Positions 1-64,000 of a DNA stretch of 64,000 nucleotides are shown here, one piece after another (position 1 is the stretch's first letter; each line of letters opens with the position of its first letter). Location of the stretch: NCBI RefSeq assembly GCF_009792795.1, contig NZ_VKHQ01000004.1:554659-618658 (forward strand), given 5' to 3'. The notes beneath the pieces were generated by a model. It ran no database searches, was not told the DNA's origin, and was given only the letters and a program-made list of their open reading frames with translations. A program made the translations under genes and the position numbers. This stretch comes from Cognatiluteimonas profundi (GTDB lineage: Bacteria > Pseudomonadota > Gammaproteobacteria > Xanthomonadales > Xanthomonadaceae).

Positions 1-111
1 ATGATTTTTGGTTTCTTCCCCACCAATGACTCCTGTCAAGCAAACTTGACAGGGACGATAAGCGAGGCGAATTGACCTGTCAAGCGACCTTTACACCGCG
101 ATCGTTCGAAA
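1..111. promoter_or_regulatory. Intergenic segment with three copies of a 9-bp palindromic half-site
   Basis: No gene is visible here. The word CCTGTCAAG occurs at 32-40, its exact reverse complement CTTGACAGG at 45-53 (a 9-bp perfect inverted repeat with a 4-nt spacer), and a third copy of CCTGTCAAG at 76-84. The third copy also sits in a TTGAC-CT-GTCAA palindrome. The arrangement looks like a repressor or activator operator for a gene to the left of the window, or a hairpin downstream of the ferredoxin reductase gene. No T-run follows, so a factor-independent terminator is less likely. Function is inferred only. Confidence 0.4.
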
Positions 112-891
112 CTACTTGCTGCTGACGTATTTCTCGCGGCGGATCTGCGACACGGCCAGCCCGCTTGCCTTCAGCGCCTCGAAACAGGCGTCGACCATGT
201 TCGGATTGCCGCACAGGTAGGCGATGTCGGTGGCCGGATCCGGCGCGAACTCGGCCAGGAACTGCTGCACGTAGCCGTGGCGCACGTCGGGATGCGGATC
301 GGGCGGCAGCTCGCGCGACAGGCAGGGCACGAAGCGGAAGTTGCGCGGATGGCGGTCGGCGAACGCGCGGAATTCATCGCCATACAGCAGCTCGGCCGGG
401 GTCCGCGCGCCGAACAGCAGCACGACCTGGATGTCGCGCTGCGCGATCTGCCGCTCCAGCAGCGGCAGCATCGCGCGATAGGGCGTCACCCCGGTGCCGG
501 TGCCGATGAGCAGGTAGCGCTGGTTGGCATCGGCCGGCGTCAGGCAGAAACGACCGTATGGGCCGCTCGCATCGACATGCCCGCCTTCTTCCAGGCCTTC
601 GAACAAGGCCGTCGCCGCGCCGCCGGCGACGTAGCTCACCGCGATCTCGACGGCCTCGCCAGGCCCCAGCGCATGGTCGTGGATGGTGGCCAGCGAGTAG
701 CTGCGCTTGGTCGCGGTGCCATCGGCGTAGTGGAAGTGCACCTGCAGGAATTGACCCGGGATGAAATCCAGCGGCTGTCCATCGTCGCGGACGAAGGACA
801 GGTGGGCGACGCTGGGGGCCAGCATGCGACGACCCACGAGCTTGAGCGGAAAATGCTGGATGGCCACGGGTTCTGCGGTGCCTGCAACCAA
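112..891 (-). CDS. fpr: Ferredoxin--NADP+ reductase (Fpr family)
   Basis: A 259-aa cytosolic FAD enzyme that passes electrons between NADPH and ferredoxin or flavodoxin. The FAD-binding half carries RSYSLA (the RxYS motif) after a beta-barrel start. The NADP half carries GTGTGVTPYRAML and near the C-terminus LCGNPNMVDACF, and the protein ends in REKYVSS-like residues, as in bacterial class I Fpr. The length is normal for the family. The longest frame starts with TTG at 891; a GTG eight codons inside is an alternative, and neither has a strong ribosome site, so the start is uncertain. It is transcribed divergently from yadG, with 72 bp between them. Known family role: oxidative-stress defence and Fe-S maintenance; nothing here shows its regulation. 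Confidence 0.85.
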   Translation of the reverse strand: MVAGTAEPVAIQHFPLKLVGRRMLAPSVAHLSFVRDDGQPLDFIPGQFLQVHFHYADGTATKRSYSLATIHDHALGPGEAVEIAVSYVAGGAATALFEGLEEGGHVDASGPYGRFCLTPADANQRYLLIGTGTGVTPYRAMLPLLERQIAQRDIQVVLLFGARTPAELLYGDEFRAFADRHPRNFRFVPCLSRELPPDPHPDVRHGYVQQFLAEFAPDPATDIAYLCGNPNMVDACFEALKASGLAVSQIRREKYVSSK

Positions 892-920
892 CTGTGGCCA
901 AGTGCCGCCACGGGGCCGCC

Positions 921-926
921 TATACT
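921..926 (+). promoter_or_regulatory. Possible -10 box for yadG
   Basis: TATACT lies in an otherwise GC-rich stretch 37 bp before the yadG start codon. No good -35 hexamer is visible at 16-18 bp spacing. This would give a leader of about 30 nt. Weak, inferred. Confidence 0.3.
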
Positions 927-963
927 AACGGCATCGCCGCGGCGGCTGCGGCCCAGGTGTGCA

Positions 964-1988
<1,025 letters not shown>

Positions 1989-1992
<4 letters not shown>

Positions 1993-2804
1993 GCGCGCAG
2001 CCCATCGCCGAACACGAGCTCGCGCAACGCACCCCCGCCCAGCGCAACCTGACCGCGCTGGCGACGATCACGCGCCGCGAAGTCGCCCGCATCCTGCGCA
2101 TCTGGGCACAGACGCTGGTGCCGCCCGCGATCACGATGACGCTGTACTTCCTGATCTTCGGCGGCCTGATCGGTTCGCGTGTCGGCCGGATGGACGGGAT
2201 CAGCTACATGGATTTCATCGTCCCCGGGCTGGTGATGATGGCGGTGATCCAGAACAGCTACGCCAACATCTCCTCGAGCTTCTTCGGTGCGAAGTTCGGC
2301 CGCCACGTCGAGGAACTGCTGGTCAGCCCGATGCCGAACTGGGTGATCCTCGGCGGCTACGTCGCCGGCGCGGTGCTGCGCGGCCTGCTGGTCGGCGTCA
2401 TCGTACTGCTGATCGCGATGCTGTTCACGACCGTGCGCATCCCGCATCCGCTGATCACCTTCAGCACGGTGCTGCTGGGCGCGACGATCTTCTCGCTGGC
2501 GGGTTTCATCAACGCCGTGTACGCGAAGAAGTTCGATGACGTCGCCATCGTGCCGACCTTCATCCTGACCCCGCTGACGTATCTCGGCGGCGTGTTCTAT
2601 TCGGTCAAGCTGCTGCCGCCGTGGGCGGAAGCCGCGACCCATGCCAACCCGATCTTCTACATGGTCAACGCCTTCCGTTACGGCCTGCTCGGCGTGACCG
2701 ACGTGCCCGTGTGGGTGGCCTACGCGCTGATGCTGGGCTTCGTCGTGGTCATGGCGACGCTGGCCCTGTGGCTGCTCAAGCGCGGCGTGGGATTGCGCTC
2801 GTAG
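1989..2804 (+). CDS. yadH: ABC-2 type permease, YadH type
   Basis: A 271-aa inner-membrane permease, partner of the preceding ATPase. It has an N-terminal cytosolic stretch, then about six hydrophobic segments. The family-typical run RIWAQTLVPPAITMTLYF starts near residue 37, and TPLTYLGGVFYS lies in the second half. It ends in GVGLRS, which matches my memory of the YadH C-terminus in enterobacteria. The start codon overlaps the yadG stop. No accessory periplasmic subunit is encoded nearby. The ORF ends 91 bp before the convergent tatD gene, and I see no clear terminator in between. Confidence 0.9.
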
Positions 2805-2895
2805 GCAAAACGTAGCCCGGGGTACGCGACCCTGCCGGTAGCAAGCGCAGGTTAGTCGCGCGCGGCGGCGCGGCGGGCTTCAGCGGCAAGCGCGT

Positions 2896-3693
2896 TCAAT
2901 CGCGGCGCGGTAGCCCGAAGAACGCGCGCGCATTGGCCGTCGTCTGCGCGGCCGTGACCGCGACATCCTCGCCGCGGTCGCGCGCGAGTTCGCCGGCGAT
3001 GTGCGCCAGGTACATCGGCTCGTTGCGTCGGTGCGCGGGTTGCGGCTTGACCGTGCGCGGCAGCAGGTAGGGCGCGTCGGTCTCGATCATCAGCCGCTGC
3101 GCCGGGATGTGCGGCACCAGTTCACGCAGGTGCTGGCCGCGGCGCTCGTCGCACAGCCAGCCGGTGATGCCGACATGCCAGTCCTGGTCGAGGATCTCGA
3201 ACAGCTCCGCACGCGAACCGGTGAAGCAGTGCACGACGACCGGGCCGAGCTGGCCCTGGAAATTGCGCATGACCGCCATGAAGTCCGCATGCGCATCGCG
3301 CTGGTGCAGGAACAGCGGCTTTCTGGTGTCGACGGCGATCTGCAGCTGGCGCTCGAAGGCGCGGCGCTGCGCCGGCCGCGGCGAGAGGTCGCGGTAGTAA
3401 TCCAGGCCGCACTCGCCAACGGCCACGACTTGCGGGTGCGCATGCAGCGCGCGCAATTCGGCGTCGCACTCGTCGGTGTATTCGCTGGCGTGGTGCGGAT
3501 GCACGCCGGCGGTCGCGTACAGGAATCCCGGATGCTGGCGTGCCAGCTCCAGCGCGCGCGGTGAGCCTTCGCGCGAGGCGCCGGTGACGACCAGTTGCAC
3601 GACGCCCGCGTCGCGTGCGCGCTGCAGGACCGCATCCAGGTCATGGTCGAAGCTGTCGTGGCCGAGGTTGGCGCCGATGTCGATGAGTTGCAT
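2896..3693 (-). CDS. tatD: TatD family metal-dependent deoxyribonuclease
   Basis: A 265-aa TIM-barrel hydrolase. It starts MQLIDIGANLGH, which matches the TatD subgroup (DIGxNL) rather than the YcfH/YjjV subgroup (DSHCH). Metal and catalytic positions visible are E in GECGLDYYR, H in LFLHQRDAH, H in VVHCFTG and D in IETDAPYLLPR. Known role of TatD: 3'-5' exonuclease and DNA repair; it is not part of Tat export. ATG at 3693 is chosen because it aligns with the family start; another ATG lies three codons upstream. The longer open frame runs into a palindromic repeat and is not coding. Divergent from hrpB. Confidence 0.9.
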   Translation of the reverse strand: MQLIDIGANLGHDSFDHDLDAVLQRARDAGVVQLVVTGASREGSPRALELARQHPGFLYATAGVHPHHASEYTDECDAELRALHAHPQVVAVGECGLDYYRDLSPRPAQRRAFERQLQIAVDTRKPLFLHQRDAHADFMAVMRNFQGQLGPVVVHCFTGSRAELFEILDQDWHVGITGWLCDERRGQHLRELVPHIPAQRLMIETDAPYLLPRTVKPQPAHRRNEPMYLAHIAGELARDRGEDVAVTAAQTTANARAFFGLPRRD

Positions 3694-3731
3694 GGCGGGC
3701 ATTCTAACCATCGCTATCGACGGCCCTTGTG

Positions 3732-3782
3732 GGAGCGGCTTCAGCCGCGACAGTTGATGTTGGTCGCGGCTGAAGCCGCTCC
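3732..3782. repeat. REP-like palindromic element
   Basis: GGAGCGGCTTCAGCCGCGAC at 3732-3751 is repeated as its exact reverse complement at 3763-3782, with an 11-nt spacer. Each arm also holds an internal small palindrome (GCGGCT-TC-AGCCGC). This is the common REP-type sequence of Xanthomonas, Stenotrophomonas, Pseudomonas and Lysobacter genomes, from general knowledge. It lies in the divergent promoter region between tatD and hrpB. Confidence 0.8.
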
Positions 3783-3818
3783 TGCAGGAACGCCCATCGC
3801 GCCGCGTATGCTTTCGCA

Positions 3819-6359
3819 GTGACACGAGCCGACTTCCCCATCACCGAACTGCTGCCGCAGGTGCGCGCTGCGCTGGCGCGACATCCGCGACTCGTGCTCG
3901 AGGCGCCGCCCGGTGCCGGCAAGACCACGCAGCTGCCGTTGGCCCTGCTCGACGCCGAATGGTTGCAGGGCCGTCGCATCATCGTGCTGGAGCCGCGCCG
4001 CGTCGCCGCGCGCGCGGCCGCCGCGTTCATGGCGGCGCAGCTGGGCGAAGCCGTCGGCGCGACGGTGGGGTATCGCATCCGCGCCGACAGCAAGGTCTCC
4101 GCGCGCACGCGCATCGAGGTCGTCACCGAGGGCATCCTGACCCGCATGCTGCAGGACGATCCCACGCTGGGCGAGGATCGGCCCGACGCCGTCGGCGCGT
4201 TGCTGTTCGACGAATTCCACGAGCGCCACCTGTCGGCGGACCTGGGCCTGGCGCTGGCGCTCGACGTGCAGGCATCGCTGCGTCCGGACCTGCGCATCGT
4301 GCTGATGTCCGCGACATTGGATGGCGAGCGCATCGCGCAGTGGCTCGATGCACCGCGACTGGCCAGCGCCGGACGCAGCCATCCGGTCGAGATCGCGCAT
4401 TTCCCGGAACGTCGCGGCGAATCGATCGAAGCGCAGGCGCGGCGCGCGATCGAACACGCGCTGGCGACACACCCGGGCGACGTGCTGGTGTTCCTGCCGG
4501 GACAGCGCGAGATCCACCGGCTCGCGCAGGCGCTGGCGCCGATCATGGCCGCGATGCCGGTCGACATCCTCGCACTGCATGGCGAGCTCCCGGTCGAGCA
4601 GCAGTCGCGCGTGCTGCAGCCGGGGCCGGCGGATCGCCGGCGGGTGGTGCTGGCGACCAACGTCGCCGAATCGAGCGTGACCCTGCCCGGCGTTCGCGTG
4701 GTCATCGACGCGGGCCTGGCGCGCGAGCCGCGGCATGACCCCAACTCCGGTTTCTCGCGACTGGATGTCGTCGCCATCGCGCAATCCTCCGCCGACCAGC
4801 GCGCCGGTCGCGCCGGTCGCGTGGCTGCCGGCTGGGCTTATCGGCTGTGGCCGCAGTCACGGCGGCTGGAGCCGCAGCGGCGTGCCGAAATCGTCCAGGT
4901 CGAACTGGCCGGGCTCGCGCTGGAGTTCGCCGCCTGGGGCAGCGACGCGCTGCGCTTCGTCGACCCGCCGCCTGCCGGTGCGCTGGCCGCGGGACGCGAC
5001 CTGTTGCAGCGGCTGGGCGCGGTGGATGGCGGCCATGCCATCACCCCGCGCGGGCGTCGCATGCTGGCGCTCGGCACGCATCCGCGACTGGCTGCGATGC
5101 TGCTGGCATCGGTCAAGCCCGCCGCGCAGGCGCTGGCCTGCGATCTCGTCGCATTGCTGGAAGCACGCGATCCGCTGTCGGGATCCGCGCGCAGCGATGC
5201 CATCGCCGATCGCTGGCAGGCGCTGGCGGCATCACGACAGGGGCGCACGCCGGCCGATGCCAACCGCGGTGCATTGGCCGCCATCGATGCCGCGGCCAGG
5301 CAATGGCGACGCCGGCTCGGCATCGGACAGGCGCCGCCAGCGCAGGCGTCGACGCACGCCATTGGCGACCTGCTGATGCATGCATTCCCGGATCGCATCG
5401 CGCGCCAGCATCCGGCTGATCCACAGCGCTACCAGTTGGCCAACGGCCGCATGGCGCGATTGCTGCACGACAGTGCGCTGCATGGCGAACGCTGGATCGT
5501 CGCCAGCGAATTGCGCCTGGATGGCGGCGACTCGCTGCTGCTGCGTGGCGCGCCGCTGGACGAGGCGTCGCTGGCGCGCGACTTCCAGCATCGATTCAGC
5601 GACGCGGACCGGGTGCGCTGGGATCCGGCGCAGCGCGCACTGGTGGCGACGCGCGAACGCCGCTTCGATGGCATCGTGCTCGACAGCAGGCCCGCTGGCC
5701 GCGTCGATCCGGCGCAGGCCGCGCGCGCGCTCACCGATGCCGTGCGCACGCTGGGCCTGGACGTGCTGCCGTGGAGCGATGCGCTGGCGCAGTGGCGCAC
5801 ACGCGTGCGTGCGCTGCGCGCGTGGATGCCGGAGCTGGCAACCCAATCACCGGCGCTGCCGGACCTGTCCGATGCGGCGTTGCTGGCGACGCTGGAGCAA
5901 TGGTTGCAGCCAGCCTTCGTCGGCAGCACGCGGCTGGACAGCCTGGACAGCGGCGCGCTCGCCGATGCGCTGATGGCGCTGCTGGATGGCAGCCTGCGCC
6001 GGCGCGTCGACCAGCTTGCGCCGGCGCGGATCACGGTGCCATCGGGCATGGAGCGCGCACTGCACTACGCCATGGCCGGCGACGCCGAGCCGGAGTCACC
6101 GGTACTGGCGGTGAAGCTGCAGGAGTTGTTCGGGCTGGCCGAGACGCCGCGCATCGCCGATGGTCGCGTGCCACTGACCCTGCACCTGCTGTCTCCCGCC
6201 GGACGGCCGCTGCAGGTGACCCAGGACCTGCGTGGATTCTGGGAGCGCACCTGGCCCGAAGTACGGCGCGAAATGAAGGGACGCTACCCGCGCCACCCCT
6301 GGCCGGAAGATCCGTGGAGCGCGCCTCCGACCCATCGCGCGAAGCCGCGTCCGCGTTGA
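3819..6359 (+). CDS. hrpB: ATP-dependent helicase HrpB (DEAH/RHA family)
   Basis: An 846-aa DExH-box helicase. Visible motifs in order: I PPGAGKTTQ (residues ~30), II DEFHERH, III LMSATLD, V TNVAESSVTLPGVRVVID, VI QRAGRAGR. A helicase-associated domain and the HrpB C-terminal domain (WERTWPEVRREMKGRYPRHPWPEDP) follow, so the gene is complete. E. coli HrpB is of similar length. The start is GTG at 3819; an ATG at 3808 opens a four-codon frame whose TGA overlaps this GTG, perhaps by chance. The cellular role of HrpB in RNA metabolism is poorly known; relatives affect virulence and mRNA processing. The gene stands alone. Confidence 0.92.
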   Translation: MTRADFPITELLPQVRAALARHPRLVLEAPPGAGKTTQLPLALLDAEWLQGRRIIVLEPRRVAARAAAAFMAAQLGEAVGATVGYRIRADSKVSARTRIEVVTEGILTRMLQDDPTLGEDRPDAVGALLFDEFHERHLSADLGLALALDVQASLRPDLRIVLMSATLDGERIAQWLDAPRLASAGRSHPVEIAHFPERRGESIEAQARRAIEHALATHPGDVLVFLPGQREIHRLAQALAPIMAAMPVDILALHGELPVEQQSRVLQPGPADRRRVVLATNVAESSVTLPGVRVVIDAGLAREPRHDPNSGFSRLDVVAIAQSSADQRAGRAGRVAAGWAYRLWPQSRRLEPQRRAEIVQVELAGLALEFAAWGSDALRFVDPPPAGALAAGRDLLQRLGAVDGGHAITPRGRRMLALGTHPRLAAMLLASVKPAAQALACDLVALLEARDPLSGSARSDAIADRWQALAASRQGRTPADANRGALAAIDAAARQWRRRLGIGQAPPAQASTHAIGDLLMHAFPDRIARQHPADPQRYQLANGRMARLLHDSALHGERWIVASELRLDGGDSLLLRGAPLDEASLARDFQHRFSDADRVRWDPAQRALVATRERRFDGIVLDSRPAGRVDPAQAARALTDAVRTLGLDVLPWSDALAQWRTRVRALRAWMPELATQSPALPDLSDAALLATLEQWLQPAFVGSTRLDSLDSGALADALMALLDGSLRRRVDQLAPARITVPSGMERALHYAMAGDAEPESPVLAVKLQELFGLAETPRIADGRVPLTLHLLSPAGRPLQVTQDLRGFWERTWPEVRREMKGRYPRHPWPEDPWSAPPTHRAKPRPR

Positions 6360-6479
6360 GCGGCGCATGGATCGGGTCGGCGTGCGTGTTGCGGTTCAGC
6401 CTGGGCGCTTGCACTCACGTGTCTTGAACGGCGCGCTGCCGACACTGCGTGTCTGTCCACACCGCCGAGGCGACACCCG

Positions 6480-6842
6480 ATGAATAACCTGACCCGACTG
6501 CCCGAACGTGCGATGGAGCTGGCGTCCCATGTTGGCGACGGCATCAAGGATCGCGTGCCGGATCGTGCGATGAAGTGGATCGAGACCGGCGCCGCGCTCG
6601 GCGTGCTGAAGACCGGTTCGCGCGTGGCCACGCGCTTCGTCCGCCGCAACCCGGTGGTCGCCGTTGCCGCCGCAGCTGGCGCGGGACTGCTTTGGTATGC
6701 CGCGCACCGGCGCGCGAAGCAGGCCGAGGATGGCGCCATCGAAGGCAAGGCGACGCGCGTGGAAGCCAAGCGCGTCAACGGCAATGCCAATCGCCGCCGC
6801 AGCAGCAGCCGCCGCACCCGCGCGCAGCCCGCCGAAACCTGA
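6480..6842 (+). CDS. Small membrane-anchored hypothetical protein, basic C-terminus
   Basis: A 120-aa protein I do not recognise by name. The N-terminal ~45 residues look amphipathic. A single hydrophobic segment (VVAVAAAAGAGLLWYAAH) lies at about residues 58-75, followed by a strongly basic tail rich in Arg, Ser and Asn. A GAGGCG ribosome site sits 7 nt before the ATG. The layout (hydrophobic Gly/Ala segment, basic tail) recalls ElaB/DUF883-like ribosome- or membrane-tethered proteins, but the sequence evidence for that family is weak. Convergent with the sensor kinase gene downstream. Confidence 0.65.
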   Translation: MNNLTRLPERAMELASHVGDGIKDRVPDRAMKWIETGAALGVLKTGSRVATRFVRRNPVVAVAAAAGAGLLWYAAHRRAKQAEDGAIEGKATRVEAKRVNGNANRRRSSSRRTRAQPAET

Positions 6843-6914
6843 GTGTTGGCGCGCGATGGCGGCACCCGATCGGGGCCGTCATCGCGGACTGTCGTTACTT
6901 CGCGGCAAGCGCCG

Positions 6915-8015
<1,101 letters not shown>

Positions 8016-8126
8016 GGGTCAGGTGATGTCCGGTGATGTGGCCGTGAAACAGTACGCCGGCGGAGGGCGAAACGTATCAGGTTCAGTCTGAATCCCGCAG
8101 GCCCTCCGGCGCCAGCGCTGAATCGT

Positions 8127-8669
8127 TCAGGATGTTCTGACCTCCGCCCAGGCGCCCGGTTCCAGCGATCCCAGTTGCCAGGGACCGACCGCCACGCGCA
8201 CCAGCCGCAAGGTCGGCAGGCCCACGGCAGCCGTCATCCGCCGGATCTGGCGATTGCGACCTTCGCGGATCGTGAGCTCCAGCCAGGCCGTGGGGATGTG
8301 CCTGCGCTCCCGGATCGGTGGCTGTCGCGGCCATAGCGCCGGCGGATCGATCTGCCGCGCGAGCGCCGGACGGGTCAGGCCGTCCTTGAGGGCGATCCCG
8401 TCGCGCAGCGCGGCCAGCTGCGCCGGGCTCGGACTGCCTTCGACCTGCACCCGGTAGGTCTTGGGCTGTTTGTGCCCGGGATCGGTCAGCCGGTGCGCCA
8501 GCTCGCCGTCATCGGTGAGCAGCAGCAGGCCTTCGGAGTCGAAGTCCAGCCGTCCGGCCGGGTACACCAGTGGCGGCAGGCCGAAGCTGGCCAGTGTCGG
8601 CCGCGGCGGCGTGCTGCGGTCGGTGAACTGGCAGAGCACCCCGTAGGGCTTGTTGAACAGGATCAGCAT
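8127..8669 (-). CDS. rluE: 23S rRNA pseudouridine synthase, RluE type
   Basis: A 180-aa RsuA/RluBEF-family enzyme without an S4 domain. The catalytic motif is [18 protein letters not shown], with Asp in the RLD core. It begins [15 protein letters not shown] and ends in the family pattern [26 protein letters not shown]. The size fits RluE, which makes pseudouridine at position 2457 of 23S rRNA in E. coli. ATG at 8669 overlaps the stop of the LysR gene by 7 nt, so the two may be co-transcribed; longer in-frame starts run through the LysR coding region and are rejected. Confidence 0.88.
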
Positions 8670-9637
8670 GTCGGCGGCAGCGGGCGCTGGCGGGATTTCG
8701 CCTGGGGCGCGGCGACCCGGGACGGGCCCCGCCGGGCTCGCGGCCGGGGCCCGACTGCGGGATCGGCGGCCACGGCCGCCTCGGCCAGCAGCCACTCGCG
8801 CAGCGCAAGCAGGCCGGCATGGGTCGCCGAGCGCGCCGGGTACACCAGGTAGTGCGCGAACTCGGCCTTCAGCCGTTGCGCGAATGGCAGCAGCAGGCGC
8901 CCGGAGTCGACCAGTGGCCGTGCCAGGGTCAGCCGGCCCAGGGCGATGCCGAGCCCTTCCGACGCCGCGCGATGCAGGGTGTCCGAATCATCGAAGGTGG
9001 CGACGAAGCGCCGGGGCGGCGTGCCGCCGAACTGCGCGAACCACTCGCTCCAGCGTCCGCCCGGCGCGCCCAGCAGCGGGTAGCGGTCGAGCGTCTCCAG
9101 GGTCGGCATGCCAAGCCGCTCGATCAGAGCCGGACTGGCGGTGGGCGTGACCCAGTCGTCGAGCAGGTGCACCGCCTGCAGCCCGGGATATTGCCCGCGG
9201 CCGAAACGCACCGCCGCATCCACATCCGTCTCCCTGTCGAAATCCACCAGCGTCGACGTCGACTGCAGGTTGATCTCCAGCTGCGGATGCGCGGCGAGGA
9301 AGCGCGGCAGCCGCGGCACCAGCCAGCTCGCGGCGAAGGACGGCATCAGCGACAGCGTCAGCACGTCGTCGCGCCGCACCCCGAACGGTTGCAGCGCGTG
9401 TTCGAGCGCATCGAAATGCACCGCGACGCGATCGAACAACTGCCGCCCGTCGCCGGTCAGCGCGACCCCGCGCGCCGAGCGCACGAACAACCGTCGGCCC
9501 ATGCGCTCCTCGAGGCCGCGGATCTGGTGGCTCAGCGCGCTGACCGTGACATGCAGCGAATCCGCGGCGCGGGTCAGGTTGCCGCTGCGCGCGGCGGCGA
9601 CGAAGCCCTGCAGCGCGTGCAGCGGCGGACGGCTCAT
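8663..9637 (-). CDS. LysR-family transcriptional regulator (GcvA/AmpR-like)
   Basis: A 324-aa regulator. The N-terminal winged HTH reads [24 protein letters not shown] with [15 protein letters not shown] as the recognition region, typical of the GcvA/AmpR branch. The effector domain follows (residues ~90-295). The C-terminal ~25 residues are a low-complexity Arg/Pro/Ala tail not usual for the family. It is divergent from a 62-aa gene with 139 bp between the starts, the usual layout for a LysR protein and its target. It overlaps rluE by 7 nt at its 3' end. Ligand unknown. Confidence 0.88.
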
Positions 9638-9776
9638 CGGCGGACCTCAGGTTGAGGGAAATTCAAGGCTTGCTTGCAGAATCGTCGCTTTTCCCGGCGA
9701 AAGCCTGCACCTATCTTGTGCGCACTTCAACAAGGCAGTGCACACGCCACTGCCCACAACCCACACGGAGTCGACC
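9638..9776. promoter_or_regulatory. Divergent promoter region, LysR gene and small-protein gene
   Basis: This 139-bp region separates the two divergent starts. TATCTT at about 9712-9717 could be a -10 box for the small gene. TTCAAGGCTTGCTTGCAGAA (about 9670-9689) is a TTC-N14-GAA imperfect dyad that could be a LysR operator. Both are inferred from position. Confidence 0.3.
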
Positions 9777-9965
9777 ATGAACCTCTTCAAGGGCTTGCTG
9801 TTCCTGCACGGGCACCTCACCACCGTGGAGCGCACCGAAGCCACCGCGCGCGAGGAATACGGCGCCCGTACCGCCGCGGCCGAGATCGCGCCGGCGCTGG
9901 GCAATCGGGTGCTGTCGAGGCAGTGGTTTGGCGACGGCGCGAACGATGCGCAGTCGCTGCCGTAG
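9777..9965 (+). CDS. Conserved-looking 62-aa protein divergent from a LysR gene
   Basis: A 62-aa protein beginning MNLFKGLLFLHGHLTTVE, with an Ala/Glu/Arg-rich middle and a short acidic tail. The ATG is preceded by ACGGAG at a good distance, which supports real translation. I recall similar short proteins with this N-terminus in xanthomonads, but no function. It has no signal peptide; the first ten residues are mildly hydrophobic. The location opposite a LysR regulator suggests it is that regulator's target. An element of family A begins 44 bp after its stop. Confidence 0.6.
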   Translation: MNLFKGLLFLHGHLTTVERTEATAREEYGARTAAAEIAPALGNRVLSRQWFGDGANDAQSLP

Positions 9966-10008
9966 GTGGGGTGTGTGGCGGGGCGCTGCGGTTGAGGGAT
10001 GTAGTTGC

Positions 10009-10714
10009 TTGCCTGCGGCGCTGTTGAAACGCTTTCGCCGTTGGCGAGTTACTTTTCTTTGCAGGCGCCCAAAGAAAAGTAACCAAAAGAAAGGGCGCTT
10101 CCCCGATCAGGGCTCACTTTGGTTGGCGAGTGGCTCGGCCATTTTCAGACTCGCCATCCTGGCTCGACTGAAAACGGCGCACATCCATGTGCGCCGCCCT
10201 CCGGGTGGGCGCAGTTGTCGGTGCGATTGGCATCTCTAGCAGCCAGAGCAGGAATGCTGGTGTCCGGGCACCTCGCCGCTGGCGTCGACAATACACTGGC
10301 TACTGCAGGAACTGCTTGAGCTGCGACGGCGATCCGGCAGGTTGCGGCCTCCATGAACATCGAGTCATACGGTCGCAGCTGACGCAGCTCCTACGAAGAG
10401 CTCGTACATCGCCAAATCCGGCAACGCCGCATATGCGTATCCGTTGACGCCGTTGACGCCGTTGACGCCGTTGACGCCGTTGACGCTAAAGATGCGCAGT
10501 CACTTCCGCATTCCGCAGACCCGGAGGGCGGCGCGCAGGACGCGCGCCGTTTTCCGATCGAGCCAGGATGGCGAGTCGGAAAATCACGACTGCCTCCGCC
10601 ACGTGAAGTGAGCCCTGATCGGGGAAGCGCCCTTTCTTTTGGTTACTTTTCTTTGGGCGCCATCAAAGAAAAGTAACTCGCCAACGGCGAAAGCGTTTAA
10701 AGCGCCGCAGGCAA
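10009..10714. mobile_element. Inverted-repeat element, copy A (~706 bp, non-coding)
   Basis: The ends are ~100-bp inverted repeats starting TTGCCTGCGGCGC and ending GCGCCGCAGGCAA. Within each end sits a second hairpin: GTTACTTTTCTTTG at 10048-10061 pairs with CAAAGAAAAGTAAC at 10070-10083, and again at 10642-10655 with 10664-10677. Inside are subterminal inverted repeats (CGCCATCCTGGCTCG near 10152 versus CGAGCCAGGATGGCG near 10559) and a core with the palindrome GGCGCACATCCATGTGCGCC. No transposase is encoded; the short frames inside are not convincing genes. No clear target-site duplication is seen. A second copy lies at 19908. It looks like a non-autonomous, MITE-like element or a structured-RNA element. 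Confidence 0.75.
10441..10485. repeat. 9-bp tandem repeat (CCGTTGACG x5) inside copy A
   Basis: Five exact copies of CCGTTGACG lie in the right half of the element. Copy B has only degenerate relatives at the same place (CTTTGACGC twice), so this is a local expansion, probably by replication slippage. Confidence 0.9.
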
Positions 10715-10753
10715 GTAACCCGCGACTTCCGTCAACTCACAAACGTTCCGCGC

Positions 10754-10790
10754 AAAAAAATTGGCGAGTGGTCCGCAAACCACCCGCCAA
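10754..10790 (-). terminator. Factor-independent terminator of icd
   Basis: Read on the minus strand, TTGGCG-GGTGGT pairs with ACCACT-CGCCAA around a TTGCGG loop (one mismatch), followed by seven T. It lies 34 bp past the icd stop codon. Confidence 0.85.
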
Positions 10791-10823
10791 CATTTCAAGC
10801 GATCAGCGCAGGCAAGCGCGAAC

Positions 10824-12143
<1,320 letters not shown>

Positions 12144-12259
12144 GGGGTCTCCGAGTGGAACGCCGGGCAATGCGCGGCAAGTCGGCCATTGTCGCGGTTC
12201 GCGCCGGTCGCCGCAAAATGCGTCAGCGGCAAACCGGGATCAGCGCGGGGCAGTGCGCC

Positions 12260-12958
12260 TCAGGCGCCGCAGCATTTCTTGAATTTGCGGCCGCTGCCGC
12301 AGGGACAGGGCGCATTGCGCTCCGGGGTCGCGTCGCGGCGCAGCGGCTCGCGCGGCGTCAATGCATCGATCCGGTGTCGCTGCAGGTCGGCCAGCATCGC
12401 CGGCAGGCTGCCGATGATGTCCAGTCGCTGCCGGTAGCTGATCGGCGTGGGCGTGACCGTCGGATCCTCGGCCAGGATCTCGCCGCTGGCGAGCTGGTCG
12501 AGCAGCACGAAGATCGCATCGACCCAGTCGTTCGCGTCGAGCCAGCGCTCCCAGGCCGCCTCGCGCAGCTCGACGCCGCGAAAGAACCCGAATGCCCAGT
12601 CGCGGCCGACGTCCAGCGCATCGTCGTCCTCGGCCTCGGGATCCTCCGGCAGCCACAGCAGCGGCGCCAGCAGTTCCGGCAACTCGTCGCCTTCGAAGCA
12701 CACGCGTTGCGTGGCCAGGTGCCATTGATCCTGCAACAGCGCATCGACCTGCGCGGCTTCGTCGGCACTGTCCCAGCGCGGCGGCGAACCCCACACCGGC
12801 GGTTGCCATTCGGCCGCCGGCACCGGCTCGGGCGACAGCACCAGCGCCGACAGGTAGCCGTCGAGCGCCTCCAGGTTGAATCCGCGGAAGGGCACGGCGC
12901 GCTGCTCGAGCAACTGCGCCAGGCGCTCGATCGCGTCGTCATCGGGAAGGCTGGGCAC
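12260..12958 (-). CDS. UPF0149/YecA-like protein with SEC-C zinc motif
   Basis: A 232-aa protein. Residues ~1-190 are the acidic all-helical YecA/UPF0149 domain (FNLEALDGYLSAL, then WAFGFFRGVELRE). The last 25 residues hold the SEC-C motif APCPCGSGRKFKKCCG, whose Cys residues bind zinc, as at the SecA C-terminus. The GTG start at 12958 has AGGAG seven bases before it and fits the family start; the longer frame is not needed. Members interact with ribosomes or SecA-related processes in E. coli; the precise role is unsettled. It lies just upstream of icd on the same strand but with its own spacing of 116 bp. Confidence 0.85.
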   Translation of the reverse strand: MPSLPDDDAIERLAQLLEQRAVPFRGFNLEALDGYLSALVLSPEPVPAAEWQPPVWGSPPRWDSADEAAQVDALLQDQWHLATQRVCFEGDELPELLAPLLWLPEDPEAEDDDALDVGRDWAFGFFRGVELREAAWERWLDANDWVDAIFVLLDQLASGEILAEDPTVTPTPISYRQRLDIIGSLPAMLADLQRHRIDALTPREPLRRDATPERNAPCPCGSGRKFKKCCGA

Positions 12959-13046
12959 GGTGGAACTCCTGTCGGCAGCCGTCCATGGTAGCGGCAGGTT
13001 GCCGCCCGCTTGTTGCGTGTCGCGATCGGGCCGTCTGTGCGGCCAC

Positions 13047-13082
13047 AAAAAAAGACGGGCGCGACCAGTGGCCGCACCCGTC
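13047..13082 (-). terminator. Factor-independent terminator after the 170-aa lipoprotein gene
   Basis: On the minus strand GACGGGTGCG pairs with CGCGCCCGTC (10 bp with one wobble) and is followed by seven T. It lies 23 bp past the stop of the lipoprotein gene at 13106. Confidence 0.85.
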
Positions 13083-13105
13083 CTTCGAGCAATCGCCTGC
13101 GTGTC

Positions 13106-13618
13106 CTACTTGATGTCGAACTCGCGGGTCTGCAGCGAGTTGCCATCCGATGACACCTCCAGCTTGTAGTGGCCGACCGGCCAGCCATCGGGCTTGCTGA
13201 TGCTGAACTCGGTCACCTGCGGGCCGGCGGCAACGGTCTTGCTCTGGGTGTCGACCACCTTGTCGCCCATCGTCCATTTGCCGGTGAGGTTGCCGCCCGG
13301 GCCATCGGTGGCGACGGATGCGTGGATGGTGTCGGTCTTGGCGAAGCTGGTCATCGGCATCGCGATGCGGTTGTCGGCGCCAATGGCGTTGCCCAGGTCC
13401 ACCGTGGTGACGGCAAGCGTGGTCGCGGCCGATGGCATCGCCGTGGTGGCGGCGGGCATCGGTTCGGCCATGGTTGCAGCAGGCGCGGGCATGGTCGCCG
13501 TGGCACTCGCGGCCGGTGCGCCGGCGGTCTCGGCGGGTTCGCGTTTCTTGCAACCGGCCACTGCCAGCGTGGCGAACAGCGCGGCTGCGATCGCGAGATG
13601 CAGTGTCTTGTGTGTCAT
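13106..13618 (-). CDS. Lipoprotein with Met/Ala/Pro-rich linker
   Basis: A 170-aa predicted lipoprotein of unknown function. The signal peptide ends in the lipobox AVAGC followed by KKREP. Residues ~25-70 are a low-complexity linker of Ala, Thr, Met and Pro with repeated PAATM-like units. The C-terminal ~100 residues form a beta-rich domain (VDLGNAIGADNRIAMPM, then DGPGGNLTGKWTMGDK, ending LQTREFDIK) that may be an Ig-like fold. The Met residues in the linker could bind copper, but that is speculation. A terminator follows directly. Confidence 0.75.
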   Translation of the reverse strand: MTHKTLHLAIAAALFATLAVAGCKKREPAETAGAPAASATATMPAPAATMAEPMPAATTAMPSAATTLAVTTVDLGNAIGADNRIAMPMTSFAKTDTIHASVATDGPGGNLTGKWTMGDKVVDTQSKTVAAGPQVTEFSISKPDGWPVGHYKLEVSSDGNSLQTREFDIK

Positions 13619-13670
13619 GTCGGAACTCCAATGGTTGCGGGAAAAACGTTGCGGCGATTCCAGGGCGACA

Positions 13671-14024
13671 TCAGCCGTCGAGGGGCGGCAGCTTGAGCAC
13701 CTGGCCGGGGCGGATCCTGTCCGGATCATCGAGCTGGTCGCGATTGGCCTCGAAGATGGCGTGCCAGTGGCTGGCCTTGCCGTAATGGTGCTGCGCGATG
13801 TGCGACAGGGTGTCGCCCTTCTGCACGGTGTAGCTGGCGCCGCCGCCGCTCCCGCCGCCCGTTGCCGGCACGGTGTCGGCATGCCCCTGCACGTTGGCGA
13901 ACTCGGGGCTGCGGCCAGCCGCCGGCACCGTGTCGGCGTGGCCCTGCACGTTGGAGAAATCAGGGCTGGAACCAAGGCCGCTGCTCGGCTGCAACGACAG
14001 GTCTTTGGGATTCTGCGGGGACAT
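13671..14024 (-). CDS. LysM-domain protein with duplicated N-terminal motif
   Basis: A 117-aa protein. The N-terminal half holds two near-identical ~18-residue units, SPDFSNVQGHADTVPAAGR and SPEFANVQGHADTVPATGG, then a Gly/Ser linker. The C-terminal ~50 residues form a LysM domain (YTVQKGDTLSHIAQHHYG, then IRPGQVLKLPP), which in this family binds peptidoglycan or acts as in YgaU. There is no signal peptide, so it is cytosolic like YgaU or exported by another route. It lies 52 bp upstream of the lipoprotein gene on the same strand, possibly co-transcribed. Confidence 0.8.
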   Translation of the reverse strand: MSPQNPKDLSLQPSSGLGSSPDFSNVQGHADTVPAAGRSPEFANVQGHADTVPATGGGSGGGASYTVQKGDTLSHIAQHHYGKASHWHAIFEANRDQLDDPDRIRPGQVLKLPPLDG

Positions 14025-14110
14025 GCTGGACTCCTGCGCGCGTGGTTGCGCATGGCAGGCTCCCACGTCCCCTGTTAAGCCAGCATCGCTTCGGCGTGAA
14101 GCACGCCGGC

Positions 14111-14920
14111 CTACTGTCGGGGATCGCGTCCCCAGGCGGGAACCGCATGGTTGGCGGTGGCCCGCCAGGGATTGATGTCCAGTCCGCCGCGACGCGTGTA
14201 GCGCGCCTCCACCGACAGCGACTGCGGCCGGCAACGCTGCAGGAGGTCGATGAAGATGCGCTCGACGCACTGCTCGTGGAATTCGCAGTGCTCGCGGAAG
14301 GACACCAGGTAACGCAACAGTCCGGCGCGGTCGATCCGGGGTCCGCGATAGGCGATGCGCACGCTGGCCCAGTCGGGCTGTCCGGTCACCGGACAGTTGG
14401 ACTTGAGCAGGTCCGATCGCAACGTCTCGGTGGCGACGTCCATGTCGCTGGCCGCGAGATGGCCCGGGTTGGGGGGGCCGTAGTCGCTGACGTCGAGCTC
14501 CTGGGCGTCGATGCCGATGCTGACGTCCGCCGTGATCGGCGGCAGCCCCCAAGCGACGTGGACCTCCGCACCCGCGCAGGCAGCCAGGTCCCCGGCAATG
14601 CGCGCGCGCGCTGCTTCGGCGGAATCGAAGTGGGCCGCGTTGAGCGAATTCAGGTACAGCTTGAGCGACTTGGACTCGATCAGGTTGGGTGAATCGGCCG
14701 GCACCTCGACGGTCGCGGTTGCCACGCAGGGCTTGCCGCGCGGATCCAGCCAGCCAAGCTCGTAGGCATTCCAGCGATCCGCGCCGGTGAACGGCAATGC
14801 GCCGGCGAGGCCCAGTGATTCGCGTCCCGCCGCGCGCGCGATGGCGAACAGCAGGCCGGGATCGTAGGTGCGGGGGTAATCGACGCTCTGGCCCAGGCGG
14901 GAGCGTTCGGGAGTGCTCAT
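14111..14920 (-). CDS. queF: NADPH-dependent 7-cyano-7-deazaguanine reductase
   Basis: A 269-aa QueF of the long (bimodular, E. coli YqcD) type, which reduces preQ0 to preQ1 in queuosine tRNA modification. It shows [11 protein letters not shown], the NADPH-binding QueF motif, and [11 protein letters not shown] with the catalytic cysteine that forms the thioimide with substrate. The conserved catalytic Asp lies in the same half, and [10 protein letters not shown] is typical. Length matches the family. It is the last gene of the minus-strand run from ptrB to queF, 45 bp after xerC. The other queuosine genes are not in this window. Confidence 0.95.
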
Positions 14921-14965
14921 GCGCGCATTTTAGCGTGGCCCGCGCGTCGATCCGGATCCATCGCC

Positions 14966-15904
14966 TCAGCGCTTGCGCTTTGCACGCGGATGCGCGGCAT
15001 CGTAGACCTTGGCCAGGTGCTGGAAATCCAGGTGCGTGTAGATCTGGGTGGTGGCGATGTCGGCGTGCCCGAGCAGCTCCTGCACGCCGCGCAGGTCGCC
15101 GGAGGATTCGAGCACGTGGCTGGCGAAGGAATGCCGCAACAGATGCGGGTGCACGCGCTTGAACAGGCCCTGCCGCTGTGCGAGCTGGCGCAGCCGCAGC
15201 TGCACGGCGCGCGGCCCGATCGGCCCATTGCGGCCGGGGAAGATCGGCGCGTCGCTGGTCGGCTGTTGCGCGTCGCGCCACGCGGCCAGTGCCGTGCGCG
15301 CATGCGATCCGACCGGCACGCTGCGCTGCTTGCGGCCCTTGCCCAGCACCGTGACCAGCCCGTCGGCGAGGTCCAGGTCACGCCAGCGCAAGGCGCACAG
15401 TTCGGACAGGCGCAGGCCCGACGAATAGAACAGCTCCAGCAGCGCGCGATCGCGCAGGCCAAGCGGCACGTCGGTTGGAACTTCCACCAGCCGCGCGGCC
15501 TCGTCGGCGTCGAGCACATGCGGCAGCTTGCGCGGCGCCTTCGGTGCACGGATGGCGGCGGCCGGGCTGGCGGCGATGCGGCCGTGGCGCAGCAGCCAGC
15601 GGTAGAAGCTGCGACAGGCCGACAGGCGACGCTGCAGGCTTTTCGGCGCGAGCCCGCGCCGGTGCTCGCTGGCGACGAACGCGCGCAGGTGTTCGGCATC
15701 CAGCTGCGTCAACGACTGCTGCTGCGCCTGCGCCCACTGGTCCAGCGCGCAGAGATCGCGGCGATAGGCGTCCAGCGTGTGCGCCGACACCTGGCGCTCG
15801 ACGGCCAGGTGACCGAGGAATCCATCGACCAGCGCAGGCGTCGCCGCAACGGCCGTCGCCGCGACGGACGGATCGGATCCCACCCGCTGCCGCGATTCAG
15901 CCAT
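14966..15904 (-). CDS. xerC: Tyrosine recombinase XerC
   Basis: A 312-aa site-specific recombinase resolving chromosome dimers at dif with XerD. It has the N-terminal SAM-like core-binding domain (residues ~25-110). The catalytic domain then follows with R in [15 protein letters not shown] in [19 protein letters not shown] (HxxR), H in [11 protein letters not shown] and the nucleophile Y in IYTHL. The neighbourhood dapF-DUF484-xerC is the classic chromosomal xerC locus, which argues against a mobile-element integrase. The start overlaps the DUF484 stop by 8 nt. Confidence 0.93.
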
Positions 15905-16568
15905 CGAACCGGTGCAGGGCGGTCGCCAGCGCTTCGCCCATCATCCGCAGGAACAGCGTGCCCATGCCGGGGAAGAAGCGGTTGGGATCGTGGCTGCCGA
16001 CGGCCAGCAGGCCGATGCCGGGCAAGGGCAGCAGTGCGCTGGACTGCACGTCGCCGGCGCGAACGCCGTACAACAGCGCGTTCTTGTCCGGGTGCAGGCG
16101 GCCACAGATCGGCTCGTCGGTCGCCAGCGCATCGCGGAAGGGCGCCAAGCGCGCATCGTCCGCCGCGATCACCTGCAACCAGTCGGGTTCGTCCAGCCCT
16201 GCGATTGCCTCGAACAGCACGATGCGCACCAGGTCGCCCTGGAAATCCTCGGCCAGCGACGCCGCCATCGCGCGGACGGTGCCGGCGGCATCAGCCTGCT
16301 TGAGCAATGCCAGCGTGAGCTGGTGGGTGCGCACCGCGAGGCGTTCGTTCTCCTGCGCGGTCGCGAACAACTCCTGCAGGCGCCGCGACAGCTCGCGGTT
16401 CTTGTCGCGCAGCACGTCGAGCTGGTAACTGGCCAGGGATGCGGCCGGACCCTGCTCGCGCGGCACCACCATGCTGATCGCCAGATCGGGGAACTGCTGC
16501 AGGAAGGCCGGATGCCGGCGCAACCAGGCGGCGATTTCGTGCGCGCCGAGCTTTTCGGTGTCGCTCAT
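15897..16568 (-). CDS. DUF484 family protein (YigA-like)
   Basis: A 223-aa GAF-like domain protein. The N-terminus [23 protein letters not shown] is the typical DUF484 opening, then a short coiled-coil ([14 protein letters not shown]), then a GAF-like half ending in [14 protein letters not shown]. It is almost always found between dapF and xerC, as here; its function is not established. ATG at 16568 is used; the frame continues upstream into dapF sequence without meaning. It overlaps xerC by 8 nt, so coupling is likely. Confidence 0.9.
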
Positions 16569-16590
16569 GCCGGCCTCGCGTGCAATGGAT

Positions 16591-17436
16591 TCATGCGGGA
16601 AATTCCCCTTCGTAGACGAATGCGGCCGGTCCGGCCATTGTGATCGGCGCCCGTGCGTCGCGCCAGCCGACCTGCAGCGTGCCGCCTGGCAAATCGACGG
16701 CGACGTCGCGATCCACACGGCCACGACGCACGAGGATCGCGACCGCGGCGCAGGCGCCACTGCCGCAGGCCAGCGTCTCGCCGGCGCCGCGCTCGAACAC
16801 GCGCAGGCGGATGCGGTCGCGCGCGACGACCTGCGCGAAGCCGACGTTCACCGATTGCGGGAACGCGGCGTGCGCCTGCAGCGTCGGACCGAGCGTGGCC
16901 AGCGGCGCCGTCGCGATGTCGGCGACCTCGACCAGCACGTGCGGATTACCCATCGACACCGCGCCGAATTCCACGCGCGTGGCGCCGATGTCGAGTGTGT
17001 AGGCGTCCTGTTCGCGCTCGAAGCCCAGCAGCGGCAGTGCCCGCGGCGCGAAGTCCGGCACGCCCATCGCGATGCGGAAGCCGGCGTCGCCGATGCGTTC
17101 GACCGCATGCGTGCCCGATGGGCTGTCGAGCAGGAAGCGGTCGCCGGCGACGGCGCCATCGCGCACCAGCCAGGCCGCGATGCAGCGCGCGCCATTGCCG
17201 CATTGGCCGGCGGCACTGCCGTCGGCATTCCAGATGCGGTAACTGGCGACGGCCTGTGCGCTGCGCGCCGGCTCGATCGTCAGGATCTGGTCGCAGCCGA
17301 CGCCGGTGTGGCGGTCGGCGAGGACGCGGCTGCAGTCGGGCGTGGGTGGCGATTGGCCGTCGCGCAGGTCCAGCACGACGAAGTCGTTGCCGGCGCCATG
17401 CATCTTGCTGAAGCGCAGCGCGCGTGGCGCGGGCAT
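16591..17436 (-). CDS. dapF: Diaminopimelate epimerase
   Basis: A 281-aa PLP-independent racemase interconverting LL- and meso-diaminopimelate for lysine and peptidoglycan synthesis. Both catalytic cysteines are present: GQCGNGARC (about residue 75) and [11 protein letters not shown] (about residue 225). [15 protein letters not shown] is the family signature at the N-terminus. The start codon lies 3 bp after the lptM stop, and DUF484 follows after 22 bp, so this is one operon. Confidence 0.96.
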
Positions 17437-17439
17437 CGG

Positions 17440-17694
17440 TCAGCCGTTGCCGCCGCCGGCGGGTGGAGACGCAGGCGGCACCGCGCCAGCCGGGTCGGCA
17501 CTGGGCGGCGGCGTGGAATCGGCCGGCGGCAGGGTGTCGGTCGCCGGCGGCATGGGCACGGCCGTGGACGTGGCCGGCGCCGGGACGGCCTCGGCCTGCG
17601 GCTGCGATGGATGCACCAGCGGACCCTTGTTGCCGCAGGCGGCAAGGCAGGCCAGCAGCGCGGCGGCGGTGACGATGCGGGTGATGGCGGTCAT
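17440..17694 (-). CDS. lptM: LptM-like lipoprotein (YifL family)
   Basis: An 84-aa lipoprotein. The signal peptide ends in LAAC and is followed by GNKGPLVHP, the CGxKGPL hallmark of LptM/YifL, which in E. coli helps oxidative maturation of the LPS translocon LptD/LptE. The remaining ~55 residues are a disordered Pro/Ala/Thr-rich tail, longer than in E. coli. Location directly before dapF is the same as in enterobacteria. The fit rests on the short motif and the synteny together. Confidence 0.85.
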   Translation of the reverse strand: MTAITRIVTAAALLACLAACGNKGPLVHPSQPQAEAVPAPATSTAVPMPPATDTLPPADSTPPPSADPAGAVPPASPPAGGGNG

Positions 17695-17714
17695 CGGCCG
17701 AGTATAGCGGCCGC

Positions 17715-19802
17715 TCATCGCGACGGCGCGCTGGTGACGGCGAGCTGGTCGAGCAGGAACGCGTACATCTCGGCGAGTTCGCGATAGCGGCGGAAGCGTC
17801 CGGACTTGCCGCCATGGCCGGCATCCATGTTGGTGCGCAGCAGCACCGGATGCGGCGAGGTGGCCACGTCGCGCAGGCGCGCCACGTACTTGGCCGGCTC
17901 CCAGTACTGCACCTGCGAGTCCCACAGCCCGGTGCCGATGAACATCGCCGGGTAGTCGCGTGCCGCCAGGTTGTCGTAAGGCGAGTACGACAGCATGTAG
18001 TCGTAGAACGCGCGCTGCTCCGGGTTGCCCCATTCGTCGTATTCGTTGGTGGTCAGCGGGATGCTGGCATCGAGCATGGTGGTGACGACATCCACGAACG
18101 GCACCTGCGACAGCAGCGCGCGATAGCGCTCGGGCGCCATGTTCGCGATCGCGCCCATCAGCAGTCCGCCGGCGCTGCCGCCGTAGGCAGCGACGCGGTC
18201 GGCGGCCGCATAACCCTGCTGCACCAGGAAGCCGGTGACATCGATGAAGTCAGTGAAGGTGTTCTTCTTGCGCAGCAGCTTGCCGTCGTCGTACCAGGCG
18301 CGGCCCATTTCCTCGCCGCCGCGGATATGCGCGATGGCATAGACCATGCCGCGATCCAGCAGGCTGACCACCGGCAGGTTGAAGGCCGGGTCGGTCGAAT
18401 GGCCATAGCTGCCGTAGGCGTATTGCAGCAGCGCGGCGGTGCCGTCCTTCTCGAATCCCTTGCGGTAGACCACCGACACCGGAACCCGCACGCCGTCGCG
18501 CGCCGTCGCCCACAGCCGCTCGGTGACGTAGCGCGCCGGGTCGTAGCCGATCACCGGCTGGCGCTTGAGCAGGCGGCGCTCGCCGGTGCGGGTGTCGAGC
18601 TCGTAGGTGGTGGCAGGCGTGGTGAGCGAGGTGTAGCTGTAGCGCAACAACGCCGTGTCGGGCTCGGCATTGATGTCCAGGCCCATCGCGTACGCAGGCT
18701 CGTCGGCGCCGACGAATTCCCCGGCGCTCGCGTCGTCGCCCACGCGCAGCAGCCGCAGGCGTTCCAGTCCGCCCGAGCGCTCGGCGATGGCGGTGAATCC
18801 GTCGAACAACTCATAGCCGTCGACGTAGACGTCGTCGCGATGCGGCACCCACTCCTGCCACTGCGCGCGCGTGCTGGCATCCGAGGCCGCCGTGACCAGC
18901 TTGAAGTTGGTCGCACCGCCAGCGTTGGTGCGGATGACCCAGCGGTCGTGCAGATGGTCGGCCTGGTATTCGACGTCGCGCGCGCGTGGCGCCAGCACGC
19001 GGAACTCTCGTGGGTCCGCCGCCGGGGCATAGCGCACTTCGCTGGACACCGTGCTCTCGACGCTGATGCAGATGTAGCGGTCGTCGCGACTGCGGTCGAT
19101 GCCCATGTAGAAGCTGTCGTCGCGCTCCTCGTAGACCAGCGTGTCGCTGCCGGACGGCGTGCCCAGCACGTGCTTTTTCACGCGCACCGTCAGCAGCGTG
19201 AGCGGGTCGTTCTCGACATGGAAGATCGTGCGGTTGTCGTCGGCCCAGATGATGTTGGCCGAGACGCCGGTGATCGTGTCCGGATGGTCCCTGCCGCTGG
19301 CCAGGTCGCGGAAGCGGACCGTGTACTGGCGGCGGCCGACGTCGTCCTCGGCCCACGCCAACTGCATGTTGTCCTGGCTGACGGCGTAGTCGCCGACGCT
19401 GAAATACTCCTTGCCGCGCGCCATGGCATTGACGTCCAGCAGGATTTCCTCGGCGGCATCCATGCTGCCCTTGCGACGCGCGTGGATCGGGTAGTCCTGG
19501 CCGGTCTCGAAGCGCGTGTAGTACCAGTAACCGCGCTCGCGATACGGCACCGAGCTGTCGTCCTGCTTGATGCGGCCGACGATCTCCTCGTACAACGCCT
19601 CCTGCAGCGGCTTGAGCGGCGCCATCAGCGCATCGGCGTGGGCGTTCTCGGCCTGCAGGTAGGCCAGCATCTCCGGTTGCGTGCGGGTGTCGTCGCGCAG
19701 CCAGTAGTACTCGTCCTCGCGCGTCGCACCGAACGGCGCACGCACGACGTGCGGTTTCTTCTCGACATCCGGAGGCAGGCGGTCGGACGGGATCAGGCTC
19801 AT
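17715..19802 (-). CDS. ptrB: Oligopeptidase B (S9A serine peptidase)
   Basis: A 695-aa peptidase that cleaves short peptides after Lys or Arg. The N-terminal ~400 residues form the beta-propeller gate. The C-terminal hydrolase has GGSAGGLLMGA with the nucleophile Ser, Asp in GLWDSQVQYWEP and His in DAGHGGKSGR. HIRGGEEMGRAWYDDGK is typical of PtrB rather than prolyl oligopeptidase. No signal peptide, so cytosolic. ATG at 19802 is chosen over a TTG three codons upstream. It is the first gene of the run ptrB-lptM-dapF-DUF484-xerC-queF. Confidence 0.93.
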   Translation of the reverse strand: MSLIPSDRLPPDVEKKPHVVRAPFGATREDEYYWLRDDTRTQPEMLAYLQAENAHADALMAPLKPLQEALYEEIVGRIKQDDSSVPYRERGYWYYTRFETGQDYPIHARRKGSMDAAEEILLDVNAMARGKEYFSVGDYAVSQDNMQLAWAEDDVGRRQYTVRFRDLASGRDHPDTITGVSANIIWADDNRTIFHVENDPLTLLTVRVKKHVLGTPSGSDTLVYEERDDSFYMGIDRSRDDRYICISVESTVSSEVRYAPAADPREFRVLAPRARDVEYQADHLHDRWVIRTNAGGATNFKLVTAASDASTRAQWQEWVPHRDDVYVDGYELFDGFTAIAERSGGLERLRLLRVGDDASAGEFVGADEPAYAMGLDINAEPDTALLRYSYTSLTTPATTYELDTRTGERRLLKRQPVIGYDPARYVTERLWATARDGVRVPVSVVYRKGFEKDGTAALLQYAYGSYGHSTDPAFNLPVVSLLDRGMVYAIAHIRGGEEMGRAWYDDGKLLRKKNTFTDFIDVTGFLVQQGYAAADRVAAYGGSAGGLLMGAIANMAPERYRALLSQVPFVDVVTTMLDASIPLTTNEYDEWGNPEQRAFYDYMLSYSPYDNLAARDYPAMFIGTGLWDSQVQYWEPAKYVARLRDVATSPHPVLLRTNMDAGHGGKSGRFRRYRELAEMYAFLLDQLAVTSAPSR

Positions 19803-19907
19803 GGGGCGCAACCGGTTGGCAGTGGGGGTGTCACGCAGGCAGGCATCGTGGGTGACGGTGTCAGCTTAGCGGGTGGCTGGTGATTGGGGAAAGCCGGTTG
19901 GGTTTGA

Positions 19908-20614
19908 TGTTGCCTGCGGCGCTTTAAACGCTTTCGCCGTTGGCGAGTTACTTTTCTTTGCAGGCGCCCAAAGAAAAGTAACCAAAAGAAAGGGCGCTTT
20001 CCCGATCAGAGCTAACTTTATCTGTCGGAGGCAGTGGCGATTTTCCGACTCGCCATCCTGGCTCGGTCGGAAAACGGCGCACATCCATGTGCGCCGCCCT
20101 CCGGGTGGGCGCAGTTGTCGGTGCGATTGGCATCTCTAGCAGCCAGAGCAGGAATGCTGGTGTCCGGGCACCTCGCCGCTGGCGTCGACAACACACTGGC
20201 TACTGCAGGAGCTGCTTGAGCTGCGACGGCGATCCGCCCGGTTGCGGCCTCCATGAACATCGAGTCATACGGTCGCAGCTGACGCAGCTCCTACGAAGAG
20301 CTCGCACATCGGCCAAACCAGGCAACGTCGCATATGCGTCTCCGTTGCCGGCTTTGACGCCTTTGACGCTAAAGATGGGTGGGCACTGCTGCACTCCGCA
20401 GACCCGGAGGGCGGCGCGCAGGACGCGCGCCGAGCACTCATATAGGTGCGCCGACCGAGCCAGGATGGCGAGTCGGAAAATCACGACTGCCTCCGCCAAG
20501 TGAAGTGAGCCCTGATCGGGAAAGCGCCCTTTCTTTTGGTTACTTTTCTTTGGGCGCTTGCAAAGAAAAGTAACTCGCCAACGGCGAAAGCGTTTAACAG
20601 CGCCGCAGGCAACA
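19908..20614. mobile_element. Inverted-repeat element, copy B (~707 bp, non-coding)
   Basis: This is the second copy of the element at 10009, in the same orientation. The termini are TGTTGCCTGCGGCGCT and its exact reverse complement AGCGCCGCAGGCAACA, inside ~100-bp inverted repeats that contain the same nested GTTACTTTTCTTTG/CAAAGAAAAGTAAC hairpins. About 200 bp of the core (20076-20285) match copy A at nearly every base. The right part differs: the 9-bp tandem is absent, and a short ATATAGGTG-containing insert is present near 20440. It separates two minus-strand S9 peptidase genes. No transposase is encoded. Confidence 0.75.
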
Positions 20615-20650
20615 GCCCCCGCACGGAGAAAGAAAGATGAGTTGAATCGC

Positions 20651-22819
20651 CTACTTCAACTCCTTCCACAAAAACGCATACGTCAACGCCCACACATGCG
20701 CCGCCTGCTGGTTGGTGGCGCCGGCGCCATGTCCGCCTTCGGTGTTCTCGAAATAGCGCACGTCCTTGCCGGCGGCCAGCATCTTCGCCGCCATCTTGCG
20801 CGCATGCGCGGGATGCACGCGGTCGTCGCGCGTCGTCGTCCACAGGAAAGTCGGCGGATAGTCTCGCGCGGGGTCGAACAACTGGTAGGGCGAGAACGTG
20901 CGGATGTAATCCCAGTCGGCGGTATCCGGATCGCCGTATTCGGCCATCCACGAGGCGCCGGCGAGCAGGTGGCTGTAGCGCTTCATGTCCAGCAGCGGCA
21001 CCTGCACGACGACGGCGCCGAACAGTTGCGGGTATTGCGTGAGCATGTTGCCGACCAGCAGGCCGCCGTTGCTGCCGCCCATGATGCCCAGGTGCGCGGG
21101 CGAGGTGATCCTGCGCGCGACCAGGTCCTGCGCGACCGCGGCGAAGTCCTCGTAGGCCTTGTGCCGGTTCTGCTTCAACGCGGCCTGGTGCCAGCGCGGG
21201 CCGTATTCGCCACCGCCGCGGATGTTGGCGACCGCGTACACGCCGCCGCCGCCGTGATCGGTCTGTTCCAGCCAGCCCTTGCCGACGGTTCCCGAATATC
21301 CCGGCGTCAGCGAGACTTCGAATCCGCCATAACCGTAGAGCAGCGTCGGCGCCGTGCCGTCCAGCGCGAGATCCTTCGGCCGCACCAGGAAGTATGGCAC
21401 CCTGGTGCCGTCCCTGGACACCGCGAAGTGCTGTTCGATCACGTCGCGCGATGCGTCGAAGAACGTCGGCATCGTCTTCAGCACTTCCGGCGCCTGGCCG
21501 TGCGTGCCGGCCGACAGTTCGGCCAGGGCCAGCGTGCTGGGTGTCAGGTAGTCGGTCGCGGCCAGCCAGACCGCATCGCTGTCGTCGGCATCGACCGCGC
21601 GCACGCCGAGCGTGCCGAATGCCGGCGCGCCGACGAAGGCGCTGCGCGTCCAGCCGTCCGCGCCCGGCGTCAGTACCGAGAGCCGGTTCTTGACGTCGTC
21701 CAGCACGTTCAGCACGAGGTGGTGCCGCGTCCAGGTGACGCTCTCCAGCGAGGTCGACGCACTCGGCTCGAACAGCACCTCGACCGCGCGCCTGCCGGCC
21801 ATGAAATCGTCGAAGCGCGCGACGAGCAGCGAGCCGGCGGCGTAGGTCCTGTCGTCGAGCGTCCACGGATCGCGCAGCTGCAGCGTCAGCCATTCGCGGT
21901 GCACGGCCTTGATCACCGAATCCGGCACGTCGACCTTGGCCAGGATGCCGTCCTTGCCGCGCAGGTAGAGCTCGTCGCTGTAGAAATCCAGCGCGCGGCT
22001 GACGAAGTCGCGCTCGAACCCCGGCGTCGTGTCGTGGATCGCGCTGATCGCCAGGTCCGATGGCTTGCCGGCGTAGACCAGGCTCGCTGAGGACATGGGC
22101 GTGCCGCGTCGCCACTGCTTGGCGATGCGCGGATAGCCGGAGGCCGTCATCGCACTCGTGCCGTCAGCATCCGGGCCGAAGTCGGTGCCGACGTACACGC
22201 TGTCCTTGTCGATCCAGCCCAGCGAGCCCTTGGCCTCGGGGCGGAAGAAACCGTCCTTCACCCACTGCTTGCTGGTGAGGTCGAACTCGCGGGTGACATC
22301 CGCATCGCTGCCGCCGCGCGACAGCGCGACCAGGCAGCGCGCGTACGCCGGCTTCAGGCAGTCGGCGCCATGCCAGACCCATTTCTCGCCCTCGGCGGCG
22401 CCGAGCGCGTCCAGGTCGATCACGGTCTCCCACTGCGGCTGCGGCTTGCGGTATTCGTCCAGCGTCGTGCGTCGCCAGAGGCCGCGCTCGTGGTCGGCGT
22501 CCTTCCAGAAGTTGTAGTAGTACGCGCCGATCTTGTCGACGTCGGGGATCTTCTCGCGCGAATCCAGGATCGCGCGCAGGCTCGCCTCGGATTGCGCGAA
22601 GGCGGGCGTGCCGGCGAGTTCGGCATCGGTGCGCGCGTTCTGCGCGTGCACCCACTCCAATGGTTTTGCGCCGGTGACATCCTCCAGCCAGGCATGGGGA
22701 TCGTTGCTGTTCGCGGGCATGGTGTCCTTGGGCTGGGGCAGGGCCGCGGCTGCACCGCAGGCGATCGACAGGCCCAGCATCAGGGCGGGCAGGCGACGGA
22801 GTCGATCGGGTGCTGGCAC
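20651..22819 (-). CDS. Prolyl oligopeptidase family protein (S9A), exported
   Basis: A ~722-aa serine peptidase. The N-terminus has a basic stretch and a hydrophobic segment (ALMLGLSIACGAAAA), so it is probably periplasmic or secreted. The propeller domain spans ~80-430. The C-terminal hydrolase has GIMGGSNGGLLVGNM with the nucleophile Ser, Asp in TTTRDDRVHPAHA and His in EGGHGAGATNQQ; VANIRGGGEYG is family-typical. The start is uncertain: GTG at 22819 gives a reasonable signal peptide, while a TTG ten codons upstream is also open. A paralogue of the neighbouring ptrB in family terms, but not a recent duplicate. Confidence 0.85.
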   Translation of the reverse strand: MPAPDRLRRLPALMLGLSIACGAAAALPQPKDTMPANSNDPHAWLEDVTGAKPLEWVHAQNARTDAELAGTPAFAQSEASLRAILDSREKIPDVDKIGAYYYNFWKDADHERGLWRRTTLDEYRKPQPQWETVIDLDALGAAEGEKWVWHGADCLKPAYARCLVALSRGGSDADVTREFDLTSKQWVKDGFFRPEAKGSLGWIDKDSVYVGTDFGPDADGTSAMTASGYPRIAKQWRRGTPMSSASLVYAGKPSDLAISAIHDTTPGFERDFVSRALDFYSDELYLRGKDGILAKVDVPDSVIKAVHREWLTLQLRDPWTLDDRTYAAGSLLVARFDDFMAGRRAVEVLFEPSASTSLESVTWTRHHLVLNVLDDVKNRLSVLTPGADGWTRSAFVGAPAFGTLGVRAVDADDSDAVWLAATDYLTPSTLALAELSAGTHGQAPEVLKTMPTFFDASRDVIEQHFAVSRDGTRVPYFLVRPKDLALDGTAPTLLYGYGGFEVSLTPGYSGTVGKGWLEQTDHGGGGVYAVANIRGGGEYGPRWHQAALKQNRHKAYEDFAAVAQDLVARRITSPAHLGIMGGSNGGLLVGNMLTQYPQLFGAVVVQVPLLDMKRYSHLLAGASWMAEYGDPDTADWDYIRTFSPYQLFDPARDYPPTFLWTTTRDDRVHPAHARKMAAKMLAAGKDVRYFENTEGGHGAGATNQQAAHVWALTYAFLWKELK

Positions 22820-22887
22820 CGGCAGCTCACATTGTCGTGGTCGCCGCAAACGCTAGCACGCGCCTCGCCCAGTCGCCCGCCTTGGGC

Positions 22888-23196
22888 CTATGCGGCGCGC
22901 GCCAGGCGGCCGGCCTCGCGATTGCCGCCGTACCGACGTGCCTGCACCGTGCGACCGCGGCGTCGGCTCATTCCAGTCGCGGCTCGCGGCGGGCGCGGCA
23001 AGCGGAACCGGTGCAGCGACCACCAGCTCACCAGCGGCATGCCCAGCAACCACAACGGGATCGATCCGAACCAGACGCTGTCCCCGCGCGCCAGTGGAAC
23101 GCAGAGCACGAGCACGCCGGCGACCAGGACGCTCCGACGCAACAGGTGCTCCAGGCGCGGATCCGGCGCACGGGTCGATTGATGGAAGACAGGCAT
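22888..23196 (-). CDS. Small two-helix membrane protein
   Basis: A 102-aa protein I do not recognise by function. It has an N-terminal polar stretch (residues 1-24), then two hydrophobic segments: VLVAGVLVLCVPL and IPLWLLGMPLVSWW. The tail is strongly basic (Arg-rich, residues ~65-102). I recall similar proteins in xanthomonads, where they are annotated only as hypothetical. ATG at 23196 is chosen because the longer frame is the complement of the lipocalin gene. Divergent from the lipocalin with ~139 bp between. Confidence 0.6.
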   Translation of the reverse strand: MPVFHQSTRAPDPRLEHLLRRSVLVAGVLVLCVPLARGDSVWFGSIPLWLLGMPLVSWWSLHRFRLPRPPRAATGMSRRRGRTVQARRYGGNREAGRLARAA

Positions 23197-23334
23197 GGCG
23201 GTCACTCCCGGGTCATGATGTGCCGCCAGAATGGCCGTCGGGTTTCTCATGGGCTGCGATTGCCACCAGGCCCGCGCGTTGACACCATCTTCGCCTGCTG
23301 TCGACACATGCTTCCGGACCTGAATGGAGTCAAC

Positions 23335-23904
23335 GTGGCCAATTCCCGCAACCTGTCGCTGCTCGCCCTGCTGATGCTGTGCACCCTCGCCGGCTGCGCG
23401 TCGGCGCCACCGGTCGCAACGGGCCCAGACCTGCCGCTGCAATCGGTGATGGGCACGTGGTACGTGATCGGGCACGTGCCCTACTTCACCGAGCGCGGGC
23501 ATGTCTGGTCGCACGACGACTACGCGCTGCGGCCGGACGGCAGGATCTCCGTGCATTACACCTACCGCACCGGTTTCCACGCGCCGGTCAAGACGCTGGA
23601 GGCGGTGGCCACGGTGATCCCGGGAACCGGCAATCGCGACTGGCGCCTGCGCTTCTACCGCGTGGTGCCGGCGACCCAGCGCATCCTCGAGGTCGCCCCC
23701 GATGGCGCGTGGATGCTGGTGACCACGCCCAAGCGCGACCTGGCCTGGATCTTCGCGCGCAGTCCGGCCATGGACGACAGCACCTACCAGGGCTTGCTGC
23801 GCAAGCTGTCCGGATATGGCGTCAATCGCGACCGGTTGTGGCGCGTGCCGCAATCGCCCGACCAGGTCGGCGCGCTGGGCTTCGAGCGGCCCAACGACGA
23901 GTGA
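23335..23904 (+). CDS. Lipocalin-family lipoprotein (Blc-like)
   Basis: A 189-aa predicted outer-membrane lipoprotein. The signal peptide ends in TLAGC. The lipocalin motif GTWYVIGHVPYF (GxW) opens the barrel at about residue 48, and YTYRTGFHAPVKTLE follows. Blc-type lipocalins bind lipids or lysophospholipids. The start is a GTG with GGAG five bases before it; the ATG ten codons upstream lacks a comparable site and would put a polar stretch before the signal peptide. Its 3' neighbour, a patatin-like phospholipase, is convergent. Confidence 0.82.
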   Translation: MANSRNLSLLALLMLCTLAGCASAPPVATGPDLPLQSVMGTWYVIGHVPYFTERGHVWSHDDYALRPDGRISVHYTYRTGFHAPVKTLEAVATVIPGTGNRDWRLRFYRVVPATQRILEVAPDGAWMLVTTPKRDLAWIFARSPAMDDSTYQGLLRKLSGYGVNRDRLWRVPQSPDQVGALGFERPNDE

Positions 23905-23911
23905 TGCCGGC

Positions 23912-24826
23912 TCAGTAGCCGGCGGCGTCCAGCGCTTTTTCGGCCTGCATGCGCCCGATGTCGATCAGTTCGGCGGCGCGCCAGAATTCGTAGAACAGGC
24001 AGGCATCGCGCGGGATGCGGATGACCATCTCGGGCGGATCCAGCGCCATCTGCACGCGCGCGATCTGCGCCTGCATCGTGTCCAGCGCGCGCGCCATCAT
24101 CTCGCTCAGGCCGATGCCGTGATCGGGCGCATCGCCGTTTCCCAGCGTGCGCTCGAACCAGTCGCCGACGCGGTCGCCGACGGACTCACCGCCGCTGTCC
24201 TCGCCGTTGGCGCGCGCCGGCTCACCCGGTGGTCGCTGCGGCCAGCCGTGCATGTCCACGGCGATCAGCCGATGCGCATCGGACAGGCGCGTGGCGGCGA
24301 TGGGCAGCGGCGCCAGCAGGCCGCCGTCGACGAGCTCGCGGCCATGCACCGCGTGCGGGGTGAACAGGCCGGGGATCGCGAACGATGCGCGGATGGCATC
24401 CCACAACGGCCCGCGTTGCAGCCAGACCTCGCGCTGGCGTTGCAGGTCGACCGCGACCGCGGTGAACCGGATCGGCAGCGATTCGATGTGCGGGTTGCCA
24501 ACGAGCTCGCGCATGCTGTGCACCAGCCGGTTGCCGCTGAACAAGCCGGCACGCCCCAGCACCGGGTCGAGCAGGCGCAGGAAATGCCGTCGCTGCATCC
24601 GCACCAGCTGCTCGCGGAACTCCGGCAGCTTGCCGGCCGCGTAGATGCCGCCGACCAGCGCGCCGCTGGATGAACCGGCCACGGTGGTGATCTCCAGCCC
24701 GCGTGCCTCGAGCGCCTCGATCACGCCGATCTGCGCCCATCCACGCGCGCCGCCGGCACCCAGCACCAGCGCCACCTTCTCGCCGGCATGCGGCGCTGGC
24801 GCGATGCCGCCGACGTCGGTGGTCAT
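23912..24826 (-). CDS. Patatin-like phospholipase (RssA/NTE family)
   Basis: A 304-aa predicted lipid acyl hydrolase. The oxyanion loop GAGGARGWA (about residue 23), the nucleophile elbow GSSSG (about 51) and the catalytic Asp in VDGGLLAPLP are all present, so the Ser-Asp dyad is intact. No signal peptide and no transmembrane segment are seen. The start codon overlaps the WYL regulator stop (4 nt), so the pair is coupled and the regulator may control lipid turnover, which is inference. Confidence 0.87.
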   Translation of the reverse strand: MTTDVGGIAPAPHAGEKVALVLGAGGARGWAQIGVIEALEARGLEITTVAGSSSGALVGGIYAAGKLPEFREQLVRMQRRHFLRLLDPVLGRAGLFSGNRLVHSMRELVGNPHIESLPIRFTAVAVDLQRQREVWLQRGPLWDAIRASFAIPGLFTPHAVHGRELVDGGLLAPLPIAATRLSDAHRLIAVDMHGWPQRPPGEPARANGEDSGGESVGDRVGDWFERTLGNGDAPDHGIGLSEMMARALDTMQAQIARVQMALDPPEMVIRIPRDACLFYEFWRAAELIDIGRMQAEKALDAAGY

Positions 24827-25791
24827 CGGTCGTAGTGGCTCAACGCCAGCGACAGCAGCGAGCGCGCCTGCTCGCGCAGCGACGGCGGTTCGACGATCTC
24901 GGCATCGCTGCCGTAATGCAGCACGTCCATCAACAGTTCGCGGGCCGCGCTGTACGGCACCTTCAGCTCATAGCGGCCATCGGGCAGGAAGCGCCCCTGC
25001 TGCTGCGAGTGCCAATGCTCGTCGGCGACCCAGCGCGCCGACTTGGCGCTGAAGACGATCGTCGCCCAGCCCTTGGGCGGGCCGGAAAAAATGCCGTAGC
25101 TGCCGGACAGGTGGGTGTCGAGCTCGGACTCTGCGATGTCGCGCGCCGGCGCATCGAGCACGCGCGCGGCGCTGATGCGGTCGACGGAAAAGCTGCGCAG
25201 CGCCTCGCGGTCGTGGTCCCAGGCATCCAGGTACCAGTTGTCGCGGTAATGGGTGACCCGCTGCGGCGACACCGTGCGCCGGGTGCGCTCGTCGGTGGAG
25301 CGCGCGCGGTACTCGAAGGCGAGCTGCCTGCGCTCGAGCACGGCCGAGCACACCGCGCGGAATGCATGCTCGTCCATGCGCCGCAGGCGATGCGGGATGA
25401 CGCGCACGCGCTCCACCGGCCAGCGCTTGCCGGTCGAATGCTCGTCGAGCAGCTTCTCGATGCGCTGCTGCAATGGCGCCAGCGCGCTGGAGAGCATGCC
25501 TTCGCTGCTGCGCGACAACAGTTGCTGGGTCGCCAGCAGCGCATGCAGCTCTTCCGAGTTGAGCCACAGGCCGGGCAGCTCGAAGCGATCGCCTTCGCTG
25601 GCGTCGTAGCGGAAGCCCGCCTCGCCATCGCCGACGACCGGCGCCATCAGCGCGTCGCGCAGGAAGGCCAGGTCGCGATAGACCGTGGCGCGCGAACACC
25701 CCAGTTCTTCCTGCAGGCGCGGCACCGTCACCGGATAGCGCGCGGACTTCAGGGTGCGGTGCAGGGCGAGAATGCGTTCGTAACGGTCCAT
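24823..25791 (-). CDS. WYL-domain transcriptional regulator (YafY-like)
   Basis: A 322-aa regulator. The N-terminal HTH of the HTH_11 type reads RYPVTVPRLQEELGCSRATVYRDL. The WYL domain in the middle has SPQRVTHYRDNWYLDAWDHD, and a WCX C-terminal extension follows to ~320. WYL proteins often sense nucleic acids or nucleotides and respond to DNA damage or phage. ATG at 25791 fits the family start; the longer frame overlaps the divergent lipoprotein gene. Translationally coupled to the patatin gene; no CRISPR or defence gene is adjacent. Confidence 0.88.
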   Translation of the reverse strand: MDRYERILALHRTLKSARYPVTVPRLQEELGCSRATVYRDLAFLRDALMAPVVGDGEAGFRYDASEGDRFELPGLWLNSEELHALLATQQLLSRSSEGMLSSALAPLQQRIEKLLDEHSTGKRWPVERVRVIPHRLRRMDEHAFRAVCSAVLERRQLAFEYRARSTDERTRRTVSPQRVTHYRDNWYLDAWDHDREALRSFSVDRISAARVLDAPARDIAESELDTHLSGSYGIFSGPPKGWATIVFSAKSARWVADEHWHSQQQGRFLPDGRYELKVPYSAARELLMDVLHYGSDAEIVEPPSLREQARSLLSLALSHYDR

Positions 25792-25885
25792 GCGGGCGAT
25801 TATGGCGCGTCCGCGCAAGCTCCGTGTCCGGTTCCGGTGCCCGCGCCGCGTTGGTATCCGGCATCGACCGCCATCGGAGCCGTGC

Positions 25886-26590
25886 ATGATCAGCCGCGCC
25901 CTCACGCTCTCTCTGATCGCCGCCTGTGCGCTGGCGGCCTGCAAACCGGCGACGCCGCCGGCCAGCGACGCCACCGGCGCCTCGCCCGCTGCGCCATCGA
26001 CTGCACCGTCCGCTGCACCGCCGGCAGGCAAGCCATCGACGCTGGCGCGGATCGCGGGGGACCTCAATCCACTGCCCGATCCCAGGGATGCGATCAAGGC
26101 CTCGATGGACCGCTTCGTGGCCGTGCGCAGCTATCACGCCACGATGGACTTCGAAGGCGGTCCGGGCGGCATGATGGGCCGCCACGAGATCGACTTCGTC
26201 GCACCGGATCGCTTCCGGATGCAGACGCCGATGGGCACGCAGATCATCATCGGCGACACCATGTACATGCACGTGCAGGGCCGGACGATGAAAATGCCGA
26301 TGCCCAAGGGCACGCTCACGCAATGGCGTGATCCGGCGAAGCTTGCGCAGAGCGAGGCCGGCATGACGGTGCAGGCGCAGGGAAGCGACACGATCGACGG
26401 GGCGCCAGCGCGCAAATACCTGGTGCACCACGAACAACCCCGGCCCACGGACGTGACGATGTGGCTCAATGGCGACGGCCTGCCGGTGCGGATCCAGGTC
26501 GCCAGCCTGATGCAGGGCAAGACCGTGACCAGCACGACCAATTACTCGCGCTTCAACGATCCGACGATCCAGGTCGAACCGCCGCAATAA
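25886..26590 (+). CDS. Lipoprotein with LolA/LppX-like fold
   Basis: A 234-aa predicted lipoprotein. The signal peptide ends in ALAAC followed by KPATPP, then a Pro/Ala/Ser linker to ~residue 50. The rest reads as an 11-strand half-barrel of the LolA/DUF4412 type (FDFVAPDRFRM-like strands, then IIIGDTMYMHVQG and ARKYLVHHEQPRPTD). Such proteins carry or sense lipids, but no function can be assigned here. Divergent from the WYL gene. 124 bp separate it from the molybdoenzyme operon. Confidence 0.75.
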   Translation: MISRALTLSLIAACALAACKPATPPASDATGASPAAPSTAPSAAPPAGKPSTLARIAGDLNPLPDPRDAIKASMDRFVAVRSYHATMDFEGGPGGMMGRHEIDFVAPDRFRMQTPMGTQIIIGDTMYMHVQGRTMKMPMPKGTLTQWRDPAKLAQSEAGMTVQAQGSDTIDGAPARKYLVHHEQPRPTDVTMWLNGDGLPVRIQVASLMQGKTVTSTTNYSRFNDPTIQVEPPQ

Positions 26591-26714
26591 GCGCACGCCA
26601 ACCGGCACCACGAGCCGTCGCGTCGTCGTCGCGCCTGCACGGGCGTCGCGGGCTGCACGAAGATCGCCGACGCCATCCGTGTCTTTGCCCGGCGCGGCGC
26701 GGCACAATGCCCGC

Positions 26715-29606
26715 ATGCGCGAACCCCAGCTCAACCTCTCGCCGTCGCCCGGCGACGAGGTCAGGACCACGACGTGCTACATGTGCGCCTGCCGCTGCGG
26801 CATCAAGGTGTGGCTGGCCGACGGCCGGATCCGCTACATCCAGGGCAATCCCGAACACCCGGTCAACCGCGGCGTGCTGTGCGCGAAGGGCGCGGCAGGG
26901 ATCATGCAGCACTACTCGCCGGCGCGATTGAACAAGCCGATGCTGCGCGTGGGCGAGCGCGGCAGCGGCGAGTTCCGCGAGATCGAATGGGAGGACGCGC
27001 TGCAGCTGGCGACCGACTGGCTGGCGCCGGTGCGCGCGCGCAATCCGGACGAGCTCGCGTTCTTCACCGGACGCGACCAGTCGCAGGCGCTGACCGGCTG
27101 GTGGGCGCAGCAGTTCGGCACCATCAACTACGCCGCGCACGGTGGCTTCTGCTCGGTGAACATGGCCGCCGCCGGCCTCTACACGCTGGGCGGCAGCTTC
27201 TGGGAATTCGGCGAGCCGGACTGGGAGCACACGCGCTATCTGATGCTGTGGGGCGTGGCCGAAGACCACGATTCCAATCCGATCAAGCTCGGCCTGGGCA
27301 AGCTCAAGGCGCGCGGCGCCAAGGTCGTCGCGATCAACCCGGTGCGCAGTGGCTATGGCGCCATCGCCGATGAATGGATCGGCATCCGGCCCGGCACCGA
27401 CGGCCTGTTCGCGTTCGCGCTGATCCACGAACTGCTGCGCCACGACCGCATCGACCTGGACTACCTGGTGCGTTACGCCAACGCGCACTGGCTGGTCGTG
27501 CGCAATCCCGGCGCAAGCGACGACGGCCTGTTCGCGCGCGATGCGGCGGGCCAGCCGCAATGCTGGGACAACGGTGCGGGTGCTGCATGCGACGCCGGCG
27601 CAGTCGACATCAACCCGGCGATCGTCGGCGAATTCACGTTGCCCGACGGCCGCAGCGCGGTGCCGGTGTTCCAGCTGGTCGCCGATCGCTATCTCGATCC
27701 ACGGTATTCGCCCGACGCCGTCAGCGAACGCTGCGGCATTCCCGCCGACACCATCCGCCGCATCGCGCGCGAGCTGGCTGCCGCCGCATTCGACAGCAAC
27801 GTCAGCCTGCCGATCGCGTGGACCGACAGCTGGGGACGCGAGCACGCCGAGATGGTCGGACGCCCGGTGTCCATGCACGCGATGCGCGGCATCAGCGCGC
27901 ACAGCAACGGCTTCCACACCTGTCGCGCGCTGCACCTGCTGCAACTGTTGCTGGGCGCGGTCGACACGCCGGGGTCGTTCCGCTTCCAGCCGCCTTACCC
28001 CAAGCCGATTCCGCCGGGCAACCGTCCCGGGCGCGCGCGCGGGGACAACGGCGCGCTCGACGCCGGCCCGCTCGGTTTCGTGCATGGACCCGAGGACCTG
28101 CTGGTCGATGCCGACGGTGGCCCACGCCGCATCGACCATGCGTTCTCCTGGGCCTATCCGCTGGCCGCGCACGGCATGCTGCACACGGTGATCCGCAATG
28201 CGCACGCCGCCAATGCGCAGGCCGACGGCGCGCAACGCATCGACACGCTGCTGCTGTTCATGGCCAACATGAGCTGGAACTCCGCGATGAACCCGCGCGA
28301 GACGATGCACTGGCTCACCGACAAGGATGCCGACGGCGCGTATCGCATCCCGCACATCATCTACTCCGACGCCTACGCATCGGAGATGGTCGCGTATGCC
28401 GACCTCGTGTTGCCGGACACGACCTACCTGGAACGCTTCGACGCGCTGTCGTTGCTCGATCGTCCCATCACCGATGCCGACGGCGTCGCCGATGCGATCC
28501 GCCACCCGATCTTCGATCCCGCCACGCAGGCTGAGGGGCGCGACGTGCGCGGTTTCCAGTCGGCGCTGCTCGACCTGGGCGCGCGACTGGGACTGCCGGG
28601 GATGGTGCACGCGGACGGCTCGCCGCTGTACGCCGACTACGCCGATTACCTGGTGCGCCACGAACGCTCGCCGGGCGTCGGCACCCTCGCCGGCTGGCGC
28701 GGCGTCGACGGCAGCCAGTCCGGCAAGGGCGCGCCCAATCCGCGCCAACTCGACGCCTACATCGCCAACAACGGCTACTGGCGCGAGGAACTCCCCGCGC
28801 ATGCGCGCTATTACAAGATGGCCAATCGCGGTTACCTGGAATGGGCCCGGCGATTCGGCTTCGTCGGCGGCACCGAGCCGATCGTGATGCAGCTGTATTC
28901 GGAGACGCTGCAGAAGTTCCGGCTGGCCGCCAACGGCCACGGTGCGGTGCAGCCGCCGGCCGAACACCGCACGCGCGTGGCGACCTATTTCGATCCGCTG
29001 CCGATCTGGTACGAGCCCTTCGAGGGCGAACAGACCGGTGCGGATGCGTTCCCGCTGAGCGCGGTGACGCAACGCCCGATGTTCATGTACCACGCCTGGG
29101 GTTCGCAGAACGCCTGGTCGCGACAGATCGCCACCCGCAACTGGCTCTACCTGCACCCGGATACCGGCATGCGCTTCGGCATCACGGACGAGGACTGGAT
29201 CCACGTCACCTCGCACCACGGCAGCATCACCGTGCAGGCGAAGTTCGCCGCCAACGTGCAGCCCGACACCGTGTGGAGCTGGAATGCGATCGGCAAGCGC
29301 AAGCGTGCGTGGGCGCTGGCCAAGGACGCGCCCGAGGCGGGCAAGGGTTTCCTGCTCAACCACCTGATTTCCGACATCACCCCGCGCGGCGATTACGCCA
29401 ATGCCGATCCGGTGACCGGGCAGGCGGCATGGTTCGATCTGCGCGTGTCCATCGGCAAGGCGACGGCGCCAGCCGGCGGCGAGAGCGCGCCGCAGTTCGC
29501 ACCGCTGGCGTTCGCCACGGCCAAGGATTCGCCGCTGCGTTACGGCGCTGGCATGCGCAATCGCCAACACGCCAGCAAGGCGCGCCCGGACAGGAAGCGT
29601 CCATGA
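26715..29606 (+). CDS. Molybdopterin oxidoreductase, SoeA-type catalytic subunit
   Basis: A 963-aa DMSO-reductase-family enzyme. The N-terminus carries a [4Fe-4S] site, TTTCYMCACRCGIK with the last ligand in NRGVLCAKG. GGFCSVNM at ~residue 145 is a likely molybdenum-Cys site. There is no Tat signal, so it is cytosolic. The absence of a leader and the two downstream subunits match the cytoplasmic sulfite dehydrogenase SoeABC pattern. Substrate is not proven: polysulfide, arsenate or other S/N oxyanions cannot be excluded by reading alone. An ATG seven codons upstream is possible. Its stop overlaps the start of the Fe-S subunit gene. Confidence 0.8.
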   Translation: MREPQLNLSPSPGDEVRTTTCYMCACRCGIKVWLADGRIRYIQGNPEHPVNRGVLCAKGAAGIMQHYSPARLNKPMLRVGERGSGEFREIEWEDALQLATDWLAPVRARNPDELAFFTGRDQSQALTGWWAQQFGTINYAAHGGFCSVNMAAAGLYTLGGSFWEFGEPDWEHTRYLMLWGVAEDHDSNPIKLGLGKLKARGAKVVAINPVRSGYGAIADEWIGIRPGTDGLFAFALIHELLRHDRIDLDYLVRYANAHWLVVRNPGASDDGLFARDAAGQPQCWDNGAGAACDAGAVDINPAIVGEFTLPDGRSAVPVFQLVADRYLDPRYSPDAVSERCGIPADTIRRIARELAAAAFDSNVSLPIAWTDSWGREHAEMVGRPVSMHAMRGISAHSNGFHTCRALHLLQLLLGAVDTPGSFRFQPPYPKPIPPGNRPGRARGDNGALDAGPLGFVHGPEDLLVDADGGPRRIDHAFSWAYPLAAHGMLHTVIRNAHAANAQADGAQRIDTLLLFMANMSWNSAMNPRETMHWLTDKDADGAYRIPHIIYSDAYASEMVAYADLVLPDTTYLERFDALSLLDRPITDADGVADAIRHPIFDPATQAEGRDVRGFQSALLDLGARLGLPGMVHADGSPLYADYADYLVRHERSPGVGTLAGWRGVDGSQSGKGAPNPRQLDAYIANNGYWREELPAHARYYKMANRGYLEWARRFGFVGGTEPIVMQLYSETLQKFRLAANGHGAVQPPAEHRTRVATYFDPLPIWYEPFEGEQTGADAFPLSAVTQRPMFMYHAWGSQNAWSRQIATRNWLYLHPDTGMRFGITDEDWIHVTSHHGSITVQAKFAANVQPDTVWSWNAIGKRKRAWALAKDAPEAGKGFLLNHLISDITPRGDYANADPVTGQAAWFDLRVSIGKATAPAGGESAPQFAPLAFATAKDSPLRYGAGMRNRQHASKARPDRKRP

Positions 29607-30358
29607 CCAGCCTGCCGCCGCCATCGCGCAAGAAGCTCGGGCTGGTCATCGACCTGGACACCTGCGTCGGCTGCCACGCCTGCGCGGTCGGCTGCAAGGA
29701 GTGGAATGCCGGTGGCATCGCCGGCCCGCTGACCGACAGCGATCCCTACGGAAAGGAGCCCAGCGGCGTCTGGTTCAACCGCGTGCACAGCTACGAGCTG
29801 GAAGCGACCAGCGCCTGCGGCGGCGCGACGCCGGTGGCGGCACAACCGGCACAGACCCTGCATTTCCCACGTTCCTGCCTGCACTGCGAGACGCCGGCCT
29901 GCGTCACCGTGTGCCCGACCGGCGCCAGCTACAAGCGTGGCGAGGACGGCATCGTGCTGGTCGACGAGGACAAGTGCATCGGTTGCGGCCTGTGCGCGTG
30001 GGCCTGTCCCTACGGCGCGCGTGAGATGTCGCCGGTCGAAGGCGTCATGAAGAAATGCACGCTGTGCGTGGACCGCATCTACAACGAGAACCTGCCCGAA
30101 GCCGAGCGCGAACCCGCCTGCGTGCAGGTGTGCCCGACGCGCGCGCGGCACTTCGGCGACCTCGGCGATCCAGATTCGGCGGTGTCGAAGCTCGTCGCCG
30201 AGCGTGGTGGCGTCGCGCTGATGCCGGAACTGGGTTACCAGCCGGTCAACCGTTACCTGCCACCGCGAACGCGGCGAGTGGGCGGCGAGGAGGCGGTGGT
30301 CGAGACAGCGGACAATCCAGTGGCGCCGAGTTGGTTGACCCGGATCCTGCGTCGATGA
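29603..30358 (+). CDS. Four-cluster ferredoxin subunit (SoeB/DmsB-like)
   Basis: A 251-aa electron-transfer subunit with four Cys-rich sites: CVGCHACAVGCKEWN (~21-33), CLHCETPACVTVCP (~93), CIGCGLCAWACP (~125) and CTLCVDR with the partner CVQVCP. That pattern gives four [4Fe-4S] clusters, as in SoeB and DmsB. No signal peptide. ATG overlaps the SoeA stop (ATGA). A 205-bp gap with repeats then separates it from the membrane subunit gene, which is unusual in an otherwise compact operon. Confidence 0.85.
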   Translation: MTSLPPPSRKKLGLVIDLDTCVGCHACAVGCKEWNAGGIAGPLTDSDPYGKEPSGVWFNRVHSYELEATSACGGATPVAAQPAQTLHFPRSCLHCETPACVTVCPTGASYKRGEDGIVLVDEDKCIGCGLCAWACPYGAREMSPVEGVMKKCTLCVDRIYNENLPEAEREPACVQVCPTRARHFGDLGDPDSAVSKLVAERGGVALMPELGYQPVNRYLPPRTRRVGGEEAVVETADNPVAPSWLTRILRR

Positions 30359-30399
30359 ACCATTCGGTGTCGGCGCAACGCCATGGCGCGCGGCGGCGC

Positions 30400-30527
30400 G
30401 GCGAAGAAGATCGCTTCGTTGGACTCCATTCGGCGCGGCGCGCGGCGGCGTGGCGAAGGGGATCGCATCGTTTGACTTCGGTCGGCGCGGCGGCGAAGGA
30501 GATCGCTTCGTTGGACTCCGTTCGGCG
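30400..30527 (+). repeat. Three imperfect 36-bp direct repeats inside the molybdoenzyme operon
   Basis: Units at 30400-30435, 30452-30487 and 30492-30527 share GGCGAAGnnGATCGCTTCGTTGGACTCC-type sequence with a few changes, ending TCGGCG. Each holds a small inverted repeat (CGAAG and CTTCG). Spacing is 52 and 40 bp. They fill the gap between the Fe-S and membrane subunit genes. Confidence 0.75.
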
Positions 30528-30563
30528 ACATGCAGCGCCCTGCCGGGTTCCGGGTCGCACCGC

Positions 30564-31502
30564 ATGAACCCCGCGCTGTCGGTCATCTTCTTCACCACGC
30601 TGTCCGGCGCCGGCTATGGCCTGCTCGCGTGGACGGCGCTGGCTGCGCTGCTGGGGCAACCCGCGCGGCCGCTGCTGGTGTCGCTCGCGGTGGCGCTGGC
30701 GCTGGTGAGCGCCGGCCTGCTGAGCTCGCTCGCGCACCTGGGCAAGCCGCGGCGTGCGTGGCGTGCATTGTCGCAATGGCGCACGTCATGGCTGTCGCGC
30801 GAAGGCGTGGCATCGCTGCTGACCTACGTGCCGGCGCTGCTGCTGGCGGTCGCCTTGCTGCCCGGCATGATCAGCGCGGACGCCAGCGGCAGCGTGGTCG
30901 CACTCAACCTGGTGGGACGGCTGGTCGCACTGGCATTGATCGCGAGCGCGCTGGCCACGGTGGCCTGCACCGCAATGATCTACGCCTGCCTCAAGCCGAT
31001 ACCGGCCTGGCGCCATCGCCTGGTGGTGCCGATGTACCTGCTGTTCGCGCTGTTGTGCGGCGGATTGAGCGCGCTCGCCCTGCTGCATGCGCCGACTCGC
31101 ACGCCTTGGCTGATGCTCGCCGGACTCGGGGCGATCGGCCTGGCAACCTGCAAATGGCTCTACTGGCGCGACATCGATCGCACGGCGCTGCCGGCAACGC
31201 GCGGCGACGCGGTGGGTCTGCCGGCGCGCACGGTCACGGTGTTCGAGCGACCGCATACCGAAGCCAATTACCTGACCCGCGAAATGGCGTTCGTGCTGGC
31301 ACGCCGGCAGGCAACGCCCTTGCGCTGGCTCGCCACGGTGTTGTTCGCGCTGTTGCCGATCGCCTGCCTGCTGTTCGTCTGGTTCAACGGCGGCGGTGCG
31401 GCCTGGTTCGCTGCCGCCGCGGTGTCGTCGATGGGCGGCGCCTTCGTCGAACGCTGGCTGTTCTTCGCCCAGGCCCGGCACCTGGTCACGCTGTATTACT
31501 GA
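30564..31502 (+). CDS. Membrane anchor subunit, DmsC/SoeC-like
   Basis: A 312-aa integral membrane protein with about eight hydrophobic segments. It opens MNPALSVIFFTTLSGAGYGLLAW, and LSSLAHLGKPRRAWRAL is typical of the DmsC family; SWLSREGVASLLTYVPAL follows. It links the Fe-S subunit to the quinone pool. No haem-binding His pairs are evident, so it is quinone-only like DmsC. The actual ATG at 30564 is chosen; an in-frame ATG at 30450 lies inside repeats and is rejected. Ends 52 bp before the convergent hemC. Confidence 0.85.
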   Translation: MNPALSVIFFTTLSGAGYGLLAWTALAALLGQPARPLLVSLAVALALVSAGLLSSLAHLGKPRRAWRALSQWRTSWLSREGVASLLTYVPALLLAVALLPGMISADASGSVVALNLVGRLVALALIASALATVACTAMIYACLKPIPAWRHRLVVPMYLLFALLCGGLSALALLHAPTRTPWLMLAGLGAIGLATCKWLYWRDIDRTALPATRGDAVGLPARTVTVFERPHTEANYLTREMAFVLARRQATPLRWLATVLFALLPIACLLFVWFNGGGAAWFAAAAVSSMGGAFVERWLFFAQARHLVTLYY

Positions 31503-31516
31503 CACGCTCCGTCGCG

Positions 31517-31547
31517 TGCGCAGTTGCGCAGTTGCGCAGTTGCGCAG
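31517..31547. repeat. 8-bp tandem repeat (TGCGCAGT x3.9)
   Basis: TGCGCAGT occurs three times followed by a partial copy, in the short gap between the convergent membrane-subunit gene and hemC. Probably slippage; no function suggested. Confidence 0.9.
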
Positions 31548-31554
31548 GCGTTGC

Positions 31555-32499
31555 TCAGGACAGATAGGGGCCGGTATCGGCTTCGGCGGCAACCAGCAGC
31601 ATCTCGCGCGCGCCCAGGGCCAGCAGCTGTGCGGCGACATCGCGGCCCAGTGCCGCAGGTGCGTCGCGCTGTCCGGTTGCCTCGGCGCGCACGCAGCGAC
31701 CATCGGCGGCGTCGCCGACCAGGCCGGCCAGATGCAGCTTGTCGCCATCGAGTCGCGCATAGGCCGCGACCGGGACATGACAGCTGCCATGCAGGGCGCG
31801 GTTCATGGCGCGCTCGGCGTCCACGCAGATACGGGTGGATGCATCGTCCAGCGCACTGCACAGGCCTTGCACCACGCCATCGTCGTCGCGGCATTCGATC
31901 GCGATGGCGCCCTGCGACGGCGCCGGCAACCAGTCCGGCGCCTGCAGGCGCGCGCGGATGCGCGGGCCCAGGCCCAGGCGTTCGAGCCCGGCACAGGCCA
32001 GCACGATCGCCTCGTAGCCGCCGTCATCGAGCTTCTGCAGGCGCGTGTTGACGTTGCCGCGCAGGTCGAGCAGCTGCAGGTCCGGCCGCCGCGCACGCAG
32101 TTGCGCCTGGCGCCGCAACGATGACGTGCCGACGCGCGCGCCCTGCGGCAACGCCGCGATGTCGGCATGGCGACTGCTGACGAACGCGTCGGCGTAATCG
32201 GCGCGCGCGAGGATCGCCGGCAGGGTGAAGCCCGGTTCCAGCTCCATCGGCACGTCCTTGAGCGAATGCACGGCGCAATCGGCCTCGCCGCGCTGCATCG
32301 CCAGTTCGAGCTCCTTGAGGAACAGTCCCTTGCCGCCGATCGCCGCCAGCGAGCGGTCCAGCACTTCATCGCCGCGCGTGCTCATCGGCACCAGCTCGAC
32401 GCGCAGGCCGGGGTGGGCCAGGCGCAGGCGTTCGGCGACATGCTCGCTCTGCCACAGGGCGAGCGGACTCTTGCGGGTGGCGATGCGCAGGCTGGGCAT
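31555..32499 (-). CDS. hemC: Porphobilinogen deaminase (hydroxymethylbilane synthase)
   Basis: A 314-aa haem-pathway enzyme that joins four porphobilinogen molecules. [11 protein letters not shown] opens the protein, [11 protein letters not shown] and HSLKDVPM are present, and the dipyrromethane cofactor Cys is in [14 protein letters not shown] (about residue 243). The start at 32499 fits the family. It lies downstream of algZ-algR on the same strand, an order I know from pseudomonads and xanthomonads. Convergent with the molybdoenzyme operon. Confidence 0.95.
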
Positions 32500-32581
32500 G
32501 CCGTGATTATCGCCGCTGCGACCTGCTGGATGCTTGCCCGGGGCCCGCGTGCGGTTGGCCGGGACGCGTGGCGGCGCGCCG

Positions 32582-33307
32582 TCACAGATGGCGGATGGTC
32601 TCGCGCAGGTGCGACACGCAGCGGCGGCTGACTTCCAGCGGTTGCTTGCCATGGCGCAGCACCGCCTGCACATGGCCATCGGGGGAGCGCTTGAGCTCGA
32701 GGATCTCGTGGCGCGCGACCAGGCAATTGCGATGGATGCGGACGAAGCGCTCCCCGAATTCGTCCTCCAGCGATTTCAGCGATTCCTCGATGAGGTCTTC
32801 GCCGCGCGCATGGTGGACGACGACGTATTTCTCTTCCGCCTGCAGGTAGTGCACGTCCTCCACCGGGATGAGTCGCAGGCTGCCGCGCATGCGCGCGCAC
32901 AGGTGGGTGCGCTGGGCACCGCGGGCGGTGGTGGCCTGGCCACGTCCTGCGGCGAACGTGCGCACCCGGTCCAGGGCCGCGGCCAGGCGCTCCGGCCGCA
33001 CCGGCTTGACCAGGTAGTCGATCGCCGCCGCATCGAAGGCCGACAACGCATGCGCGTCGAATGCGGTGCAGAACACCACTGCCGGCCGCGGCTCGAATGC
33101 GGCCAGGTGGCGAGCGGTCTCCAGGCCATCGATGCCGGGCATGACGATGTCGAGCAGGACCAGGTCCGGGCTCAGTTCGGCGCAGGCATGCAGCGCGGCA
33201 TGGCCGTCGGCCGCCTCGGCGACCACGGTGACGCCGGGCTGCTCCTCCAGCAGCTCGCGCAGGCGCGCGCGTGCCAACGGCTCGTCGTCGACGATGACGA
33301 CCTTCAC
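32582..33307 (-). CDS. algR: LytTR response regulator AlgR
   Basis: A 241-aa DNA-binding response regulator. The receiver has [13 protein letters not shown], the phospho-acceptor Asp in [12 protein letters not shown] (about residue 54) and the switch Lys in YLVKPVRPE. The C-terminal LytTR domain starts near 140 and includes [10 protein letters not shown] and [15 protein letters not shown]. AlgR controls alginate, type IV pilus and virulence genes in Pseudomonas; in xanthomonads the target set differs. It follows algZ by 42 bp, its cognate sensor. Confidence 0.9.
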
Positions 33308-33349
33308 GCGACACCCTGCGCGCGGCGCGGCGTCATCGGTGCGACCAGC

Positions 33350-34414
33350 TCATGGCTGCCGGCTCCATCGTGCGGACCTTTCGCCCTGGACGGGAATGGC
33401 GACTTCGCAGCGATAGTAGCCCTCGTGCCATTGCGACGTCATGCGCGCGCGCGGGCCGAAGGCATAGGCCAGGCGGTGCCCGATGCTGGTGGTGGCATGG
33501 CGCGCGCCGTTGCTGTCCTGGCCGCGTGGCGGCGGCGACGGATTGCCGACGATGATCCGCAGCAGGTCCTTGTCGGCAACGATGCCGATGTCGATGCAGC
33601 CGCCTTGCGGCAGGCGCGAGATGCCGTGCAGCACCGCATTCTCCAGCAGCGGCTGCAACATCAGTCGCGGCAACGGCAGCGCCCACGGCAGCGGCTCCGT
33701 TTTCTGCCATGCGACCTGCAGGCGGACACCCAGGCGCAGCGCCTCGATCGCCAGGTAGCGTTCGGCGAGTTCGACTTCCTCGCGCAGGCTGGAGTCCGAT
33801 TCGCCCGCGCCCAGCGCGGCACGGAACAGATCGGACAGGTCCAGCACGGCGCGTTCGGCGACGACCGGATCGTGGCGGACCAGGCCGGCGATGGTGTTCA
33901 TGCTGTTGAACAGGAAATGCGGCTTGATGCGCGCCTGCAAGGCGTCGGCCTCGGCGCGCGCGCTGGCGCGCACCTGCGCCTGCCAGCCATCGATCACGAA
34001 CAGGTAGCGCAACACCACCGCGGTGATCAGCGCCGCGATCGCCGCGCTGCCGGAGGCGAACTGCAGCATGTGCACGCTGGCGGGGATCAGGTCGTAGCCG
34101 AGGCTGCGATCGAGCTGGTGCAGCATCGCCGCGCCCAGCAGCGCGATGAGCGCGGCGGACATCACCGCCGCCAGCGAGCCCAGCGCGAGCGGCAACCGCG
34201 ACAGCTGCCGTCGCGAGGCACACAGCAGCACCGCGATCGTCAGTGCCAGCCACAGCGCGAAGCCACTGGCCGAGACGAAGCGCTGCGGATTCCAGGGCGC
34301 GCCGCCATCGGGTGCCAGCGCCAGCACCAGCACCACCAGTTCCGCCACGCCGAACATGGTCGCCAGTCGCGGCAGGCGACACAGGTCGGGAAGCCAGGGC
34401 TCAGCGGTGCGCAT
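33350..34414 (-). CDS. algZ: LytS-family sensor histidine kinase AlgZ/FimS
   Basis: A 354-aa membrane sensor. Four hydrophobic segments lie in residues ~20-150, then a His_kinase domain with the phospho-site motif ARIKPHFLFNSMNTIAGLVRH (about residue 178). An ATPase part with LMLQPLLENAVLHGI follows; the later G-boxes are weak, as is normal for the AlgZ/FimS type, which lacks classical catalytic boxes. Pairs with AlgR immediately downstream. The esterase gene lies 6 bp upstream on the same strand. Confidence 0.88.
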   Translation of the reverse strand: MRTAEPWLPDLCRLPRLATMFGVAELVVLVLALAPDGGAPWNPQRFVSASGFALWLALTIAVLLCASRRQLSRLPLALGSLAAVMSAALIALLGAAMLHQLDRSLGYDLIPASVHMLQFASGSAAIAALITAVVLRYLFVIDGWQAQVRASARAEADALQARIKPHFLFNSMNTIAGLVRHDPVVAERAVLDLSDLFRAALGAGESDSSLREEVELAERYLAIEALRLGVRLQVAWQKTEPLPWALPLPRLMLQPLLENAVLHGISRLPQGGCIDIGIVADKDLLRIIVGNPSPPPRGQDSNGARHATTSIGHRLAYAFGPRARMTSQWHEGYYRCEVAIPVQGERSARWSRQP

Positions 34415-34420
34415 GCATCC

Positions 34421-35110
34421 CTAGCCGGCAGCGAGGCGTCGCGACAGCCAGTCGCCAAGGTCGCGGATTTCATCCGGACTCACGGCATGTGGAATCGGGT
34501 AGGAGTGCCAGTCGACGGTGAATCCGGCTTGCCGCAGCAACGCCGCGCTGTGCATGCCGGCGGCGTGCGGGATCACGGGATCCATCAGCCCATGCGCCAT
34601 GAACACTGGTTGCATGGACGCGGTGGGTTCCGCGCTGCCGAGGCGATCGGACATCGGCAGGTAGGTCGACAGGGCGATCAACCCGGCCAGGGGCTGCTGG
34701 CGGCGCAAGGCGCACGCGAGCGTGATCGCGCCACCCTGGGAGAAGCCGGCCAGGATCACCCGCGATGCCGGGATGCCGCGCGTGGCCTGGTGCGCGATCA
34801 ACGCGTCGACCTGCCCGATCGATTCGAGTACACCGTGCTCATCGGCGCGCGCGCTGCCGGCAGCGGTGAAGCCGGCGTCGCGGATGTCGTACCAGGCGCG
34901 CATGCGCATGCCGCCATTGATCGTGACCGCGCGCTGCGGGGCATGCGGGAACACGAAGCGCACGGCGGGCCAGTCGCGGCGGACGAGCTCGGGCACCATC
35001 GGGGCGAAGTCGTTGCCGTCCGCGCCCAGCCCGTGCAGCCACACCACGGCCCACGACGGGTCGGGTCCGGTTTCGTGTTCGATCGTCTGCAGCAGGTCGG
35101 GTGTGCTCAT
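34421..35110 (-). CDS. Carboxylesterase/phospholipase family (EstB-like)
   Basis: A 229-aa alpha/beta hydrolase of the acyl-protein-thioesterase type. Motifs: VVWLHGLGADGNDF, nucleophile GFSQGGAITLA, Asp in AHGLMDPVIPH and His in YPIPHAVSPDE. No signal peptide. It hydrolyses short esters in relatives. Length is normal. Its stop is 6 bp before the algZ start, so it may sit in the same transcript; there is no known functional tie to AlgZR. Confidence 0.88.
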   Translation of the reverse strand: MSTPDLLQTIEHETGPDPSWAVVWLHGLGADGNDFAPMVPELVRRDWPAVRFVFPHAPQRAVTINGGMRMRAWYDIRDAGFTAAGSARADEHGVLESIGQVDALIAHQATRGIPASRVILAGFSQGGAITLACALRRQQPLAGLIALSTYLPMSDRLGSAEPTASMQPVFMAHGLMDPVIPHAAGMHSAALLRQAGFTVDWHSYPIPHAVSPDEIRDLGDWLSRRLAAG

Positions 35111-35143
35111 GCCGGCATTGTGGCGGCGACCACGACCCGGGCG

Positions 35144-35812
35144 TCAACTCCGGTCCGGCTCCCCGCGCCCGCGCGCAGGCTCGGCATCGATCCGGAACCG
35201 GCAGACGTGTCCGCCGCGCACGATGCATTCCATGTGGTGGATGCGGCGGCCGGTGGTCGCCTCCATGTAGGCCAGGTCGAACTTGCACACCTGCGGATGC
35301 TGGCGGGCGAGCGCGTGGAAGACGCAATTGAAGGCTTCGACCTGCCAGTCGTCGCCGTGGCGCGCCGGTACCGCCTCGTAGCCCAGGCCATCCAGGCGCT
35401 GCGCCAGCGCACGCGCCATGCCATCCGGACCATCGCCCGGTTGCAGCGCCGGTTGCGTCGCCGCGACGGTGGCGCCGAGGTCCTGCAACAGGCTGCCGAC
35501 CTCCGCCTCGCCCATCCGGGTGTGCAGCTGCGCCAGCAATGCACCGGCGATCGCACCGTAGTTGCGCGGAAACAGTTCACGCCCGGCGCCGGTCAGCGCG
35601 AACCGTGCCTGCGGTCGCCCGCCCGTCGCGCGCGACTGCACGCGTTCGACGCAGCCATGGCCGAGCAAGGCCGTCAGGTGCTGGCGGACCGCGTTGTGGC
35701 TGACGTGCAGGCGCTCGCACAACTCCTCCACCGCGCAGCCGTCGGAGGCCTGCAGCAGCTGTCGCAACAGCCGCTGCTGGGTCTCGCCGAACCGGGCCAG
35801 GCCCTGCGCCAT
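35144..35812 (-). CDS. SufR-like winged-HTH regulator with C-terminal cysteine cluster
   Basis: A 222-aa regulator. The N-terminal winged HTH reads CAVEELCERLHVSHNAVRQHL with a wing GGRPQARFALT. The C-terminal half has four Cys in the order C-x12-C-x19-C-x7-C, from NCVFHALARQHPQVCKF to ECIVRGGHVC, which suggests an Fe-S or metal site as in SufR-type regulators. ATG at 35812 has AGGAG six bases upstream; the longer frame is rejected. No suf genes are nearby. The target is unknown; a lipoprotein gene lies upstream on the same strand. Confidence 0.82.
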   Translation of the reverse strand: MAQGLARFGETQQRLLRQLLQASDGCAVEELCERLHVSHNAVRQHLTALLGHGCVERVQSRATGGRPQARFALTGAGRELFPRNYGAIAGALLAQLHTRMGEAEVGSLLQDLGATVAATQPALQPGDGPDGMARALAQRLDGLGYEAVPARHGDDWQVEAFNCVFHALARQHPQVCKFDLAYMEATTGRRIHHMECIVRGGHVCRFRIDAEPARGRGEPDRS

Positions 35813-35899
35813 CGTCAGCTCCTCACAATCGTCTGGAAAAGCACGAGCCAAGCTCGCATGCGGAAGCTCTGGCGCGCGGCGGCGCGGCCGATGGTGTCG

Positions 35900-36619
35900 T
35901 CAGCCAGCATTTGCTCGGCGCGGAAACTGCTTGGCGATCGCGCCCGCCAGTGCATCGGCGATCGCATCCATGTGCGCCTGCATCGCCGTCCACGTGGCGG
36001 CTTCACCCACGGTGTCGCCAGCCATGATCTGCTGGATCTGCTGCGCATGATGCGCGCCGTGGGCGAGCAGCAATCCACGCACGGTGTCTTCGGGCAGGTT
36101 GGGATTGGCGCCGGCGAGGAACCTGGCGATCTCGCCGGCATTGGCGGCCAGGTCGGCCATCGCCTTGTCGGCGGCGGCGCTGTCGTTCTTGGCGCGCGCA
36201 TCGGTCAGCGCCTTGACCGCGCCCCAGTGGCCACCGAGCAGTTCCAGCATCCGGTCGCCGCCGGCCTTGCCGTAGAAGCCCGCCACCACGCCGCTGATCT
36301 GTCTGGCGTTGGCGACGACGGCATCGGCGGCTTTGCGTGCCCCGGCAGCGTCCTTCGCATGCATGGCGAGGGCGTACTCGCGGGCGTGGACGATATGGCC
36401 GTGCCACAGATCGCGCAGCGCGGCCTGCAGTTTCGGCGCGGGGACGCTGGCGGCAACCGGTGCCGCGGCCGTGGTGTCGACTGGAGGCGGTACCGGAGCC
36501 GGCATCGTGGCGTCGGCGGCAGGTGCCTGCGCCATCGTGGCGTTGCTCGTGGGCTTGTTGCAGGCGGCCAGCACCAGCAACAAGGTGGCGAGGCCGATGG
36601 GCTTGATCGAGGGATGCAT
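35900..36619 (-). CDS. Predicted helical lipoprotein, His-rich
   Basis: A 239-aa lipoprotein. The signal peptide ends in VLAAC followed by NKPTS; a Pro/Ala/Val linker continues to ~60. The rest reads as four or more helices with scattered His: WHGHIVHAREYALAMHAKDAA early, and LLLAHGAHHAQQIQQIM near the end. That spacing could form a metal-binding helical bundle, but I cannot name a family with confidence. ATG at 36619; the longer frame is the complement of the metalloprotease region. It is 87 bp upstream of the Cys-rich regulator on the same strand. Confidence 0.72.
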   Translation of the reverse strand: MHPSIKPIGLATLLLVLAACNKPTSNATMAQAPAADATMPAPVPPPVDTTAAAPVAASVPAPKLQAALRDLWHGHIVHAREYALAMHAKDAAGARKAADAVVANARQISGVVAGFYGKAGGDRMLELLGGHWGAVKALTDARAKNDSAAADKAMADLAANAGEIARFLAGANPNLPEDTVRGLLLAHGAHHAQQIQQIMAGDTVGEAATWTAMQAHMDAIADALAGAIAKQFPRRANAG

Positions 36620-36734
36620 GGATGACTCCGTGGGCGTCGCGGGATGCGGCCAAGCCATCCTGCGCGCCCCAGTGTCAGTCACAAGCAAGACATGTGTAAA
36701 GCCGGCTAAAAGACGTCCAGCCGTCGAGTCCGCC

Positions 36735-39263
36735 CTAGTCGGCCAGCGGGGAATCCATCCAGTCCGCCTCACCGATCGGCTCGCCGGGCGGCACGCTGAC
36801 GCTGCGCGGCCGGTCGGCCAGCAGCGCTTCACGCTCGCGCGGATCGAGCAGCTTGCGCGACAGGCTTGCGCTCCAGGCGCGCTCGGCACCGCTGCCACCG
36901 CGCCTGCCCAGGGCGAGGGCGATGTCGTGCACGCGCTGGTCGAGCAGCGCGGCGACTTCGGGTGTCGTGCCGGGCATGCGCGCCACCTGCGCCATGCTGA
37001 CGATGGCGCGGTAACCGATCCGGCGCGAGACGTCATCGGCGTGCGCGGGCAGCGCGACCGCGGCGATGCGGTCAAGCAGGTCGGCCACGCCCGGCAGCGA
37101 TGGATCGACCGCATGCTGCGCGGACAGCCGCGCCAGCCGCGCCGGCGCCAGCAGCGCACGCAGGCTGATCGTCGCGGCGGTATCGGCCGCGACCAGCGGA
37201 TCGAACACCGGGCGCGACGGGCTGTCCATCAACTCGATCTCGTACTGGCGGTTGAACGAGCCGTTGCGCGCTGCCGTGAGCAGCGGCAGCAGCTGCGACG
37301 GCACGCGCAGCGCGTCGGGCGCGAGCGTCGCGACCACCGCATCGATCGCCGCGCGCTGTCGCGCGGCCGACACCGGCGCCGAATGTTCGCGGCCATCGCC
37401 CTTCACCGCATACGCCAGCTCGACGCCGCCGATCGCCTTGGCCGCGGCGGCGACCTGGTAACGATGCAGCAGCCAGATCGGCACGAAGCGGCGTTGCAGG
37501 TTCGCCATCGGCTCTCCCGGCTCAAGCGCGTCGAGGCCGAAGCGGTCCACCGCCACGCGACGCACCTGCATGATCCGTTGCAGCTCCGCGGTCGGATCCG
37601 CGCCGTCGTCCCATAGCGCGGCCCACGGCTGCGCGGTGTCGACCGCGCGCGCGTTGTCGTCGGAGACGTAGCGCTGTCCCGCGGCGACGGCGGCGCGGGC
37701 CTTGGCCAGCGCGGCGGCCTGTGGATCCATGCCCGGGCCGGGCTCGCCGTACAGCCAGTCGACGGTGCTGCGATCCCACGCGCCGATGCCGCGGTCGTAG
37801 GCATCCGAGAGATCCAGGTGTCCGTCGATGAGGCCGATGCGCGGTGCCGGATAGTCCATCACCGACGCGCGTCCCTGCGTGCTGGCCGCGAAGTTGTGCG
37901 CGAAGCCGAGCGCATGGCCGACTTCATGGGCGCCGAGTTGGCGCAGCCGCGCGAGCGTGACCTGGATCGGGTCGTTGGGACCGCCGGTGCCGACCTTCGC
38001 GGCACCGACCAGGCCTTCGAAGATCTCGATGTCCTGGCGCGCGCGCAGCGAACCCAGCACCACCATGCCCTTGACGATCTCGCCGGTGCGCGGGTCGACG
38101 ATCTCCTGCCCGAACGACCAGCCGCGCGTGGCGCGGTCCACCCAGTTGATGATGTTGTAGCGCGCGTCCATCGGGTCGATGCCTGGCGGCAGCACCTTGA
38201 CCTGGAACGCGTCGATGTAGCCGGCGGCGTCGAAGGCCTGCGACCACCAGCCGATGCCTTCGACCAGGGCCGACCGGATCGGCTCGGGCGCGCGCGAATC
38301 GACGTAGAACACGATCGGCTTGGCGACGCGTGACCGCGCGGCGGCGGGATCGAGCTTCACCAGCCGGAAGCGGTTCGCATAGTCGCGCACCACGTCGCGG
38401 CCGAGCGGCGCGCCGAAGTCCGCCACCTGCGTGGAGAAGCCGCCCATGCGCGGATCGAACGTGCGCGGGGTGAAGCCCGGCTGCGGCAGGCGCACGAAGC
38501 TGTGGTGCACGGTGAAGCTCACCTGCTTCAGGCCGTCCGCGATGTTGTCGACCTCGGCGCCGGGCGTGTCCGACGCATAAGTCTGCACGGCATCGACTTC
38601 GAGGTTGTCGGGGAACAGCTTCAGCGACGTCGGGTCCACGGCGCTCAGCGCCGCATCGAGCTTGAAGGCCTTGCCCGCGCCCTGCGGCGCACCGCCCGCT
38701 CCGAGCGGATCGGACGACTGGTTGAGCGATTCGACGATGCCGAGCGTGTCGGTGGCGAGGAAGCCCGCGATGTCCACCACGCGGCGTCCGTCGGGCAGCA
38801 CGTCGGCGACCTCGCCCATCCAGACCACGGAGGTGGCGAAGTCGGGACTCGCGCCGCCATCGACGGGACGGAAGCGCGGGTTCTCGAACTCGACCGCGAT
38901 CTTCTTCCCGTACGCCCGGAACGCGAGCACGCGCGTCGAGCCGATGCGCCCGCGATCGAGCATCGTCGGCGCCGCGCCCAGCCCGGTGCGCAGCGCGACC
39001 GAGTAGAGGAAACGCGCCGACACCCCGTCCGCGGCCGGCGCCGGCAGGGTGACCAGGATGCGGCCGGTCGCGTTGTCGACCTGCACCGGGAGCAGGCCAT
39101 CGAGCGTACGCAGTTGCGCGGCAGCGGCCGGCGCGGCATCCGGCGTTGCCGCCTGCGCTGGCGGCAGGCTCGCGAAGGTCATCGCCAGTGCCAGTGCAAT
39201 GGCGAACGAGCGCGAAGCCGTCGCGCGAAGGACGCAGGAGTGGGATGACCGGATGGAGCGCAT
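36735..39263 (-). CDS. Large secreted zinc metalloprotease (DUF5117/DUF4953 type)
   Basis: An 842-aa exported protein with a signal peptide ending near PPAQAATP. A DUF5117-like N-terminal domain follows, then the zinc site HEVGHALGFAHN near the middle (HExxHxxGxxH, metzincin-like), with MDYPAP as the likely Met-turn. The C-terminal third is helical (DUF4953). Relatives in Bacteroidetes and xanthomonads are annotated as zinc-dependent metalloproteases; substrates are not established. It is the last core-looking gene before the accessory region at 39.4 kb. Confidence 0.85.
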   Translation of the reverse strand: MRSIRSSHSCVLRATASRSFAIALALAMTFASLPPAQAATPDAAPAAAAQLRTLDGLLPVQVDNATGRILVTLPAPAADGVSARFLYSVALRTGLGAAPTMLDRGRIGSTRVLAFRAYGKKIAVEFENPRFRPVDGGASPDFATSVVWMGEVADVLPDGRRVVDIAGFLATDTLGIVESLNQSSDPLGAGGAPQGAGKAFKLDAALSAVDPTSLKLFPDNLEVDAVQTYASDTPGAEVDNIADGLKQVSFTVHHSFVRLPQPGFTPRTFDPRMGGFSTQVADFGAPLGRDVVRDYANRFRLVKLDPAAARSRVAKPIVFYVDSRAPEPIRSALVEGIGWWSQAFDAAGYIDAFQVKVLPPGIDPMDARYNIINWVDRATRGWSFGQEIVDPRTGEIVKGMVVLGSLRARQDIEIFEGLVGAAKVGTGGPNDPIQVTLARLRQLGAHEVGHALGFAHNFAASTQGRASVMDYPAPRIGLIDGHLDLSDAYDRGIGAWDRSTVDWLYGEPGPGMDPQAAALAKARAAVAAGQRYVSDDNARAVDTAQPWAALWDDGADPTAELQRIMQVRRVAVDRFGLDALEPGEPMANLQRRFVPIWLLHRYQVAAAAKAIGGVELAYAVKGDGREHSAPVSAARQRAAIDAVVATLAPDALRVPSQLLPLLTAARNGSFNRQYEIELMDSPSRPVFDPLVAADTAATISLRALLAPARLARLSAQHAVDPSLPGVADLLDRIAAVALPAHADDVSRRIGYRAIVSMAQVARMPGTTPEVAALLDQRVHDIALALGRRGGSGAERAWSASLSRKLLDPREREALLADRPRSVSVPPGEPIGEADWMDSPLAD

Positions 39264-39602
39264 GGACGGATTCCTGCGTTGGACGTGCTGCCGATCGTGG
39301 GAAGCGGCGTGCGCGACGGACGACATGACATTACAGCGAGATGGCATCGATTCAGCCGCCGGCACGCGGGACGTCGATCATCGGATCGCCGGCGCTTGCG
39401 TGGTGGGCCCAGCATCAACCGAGTTGTTGGCGTAATTCATGGCACGAGGCTCCAGTTCGTCGAATAGGTGGTCGTGCCCGGGCCGTGTCGCGACGCGGGT
39501 TGTGATTCAGGATATCCCGCATGGCGTTTTCTCGCAGTGCGCTTTCATCGTGTCTGTCAGGCATGCCAGCCACAGTGGATGGCTGCTGCGGCCGCAGCAG
39601 CA
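39264..39602. other. Intergenic region, no supported gene
   Basis: About 340 bp between the metalloprotease start and the outer-membrane efflux gene. A 63-aa frame on the minus strand (39415-39606) has no recognisable features. The region holds the perfect 18-bp palindrome CTGCTGCGGCCGCAGCAG (39583-39600) just past the efflux-operon stop, which may act in termination. It also holds a 12-bp match to a tRNA 3' end (39400-39411). Confidence 0.6.
39400..39411. repeat. Candidate attachment site copy (12 bp of tRNA 3' end)
   Basis: GTGGTGGGCCCA equals the 12 bp at 54751-54762, which cover the CCA end and acceptor strand of the CAU tRNA gene, in the same orientation. It sits at the edge between core-looking and accessory genes, as an att copy would. 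Short, so it could be chance. Confidence 0.4.
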
Positions 39603-40841
39603 TCAACTGTGCTCCAGTCCCCAGACCAGATGCGCGTCGACCAGCAGCCGGTAGTACGACTTCAAGGCCATCACCCGTGCGTCGAGCGCTGTATCCACCG
39701 CTTCCACCGCCTGCCGGCGAGCCAGCAGCAACGTTTGCAGATCCACTTCGCCCAGGGAGTAGGCGCGCTGGGTCAGACGGGCGCTCTCGCGGGTCTTGGC
39801 GGCACTTTCCTCGGCCAGGCGCCAGCGCTCGAAGTTGCCGGTGGCGTCGGCATAGCCATCCGCCACCTCGATCTCCATGAGGCGTTGCTGCCGGTCGCGT
39901 GCCGCGCGCGCCATGTCGACCTGGGCCAGGGCTCGGGCCAACTGAGCATTGCGATACCGGCCGGGAATCGGAATGGTGACGCTGACGCCGACGACGTTCT
40001 CGTTGGAGTACACCTCGGACGCAGTGAAGAGACCGATGGTCGGGTCCGGCAGCCGGTTCGCCCGGGCTCGCGAGGCGGTCAATTCGGCCTGGTCCAGTTC
40101 CACCTGCGCGATCCGCAGCGGATCGCTGGTGCTGAGGATGCGGGCTTCCCAGATCTCCTCGGCTTCGTCGATGGGCCCCGGTTCGGCGAGTGCCAGTGCG
40201 TTGAGGTCCGCGCCGGGGAAGCGGATTTGAAGTCTCGCCAAGGCTTTGCGCTCTTCGGATACGGCGGCGCTCAACCGTCCGCGGATCCCCACGGTGTCGG
40301 CTTCGATCGCGTTGACTTCGAGGCCGGATGCGTCACCGGCGCGCTGCCGCAGTCGCGCCACGCGCAGGCTTTCCTCGCCGAACTTGACCTGCTCGGCCAT
40401 CAACTCGCGCGCCCGCACGGCACCGGTCCACTGCGTGTAGACCTCGACCAGATCCCGCGCGGCCTCGTGCATGGCCTCGCCATAGCGGGCCTGCGCAAGT
40501 TCGTTTTCGGCGCCGGCCAGACGCTGGTCCAGCGAACGCTTGTTCGGCAGCCGCAGGGTGCGTTCGAGTTGCGCGGCCCACTCGTCGGAGTCCGGTCCGG
40601 AGGCGTAGCTGCGCCGTTGCGAACTGAGCCGGACATTCCACTCGTTGGGCGACACCCGCAACATCCCCGCCGTGCGCGCGGCTGCTTCCAGCCCGGCGGA
40701 CGCCTCCTGTACGCCGGGGTCCTGCTGCAACCAGGTTTGGGCCAATTCGGTCGGCGGCAACCCCGCAGGCGTACGAGGGGCAAGTTGCGCATAGGCCGGG
40801 ATGGCGAATGCAGCCAGACAAACGACAACCAGCGGCCTCAT
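39603..40841 (-). CDS. czcC: Outer-membrane efflux protein (CzcC-like, TolC family)
   Basis: A 412-aa protein with a signal peptide (MRPLVVVCLAAFAIPAYAQ) and two outer-membrane-efflux repeats rich in Ala/Leu heptads. It forms the outer-membrane tunnel for the RND pump encoded upstream. Its ATG overlaps the DUF3240 stop by 4 nt, so it belongs to the operon czcB-czcA-DUF3240-czcC. This position at the operon end, rather than at the start, is notable because a truncated relative occupies the start. Confidence 0.87.
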   Translation of the reverse strand: MRPLVVVCLAAFAIPAYAQLAPRTPAGLPPTELAQTWLQQDPGVQEASAGLEAAARTAGMLRVSPNEWNVRLSSQRRSYASGPDSDEWAAQLERTLRLPNKRSLDQRLAGAENELAQARYGEAMHEAARDLVEVYTQWTGAVRARELMAEQVKFGEESLRVARLRQRAGDASGLEVNAIEADTVGIRGRLSAAVSEERKALARLQIRFPGADLNALALAEPGPIDEAEEIWEARILSTSDPLRIAQVELDQAELTASRARANRLPDPTIGLFTASEVYSNENVVGVSVTIPIPGRYRNAQLARALAQVDMARAARDRQQRLMEIEVADGYADATGNFERWRLAEESAAKTRESARLTQRAYSLGEVDLQTLLLARRQAVEAVDTALDARVMALKSYYRLLVDAHLVWGLEHS

Positions 40842-41140
40842 GCAATTTCTCCGTCAACGATCAGGGGAATCGCCCAGAACCGGATTCCGGTTCCAGTGAA
40901 GTCACGTCGCAACAACTCCTGCAACGCATCGGATTCCTCCGCGCCGACCAGGATCTGCACGCAGACCGAGCCACTGCGACCGATCACCTGCTCGATCGCG
41001 CTCATGTGTCCAGGCAAGGTGCCGTGACTGGAAATCGGCATGCTGGTGAATACATCGTCTGGAAAACTCGTGAGCATCAGGTCCAACAGTTTTTCTTCGA
41101 TCTCCGACGTGCAGATGATCGAGAAGCAAAGCTTAGCCAT
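40838..41140 (-). CDS. DUF3240 family protein
   Basis: A 100-aa protein beginning MAKLCFSIICTSEIEEKLLDLML, with SGSVCVQILVG in the middle. It looks like a small ferredoxin-like PII-type fold, and DUF3240 members often lie next to CzcA-type pump genes, perhaps as regulators. GGAG seven bases before the ATG supports this start. The start overlaps czcA and the stop overlaps czcC, so it is tightly coupled to both. Confidence 0.8.
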   Translation of the reverse strand: MAKLCFSIICTSEIEEKLLDLMLTSFPDDVFTSMPISSHGTLPGHMSAIEQVIGRSGSVCVQILVGAEESDALQELLRRDFTGTGIRFWAIPLIVDGEIA

Positions 41141-44100
41141 GTTGTTTCTCCGGCTTGGCATGCGCGAAGCGCAGATAAAGGATGGGCAGCAGAATCAGGG
41201 TGAGCGCGGTGGCCGTAATCAGGCCGCCGATCACCACGATCGCCAGCGGGCGCTGGATCTCGGAACCGGGTCCAGACGCGAACAGCAAGGGCACCAGGCC
41301 GAAGGCGGTGATCGATGCGGTCATCATCACCGGCCGCAGCCGTCGCTTCGCGCCTTCGGTGACGCACGTCATCAGGTCAAAACCTTCGGCATGCAGCTGG
41401 TTGAAGTAACTCACCAGCACCACACCGTTGAGCACGGCGATTCCGAGCAAGGCGATGAAGCCCACCGACGCCGGTACCGACAGGTATTCGCCGGTGACCC
41501 AAAGCGCGACGATGCCGCCGACGACCGCGAACGGTACGTTGCTCAGTACCAGCAAGGCCTGGCGCACCGAGCCGAAGGTCGAGAACAGGATCAGGAAGAT
41601 CAGCCCCAGCGCCAGCGGAATGACCAGAGTCAAGCGCGCAGCGGCGCGTTGCTGGTTCTCGAATTGACCGCCCCAGGTGATGCGATAGCCGGTCGGCAGT
41701 TGCACCGATTGCGCGATCTTCACCTTGGCCTCCTCGACGAACCCCACCAGATCACGTCCGACGACGTTTGCGATCACCACGCTGTAGCGGCTGCCCATCT
41801 CGCGATCGATCTTCACCGGCCCGCTGTCGCGGCGCAGCTGGGCGATGCTTTCCAGCGGGACGTCCTGGCCATCGGGCGTGGCGATCCGCAATGCGGCGAA
41901 TTCGGCCGGGGAGAACTTGACCCGGTCCGGCCCGCGAATGACGATCGGCACACGCTGGTTGCCCTCGATCACGGTGCCGGCGCGCTGTCCTTCGATCTGG
42001 ATGCGCAGCGCGTCCTGCACGTCTTCCACCGACAGGCCGTAACGCCCCGCAGCGAGCCGGTCGACAATCACGCGCAGGTACTGCACGCCGTCGTTCTGCA
42101 CGGTGTACACGTCTTGGTTGCCGGGCACGGTCTTCATCAACGCCTCGATCTGCAGCGCGAGTCCATTCAAGGTGGCCAAGTCCGGGCCGAATACCTTGAT
42201 CGCGATATCGCCGCGCACGCCGATGATCATTTCCGATACGCGCATGTCGATCGGCTGGGTGAAGCTGTACTTGATGCCCGGCAAATCATCGAGAACCTCG
42301 CGCAGCCTTGCCATCAGCGCGTCCTTGCCACCCGGGCGCCATTCGCCGCGCGGCTTCAGGATCAGGAACGTGTCGGTCTGGTTCAGGCCCATCGGATCGA
42401 GCCCGATCTCGTCGGAGCCAGCCCGCGCGACCACACCGGTCACCTCTGGCACCCGGGACATCAGCGCCTGCTGGATCTTCAGGTCCAGTGCTGCGGTCTC
42501 CTCCAGGCTGACCGAAGGCAGCTTTTCTATCCCGACGATGATGTCGCCTTCGTCCATGGTCGGCATGAACGTCTTGCCGACCAACAGGTAGATGCCGAAC
42601 GCCACGACCAGCATTGCGCCGGCGGCGATGACGACGGCGCGTTGATGTCCCAGCGCCCAACCCAGCACCGGCTCGTAGCGACGCAGCAACTGCCGGGGCA
42701 GCCACGGCTCTTCATGCGATACCTTCTTGAGCAGGAACGACGCCAGCACCGGGATGACGGTCAAGGACAGCAGCAGCGAACTGGCCAGCGCGAACGCGAT
42801 CGTGAGTGCGACCGGCACGAAGAACTTGCCCTCCAGTCCCTGCAGCGTCATGAGAGGCAGGAACACGACGACGATGATCAGGATGCCGGCCGTCACCGGC
42901 ACGGCGACCTCGCGCACGGCACGGAACACGATGTGCAGGCGTGGCAACTTGCCCGCTGCCTTGTCGTGGCCCAGGTGCTGGACGATGTTTTCCACCACCA
43001 CCACCGCCGCATCCACCAGCATGCCCAGCGCGATCGCCAGACCGCCCAGGCTCATCAGGTTCGCCGACATGCCGGTAAAGCGCATCAGGATAAAGGTGCA
43101 CAGCGCCGCCAACGGCAGGACCAGCGCCACGGTGAGGGCCGCGCGCAGGTTGCCGAGAAACGCCCCAAGCAGTACCAGCACGATGACGGTAGCTTCCAGC
43201 AAGGCCCGGGAGACGGTGCCGACGGCCTTGTTGACCAGTGCCGCGCGGTTGTAGAACACCTTGATCTCGACGCCTTTCGGCAGCGTGGGCTGGAGTTCTG
43301 CGAGCTTCGCGGTCACACCGTCCACCACATCGCGCGCATTGGCGCCGGCCAGGCCAAGCACCAGGCCTTCCACCGCTTCGCCGCGGCCATCTTTGGTGAC
43401 GACGCCGTAGCGAGTGGTCGAGCCGGTTCGCACTTCGGCGACATCGCCAAGGCGCACCGGGATGCCGTCGTTGCGTCCGACCACGACTGCACGCAGGTCG
43501 TCCTGCGTCTGGATATTGCCTTCGCTGCGGACCAGCAGCACCTCATCGCCTTCACCCAGGCGGCCCGCGCCGTCGTTGCGGTTGTTGGCTTCGATCGCTG
43601 CCTTCAGATCCGCGGTCGACAGCCCCACCGCCGCGAGCTTCACCGCATTGGGCTCCACCTCGTAGCTGCGCACCTTCCCGCCGAGCGCATTGACGTCGGC
43701 CACACCCGCCACCGATCGCAGCGCCGGGCGGATCACCCAGTCCAGCAGGCTGCGGCGCTGGTCGAGCGACATGGCATCGCTTTCGACCGTGAACATGAAC
43801 ATCTCGCCCAGGGGCGTGGTGATCGGCGCCATGCCGCCACTGATGCCGTCGGGAAGGTCGCCGAGGATGCCGTTGAGGCGCTCCCCGACCTGCTGCCGCG
43901 CCCAATAGATGTCGGTGCCGTCCTGGAAGTCGATGGTGACGTCGACCAGCCCGTACTTGGTCACCGATCGCAGGATCCGCTGCTGCGGAATGCCGAGCAT
44001 CTCGACCTCGATCGGGATGGCAATGCGACTTTCGATTTCCTCCGGGGTCATGCCGGGCGCTTTCATGATGATCTTGACCTGCGTGCTCGACACGTCGGGG

Positions 44101-44213
44101 AACGCATCGATCGGCAAGGTGCGGAATGCGTACCAACCGGCACCCGCCAACAGCGCGGCGAGCAACAGCATGAACAGGCGCTGCGAGAGCGCGAACTGGA
44201 TCAGTCGCTGCAT
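41133..44213 (-). CDS. czcA: Heavy-metal RND efflux pump (CzcA/CusA family)
   Basis: A 1026-aa inner-membrane proton-driven pump. N-terminal transmembrane segment, then FPDVSSTQVKI and PGMTPEEIESRI, the HME-RND signatures. The central membrane motif reads LGGLAIALGMLVDAAVVVVEN: the second Asp and the Glu are kept but the first Asp of the CzcA type (DFGxIVDG) is Ala, closer to the CusA type. IDMRVSEMIIG holds Met residues near the metal path. So the metal may be Cu/Ag or Zn/Co/Cd; undecided. One base separates it from the czcB stop. Confidence 0.9.
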   Translation of the reverse strand: MQRLIQFALSQRLFMLLLAALLAGAGWYAFRTLPIDAFPDVSSTQVKIIMKAPGMTPEEIESRIAIPIEVEMLGIPQQRILRSVTKYGLVDVTIDFQDGTDIYWARQQVGERLNGILGDLPDGISGGMAPITTPLGEMFMFTVESDAMSLDQRRSLLDWVIRPALRSVAGVADVNALGGKVRSYEVEPNAVKLAAVGLSTADLKAAIEANNRNDGAGRLGEGDEVLLVRSEGNIQTQDDLRAVVVGRNDGIPVRLGDVAEVRTGSTTRYGVVTKDGRGEAVEGLVLGLAGANARDVVDGVTAKLAELQPTLPKGVEIKVFYNRAALVNKAVGTVSRALLEATVIVLVLLGAFLGNLRAALTVALVLPLAALCTFILMRFTGMSANLMSLGGLAIALGMLVDAAVVVVENIVQHLGHDKAAGKLPRLHIVFRAVREVAVPVTAGILIIVVVFLPLMTLQGLEGKFFVPVALTIAFALASSLLLSLTVIPVLASFLLKKVSHEEPWLPRQLLRRYEPVLGWALGHQRAVVIAAGAMLVVAFGIYLLVGKTFMPTMDEGDIIVGIEKLPSVSLEETAALDLKIQQALMSRVPEVTGVVARAGSDEIGLDPMGLNQTDTFLILKPRGEWRPGGKDALMARLREVLDDLPGIKYSFTQPIDMRVSEMIIGVRGDIAIKVFGPDLATLNGLALQIEALMKTVPGNQDVYTVQNDGVQYLRVIVDRLAAGRYGLSVEDVQDALRIQIEGQRAGTVIEGNQRVPIVIRGPDRVKFSPAEFAALRIATPDGQDVPLESIAQLRRDSGPVKIDREMGSRYSVVIANVVGRDLVGFVEEAKVKIAQSVQLPTGYRITWGGQFENQQRAAARLTLVIPLALGLIFLILFSTFGSVRQALLVLSNVPFAVVGGIVALWVTGEYLSVPASVGFIALLGIAVLNGVVLVSYFNQLHAEGFDLMTCVTEGAKRRLRPVMMTASITAFGLVPLLFASGPGSEIQRPLAIVVIGGLITATALTLILLPILYLRFAHAKPEKQHG

Positions 44214-44214
44214 C

Positions 44215-45399
44215 TCATTCGCCTCCGCTTTCGCCGAGCCACGCGGCTTTCAGCGCGATCACGTTGCTCACGGCGATCTCATCGCCCGGCTTGAACGCGC
44301 CATCGACACTGACCGATTGCGCGGCACTGGCAACGACCTTCACTGGCTTGGCCGAGAAACCGGAAGGGGTCCGCACGAACACGTAGGCATCGCCGTCCTG
44401 GCGTACCACCGACGCGATCGGCACCGCCCACGCACCGGCGCTGTCCGCAAACGGCACCTGCGCCTGCACGAACTGGCCCGGGTTGAGTTCCTGTGTCTCG
44501 CCGGCATCGACCCTCGCGCGCAATGTGACCGTCTGGCTTTCGCTGACCAATGCGCTCACGCTCATCGGCGTTGCGGTCAGCTTGCTGCCGACGATCGCGA
44601 TGGTCTGGTCTTTCGACCATGCGTTGGCGCGGTCGGCCGGGAGCTGGATGTCCAGCCACAGTTCGGAAAGATTGGCGACCCGCAACAACGGATCCGCACC
44701 GCTGACGCGTTGGCCGGGCTTGACATCGAGTGCGAGCACCGTGCCAGCTTCCTGGGCACGCAGCAGCAGGCCATCCATCAATGCGCCGCCGCCGGCGATC
44801 CGGCTGATGCTGCCCTGATCCAGGCCTGCCAGCCGCAGCGCGGCCTGCGATTGGCGCAGGCGCGCCTGGCTGTCGTTCGCAGCCAACTCAGCCTCGAACA
44901 CACGACGCTGCGGGATGACGCCTTCGTTGAACAGATTGCGCTCACGCGCCAGGGTCTGGCCGGTCAGGCGCGCGCTGTTGGCCGCTTGCATCAGCGCCAA
45001 CTGCAGCTCACCGAACTCGGGACTGTTCAGGCGCAGCAGGGGATCGCCGCGCCGCACGGTCTGATGTTCGGCAACGAGGATGCGGTCGACCAGACCCGCC
45101 ACCGGCGCACTCAGGATCTGCTCCTGTTGCGGTGGCACGACGACTCTTGCCGGGTAGGTCAACCCGCGGATTTCCGTGGGCGAATCCAGTCGTTGCAGCT
45201 TGATGCCCAGCGCCTGCATCTGCGCGGCGGTCACGGCGAAATCGCCCTTGGGCTGAGCGCTGTCGCCAGCGGGTTCGCTGGCAGGTTCAGCTGCGGGGTC
45301 GCTCGGGACGGTGGACGCGGTGGACCCATCGGTGTCCTTGCCACCGCAGCCGACCAACACGGCGGCAGTGAGCAGGACGCTGAGCAAGCGGATGGTCAT
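44215..45399 (-). CDS. czcB: RND efflux periplasmic adaptor (CzcB-like)
   Basis: A 394-aa membrane-fusion lipoprotein: the signal peptide ends in VLVGC followed by GGKD. An Asp/Glu/Ser-rich linker continues to ~50, then a lipoyl-like half (LSAPVAGLVDRILV), a coiled-coil hairpin (ARERNLFNEGVIPQRR) and beta-barrel domains. No His-rich metal-binding extension is present. It joins CzcA to the outer-membrane tunnel. Its stop is 1 nt from the czcA start. Confidence 0.88.
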   Translation of the reverse strand: MTIRLLSVLLTAAVLVGCGGKDTDGSTASTVPSDPAAEPASEPAGDSAQPKGDFAVTAAQMQALGIKLQRLDSPTEIRGLTYPARVVVPPQQEQILSAPVAGLVDRILVAEHQTVRRGDPLLRLNSPEFGELQLALMQAANSARLTGQTLARERNLFNEGVIPQRRVFEAELAANDSQARLRQSQAALRLAGLDQGSISRIAGGGALMDGLLLRAQEAGTVLALDVKPGQRVSGADPLLRVANLSELWLDIQLPADRANAWSKDQTIAIVGSKLTATPMSVSALVSESQTVTLRARVDAGETQELNPGQFVQAQVPFADSAGAWAVPIASVVRQDGDAYVFVRTPSGFSAKPVKVVASAAQSVSVDGAFKPGDEIAVSNVIALKAAWLGESGGE

Positions 45400-45497
45400 G
45401 GTTGAAACTCCAATGGCTTTGAATGGAAATGAGCGGAACGCATGTGCGCACGGCAGCGGCCCCGCTCATTGAAATCGGCGTTTTTTGCTTAGGTTCG

Positions 45498-45845
45498 TCA
45501 CAGCAGCCGGCGCTTCGCGAGCATCACGTGCGCATCGAGCGTGCCGTCGCGTTCGAGCACCGAGGCGAGGCCGAGGGTGATCCCCGCCCGCTTGAAACCG
45601 CTGGCCTCGCCGCCGCCCGAGACGTTCTCGACGCCCACGCCTGCGACCGGGGGTGGCCGCAACGCGGCGCGCTCCAGGTCGGCATCCAGTACGGCGCGTT
45701 GGCCCTGCGGCAAGCGCAGGTCGGGATCGAACTGGTCAACGTGCGCGAACGCATCGTCCAGGGTCAATACAGCACGCGACTGTGCGTGTGCGGGAATGCA
45801 CAGCACAGCCGTCATGGCGGCCAAAGCCGCCAGACGCAACCACAT
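45498..45845 (-). pseudogene. Truncated outer-membrane efflux gene (CzcC N-terminus)
   Basis: A 115-aa frame with a signal peptide (MWLRLAALAAMTAVLCIPAHAQ) followed by LTLDDAFAHVDQFDPDLRL and ASVLERDGTLDAHVMLAKRRLL. This matches the first ~110 residues of CzcC-like tunnels (LTLDEAF and SxxLERGG-type motifs) and then stops, about 300 residues short. An RBS (GGAG) precedes the ATG. It may still be translated as a small secreted peptide. It sits where czcC normally heads the operon, so a deletion and later replacement by the operon-end gene is the likely history. Confidence 0.75.
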
Positions 45846-45897
45846 GGGGAATTCTCCGATTCGGGGTGACAGCAAGCCGGCAGCGCCGGCGACAGCG

Positions 45898-46266
45898 TCA
45901 GGCCGAGATCGGTGGTCGTAAGGCGACCGGGTGGGCGCTCGGCCGGAACTCGACCGACCATTGCGGCAGCGGATCGGTCGCGGCCGGGGTGATGGAACCC
46001 AGGTTCATCAGCGCCAGCAGCGCCGGGGCCTGGCCACAGCAGTGGCCGAAGTGCATCAACGCATGCCACGGGCTCTTGGGATCGGCAGGATCGATCGGAT
46101 CCGACGATCCGTCGTCGGCATCGCCGTTGTCACCGGTCAACTGTGCATGCTCGACTTCGTGCAACTCGCCGGCGAACGCAATCACCGGCTTCACCAGCAC
46201 ACCGGCCATCAGCAGGCAGAGAATGAGGATCCGTAACACGGTCGGCATTGAGGTCGGCGCGGGCAT
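45898..46266 (-). CDS. Small CzcI-like exported protein
   Basis: A ~122-aa protein with an N-terminal hydrophobic segment (VLRILILCLLMAGVLVK), then an acidic stretch (Asp/Glu-rich ~50-75), then WHALMHFGHCCGQAP, a His/Cys cluster that could bind metal. Small proteins of this kind precede czc operons, where CzcI modulates the response. Start uncertain: ATG at 46266 or six codons inside. The sequence match to CzcI itself is weak; position supports the call. Confidence 0.6.
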   Translation of the reverse strand: MPAPTSMPTVLRILILCLLMAGVLVKPVIAFAGELHEVEHAQLTGDNGDADDGSSDPIDPADPKSPWHALMHFGHCCGQAPALLALMNLGSITPAATDPLPQWSVEFRPSAHPVALRPPISA

Positions 46267-46358
46267 AGTCGTCAGGGTAACCGACGCAGGGCTTCGCAAA
46301 CAATTTCCTTGCCTCAGCAGCAAATCATTGCCAATGACGGCTGTGGGTCGAAAGCTGA

Positions 46359-46677
46359 CAGCAAGGCGACCTCAACCACTTCAAGCCTTTCAATGATCAG
46401 TACGGCTATTTCCGTGGCGACCGGATGATCCTGCTTGCGCAGTCCGCTCTGCGCAATGTCGAATCGTCCGTGGATTTCATCGGCCACATTGGCGGGGACG
46501 ATTTCATCGCGCTATTCCACAGCGACGATTGGGAGAATCGTTGCCACTCGATCGTCGACATGTTCAACGAGGCGGCACGCCCGCCGGCACCATCGGATCG
46601 GCGAAGGAAATGGCCTCGCTCGCCGCAGCTGCCAAGCGCCAAGCCAAGCGCGGAAACATCGGCGGCGCTTGGTGGCC

Positions 46678-46680
<3 letters not shown>
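46359..46680 (+). pseudogene. GGDEF-domain gene fragment
   Basis: The frame from 46359 reads DLNHFKPFNDQYGYFRGDR and then HIGGDDFIALFHSDDW with a CHSIVDMFN tail, clearly part of a diguanylate-cyclase-like GGDEF domain in which the loop is GGDDF. A stop precedes it at 46356, no start codon is present, and a frameshift near 46590 moves the rest (AKRQAKR-type helix) to another frame. It is a remnant, overlapping the katG 3' end. Confidence 0.75.
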
Positions 46681-48906
<2,226 letters not shown>

Positions 48907-49824
48907 AGCGTCTCTCCGGTTAGCACGCCCCTGGCCCGCCGAGAACTCTTACGCAGAACCAATATTCAAAATGTGAAACGCCTGATCGCGCGCTGCTATT
49001 CAGAAATTCAACTGGAGCGACCCGGCGTCTGAGGCGACCCGGCCCGATTCCGCCTGCCAACGAGAGCTAGACGGGACGGGACGCCGGGCATTTCATCGAC
49101 CACCTGTCGCACGAGCAAGCTCGACCGCGGGGACTAGGACGGGCGTGCCTATGCAGGTTTATCCCGGACTCCAGCTTCGTGCCTGGGCGCCGCGGAATAG
49201 TGCATGCCACGCGAAGCAATCCGTCTCCAGACTCCGATGTATCCAGTGGTCGGTCCCCAACCCCCGCGCCCAGCGCCCAGCGCCAGCAACCAAACTTGGA
49301 CGCCGTATTTAGTTGATTGTTAAAAATTATGCGAGCACGGAATTTTTCGCCTTACTCGCATTCTTACTCGTGTCCGCGGACCTATGGATATGGATCGTTG
49401 TCCGGATCCGTTGGATTGATTCAACAACGATCGCAGCCTTTGATGCGCGACGCGAAGCGGCCGCTCCCTCCGCTGTAGCAAGCCAAGTAACTTTGGGTCA
49501 AGCGCCGTCTTTTTCTGCTCTTGGACTGGCCGAACTCAACATTCTTTTTCGAAAGCACTGATAGCGGGCCCAGTCCGTGTGCGCACCTTCCACGGGGCGT
49601 CGATCGGTTGATTGGCCGAGAGCATGTTGCTAAGTCCCCGCCATGGCCTCAGCGCGTGAGCCATTTCACTAGCGCAAGTTCGACTCCTTAAAAACGGGCA
49701 ACGTCGATAGCGTTTAATTGCTCGGCTGCGGGTCAAATGTGCCGCTCTCGCAAAACGCGCGCGCCTCACAAGCCATTCAGGATTGTGCTACGGTCCGGGG
49801 CTGGCGCCACGGGGGGAGCCGCAA
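48907..49824. other. Low-coding region between katG and the CsgG-like cluster
   Basis: About 0.9 kb with no convincing gene. The stretch near 48955-49010 and the one near 49310-49420 are AT-richer than the surroundings. GCGACCCGGC is repeated at 49017 and 49037, and CGCCCAG is tandem near 49268. No clear promoter, integrase or tRNA remnant is seen. It may hold the katG and cluster promoters. Confidence 0.6.
49313..49561 (+). CDS. Possible 82-aa membrane protein (doubtful)
   Basis: A TTG-started frame in the low-coding region with one hydrophobic segment (FFALLAFLLVSADLWIWIVV) and a polar tail. No RBS and no known family. It may be chance. Confidence 0.2.
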   Translation: MIVKNYASTEFFALLAFLLVSADLWIWIVVRIRWIDSTTIAAFDARREAAAPSAVASQVTLGQAPSFSALGLAELNILFRKH

Positions 49825-50994
49825 TTGACAGGGACGCGATTGCTCACCGCACTGGCGGCGACTGTGCTCGGCTGCGCGCCGCTGATGGCCATGGCGCAGG
49901 CTGGCAGGTCAGTTTATTTCGCCGGCTTCGCCTATACGGGCAACGCGGCCGATGTAAGCAGCACCTTGCCGGTGACAACCCGCGTTCTCGACGACGCCGG
50001 CGGTGCGGCATTGAACGCACGCCTGAAGGCGGCCCTCGCGGGGCGGACGTTCCCCGGCTACACCCTCGTCTTCGACCACTACGGGACGGTCGGTGACGCG
50101 GACAACGACACGGCCCTGGCGCTGTCCATCGATCGCGAAACCGCGAGCTCCGAGCAGATCGGGGACCAGTACAAAGTGCTGGTCGAACTGGGGACGCAGG
50201 CGCTGTTCTTTGACTTCGACGAGAAACAGGTGCTCGGCGCCTACCCGATCACGCTGCAATCCATCGATGTCATGTCGCATGCCCCCACGCCAGCGGATTT
50301 CGAGCGGATGGTGCGGCATCTGATCACCGGGACCGACGCGACATCCCTGGTCCCCGCGTTCGCCAATCGGCTGGCGACAATTGCCTTGCCTAATCCGGCG
50401 ACGCGGCGGCTGCGCGTGACGCACGTCGATGTATCGCCCGAGGCTTTGAAGCTGGCCCCGGCTGCCTACCAAGCATCCCCGGATCGCCTGGGTGGCCAGG
50501 TTGCCTTCGAATTCGGCAAATTCCTTGCGGAAAACCAGCATGTGGCACTGCTGCCTTACAGTCAGGGCAATGCCATCGGCGGCGCCATGGCGGCCCGCTT
50601 CGCGGATGGCCGGGTGTACCAGCTGCAAATCCCGGATGCGGACTATGCGATTGCCTTGTCGCTGCGCGGATTCAAGCGTATCGACCAGCCAGGCACCGCG
50701 GTCGGCCGGGCCATCGTGTACGGCGCCTTCGTCGATGTCAGCGTCACCGAGCCGATGTCCGGCAAAACCTACTTCAACCACCCGATCAAGTATGGCGCGA
50801 CCAAAGTCGTGCCTGTGACGCAGGTCAACGTCGATGACTGGGCAGCCAGCTACGAGACGCTGCTGCTGCTGTTCGACGACTTTAGCAAGGCGATCGGCAA
50901 GCCCGATGCCGGATGGGCCGCGGTCCACCTGGGCGATCGCAATGCACGCAATGACCTGACCCACCTCAAGGAGCTGATCGAGCAATGTCGATGA
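49825..50994 (+). CDS. Exported protein of unknown family, first gene of CsgG-like cluster
   Basis: A 389-aa protein with a signal peptide (LLTALAATVLGCAPLMAMAQ). I do not recognise the family. It begins the mature part with SVYFAGFAYTGNAADV, has DLITGTDATSLVP-like middle parts, and ends NDLTHLKELIEQCR. It has few Cys and no transmembrane segment beyond the signal. The start is TTG at 49825, with GGGGGGAG six bases before; an ATG would lie 40 codons inside, past the signal. Its stop overlaps the next gene by 10 nt, so the four genes form an operon. Confidence 0.72.
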   Translation: MTGTRLLTALAATVLGCAPLMAMAQAGRSVYFAGFAYTGNAADVSSTLPVTTRVLDDAGGAALNARLKAALAGRTFPGYTLVFDHYGTVGDADNDTALALSIDRETASSEQIGDQYKVLVELGTQALFFDFDEKQVLGAYPITLQSIDVMSHAPTPADFERMVRHLITGTDATSLVPAFANRLATIALPNPATRRLRVTHVDVSPEALKLAPAAYQASPDRLGGQVAFEFGKFLAENQHVALLPYSQGNAIGGAMAARFADGRVYQLQIPDADYAIALSLRGFKRIDQPGTAVGRAIVYGAFVDVSVTEPMSGKTYFNHPIKYGATKVVPVTQVNVDDWAASYETLLLLFDDFSKAIGKPDAGWAAVHLGDRNARNDLTHLKELIEQCR

Positions 50995-52124
50995 TTTCGC
51001 GTTTCGTGGCCTGCGCGCTGTTGCTGGCTGCCGGCTGCAGCCCGGCTTTGGCGGAGACGCCCTCGGTGAAGGGCATGGCCAGCGTCCCCTACCAGCGCAA
51101 GCTGGACAGCGGTGTCCGTCAGCAAGCGCTGGCTTCGGCCAAGCTCAATGCGCTTGAGCGCTACGTGGCGGACAGCAACGCGGCGCGGATGCGCGTGTTC
51201 GACGAAAAGCGCACCCAGATAGCCGGCGCCGTTGACAGCTACATCCTCGGCGCGACGGTGCTATCGGAGTCCGACGATAAGGATGCCCACACCTATTCGG
51301 TGGTGATCCGGGCCGACGTCAACGGAACGCGGCTGCAGAACGCGCTGGGCGCCAGCGCGTCGGCGCCCGCCGCATCCCAGGGCCAGGGCAACCTGATCAC
51401 GTTCCTGTTCATGGCGCGCATGCAGGACTCGGTCAAGTCCTTCCAGGACCGCGTCTACCAGCGCGCGGATGTGCACGGCTCGGGCAGCCACGCCTCGAAC
51501 AAGCATGAGCAAACCACCGAATCCGAATCGATCGGAGCCTCATCGATCGGCACCGGCGACCGCATCCGCTCCCATACCTCCGAGCGTTCGGACTCGACGA
51601 TGGTTGTCGAGTCCGGCGGCAGCGTCACGCGCAAGGCCGACAAGATCGACTGGACGGTCACACCTTCGAGCGAGATCAACACGGCCATGACCGGTGTGTT
51701 CTCCGATGCGGGGTTCCAGGTGGTCGAGGCCGAATACGTGGAGTCCGAAAGCCACGGACTGCTGAGCATCGCGGCCGTACGCAAGGATTTCAGCAAGGGC
51801 GATGAACTGGCGCCGGCGACGATGCGCAACACCGCCAACGGCGTCCGCGCGGCCGGCATTGGCTACCTTGCCGAGGGCACGCTGGACGTCGGCATTCGCG
51901 ACACCGATCCGGTCAGCGGAAATGTCCGCGTGTTCGTGACCGTCACCGGCAAGGTGCTTGACGTTGGTGGGCGCTTTCCACGCACGCTCTCGTCGGTCGG
52001 GCCGGTGCAGTACGCCGGACTCGGTCCCACGGAAACCGTCGCACGGACAAACGCTCTCAAGCTCGCCGCCGAGAGCGCCGCGCGGCAGATGGCGGACGAG
52101 TTGACGGCAAAAGGCATTCGTTGA
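50985..52124 (+). CDS. Exported protein with LPP20/FlgT-like N-terminal part
   Basis: A 379-aa protein with a signal peptide ending near SPALAETP. Residues ~30-125 (KGMASVPYQRKLDSG, then ALASAKLNALERYVAD) recall the LPP20/FlgT N-terminal fold of outer-membrane proteins. A Ser/His-rich linker with repeated SGSHASNKHEQ-like sequence lies at ~165-215. The C-terminal half is beta-rich (DVGIRDTDPVSGNVRVFV). Family match is by pattern only. A second ATG lies two codons in. 45 bp separate it from the next gene. Confidence 0.7.
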   Translation: MSMISRFVACALLLAAGCSPALAETPSVKGMASVPYQRKLDSGVRQQALASAKLNALERYVADSNAARMRVFDEKRTQIAGAVDSYILGATVLSESDDKDAHTYSVVIRADVNGTRLQNALGASASAPAASQGQGNLITFLFMARMQDSVKSFQDRVYQRADVHGSGSHASNKHEQTTESESIGASSIGTGDRIRSHTSERSDSTMVVESGGSVTRKADKIDWTVTPSSEINTAMTGVFSDAGFQVVEAEYVESESHGLLSIAAVRKDFSKGDELAPATMRNTANGVRAAGIGYLAEGTLDVGIRDTDPVSGNVRVFVTVTGKVLDVGGRFPRTLSSVGPVQYAGLGPTETVARTNALKLAAESAARQMADELTAKGIR

Positions 52125-52169
52125 GTTTCCTGGTTTCAACCTCGCTTGATCATCCATTGGAGCCCTTCC

Positions 52170-52856
52170 ATGAAGAAGCACCTGCTTTGCGCCACGATCA
52201 CGGCATCGCTGTTGGCAGTTGCCACCCCCGCAATGGCGGTTGGCCTGGGTGGCCTGTTCAAGCAAGCCACCACGCCCGCGGCCACCACGCCGGCCGGGGC
52301 GACTGGCGCACAGCCAGCTGATCCAGCTGTTCAGCAAGACGCCCTGGTGAGCAGCTTTGTGGCCGCCCAGGCGGAGACGCTGGTCGCGCAGATCGCGTTC
52401 TCGAAGGCGTTCGGACTCAAGGAGCAGGCGGCCACGCTGCAGGCCGAGCACGATGCGCTCGGCAAGGGTCCGCTGGACAAGGACGGCCTTGCGAAGCTGA
52501 CGTCAACGACGTCGGATGCCAACACCGCGCTGAACGCGAAGCTTGCCTCGGAGACCGTGGTGTCCGCGGAAGGCAAGAAGGACTACGCCACCGGCTTGGG
52601 GCATTACCTGCGCGCCGTAGTGCAGACGCTTGCACTGACCAAGCAGGTGCAGGGATTCACTACGAGCCTGACGCAGGGAAGCATGTTCCAGAGGGGCCAA
52701 ATGTTGACCAAGCTTGCCGTCGGTGCCTACGTCGCCAAGGCGACTCCGGGTTTTTCGAAGGTGCTGTACGACACGAGCAAGAAGGCCGTGACGTTCGCCA
52801 CGAAGAACAAGATCCCGGTGCCGAAGGATGCGACGTCCGCCCTCGGTAGTCTGTGA
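52170..52856 (+). CDS. Exported helical protein in CsgG-like cluster
   Basis: A 228-aa protein with a clear signal peptide (MKKHLLCATITASLLAVATPAMA). The mature N-terminus is Gly/Ala/Thr-rich (AVGLGGLFKQATTPAATTP); the rest is predicted mostly helical (VSSFVAAQAETLVAQIAFSK, LGHYLRAVVQTLALTKQ). No family is recognised. ATG at 52170 has GGAG seven bases upstream; the longer TTG frame is rejected. It overlaps the next frame at its stop. It may be a periplasmic partner or the cargo of the CsgG-like protein. Confidence 0.7.
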   Translation: MKKHLLCATITASLLAVATPAMAVGLGGLFKQATTPAATTPAGATGAQPADPAVQQDALVSSFVAAQAETLVAQIAFSKAFGLKEQAATLQAEHDALGKGPLDKDGLAKLTSTTSDANTALNAKLASETVVSAEGKKDYATGLGHYLRAVVQTLALTKQVQGFTTSLTQGSMFQRGQMLTKLAVGAYVAKATPGFSKVLYDTSKKAVTFATKNKIPVPKDATSALGSL

Positions 52857-52867
52857 GGTTGCGGCCC

Positions 52868-54481
52868 ATGTCGCTTCAGCCAGCTAGGCTCCTGCATGCA
52901 GCCGCACTGGGACTCGCGCTATGCGTCGGCGCGTGTCATGGCAACGACGGTCCTCCGGTCCCTGCGGCGGCATTGGTCGCCCCTGCTGCCGGGCCGGGTG
53001 CGCCGGGGCGCAAGGCTCCTGACTTTGGCGGCGTGGAAAAAGTCCGTATCGAAACCACTGCGACCGGCCCGACACTGCCGGCCGCAGTCGATGCCGCCCT
53101 GCGCATGGCGGTCGAACAGGTGAACGGCAAGGTGGTGTCGGCATCGCATACAAGCATCACCAGTGGTATCTCCGTGGCAACGCAGGGCGAGTCCGTCGAC
53201 GTCACGGCGTCGTCCTTCGCCGATGTCGTTGCCTCGCAGTCGGGCGGTGCCATCAGTGATTTCAAGATCCTGCGCCAGCGCCAGATCAGCCGCCCCCTGG
53301 AAACCACCGAGGAAAAGTTCGACGGGTCCCAGGGCGAAAGCTATAGCCGCGGGAACCTGTCGGCCTCTGAGTCGGCCGAGGCGCATGCGGGCGATGCGTC
53401 GGCGGAAGTCGCAGCGGAGGCGCAGGGCAATTGGGACCAGAAGCAAGGTGCGGTCGATGCGCACTGGTCGCGAAAGCAGCAGCGGATGCAGAACGAATGG
53501 GAGGTGACGATCGCCGCCCGCGTTGCGCATTACCGCGAGTCGGCGGACGCCAAGCGGCCGCGGTTGGTCGTTGCGATGCCGCGCACCGCAACCGACTCGT
53601 TCGTCGTGGGCGATCGGCCCATCGACTCTGCCCAGTTGGCGGCGCAGATTCGAGGGCGATTGTCCGATGCGTTGACCCAGACGCAGCGGTTTACCGTGCT
53701 CGACCGTGAGTTCACCGGCGAGATTCGCAACGAGCTGGATTTGATCGGCTCAGGCATGGTCAAGTCCGAGGACATGGCGCGCGCGGGGCAGATGCTCGCA
53801 ACCGACCTGATCCTGATTCCGACCATTGAGCGGTTTGAGTACCGCCGCTCCGAGCGCAAATTGCGGCTGGCCGACCGCACCTTGGTGTCGTATGCGGGTG
53901 GTGGTGCGATTTCACTGAAGTTGATCAACGCCGTCACCGGCCAAGTAGTGATGTCCCAGACGTTCGAGGCCGGCCTACCGAGCACGGCGCCCACGACGCT
54001 GGGTAACTTCGTCGACGGCGGCAAACTCGCCAACACCTTGATGGATTCGCTCGGCAAGGACATGGCGCGGGCCTTGTTACTGCACACGTTTCCGGTGGCC
54101 GTCATCAGGTTGTCGGGTAATGACGTGGTGTTGAACCAAGGCGGCCAGGCGGTCTCGATCGGAACTCGTTACCAGGCAGTGACGCTTGGCGAGGACTTAA
54201 AGGACCCACAGACAGGACAATCGCTAGGCCCGATGGAATCGCCATGCTGCGTCATTGAAGTCACGCGCATGGGCCCAAGCGTTGCTTACGGACGCATCGT
54301 CGACCCTGGGTTCAATCTGCCGAATTTCCATCCGGGAATGATCGAGTTGCGCGAATCGATACAAGCGCAGCCTTCTCCCGCACAAGCCAAGCCTGCGGTG
54401 GTCGCGAATGCAACACCGGCGCCCGAACGGCACGCCTCCAACAAGGTCAAGGCGCAGCCCGCGAAAGACGACGACTGGTGA
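52868..54481 (+). CDS. CsgG-like outer-membrane lipoprotein
   Basis: A 537-aa predicted lipoprotein: a signal segment ending CVGAC at ~residue 26, then a linker. Residues ~60-115 form an LPP20/FlgT-like repeat (AALRMAVEQVNGKVVSAS). Residues ~240-400 match the CsgG pattern: RFTVLDREFTGEIRNELDL, then AGQMLATDLILIPTIERFEY and the strand GGGAISLKLINAVTGQVVMSQ. A Pro/Ala/Lys tail closes it. CsgG forms the curli secretion pore; this one is larger and no csgA/B/E/F is present. Start ATG at 52868 or GTG at 52853. Followed by a terminator, so it ends the operon. Confidence 0.78.
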   Translation: MSLQPARLLHAAALGLALCVGACHGNDGPPVPAAALVAPAAGPGAPGRKAPDFGGVEKVRIETTATGPTLPAAVDAALRMAVEQVNGKVVSASHTSITSGISVATQGESVDVTASSFADVVASQSGGAISDFKILRQRQISRPLETTEEKFDGSQGESYSRGNLSASESAEAHAGDASAEVAAEAQGNWDQKQGAVDAHWSRKQQRMQNEWEVTIAARVAHYRESADAKRPRLVVAMPRTATDSFVVGDRPIDSAQLAAQIRGRLSDALTQTQRFTVLDREFTGEIRNELDLIGSGMVKSEDMARAGQMLATDLILIPTIERFEYRRSERKLRLADRTLVSYAGGGAISLKLINAVTGQVVMSQTFEAGLPSTAPTTLGNFVDGGKLANTLMDSLGKDMARALLLHTFPVAVIRLSGNDVVLNQGGQAVSIGTRYQAVTLGEDLKDPQTGQSLGPMESPCCVIEVTRMGPSVAYGRIVDPGFNLPNFHPGMIELRESIQAQPSPAQAKPAVVANATPAPERHASNKVKAQPAKDDDW

Positions 54482-54492
54482 GGGCGCCAAAC

Positions 54493-54520
54493 AAGGAACC
54501 GGCGTCACGCCGGTTTCCTT
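54493..54520 (+). terminator. Hairpin terminator after the CsgG-like cluster
   Basis: AAGGAACCGGCG pairs with CGCCGGTTTCCTT across a TCA loop, one bulged T. It starts 12 bp past the stop. No long T-run follows (GGGGG), so termination may be partial. Confidence 0.6.
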
Positions 54521-54751
54521 GGGGGTCGCGCCCAACATTCAGGAGAGCCCGGTGCCGCTGTTCTCCACGCCCCGCGCCGTTGACTGGCCACCGGTAACGT
54601 CCGCGCAGCGGCGGATAGACTGATGCATGAGGTCAGCCCCACGGCACCCTATGTCAATCAACGACACCCGCCTTCGCCACAATGACAAGAATTCCAGCTA
54701 CCGGCGAATGGGCAAAGCGACTATCCATTCCCGCCGGAACGGACTTGAATG
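54521..54751. other. Intergenic, no supported gene
   Basis: About 230 bp between the terminator and the tRNA. The short frames (for example 54627-54809) run into the tRNA and are not genes. Confidence 0.6.
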
Positions 54752-54762
54752 TGGTGGGCCCA
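54751..54762. repeat. Candidate attachment site at tRNA 3' end
   Basis: GTGGTGGGCCCA, covering the complement of the CCA end and acceptor strand of the tRNA on the minus strand. The same 12 bp recur at 39400-39411 in direct orientation, on the 3' side of the tRNA, where integrating islands insert. Confidence 0.4.
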
Positions 54763-54827
54763 CCAGGACTCGAACCTGGAACCAAAGGATTATGAGTCCT
54801 CTGCTCTAACCATTGAGCTATGGGCCC
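54752..54827 (-). tRNA. tRNA with anticodon CAU, probably tRNA-Ile2
   Basis: 76 nt with encoded CCA. The acceptor stem is GGGCCCA/TGGGCCC, the D-arm contains AGCTCAATGGTTAGAGC, the anticodon loop is CTCATAA (CAU), the T-arm is GGTTCGAGTCC. The acceptor starting GGGCCC and the D-loop fit the lysidine-modified tRNA-Ile (k2CAU), which reads AUA. Elongator tRNA-Met shares the anticodon and cannot be fully excluded by eye. Confidence 0.9.
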
Positions 54828-54853
54828 GCGCCGGCATTATCGCCGCGCGGGGC

Positions 54854-55114
54854 TCAGCGGCGGCGAACGATGTTCTTCTCGACGATCGCCCACAGGATCA
54901 GGCCGTACGCCAGCAGCCGGACCAGGTAATACAGGGTGGCTTCTTCGCTGCGGGCGCCGTTCCAGGCAAACAGCGCGCGGTTGATCGCCTCGAGCAGGAA
55001 TGACGCGCCGAAGTAGAGGAACAGGCGGTCCCGGGTCCGGCGCCAGAAGCGCAGGAACAACAGCGCGGCCACGGCCGAACCCATCGAGATGGCGCCGAGC
55101 AGGAACAGGTTCAC
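54854..55114 (-). CDS. DUF5985 family small membrane protein (second of pair)
   Basis: An 86-aa protein with three hydrophobic segments, starting MNLFLLGAISMGSAVAALLFLRFW. The DRLFLYFGASFLLEAINRALFAW stretch is the family-typical middle. The GTG start has GAGGAG eight bases upstream, inside the end of the preceding gene. Function unknown. Forms a tandem pair with the 85-aa gene upstream and follows a winged-helix gene; all three are coupled. Confidence 0.78.
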   Translation of the reverse strand: MNLFLLGAISMGSAVAALLFLRFWRRTRDRLFLYFGASFLLEAINRALFAWNGARSEEATLYYLVRLLAYGLILWAIVEKNIVRRR

Positions 55115-55115
55115 G

Positions 55116-55373
55116 TCAGTGCTCCTCGAAGATCAGGCCGTACAGCAACAGCGCCACCGCCAGCAGGCCACTGCACAAACGCAGCGGGCCCAGGTCGACC
55201 TCGCGGAACAGGTAGTGGTCGGCGATCACCAGCAGGTTGGTCAGGGTCAGGCCGGCAAAACACAGCCCGCTCCAGAAGAGCATGCGCGAGCCGGTGCGGC
55301 GCGCGCCCAGCAGCAGCAACACGCTGCATGCCAACGCGGTCGATGCGCACAGCGCATAGATCAGCAGCACCAT
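55116..55373 (-). CDS. DUF5985 family small membrane protein (first of pair)
   Basis: An 85-aa protein with three hydrophobic segments and the same layout as its neighbour (RTGSRMLFWSGLCFAGLTLTNL, then HYLFREVDLGP). The two are paralogues. Its stop is one base from the GTG of the next gene. Function unknown; relatives occur in pairs. Confidence 0.78.
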   Translation of the reverse strand: MVLLIYALCASTALACSVLLLLGARRTGSRMLFWSGLCFAGLTLTNLLVIADHYLFREVDLGPLRLCSGLLAVALLLYGLIFEEH

Positions 55374-55374
55374 C

Positions 55375-55752
55375 TCAACTCTCCTTGCGCAGGCGGAAGG
55401 CGTCGGCGAAACGCTGCGCCTTGCGGTCCGAGGTGGAATGGATCAATTCGGCGATGACGACCATGTGGCGCGCGTACAGCGCGGCGACCGCGTCGACATC
55501 GGTCGCGACAGCGGGGTCCCGCGGCGCGTAGCGGCACCCGTCGTCGTCGCACGCCACCAGGCCGACAGCGGCAAGGTCGCCGATCAGGGTGGTTGCCGTG
55601 CCCGCGTCGATGTACAGGCGCGCCGCCAGCTGCGCCGGCGTCCAGTGCTCCGGGCGCTCGCGCAGCAGCAGCAGCGCCTCCAGGTGCGGAACCGTTGGAA
55701 TCGTCGCCAGCAGGAACCTGCGGACATCCCCGGGCAATTGCGAAACAGTCAT
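55375..55752 (-). CDS. Small winged-helix-like protein
   Basis: A 125-aa soluble protein. Residues ~20-75 look like a wHTH (PEHWTPAQLAARLYID, then ATTLIGDLAAVGLV); the C-terminal ~40 residues are helical (HMVVIAELIHSTSDRKAQRFADAFRL). It may regulate or sense for the membrane pair encoded right after it, with a 1-bp gap. No family name recognised. Good start ATG at 55752. Confidence 0.7.
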   Translation of the reverse strand: MTVSQLPGDVRRFLLATIPTVPHLEALLLLRERPEHWTPAQLAARLYIDAGTATTLIGDLAAVGLVACDDDGCRYAPRDPAVATDVDAVAALYARHMVVIAELIHSTSDRKAQRFADAFRLRKES

Positions 55753-55821
55753 CGAGACGAAGCTTCCCTGATTTTGTCCGCTGCGGCAAACGCGCTAGCG
55801 CATGATCCCGGCGTTCCAATC

Positions 55822-55852
55822 AAAAAAAACCCGCCTTTCGGCGGGTTTTTTC
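55822..55852. terminator. Bidirectional terminator between rpoD and the small-gene run
   Basis: A-run plus CCCGCC (30-35) pairs with GGCGGG plus T-run across a TTTC loop, at 55822-55852. It lies 22 bp past the rpoD stop and has a T-run on either strand. Confidence 0.92.
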
Positions 55853-55873
55853 CGGGTGCGCGCTGCCTTCCCG

Positions 55874-57757
<1,884 letters not shown>

Positions 57758-57786
57758 GTCACCGGAAAGGGTGTAGGGAACCCTGC

Positions 57787-57792
57787 ATTATA
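57787..57792 (-). promoter_or_regulatory. -10 box upstream of rpoD
   Basis: TATAAT (minus strand) lies about 30 bp before the rpoD start. No consensus -35 at the usual distance is visible. Confidence 0.5.
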
Positions 57793-57899
57793 CTGCGCAG
57801 GCAGGGGTTGCGCCCGTGTTGCTGCGCGCCGCCGCGCCGCGCGGGAGCAGCGAGACTCTCGGGCTGCCAACGGCGACGCAAGCCAAAGCCAGCCAGGGC

Positions 57900-58340
57900 T
57901 CAGGCCCGCAGCAGGAAGGTCACCGGGCCGTCATTGATCAGGCTCACCGTCATATGGGCGCCAAATCGGCCGATTTCCACCCCCGGCGCGTGTTTTTGCC
58001 GGCACGATGCCACCAGCCTGTCGAACAGCGGTTCAGCTTCGGCGGGCGCCGCGGCCGTGCTGAATCCCGGGCGCATGCCCGACGCGGTGTCCGCGGCCAG
58101 AGTGAACTGGCTGACCAGCAACAGGCCGCCGCCGCAATCGGCCAGCGAGCGGTTCATGCGCCCGGCGTTGTCGGCGAAGACGCGATACCCGAGCAGGCGC
58201 TCGGCCATGCGTGCGACCTGGGCCTCGCCATCGCCGGGTTCGATGCCGACCAGAGCCAGCAACCCCGGACCGATCGCCCCCACGGTGTCGCCGTCCACCT
58301 CGACGCGGGCTTCGGTGACGCGCTGGATCAATGCGAGCAT
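57900..58340 (-). CDS. dtd: D-aminoacyl-tRNA deacylase
   Basis: A 146-aa enzyme that frees D-amino acids from t[19 protein letters not shown] opens it, the [15 protein letters not shown] motif (SQFT) is central, and the Gly-cisPro motif shows as NDGPVTFLL at the C-terminus. ATG at 58340 is chosen; the longer frame is the complement of the acyltransferase gene, which is divergent. About 140 bp separate it from rpoD on the same strand. Confidence 0.94.
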
Positions 58341-58402
58341 GGATCGATCGTCCGCGTTCGCACCGCGCGCAGTCAATCCGACACTGCCCTTAGACTGCGC
58401 CG

Positions 58403-59323
58403 ATGTTCGCCGACCGCATCGCTGGATTGCTCTTCGCGCTCGCCGCGGCGGCCGCGAGCCTGCCGCGGCGATGGCTGGATGCGCTCGCCGATGGCATCGC
58501 CGCGCTATGGCGCAGGCTCGATGCGCGCGAGAGCCGCGTCGCGCGTCGCAACCTGGAGCTGGCGCTGCCCGCGCTCGCGCCCGATGCACGCGACCGTCTG
58601 CAGCGCGCGGTCCTGCGCGCCACCGCGCGCCAGGCGCTGGAGACGCTGCGGTTCTGGACGCGCCCGCATGCCCGCAACCTGGCGCTGATCCGGGAGACGC
58701 ACGGCGCCGAGCTGTTCGACGCCGCGCTGGCCAGCGGGCGCGGCGTGATCGTTGCCGCGCCGCACTACGGCAACTGGGAATTGCTGAACCAGTGGCTGGC
58801 CTCGCGCACGCCGCTGGCGATCCTGTACCGGGCACCGGAATCACGCATCGGCGAGGCCTTCCTGCAGCGCGTGCGTGCCGATGCCGGCGATCGTGTGACG
58901 CAGGTGCGCGCCGAAGGTCCCGCCGTCCGCCAGTTGTTCAAGCGACTGAAGGATGGCGGCGTGGTCGGCATCCTGCCCGACCAGCAGCCCAAGGCCGGCG
59001 AAGGGGAATTCGCGGCGTTCTTCGGGGTGCCCGCGCTCACCATGACCCTGCTGTCGCGGTTGGCCTCGCGCAGCGGCGCGGTGGTGTTGTTCGGGTATTG
59101 CGAACGCATCGACGGCTCGGCGGATTTCCGCCTGCGTTTCGAGCCGGCGCCCGACGCGCTGGCGTCGAGCGATGCGGCCGTCGGCGTCGCGGCACTCAAC
59201 GCCGCCGTCGAGCGCATCGCCCGGCGCGACCTCGCCCAGTACCAGTGGACGTACAAGCGCTACACGCTGCAGCCGCCGGGCAGCGCGGTGGACAACCCCT
59301 ACCGCGACCTGGAGCGGCACTGA
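58403..59323 (+). CDS. Lipid A biosynthesis acyltransferase (LpxL/HtrB family)
   Basis: A 306-aa inner-membrane acyltransferase. It begins with a hydrophobic anchor ([15 protein letters not shown]). The catalytic motif HYGNWE (Hx4E) lies near residue 120, and [16 protein letters not shown] is the second conserved block. It adds a late acyl chain to lipid A precursor. Which chain (LpxL or LpxM) cannot be read from sequence. TGATG overlap with the next gene shows a coupled pair for LPS assembly. Confidence 0.87.
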
Positions 59324-60093
59324 TGGCGGCACCGCTACCGCTGTCGGGTGTCGTCATCGCGAAGGATGAAGGCGATCGCATCGGTCGCTGCGTCGCCAGC
59401 CTGGCCGCGATCTGCAGCGATGTCCTCGTGCTGGATTCGGGATCCACCGACGACACCGTCGCCGCTGCCACCGCCGCCGGCGCCCGCGTGGAGCAGCAGC
59501 CCTGGCTGGGTTTCGCCGCGCAGAAGAACGTCGCCATCACGCGTGCGCGGCAGCCGTGGGTGCTGTTGCTCGATGCCGACGAATGGCTGGATCCGGGCGC
59601 GCCGGCAGTGCTGCGTGGCTTGTTCGACAGCGGCAAGGTCGAGGATGCCGATGTCTGGCGCCTGCTGCGGCGCACGCATTTCCTGGGCACGGCGCTCAAC
59701 CATGGTGGCTGGGGCAGGGAGAAGGTCGAGCGCCTGTTCCGCAATGACCTGCGCTATCGACCGGCTGACGTGCACGAACGGCTCGACCTCGACGGGCGCC
59801 GCGTCGCCGACCTGCCCGCGCGCATCGAACACGACACCGCGCGCAGCGACGGCGAGTACGCCGCGAAGCTGCAGCGCTACGCCCGCCTGTGGGCGCAGCA
59901 GCAGCGCAGCGAAGGCCGCCGCGCCGGCGCGCTCGCCGCGCCGCTGCACGCGGCCGCGTATTGGCTGAAGAACGTCGTGCTGCGCGGTGGATTCCTCGAT
60001 GGTCGCGGTGCGCGGCGCTACCACGCGCTGCACGCGCGCTACGTCCACGACAAGTACCGGCTGCTGCGCGACGCCTCGAGCGCGGTTGCCTAG
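59323..60093 (+). CDS. GT2 glycosyltransferase (WaaE/KdtX-like)
   Basis: A 256-aa GT-A enzyme. SGVVIAKDEGDRIGRCVASL opens it, DSGSTDDTV and LLLDADEWL (DxD-like) follow, and HGGWGREKVERLF with VHERL is typical of the WaaE/KdtX group that adds glucose or heptose to the LPS core. It overlaps the acyltransferase (ATG inside TGATG) and converges with the next gene by 4 bp. Substrate inferred from context. Confidence 0.85.
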   Translation: MAAPLPLSGVVIAKDEGDRIGRCVASLAAICSDVLVLDSGSTDDTVAAATAAGARVEQQPWLGFAAQKNVAITRARQPWVLLLDADEWLDPGAPAVLRGLFDSGKVEDADVWRLLRRTHFLGTALNHGGWGREKVERLFRNDLRYRPADVHERLDLDGRRVADLPARIEHDTARSDGEYAAKLQRYARLWAQQQRSEGRRAGALAAPLHAAAYWLKNVVLRGGFLDGRGARRYHALHARYVHDKYRLLRDASSAVA

Positions 60094-61046
60094 AGCCGGC
60101 ACGCGTCCGGCAGGCGTTGCCGGAACGCGCGGTCGTTGTCGAGGAAGAACGCGCGCGCCCGCGCACCCAGTTGCGCGCACTGCGCCGCGTCCAGCGCCAG
60201 CGCCTGCTCGACCGCCTGCTCGATCCCGTACCGGTCGACCAGCGCATGTTCGACGAGGCCTTCGCGACGCGTGCGCGCGACCCGGATCAGCAGGCCGCGA
60301 TCGGGCGTCACCAGTTCGTTCATCGGTGCGGCATCGGTGGCCAGCACCACCGCGCCGATCCCGAGGGCTTCCACCAGGTGGTGGCCGAATCCCTCGGCTT
60401 CCGACGGGCAGAGGTGGAAGCGGTGCGCATTCTGCAGCCGCCGCAAGGTCGCGTCGTCCAGGTAATCGATGCGATGGTCGATGTTGTGGGCTGGCGGCCC
60501 GGGCCTGGCGACCTTCGGATGCTGCAAGACGGTCAGGCGCGGCCACTCCGGATGCTGGCGCCAGGTCTCCAGCAGCACCTGCGTGCCCTTGGCCGAACTG
60601 CGTCCGGCCAGGTGGAAGAACGCGTCCTCGCGCGCGATCGATGCATCCAGCCGGTCCTGGCTGGTGAAGCCGGTGAACACGGTGCGGCAACCCAGCGCCG
60701 CGAAGATGCCTTCGGCATGCCGGGTCTTGCACAGCACGCGCTCGAAGCGCGGCAGCCATGCCTGCCATTTGGGCAGGAACCATTCCGGATTCGGCATCAG
60801 CAGGTTATGCCGCGCCAGCGGCAGGCAGCGCTGGTAGACGCGCTCGACGAACAACTGGGTCTGCACGCGCCCGCGCAATCCGCGCGCGGCCCACAAGCTG
60901 CCCTCGCGCAGGCGGTTCACCAGCTGGCTGCCGCCGAAGCCGACGGCCTGCACGTCGTCGCCGCCATCGCGCAATACCTGCGCGATGAGGTGCAGGTCGC
61001 GGCTGAGGCCGACGCCGTTGTCGCGGCTGATGACGCGCACGGTCAT
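60090..61046 (-). CDS. GT4-type glycosyltransferase
   Basis: A 318-aa GT-B enzyme. The N-terminal half has RVISRDNGVGLSRDLHLIAQ; the C-terminal half has HLCPSEAEGFGHHLVEALGIG with the family Glu residues, then DAAPMNELV. The KWQAWLPRFERVLCKTRHAEGIF stretch is less common and may mark a subgroup. Likely an LPS or exopolysaccharide enzyme; the acceptor is unknown. Its start is 1 bp from the end of the ArnT-like gene on the same strand. Confidence 0.82.
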   Translation of the reverse strand: MTVRVISRDNGVGLSRDLHLIAQVLRDGGDDVQAVGFGGSQLVNRLREGSLWAARGLRGRVQTQLFVERVYQRCLPLARHNLLMPNPEWFLPKWQAWLPRFERVLCKTRHAEGIFAALGCRTVFTGFTSQDRLDASIAREDAFFHLAGRSSAKGTQVLLETWRQHPEWPRLTVLQHPKVARPGPPAHNIDHRIDYLDDATLRRLQNAHRFHLCPSEAEGFGHHLVEALGIGAVVLATDAAPMNELVTPDRGLLIRVARTRREGLVEHALVDRYGIEQAVEQALALDAAQCAQLGARARAFFLDNDRAFRQRLPDACRL

Positions 61047-61047
61047 T

Positions 61048-62754
61048 TCAGTCCGCGCAGTTCGTGGTGGCCGCGGCCGGCAGCAGCCACCAGGCGCGCC
61101 GGTTGGCCAGGCCGATCGGGCTGGCCTGGTCGCGCTGCACGCAGGGCGGCAGCGCCACGTCCTGCACCATCAGCCAGCGGCGTTGTGGCGCCTGCCGCTG
61201 CCACGCCACCGCGCGCTGCATCTGTTGCGGCCACGGCGCGGAAAAACCGAATGTCGCCGCCGGGCGGTCGGCCATCAGCAGGTTCTGCTCCTTCCACGCG
61301 ACCAGGCCGAGCTGCGCGTCGGCGGGGATGTGGCTGCCGACCTGCTGCATCAGGCCGCGCGCGGAACTCGAATCGGTGAGCAGCGGATACGCGACCAGCC
61401 CGTACAGCACCCAGATGCCGGCCAGCATGGTCGCCAGCGCCTGCGGCGAGCGCCTGCGCCCGAACCACAGCAGGCTGCCGGCGCTCCACGCGGCGATGGC
61501 GATCAGCAACCACGCGCCGGCATGCGCCTGCGCCAGGCTCAAGCCACGCTCCACGATCAGCGTCTGCTCGAACCGCGGTGTCGCCGACAGCATGGCGATG
61601 CCGGTGGCCAATGTCGCCAACGCCAGCGCGCAACCGAAGACCAGTGCGAGCCATTGCGCCGATCGCCTGCGCACGATGCCCGGCAACAACGGCGCCAGTG
61701 CGAGGCACATCATCGGCAGCGCCGGCATGATGTAGACGTCGCGCTTGCCGCTGGGGATCGAGAAGAACAACACCACCAGCGCCCACCACGCCAGCGGCAG
61801 CAGGTAGCGTGCGTCGCGGCGGCGCAGGCGTCGCGCCCATGCGGGCAGCGCCCACGGCAGCGCCAGCGCCGTCGGCAGCCACGCGGTCAGCATCACTTCC
61901 AGGTGGTACCAGTGCGGCTGCGGGTGATCCCAGGATTTCGCGTAACGACCGGCGGTCTGGTGGAACAGGATGTCGTCGACGTAGGCGTGATACGCCGGAT
62001 CCGCGCTCGACAGCGCGACAGCGAGCATCGGGACGAGCCACAGCGCCATCGCGACGAGGAAAGCGAGCGGGCCCAGCAGCACGCGCCACGCCAGCAATGG
62101 TGCGCGGATGTCGCGCCAGCCACGCAGCGTCGCGAACAATGCCGGCACCAGCATCACCAGCGCGAGCACGCCCACGCCCTTGGTGATGGTTCCCAGCCCG
62201 GCGGCGAACCAGCCCAGCGTCCACATCCGCCAGTCGGGTTCGGGGTCGTGGCGCGTGCTGAGGAAATGCCGCAGCAGGCCGTAGTTGGCCAGCGTGATCC
62301 AGAACGTCACCAGCGGATCGATCTGCGCTTTCTTCGACTGGTAGGTGAACTGCAACGCGAACAGCAGGGCCCAGCCGGCGTACAGGCCGACCCGCCGCGT
62401 CCACAGCCGCCTGCCGAGGTCGACCACGCACCACAAGGTGCCCAGCGACGCCAGCAGGGATGGCAGCAGGAAGGCGACGCGCCAGTTGCCGAAGACCATG
62501 TAACCGGCCGCCTGCAGCCACATCAGCAGCGGCGGCTTGTCGGCGTACAGCTCGTTGCCGCGATGCGGGAACAGCCAGTCGCCGCCATCGACCATCATCT
62601 TCGCGGCCAGGGCGAAGCGGGGTTCGTCGGCGGGCCAGGGATCGCGCAAGCCCAGGCCGGCGCCGAGCACCAGCAGCGCGACGATCCAGAACAGCCAGGT
62701 GTCGCGGGCCGCGCGGGAGGCGGGGTGCGGGGTCCAGGTCAATGCGTTTGGCAT
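61048..62754 (-). CDS. ArnT-like GT-C glycosyltransferase (PMT family)
   Basis: A ~568-aa membrane protein with about 12 hydrophobic segments. The first periplasmic loop has PWPADEPRFALAAKMM, the DE motif of ArnT/PMT enzymes, and YADKPPLLMWLQ follows. ArnT moves aminoarabinose from undecaprenyl phosphate to lipid A; this relative may move another sugar. An upstream ATG eleven codons earlier is also open. No other arn genes lie in the window. Confidence 0.85.
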   Translation of the reverse strand: MPNALTWTPHPASRAARDTWLFWIVALLVLGAGLGLRDPWPADEPRFALAAKMMVDGGDWLFPHRGNELYADKPPLLMWLQAAGYMVFGNWRVAFLLPSLLASLGTLWCVVDLGRRLWTRRVGLYAGWALLFALQFTYQSKKAQIDPLVTFWITLANYGLLRHFLSTRHDPEPDWRMWTLGWFAAGLGTITKGVGVLALVMLVPALFATLRGWRDIRAPLLAWRVLLGPLAFLVAMALWLVPMLAVALSSADPAYHAYVDDILFHQTAGRYAKSWDHPQPHWYHLEVMLTAWLPTALALPWALPAWARRLRRRDARYLLPLAWWALVVLFFSIPSGKRDVYIMPALPMMCLALAPLLPGIVRRRSAQWLALVFGCALALATLATGIAMLSATPRFEQTLIVERGLSLAQAHAGAWLLIAIAAWSAGSLLWFGRRRSPQALATMLAGIWVLYGLVAYPLLTDSSSARGLMQQVGSHIPADAQLGLVAWKEQNLLMADRPAATFGFSAPWPQQMQRAVAWQRQAPQRRWLMVQDVALPPCVQRDQASPIGLANRRAWWLLPAAATTNCAD

Positions 62755-62793
62755 GCGGCGAATGATAGCGGCGCGCGCTTGCGTCACGCGGTG

Positions 62794-63999
62794 CTATGCG
62801 GCCTTGCGCAGTCGTGCATAGAAGAATCCGTCCATGCCGTCGTCGCCGGGCAGTCGCTGGTGGCCGTGGCCGCCTGGCGCCCCTGGCAGCGGCCGGCCGA
62901 AGCGGGCACCCAGCGCGTCGACGCGCGCATCCGGCGTGCGGGCGAGGAACGCCGCGACCTGTCGATCGTTTTCGCAGCGCAGGATCGAGCAGGTCGAATA
63001 CAGCAGCGTGCCACCGGGTGCGAGCGTCGGCCACAGCGCATCGAGCAGCATGGACTGCGCCTGCGTCAGCGCCGCGATGTCGGCCTCGCGTCGATGCAGC
63101 AGGATGTCGGGTTGGCGACGCACGATGCCGGTGGCGCTGCAGGGCGCGTCGAGCAGCACCGCGTCGAACGGTCGACCATCCCACCAGGCGCCGACATCGG
63201 CGGCATCGGCCGCGCGCAGCGCCGCCGTCGCGCCCAGTGCGAGGCGATCGAGCGTGGCGCGCACGTTGCGCAGGCGTGCGGGGTCGACATCCAGCGCTAG
63301 CATCTGCAGGGACGGATCGCGTTCGAGCAGATGCGCCGCCTTGCCGCCGGGCGCGGCACAGGCATCGAGCACGCGGGCGCCGCGCGCAGGCGCCAGTGCG
63401 TCGGCGACCAGTTGCGCGCTGCCGTCCTGCACCGACAGCTCGCCGTCGGCGAACCCGGGCAGCGCCGACACCGGCACCGGCGCATCCACCCGCAGTCCAT
63501 CGGGGCAGCGCGGATCGACGACCGCCTCGATCCGGCTGTCGTGCAGGCGCTGGCGACAGGCCTCGACCGAAATGCGTTGCGTGTTGACGCGCAGCCACAA
63601 GGGCGCGGCCTGCAGGCTGGCGCGCAGGATCTGGTCGATGTCCTCCGGCCAGTCCGTGCGCAACTGCTGCAGCAACCACGCCGGCCAGGCCGCGGCGGGA
63701 TCACCCGCGGGCAGCGGCTCGCGCAACGCGCGCCGCAGCAGTGCGTTGACCAGACCGGCCTGGTGCGCATGCCCGAGCACGCGGGCGGCATCGACCGTCG
63801 AGGCGACCGCGGCATGCGCAGGCAATCCGAGCGCGTCCAGTTGCGCGAGGCCGGCCAGCAGCAGCGCGCGCAGGACGGCGTCGCGCCGCCCCAGCGGCTT
63901 GGGCATCCACGCCGACAGGGCGGCGTCGTAGCGCGTGCGCTGGCGCAATCCGGCGAACACGATCGCCTCCACCAGGGCGCGATCGCGCGGATCGGGCAA
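62794..63999 (-). CDS. rsmB: 16S rRNA m5C967 methyltransferase RsmB, N-terminus outside window
   Basis: Partial, 401 residues seen; the gene continues past the right edge. The NusB-like domain covers ~1-130 of the visible part. The SAM domain has [17 protein letters not shown] (motif I), [14 protein letters not shown] and the second catalytic Cys in [13 protein letters not shown]. It methylates C967 of 16S rRNA. RsmB is usually ~430 aa, so ~30 residues are missing; the first codon in the window (TTG) is not the start. Confidence 0.93.
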
Positions 64000-64000
64000 G

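Follow-up and report, generated by a model that had tools for sequence, protein, structure and literature searches.

The four-gene locus and its conservation

Four genes, referred to here as P1 to P4, follow one another on the plus strand of the window, the 64,000-nucleotide stretch of Cognatiluteimonas profundi DNA that was analysed, and a strong hairpin lies directly downstream. The genes and the segments discussed below are:

49825-50994, plus strand: P1, exported protein of 389 aa with a TTG start and no known family
50985-52124, plus strand: P2, exported protein of 379 aa with an Lpp20/FlgT_N-like domain, then a TolB_N/CsgG-like domain
51432-51644, plus strand: P2 residues 150-220, Ser/Thr/Gly-rich low-confidence insert (from pLDDT, composition and partly conserved motifs)
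52170-52856, plus strand: P3, exported protein of 228 aa, probably helical (by eye), no known family
52868-54481, plus strand: P4, 537-aa lipoprotein with a predicted FlgT-like N-M-C domain plan
53303-53503, plus strand: P4 residues 146-212, Ser/Ala-rich insert with polar/non-polar alternation and low-confidence strands
53552-54100, plus strand: P4 residues 229-411, CsgG/FlgT_M/TolB_N-superfamily domain (from Pfam and fold comparison)
54098-54361, plus strand: P4 residues 411-498, FlgT_C/TsaP-like C-terminal domain (from a profile match)
54365-54478, plus strand: P4 residues 500-537, low-confidence linker and conserved acidic-aromatic C-terminus (-DDDW)
54482-54533, no strand assigned: strong hairpin just downstream of P4, lacking a plus-strand T-run

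P1 and P2 overlap by 10 nt, and gaps of 45 and 11 nt separate P2 from P3 and P3 from P4, respectively. All four proteins have signal-like N-termini, as judged by eye, which together with the ORF coordinates agrees with a previous interpretation made without database searches (the sequence-only reading) that had described four exported, overlapping or nearly overlapping genes on this strand. It had also stated that no curli or flagellar genes lie nearby; none were recognised beside the four genes, and inspection by eye of the ORFs at 47000-57500 revealed no flagellar gene. The hairpin described after the last gene was confirmed as a strong structure (-34.3 kcal/mol; z -4.56; reached by 0 of 200 shuffles). 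It lacks a plus-strand T-run, and a terminator scan, whose total did not exceed that of the shuffles, called it on the minus strand only.

Among 149 genomes of the family, the same 5 contained P1, P2, P3 and full-length P4 and the other 144 contained none of them, which bears out the idea of a conserved four-gene operon around a CsgG-superfamily lipoprotein. All 26 named loci recovered with P2 kept the order P1-P2-P3-P4, as did all six loci of a family labelled f108, and the four genes are arranged identically in Cupriavidus metallidurans CH34. Across 20 loci the P1-P2 overlap was 10 nt in 19 and 13 nt in one, and no flanking gene was common to the window and 13 other loci. A first contig scan with P4 alone as query found no relative. 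Because the genes co-occur in order across several genera, their association is far above chance, and the four genes are a conserved unit. No description of the operon was found in the portion of the literature returned by our search. None of the four proteins matched any family of the PADLOC and PHROGs models (anti-phage defence and phage) at E <= 0.01, and P2 had no match among phage records.

Sequence features and predicted folds of the four proteins

P4 was described in the sequence-only reading as a lipoprotein with an LPP20/FlgT-like part and a CsgG-like half, and this description was confirmed by a lipobox-like VGAC motif, by the fold matches given below and by the Pfam CsgG model, which it matches over residues 229-375 with 37.8 bits (cut-off 20.8) as the sole CsgG match in the window's genome at E <= 0.001. 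No match of P1-P4 to the Pfam models FlgT_N, FlgT_M or FlgT_C was listed up to E 1; FlgT_M matched 10 of 22 P4 relatives at E <= 0.1. The top Foldseek matches of the P4 model were the LPHT ring chain 8z5n_0 (9.4e-16, 474 columns) and FlgT 3w1e (9.9e-16, 452 columns), with CsgG (6.8e-6) behind FlgT. For the domain at residues 229-411 alone, the VIA Z-scores were 15.4 with FlgT, 13.2 with CsgG and 13.1 with PelC, and the C-terminal domain (411-498) gave profile matches to the TsaP-type LysM-domain proteins 6ve2 (2.4e-5) and 3jc8 (1.3e-3), while P4 itself had no LysM match. Since whole-chain superposition on FlgT gave TM-scores of 0.24/0.34 and an rmsd of 25 (single-chain model, pTM 0.51), the likeness lies in domain order and not in domain placement. 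On these predictions P4 would follow the FlgT domain plan ahead of that of CsgG.

CsgG has two membrane beta-hairpins per protomer. The P4 model contains a single long beta hairpin formed by strands 314-332 and 337-354, in which inspection shows many Arg, Glu and Asp residues, and at the site of the second CsgG hairpin only 13 residues separate strand 360-370 from the helix at 384, in a single-chain model where rearrangement is possible. The aligned span is 183 residues in P4 versus 204 in CsgG 6lqh, and P4, as modelled, seems to have no room for the second hairpin.

Three f108 homologues lack the Ser/Ala insert of P4, and Lysobacter spongiicola has a short one. The hydropathy alternation of the insert was reached by 1 to 39 of 2000 shuffles in 14 of 15 insert-bearing copies; the exception was the short L. 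spongiicola insert (193 of 2000). A P4 segment outside the insert, from residue 51, alternates about as well (15 of 500 shuffles); because this segment scores alike and the copies are related, the alternation is weak evidence. At the other end of the protein, residues 500-531 have a pLDDT under 50, and all 18 operon copies in alignment A5, as well as the C. metallidurans CH34 protein, end in a Trp preceded by Asp or Glu. Separately, the P4 gene seems to have been exchanged between distant hosts, namely Stenotrophomonas-like genomes and three f108 genomes, with P1-P3 left in place.

The P2 model (mean pLDDT 71.4, pTM 0.48) falls under a pLDDT of 50 at residues 150-220, an insert between the first strand and the first helix of the TolB/CsgG-like domain. 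Its Foldseek matches were weak (Tip-alpha 1.6e-3, Lpp20 2.6e-3; best match overall 1.4e-3). By VIA, TolB was the best match (Z 12.0); FlgT reached Z 10.2 but with an rmsd of 17.3 over both domains. The claim that the N-terminal part of P2 resembles that of P4 stood at the level of fold, which is Lpp20/Tip-alpha-like, but not in the profile comparison (hhalign probability 4.6%); the P2 profile weakly found a FlgT-like gene in a flagellar locus. Taken as models, the structures suggest that P2 repeats the first two domains (N and M) of the FlgT plan of P4. An amphipathic pore stem formed by the P2 insert was considered and dropped, because its alternation is at chance in the window copy (979 of 2000 shuffles) and clearly above shuffles only in locus L079 (20 of 2000; P0006 was next with 78 of 2000).

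P1, P2 and P3 fell under every Pfam and NCBIfam cut-off (best E 0.017-0.72), and P1 and P3 are accordingly without a known family, as had been claimed. Inspection by eye suggested two tandem TolB_N-like domains in P1; its profile found nothing in P4, in P2 or in the PDB. A single Cys near the P1 C-terminus is present in 21 of 21 copies and at first looked functional. In all 20 loci where P1 precedes P2, however, its codon overlaps the ATG of P2 (xxA TGx) and must therefore be Cys, Trp or stop; a functional role of the residue was not retained, the sole independent support being G464, where P1 and P2 do not overlap. P3 is mostly the least conserved of the four proteins in the identity table.

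A candidate envelope complex and its alternatives

Members of the CsgG/FlgT superfamily that form rings make up secretion channels and flagellar rings, FlgT being an H-ring protein of some bacterial flagella, and the CsgG/TolB_N fold also occurs in TolB, LpoB and LptE, which are not known to form rings; the fold therefore does not prove a ring. With about an even chance of being right, we favour a dedicated non-flagellar cell-envelope complex on the FlgT (H-ring) plan, forming an outer-membrane-anchored ring or scaffold. Starting from the conserved unit, the export signals and lipobox assigned by motif and the predicted folds of P4 and P2, we infer ring formation, location and function, and roles for P1, P3 and the P4 tail, as follows. 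The lipoprotein P4 would probably sit in the inner leaflet of the outer membrane, with the N, M and C domains of the FlgT plan; P2 would be a soluble periplasmic partner with N and M domains, and P1 and P3 obligate extra subunits. Together they would most likely build a ring or scaffold in the periplasm, beneath the outer membrane, and the aromatic C-terminal tail of P4, held by a flexible linker, could serve as a docking peptide.

LpoB binds and activates PBP1b, and the operon might instead encode LpoB/TolB-like regulators that couple peptidoglycan synthesis or envelope integrity to the outer membrane, with no defined ring. P4 scores just under the Pfam LpoB cut-off (20.0 versus 22.3 bits) and its C. 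metallidurans counterpart just over it (22.5), P2 aligns best with TolB, and a related DUF6844-CsgG cluster (L097) adjoins a gene identified by eye as LpoB-like. However, P4 carries the whole FlgT domain plan whereas LpoB is a single domain, and the scheme has no place for P1 and P3; we regard it as unlikely.

A flagellar accessory ring analogous to the H ring, with its genes outside the flagellar cluster, would suit the FlgT-like fold of P4. FlgI, the only marker by which flagellar association was scored, occurs in 10 of the 11 genomes with all four genes, as well as in G464, so a loose link to flagella is possible. Nevertheless, the window's genome, 99.98% complete, has no FlgI yet keeps the four genes open, which makes such a role unlikely there; FlgI already occurs in 80 of the 149 family genomes (4 of the 5 with the operon), operon and FlgI lie far apart on one contig in G741 (2.51 versus 1.13 Mb), and P4 is a lipoprotein with an extra tail. 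We consider this reading improbable.

Least probable is a CsgG-type outer-membrane secretion pore with P3 as secreted cargo or its chaperone, for which the CsgG match of P4 (over the Pfam cut-off; Z 13.2), the low conservation of P3 and an alternating, possibly hairpin-forming Ser/Ala insert can be cited, but against which stand the nearer fold of FlgT, the little room for a second hairpin, the charged first hairpin, the insert's absence or shortness in some homologues, and curlin repeats (PF07012) in 0 of 12 genomes searched (G464 and 11 operon carriers; the E. coli control was positive). On the same curlin, fold and hairpin evidence, curli membership was rejected. The sequence-only reading's emphasis on such a pore is unsupported because P4 is nearer FlgT in fold over its length. 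A published annotation (PMC8159010) lists a Stenotrophomonas maltophilia K279a protein with CsgG, LpoB and FlgT-middle labels as a curli transport component; if this is a P4 orthologue, its curli label may be misleading.

Within the favoured envelope complex, a more specific version can be drawn, although we doubt that it holds: a new non-flagellar outer-membrane ring of two or three related FlgT/TolB-type proteins (P4, P2 and perhaps P1) plus the helical P3, in which the Ser/Ala hairpin of P4 would extend the ring into the outer membrane or across it in most lineages and P4 would be an exchangeable surface or specificity module. This last feature would explain the apparent swap of P4 alone, with P1-P3 unmoved. 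A self-standing operon on the FlgT plan outside flagella would, if true, mean that this ring plan was recruited a further time, for a different envelope structure, and the operon adds two protein families (P1 and P3) without known relatives. Its occurrence in tractable hosts (C. metallidurans CH34, Stenotrophomonas) makes the proposal directly testable.

Comparison with known systems

The closest structural parallel is FlgT of the Vibrio H ring (3w1e; LPHT ring 8z5n), whose N, M, C order recurs in the P4 model and whose N and M domains recur in that of P2. Unlike FlgT, P4 is a lipoprotein and ends in a low-confidence tail with an aromatic tip, neither P1 nor P3 matches a flagellar family, no flagellar genes were recognised beside the operon, and the window's genome has no FlgI. 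The curli channel CsgG shares the domain at P4 residues 229-375 (37.8 bits) and lipidation (in P4, the lipobox motif), but P4 has extra N and C domains and apparently no second membrane hairpin, and, in contrast to curli systems, curlin repeats are absent from all 12 genomes tested.

The type IV pilus secretin-associated protein TsaP resembles the C-domain of P4 through 6ve2 and 3jc8, whereas P4 has no LysM match and the N-terminal domains differ. Lpp20 and Tip-alpha of Helicobacter pylori resemble the first domain of P2 in fold only, and P2 adds the TolB/CsgG-like domain and the insert. A FlgT/CsgG-like protein is also found in the DUF6844-CsgG gene pairs of other gammaproteobacteria (L097-L101) and in the five-gene cluster of G464 (L071), which further holds a P2-like, a P1-like and a weak P3-like gene. 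These clusters have the terminal aromatic tail too, but on the DUF6844 protein; their CsgG-like protein has no terminal Trp, and no lipobox pattern was found in the four checked (L071, L099, L100 and L101). Finally, the P4 core scores near the LpoB Pfam cut-off, but P4 differs from LpoB in having more domains and three co-occurring partners.

The P1-P2-P3-P4 gene unit and its distribution

The operon is formed by four ORFs of the window, the last of which encodes a lipoprotein:

49825-54481, plus strand: four-gene operon P1-P2-P3-P4
P1, plus strand: 389 aa, sharing a 10-nt overlap with P2
P2, plus strand: 379 aa, 45-nt gap to P3
P3, plus strand: 228 aa, 11-nt gap to P4
P4, plus strand: 537 aa, last gene, followed by a strong hairpin
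54365-54478: C-terminal tail of P4, ending in Trp after acidic residues

The hairpin 3' of P4 is strong but lacks a plus-strand T-run. The opposite-strand neighbour upstream was recognized by eye as a KatG-like catalase-peroxidase gene (46678-48906, minus strand), possibly encoding a periplasmic enzyme because of its apparent signal peptide, and an opposite-strand tRNA-Met and, by eye, an rpoD-like gene lie downstream. P4 alone reached a curated cut-off (Pfam CsgG) and was the single CsgG-family match in the window's genome; no curated family cut-off was reached by P1, P2 or P3.

P1-P2-P3-P4 is a conserved gene unit. Among 149 Xanthomonadaceae genomes, near full-length P4 matches were found in the window's genome (G000) and in G071, G098, G124 and G109, in the last split into two pieces, and the P1, P2 and P3 profiles matched exactly these five and none of the 144 others. 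Another 18 genomes of the family gave only weak P4 matches, none with an E-value better than 3.4e-12 and most of them in the CsgG-like core, and among the six sampled genomes of the window's genus only its own carried the operon. Scanning named genomes with the P2 alignment yielded 26 loci from Stenotrophomonas species, Xanthomonas chitinilytica, Lysobacter spongiicola, Dyella and [Pseudomonas] hibiscicola, all 26 in the order P1-P2-P3-P4, with P4 of locus L062 cut by the contig end. In the family f108, P2 was present in six genomes, each with all four genes (6/6); the f108 sample gave strong P2 matches in 5/200, plus one weak match without the other three genes. The megaplasmid of Cupriavidus metallidurans CH34 carries the four genes in the same order, and a Caballeronia plasmid has P1-P2-P3 and, upstream of them, a distant P4-like gene. 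On the latter (locus L103, 5319-14665), P1-P2-P3 are preceded by the P4-like gene and by one for a 219-aa protein with -ADEF as its last residues; a 'cell wall anchor protein' gene and integrase genes come after. P2 was rare in the class (4/369 genomes) and phylum (7/398) samples, counts which take in weak matches to other genes. The 44001-60000 part of the window had no flanking ORF group in common with any of 13 other loci; flanks were shared mostly within Stenotrophomonas/Xanthomonas loci or within f108 loci, and one group linked an f108 locus (L087) with four Stenotrophomonas/Xanthomonas loci.

Predicted folds of P4 and P2

The best supported reading is a periplasmic ring or scaffold built on the FlgT plan, which P4 would anchor and P2 would join, with P1 and P3 as putative obligate partners; the complex would be oligomeric and would probably lie at the outer membrane. 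A lipobox is present in P4 by motif. The P4 model, built from 22 sequences (mean pLDDT 69.5, pTM 0.51), gave as best Foldseek matches an LPHT ring chain (8z5n_0, 9.4e-16, 474 columns) and FlgT (3w1e, 9.9e-16, 452 columns), with CsgG ranking behind (6.8e-6). Since whole-chain superposition on the best matches was poor (rmsd 25-28, TM 0.22-0.34), P4 resembles FlgT in the order of its domains rather than in how they are placed. In the VIA comparison, which covered mainly residues 228-430, P4 matched CT253 (Z 16.3), FlgT (15.4), XCC0632 (14.8), CsgG (13.2) and PelC (13.1) alike, so the core alone cannot separate these families. The C-terminal domain matched TsaP-type proteins by sequence profile, and among 22 P4 relatives Pfam (E <= 0.1) detected CsgG in 21, LpoB in 18 and FlgT_M in 10.

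The P2 model (19 sequences, pLDDT 71.4, pTM 0.48) predicted a first domain with a fold like Lpp20 and Tip-alpha, and a second like TolB, CsgG, PelC and FlgT-M. As Foldseek E-values were weak (best 1.4e-3, none < 0.001) and direct profile comparison of P2 with P4 was negative, the putative assignment of P2 rests on fold.

CsgG spans the membrane by two beta hairpins per protomer. A curli-like pore formed by P4 is possible but not favoured: the Ser/Ala-rich insert of its N-terminal part (residues 146-212) shows alternation, but three of the f108 homologues lack it and in L. spongiicola it is short, and the model of P4 shows a single long hairpin (strands 314-332 and 337-354), Arg/Glu/Asp-rich by inspection, with 13 residues separating strand 360-370 from helix 384. 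Moreover, curlin repeats were found in none of 12 genomes (11 operon-bearing plus G464, which carries a five-gene relative of the operon), the E. coli control being positive.

Flagellar genes and DUF6844 clusters

With FlgI as the only flagellar marker, 10 of 11 four-gene genomes and G464 were positive, so that in other genomes the operon may be loosely linked to flagella. A strictly flagellar role in the window's genome is unlikely, given that FlgI is absent from it, that the family base rate is 80/149 (4/5 operon genomes there being positive) and that in G741 operon and FlgI lie ~1.4 Mb apart on the same contig.

The G464 cluster (locus L071) encodes a DUF6844 protein together with P2-like, P4-like, weakly P3-like (hhalign probability 46%, E 2e-4) and P1-like proteins. 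It lies at 3465-10272 of that locus, flanked by genes recognized by eye as trpG-like and trpD-like, in a 1.6-Mb genome, and its P1-like protein begins with a twin-arginine-like signal (by eye). DUF6844 was present in 5/229 genomes of the class, with adjoining CsgG/FlgT-like genes in 5/5 loci; our literature search returned no mention of it. At L097 (4268-8747), a DUF6844 gene and a CsgG-like gene adjoin LpoB-like and COG3014-like lipoprotein genes (names by eye), which suggests a peptidoglycan context for this branch. In another exported-protein cluster (L081, 7857-15330), a FlgT_N/LPP20-like protein that stays below cut-off is encoded together with two proteins resembling lipoproteins, some repeat-like proteins and a protein of 667 aa judged CsgG-like by eye.

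C-terminal tail, apparent P4 exchange and known systems

The terminal Trp after an acidic stretch was found in 18/18 operon copies of P4 in alignment A5 and in CH34, and the linker before that stretch shows little conservation; in the P4-like protein of Caballeronia the last residue is Tyr. DUF6844 proteins have Phe as their last residue at 6/6 loci (L071, L097-L101), and their CsgG-like neighbours carry no terminal aromatic residue. Both tails could possibly represent a common C-terminal docking peptide. The apparent conservation of the only P1 Cys past the signal region is due to the overlap of the P1 end with the P2 start (10 nt in 19/20 loci, 13 nt in one), its codon being fixed by the P2 ATG (50976-50994 in the window, and 19 other loci).

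P1, P2 and P3 of three f108 genomes, G912, G1015 and G1012 (loci L088, L089 and L090), shared 50-58%, 51-59% and 38-46% identity, respectively, with their counterparts in the remaining three f108 genomes and 28-38% with Stenotrophomonas (L028), whereas their P4 shared 62-66% with L028 and 31-37% with the P4 of those remaining genomes. The P2 tree grouped all six f108 rows (support 100/100); in the P4 tree, the Stenotrophomonas/Xanthomonas group took in these three (support 88/99, which does not reach the tool's star threshold), and the remaining three formed a separate group (100/99). From these sequences, it seems that only P4 was exchanged, by a swap in place within the operon.

PMC6504787 describes the Vibrio H ring as formed by FlgT with FlgO, with FlgP associated, and PMC8159010 describes as a curli component a Stenotrophomonas maltophilia K279a protein labelled CsgG, LpoB and FlgT-middle, a candidate P4 orthologue. 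The folds and superfamily of the operon proteins are already known; what is new, as far as the literature was searched, is the way the genes are combined, the proteins P1 and P3, the non-flagellar context and the apparent exchange of P4.
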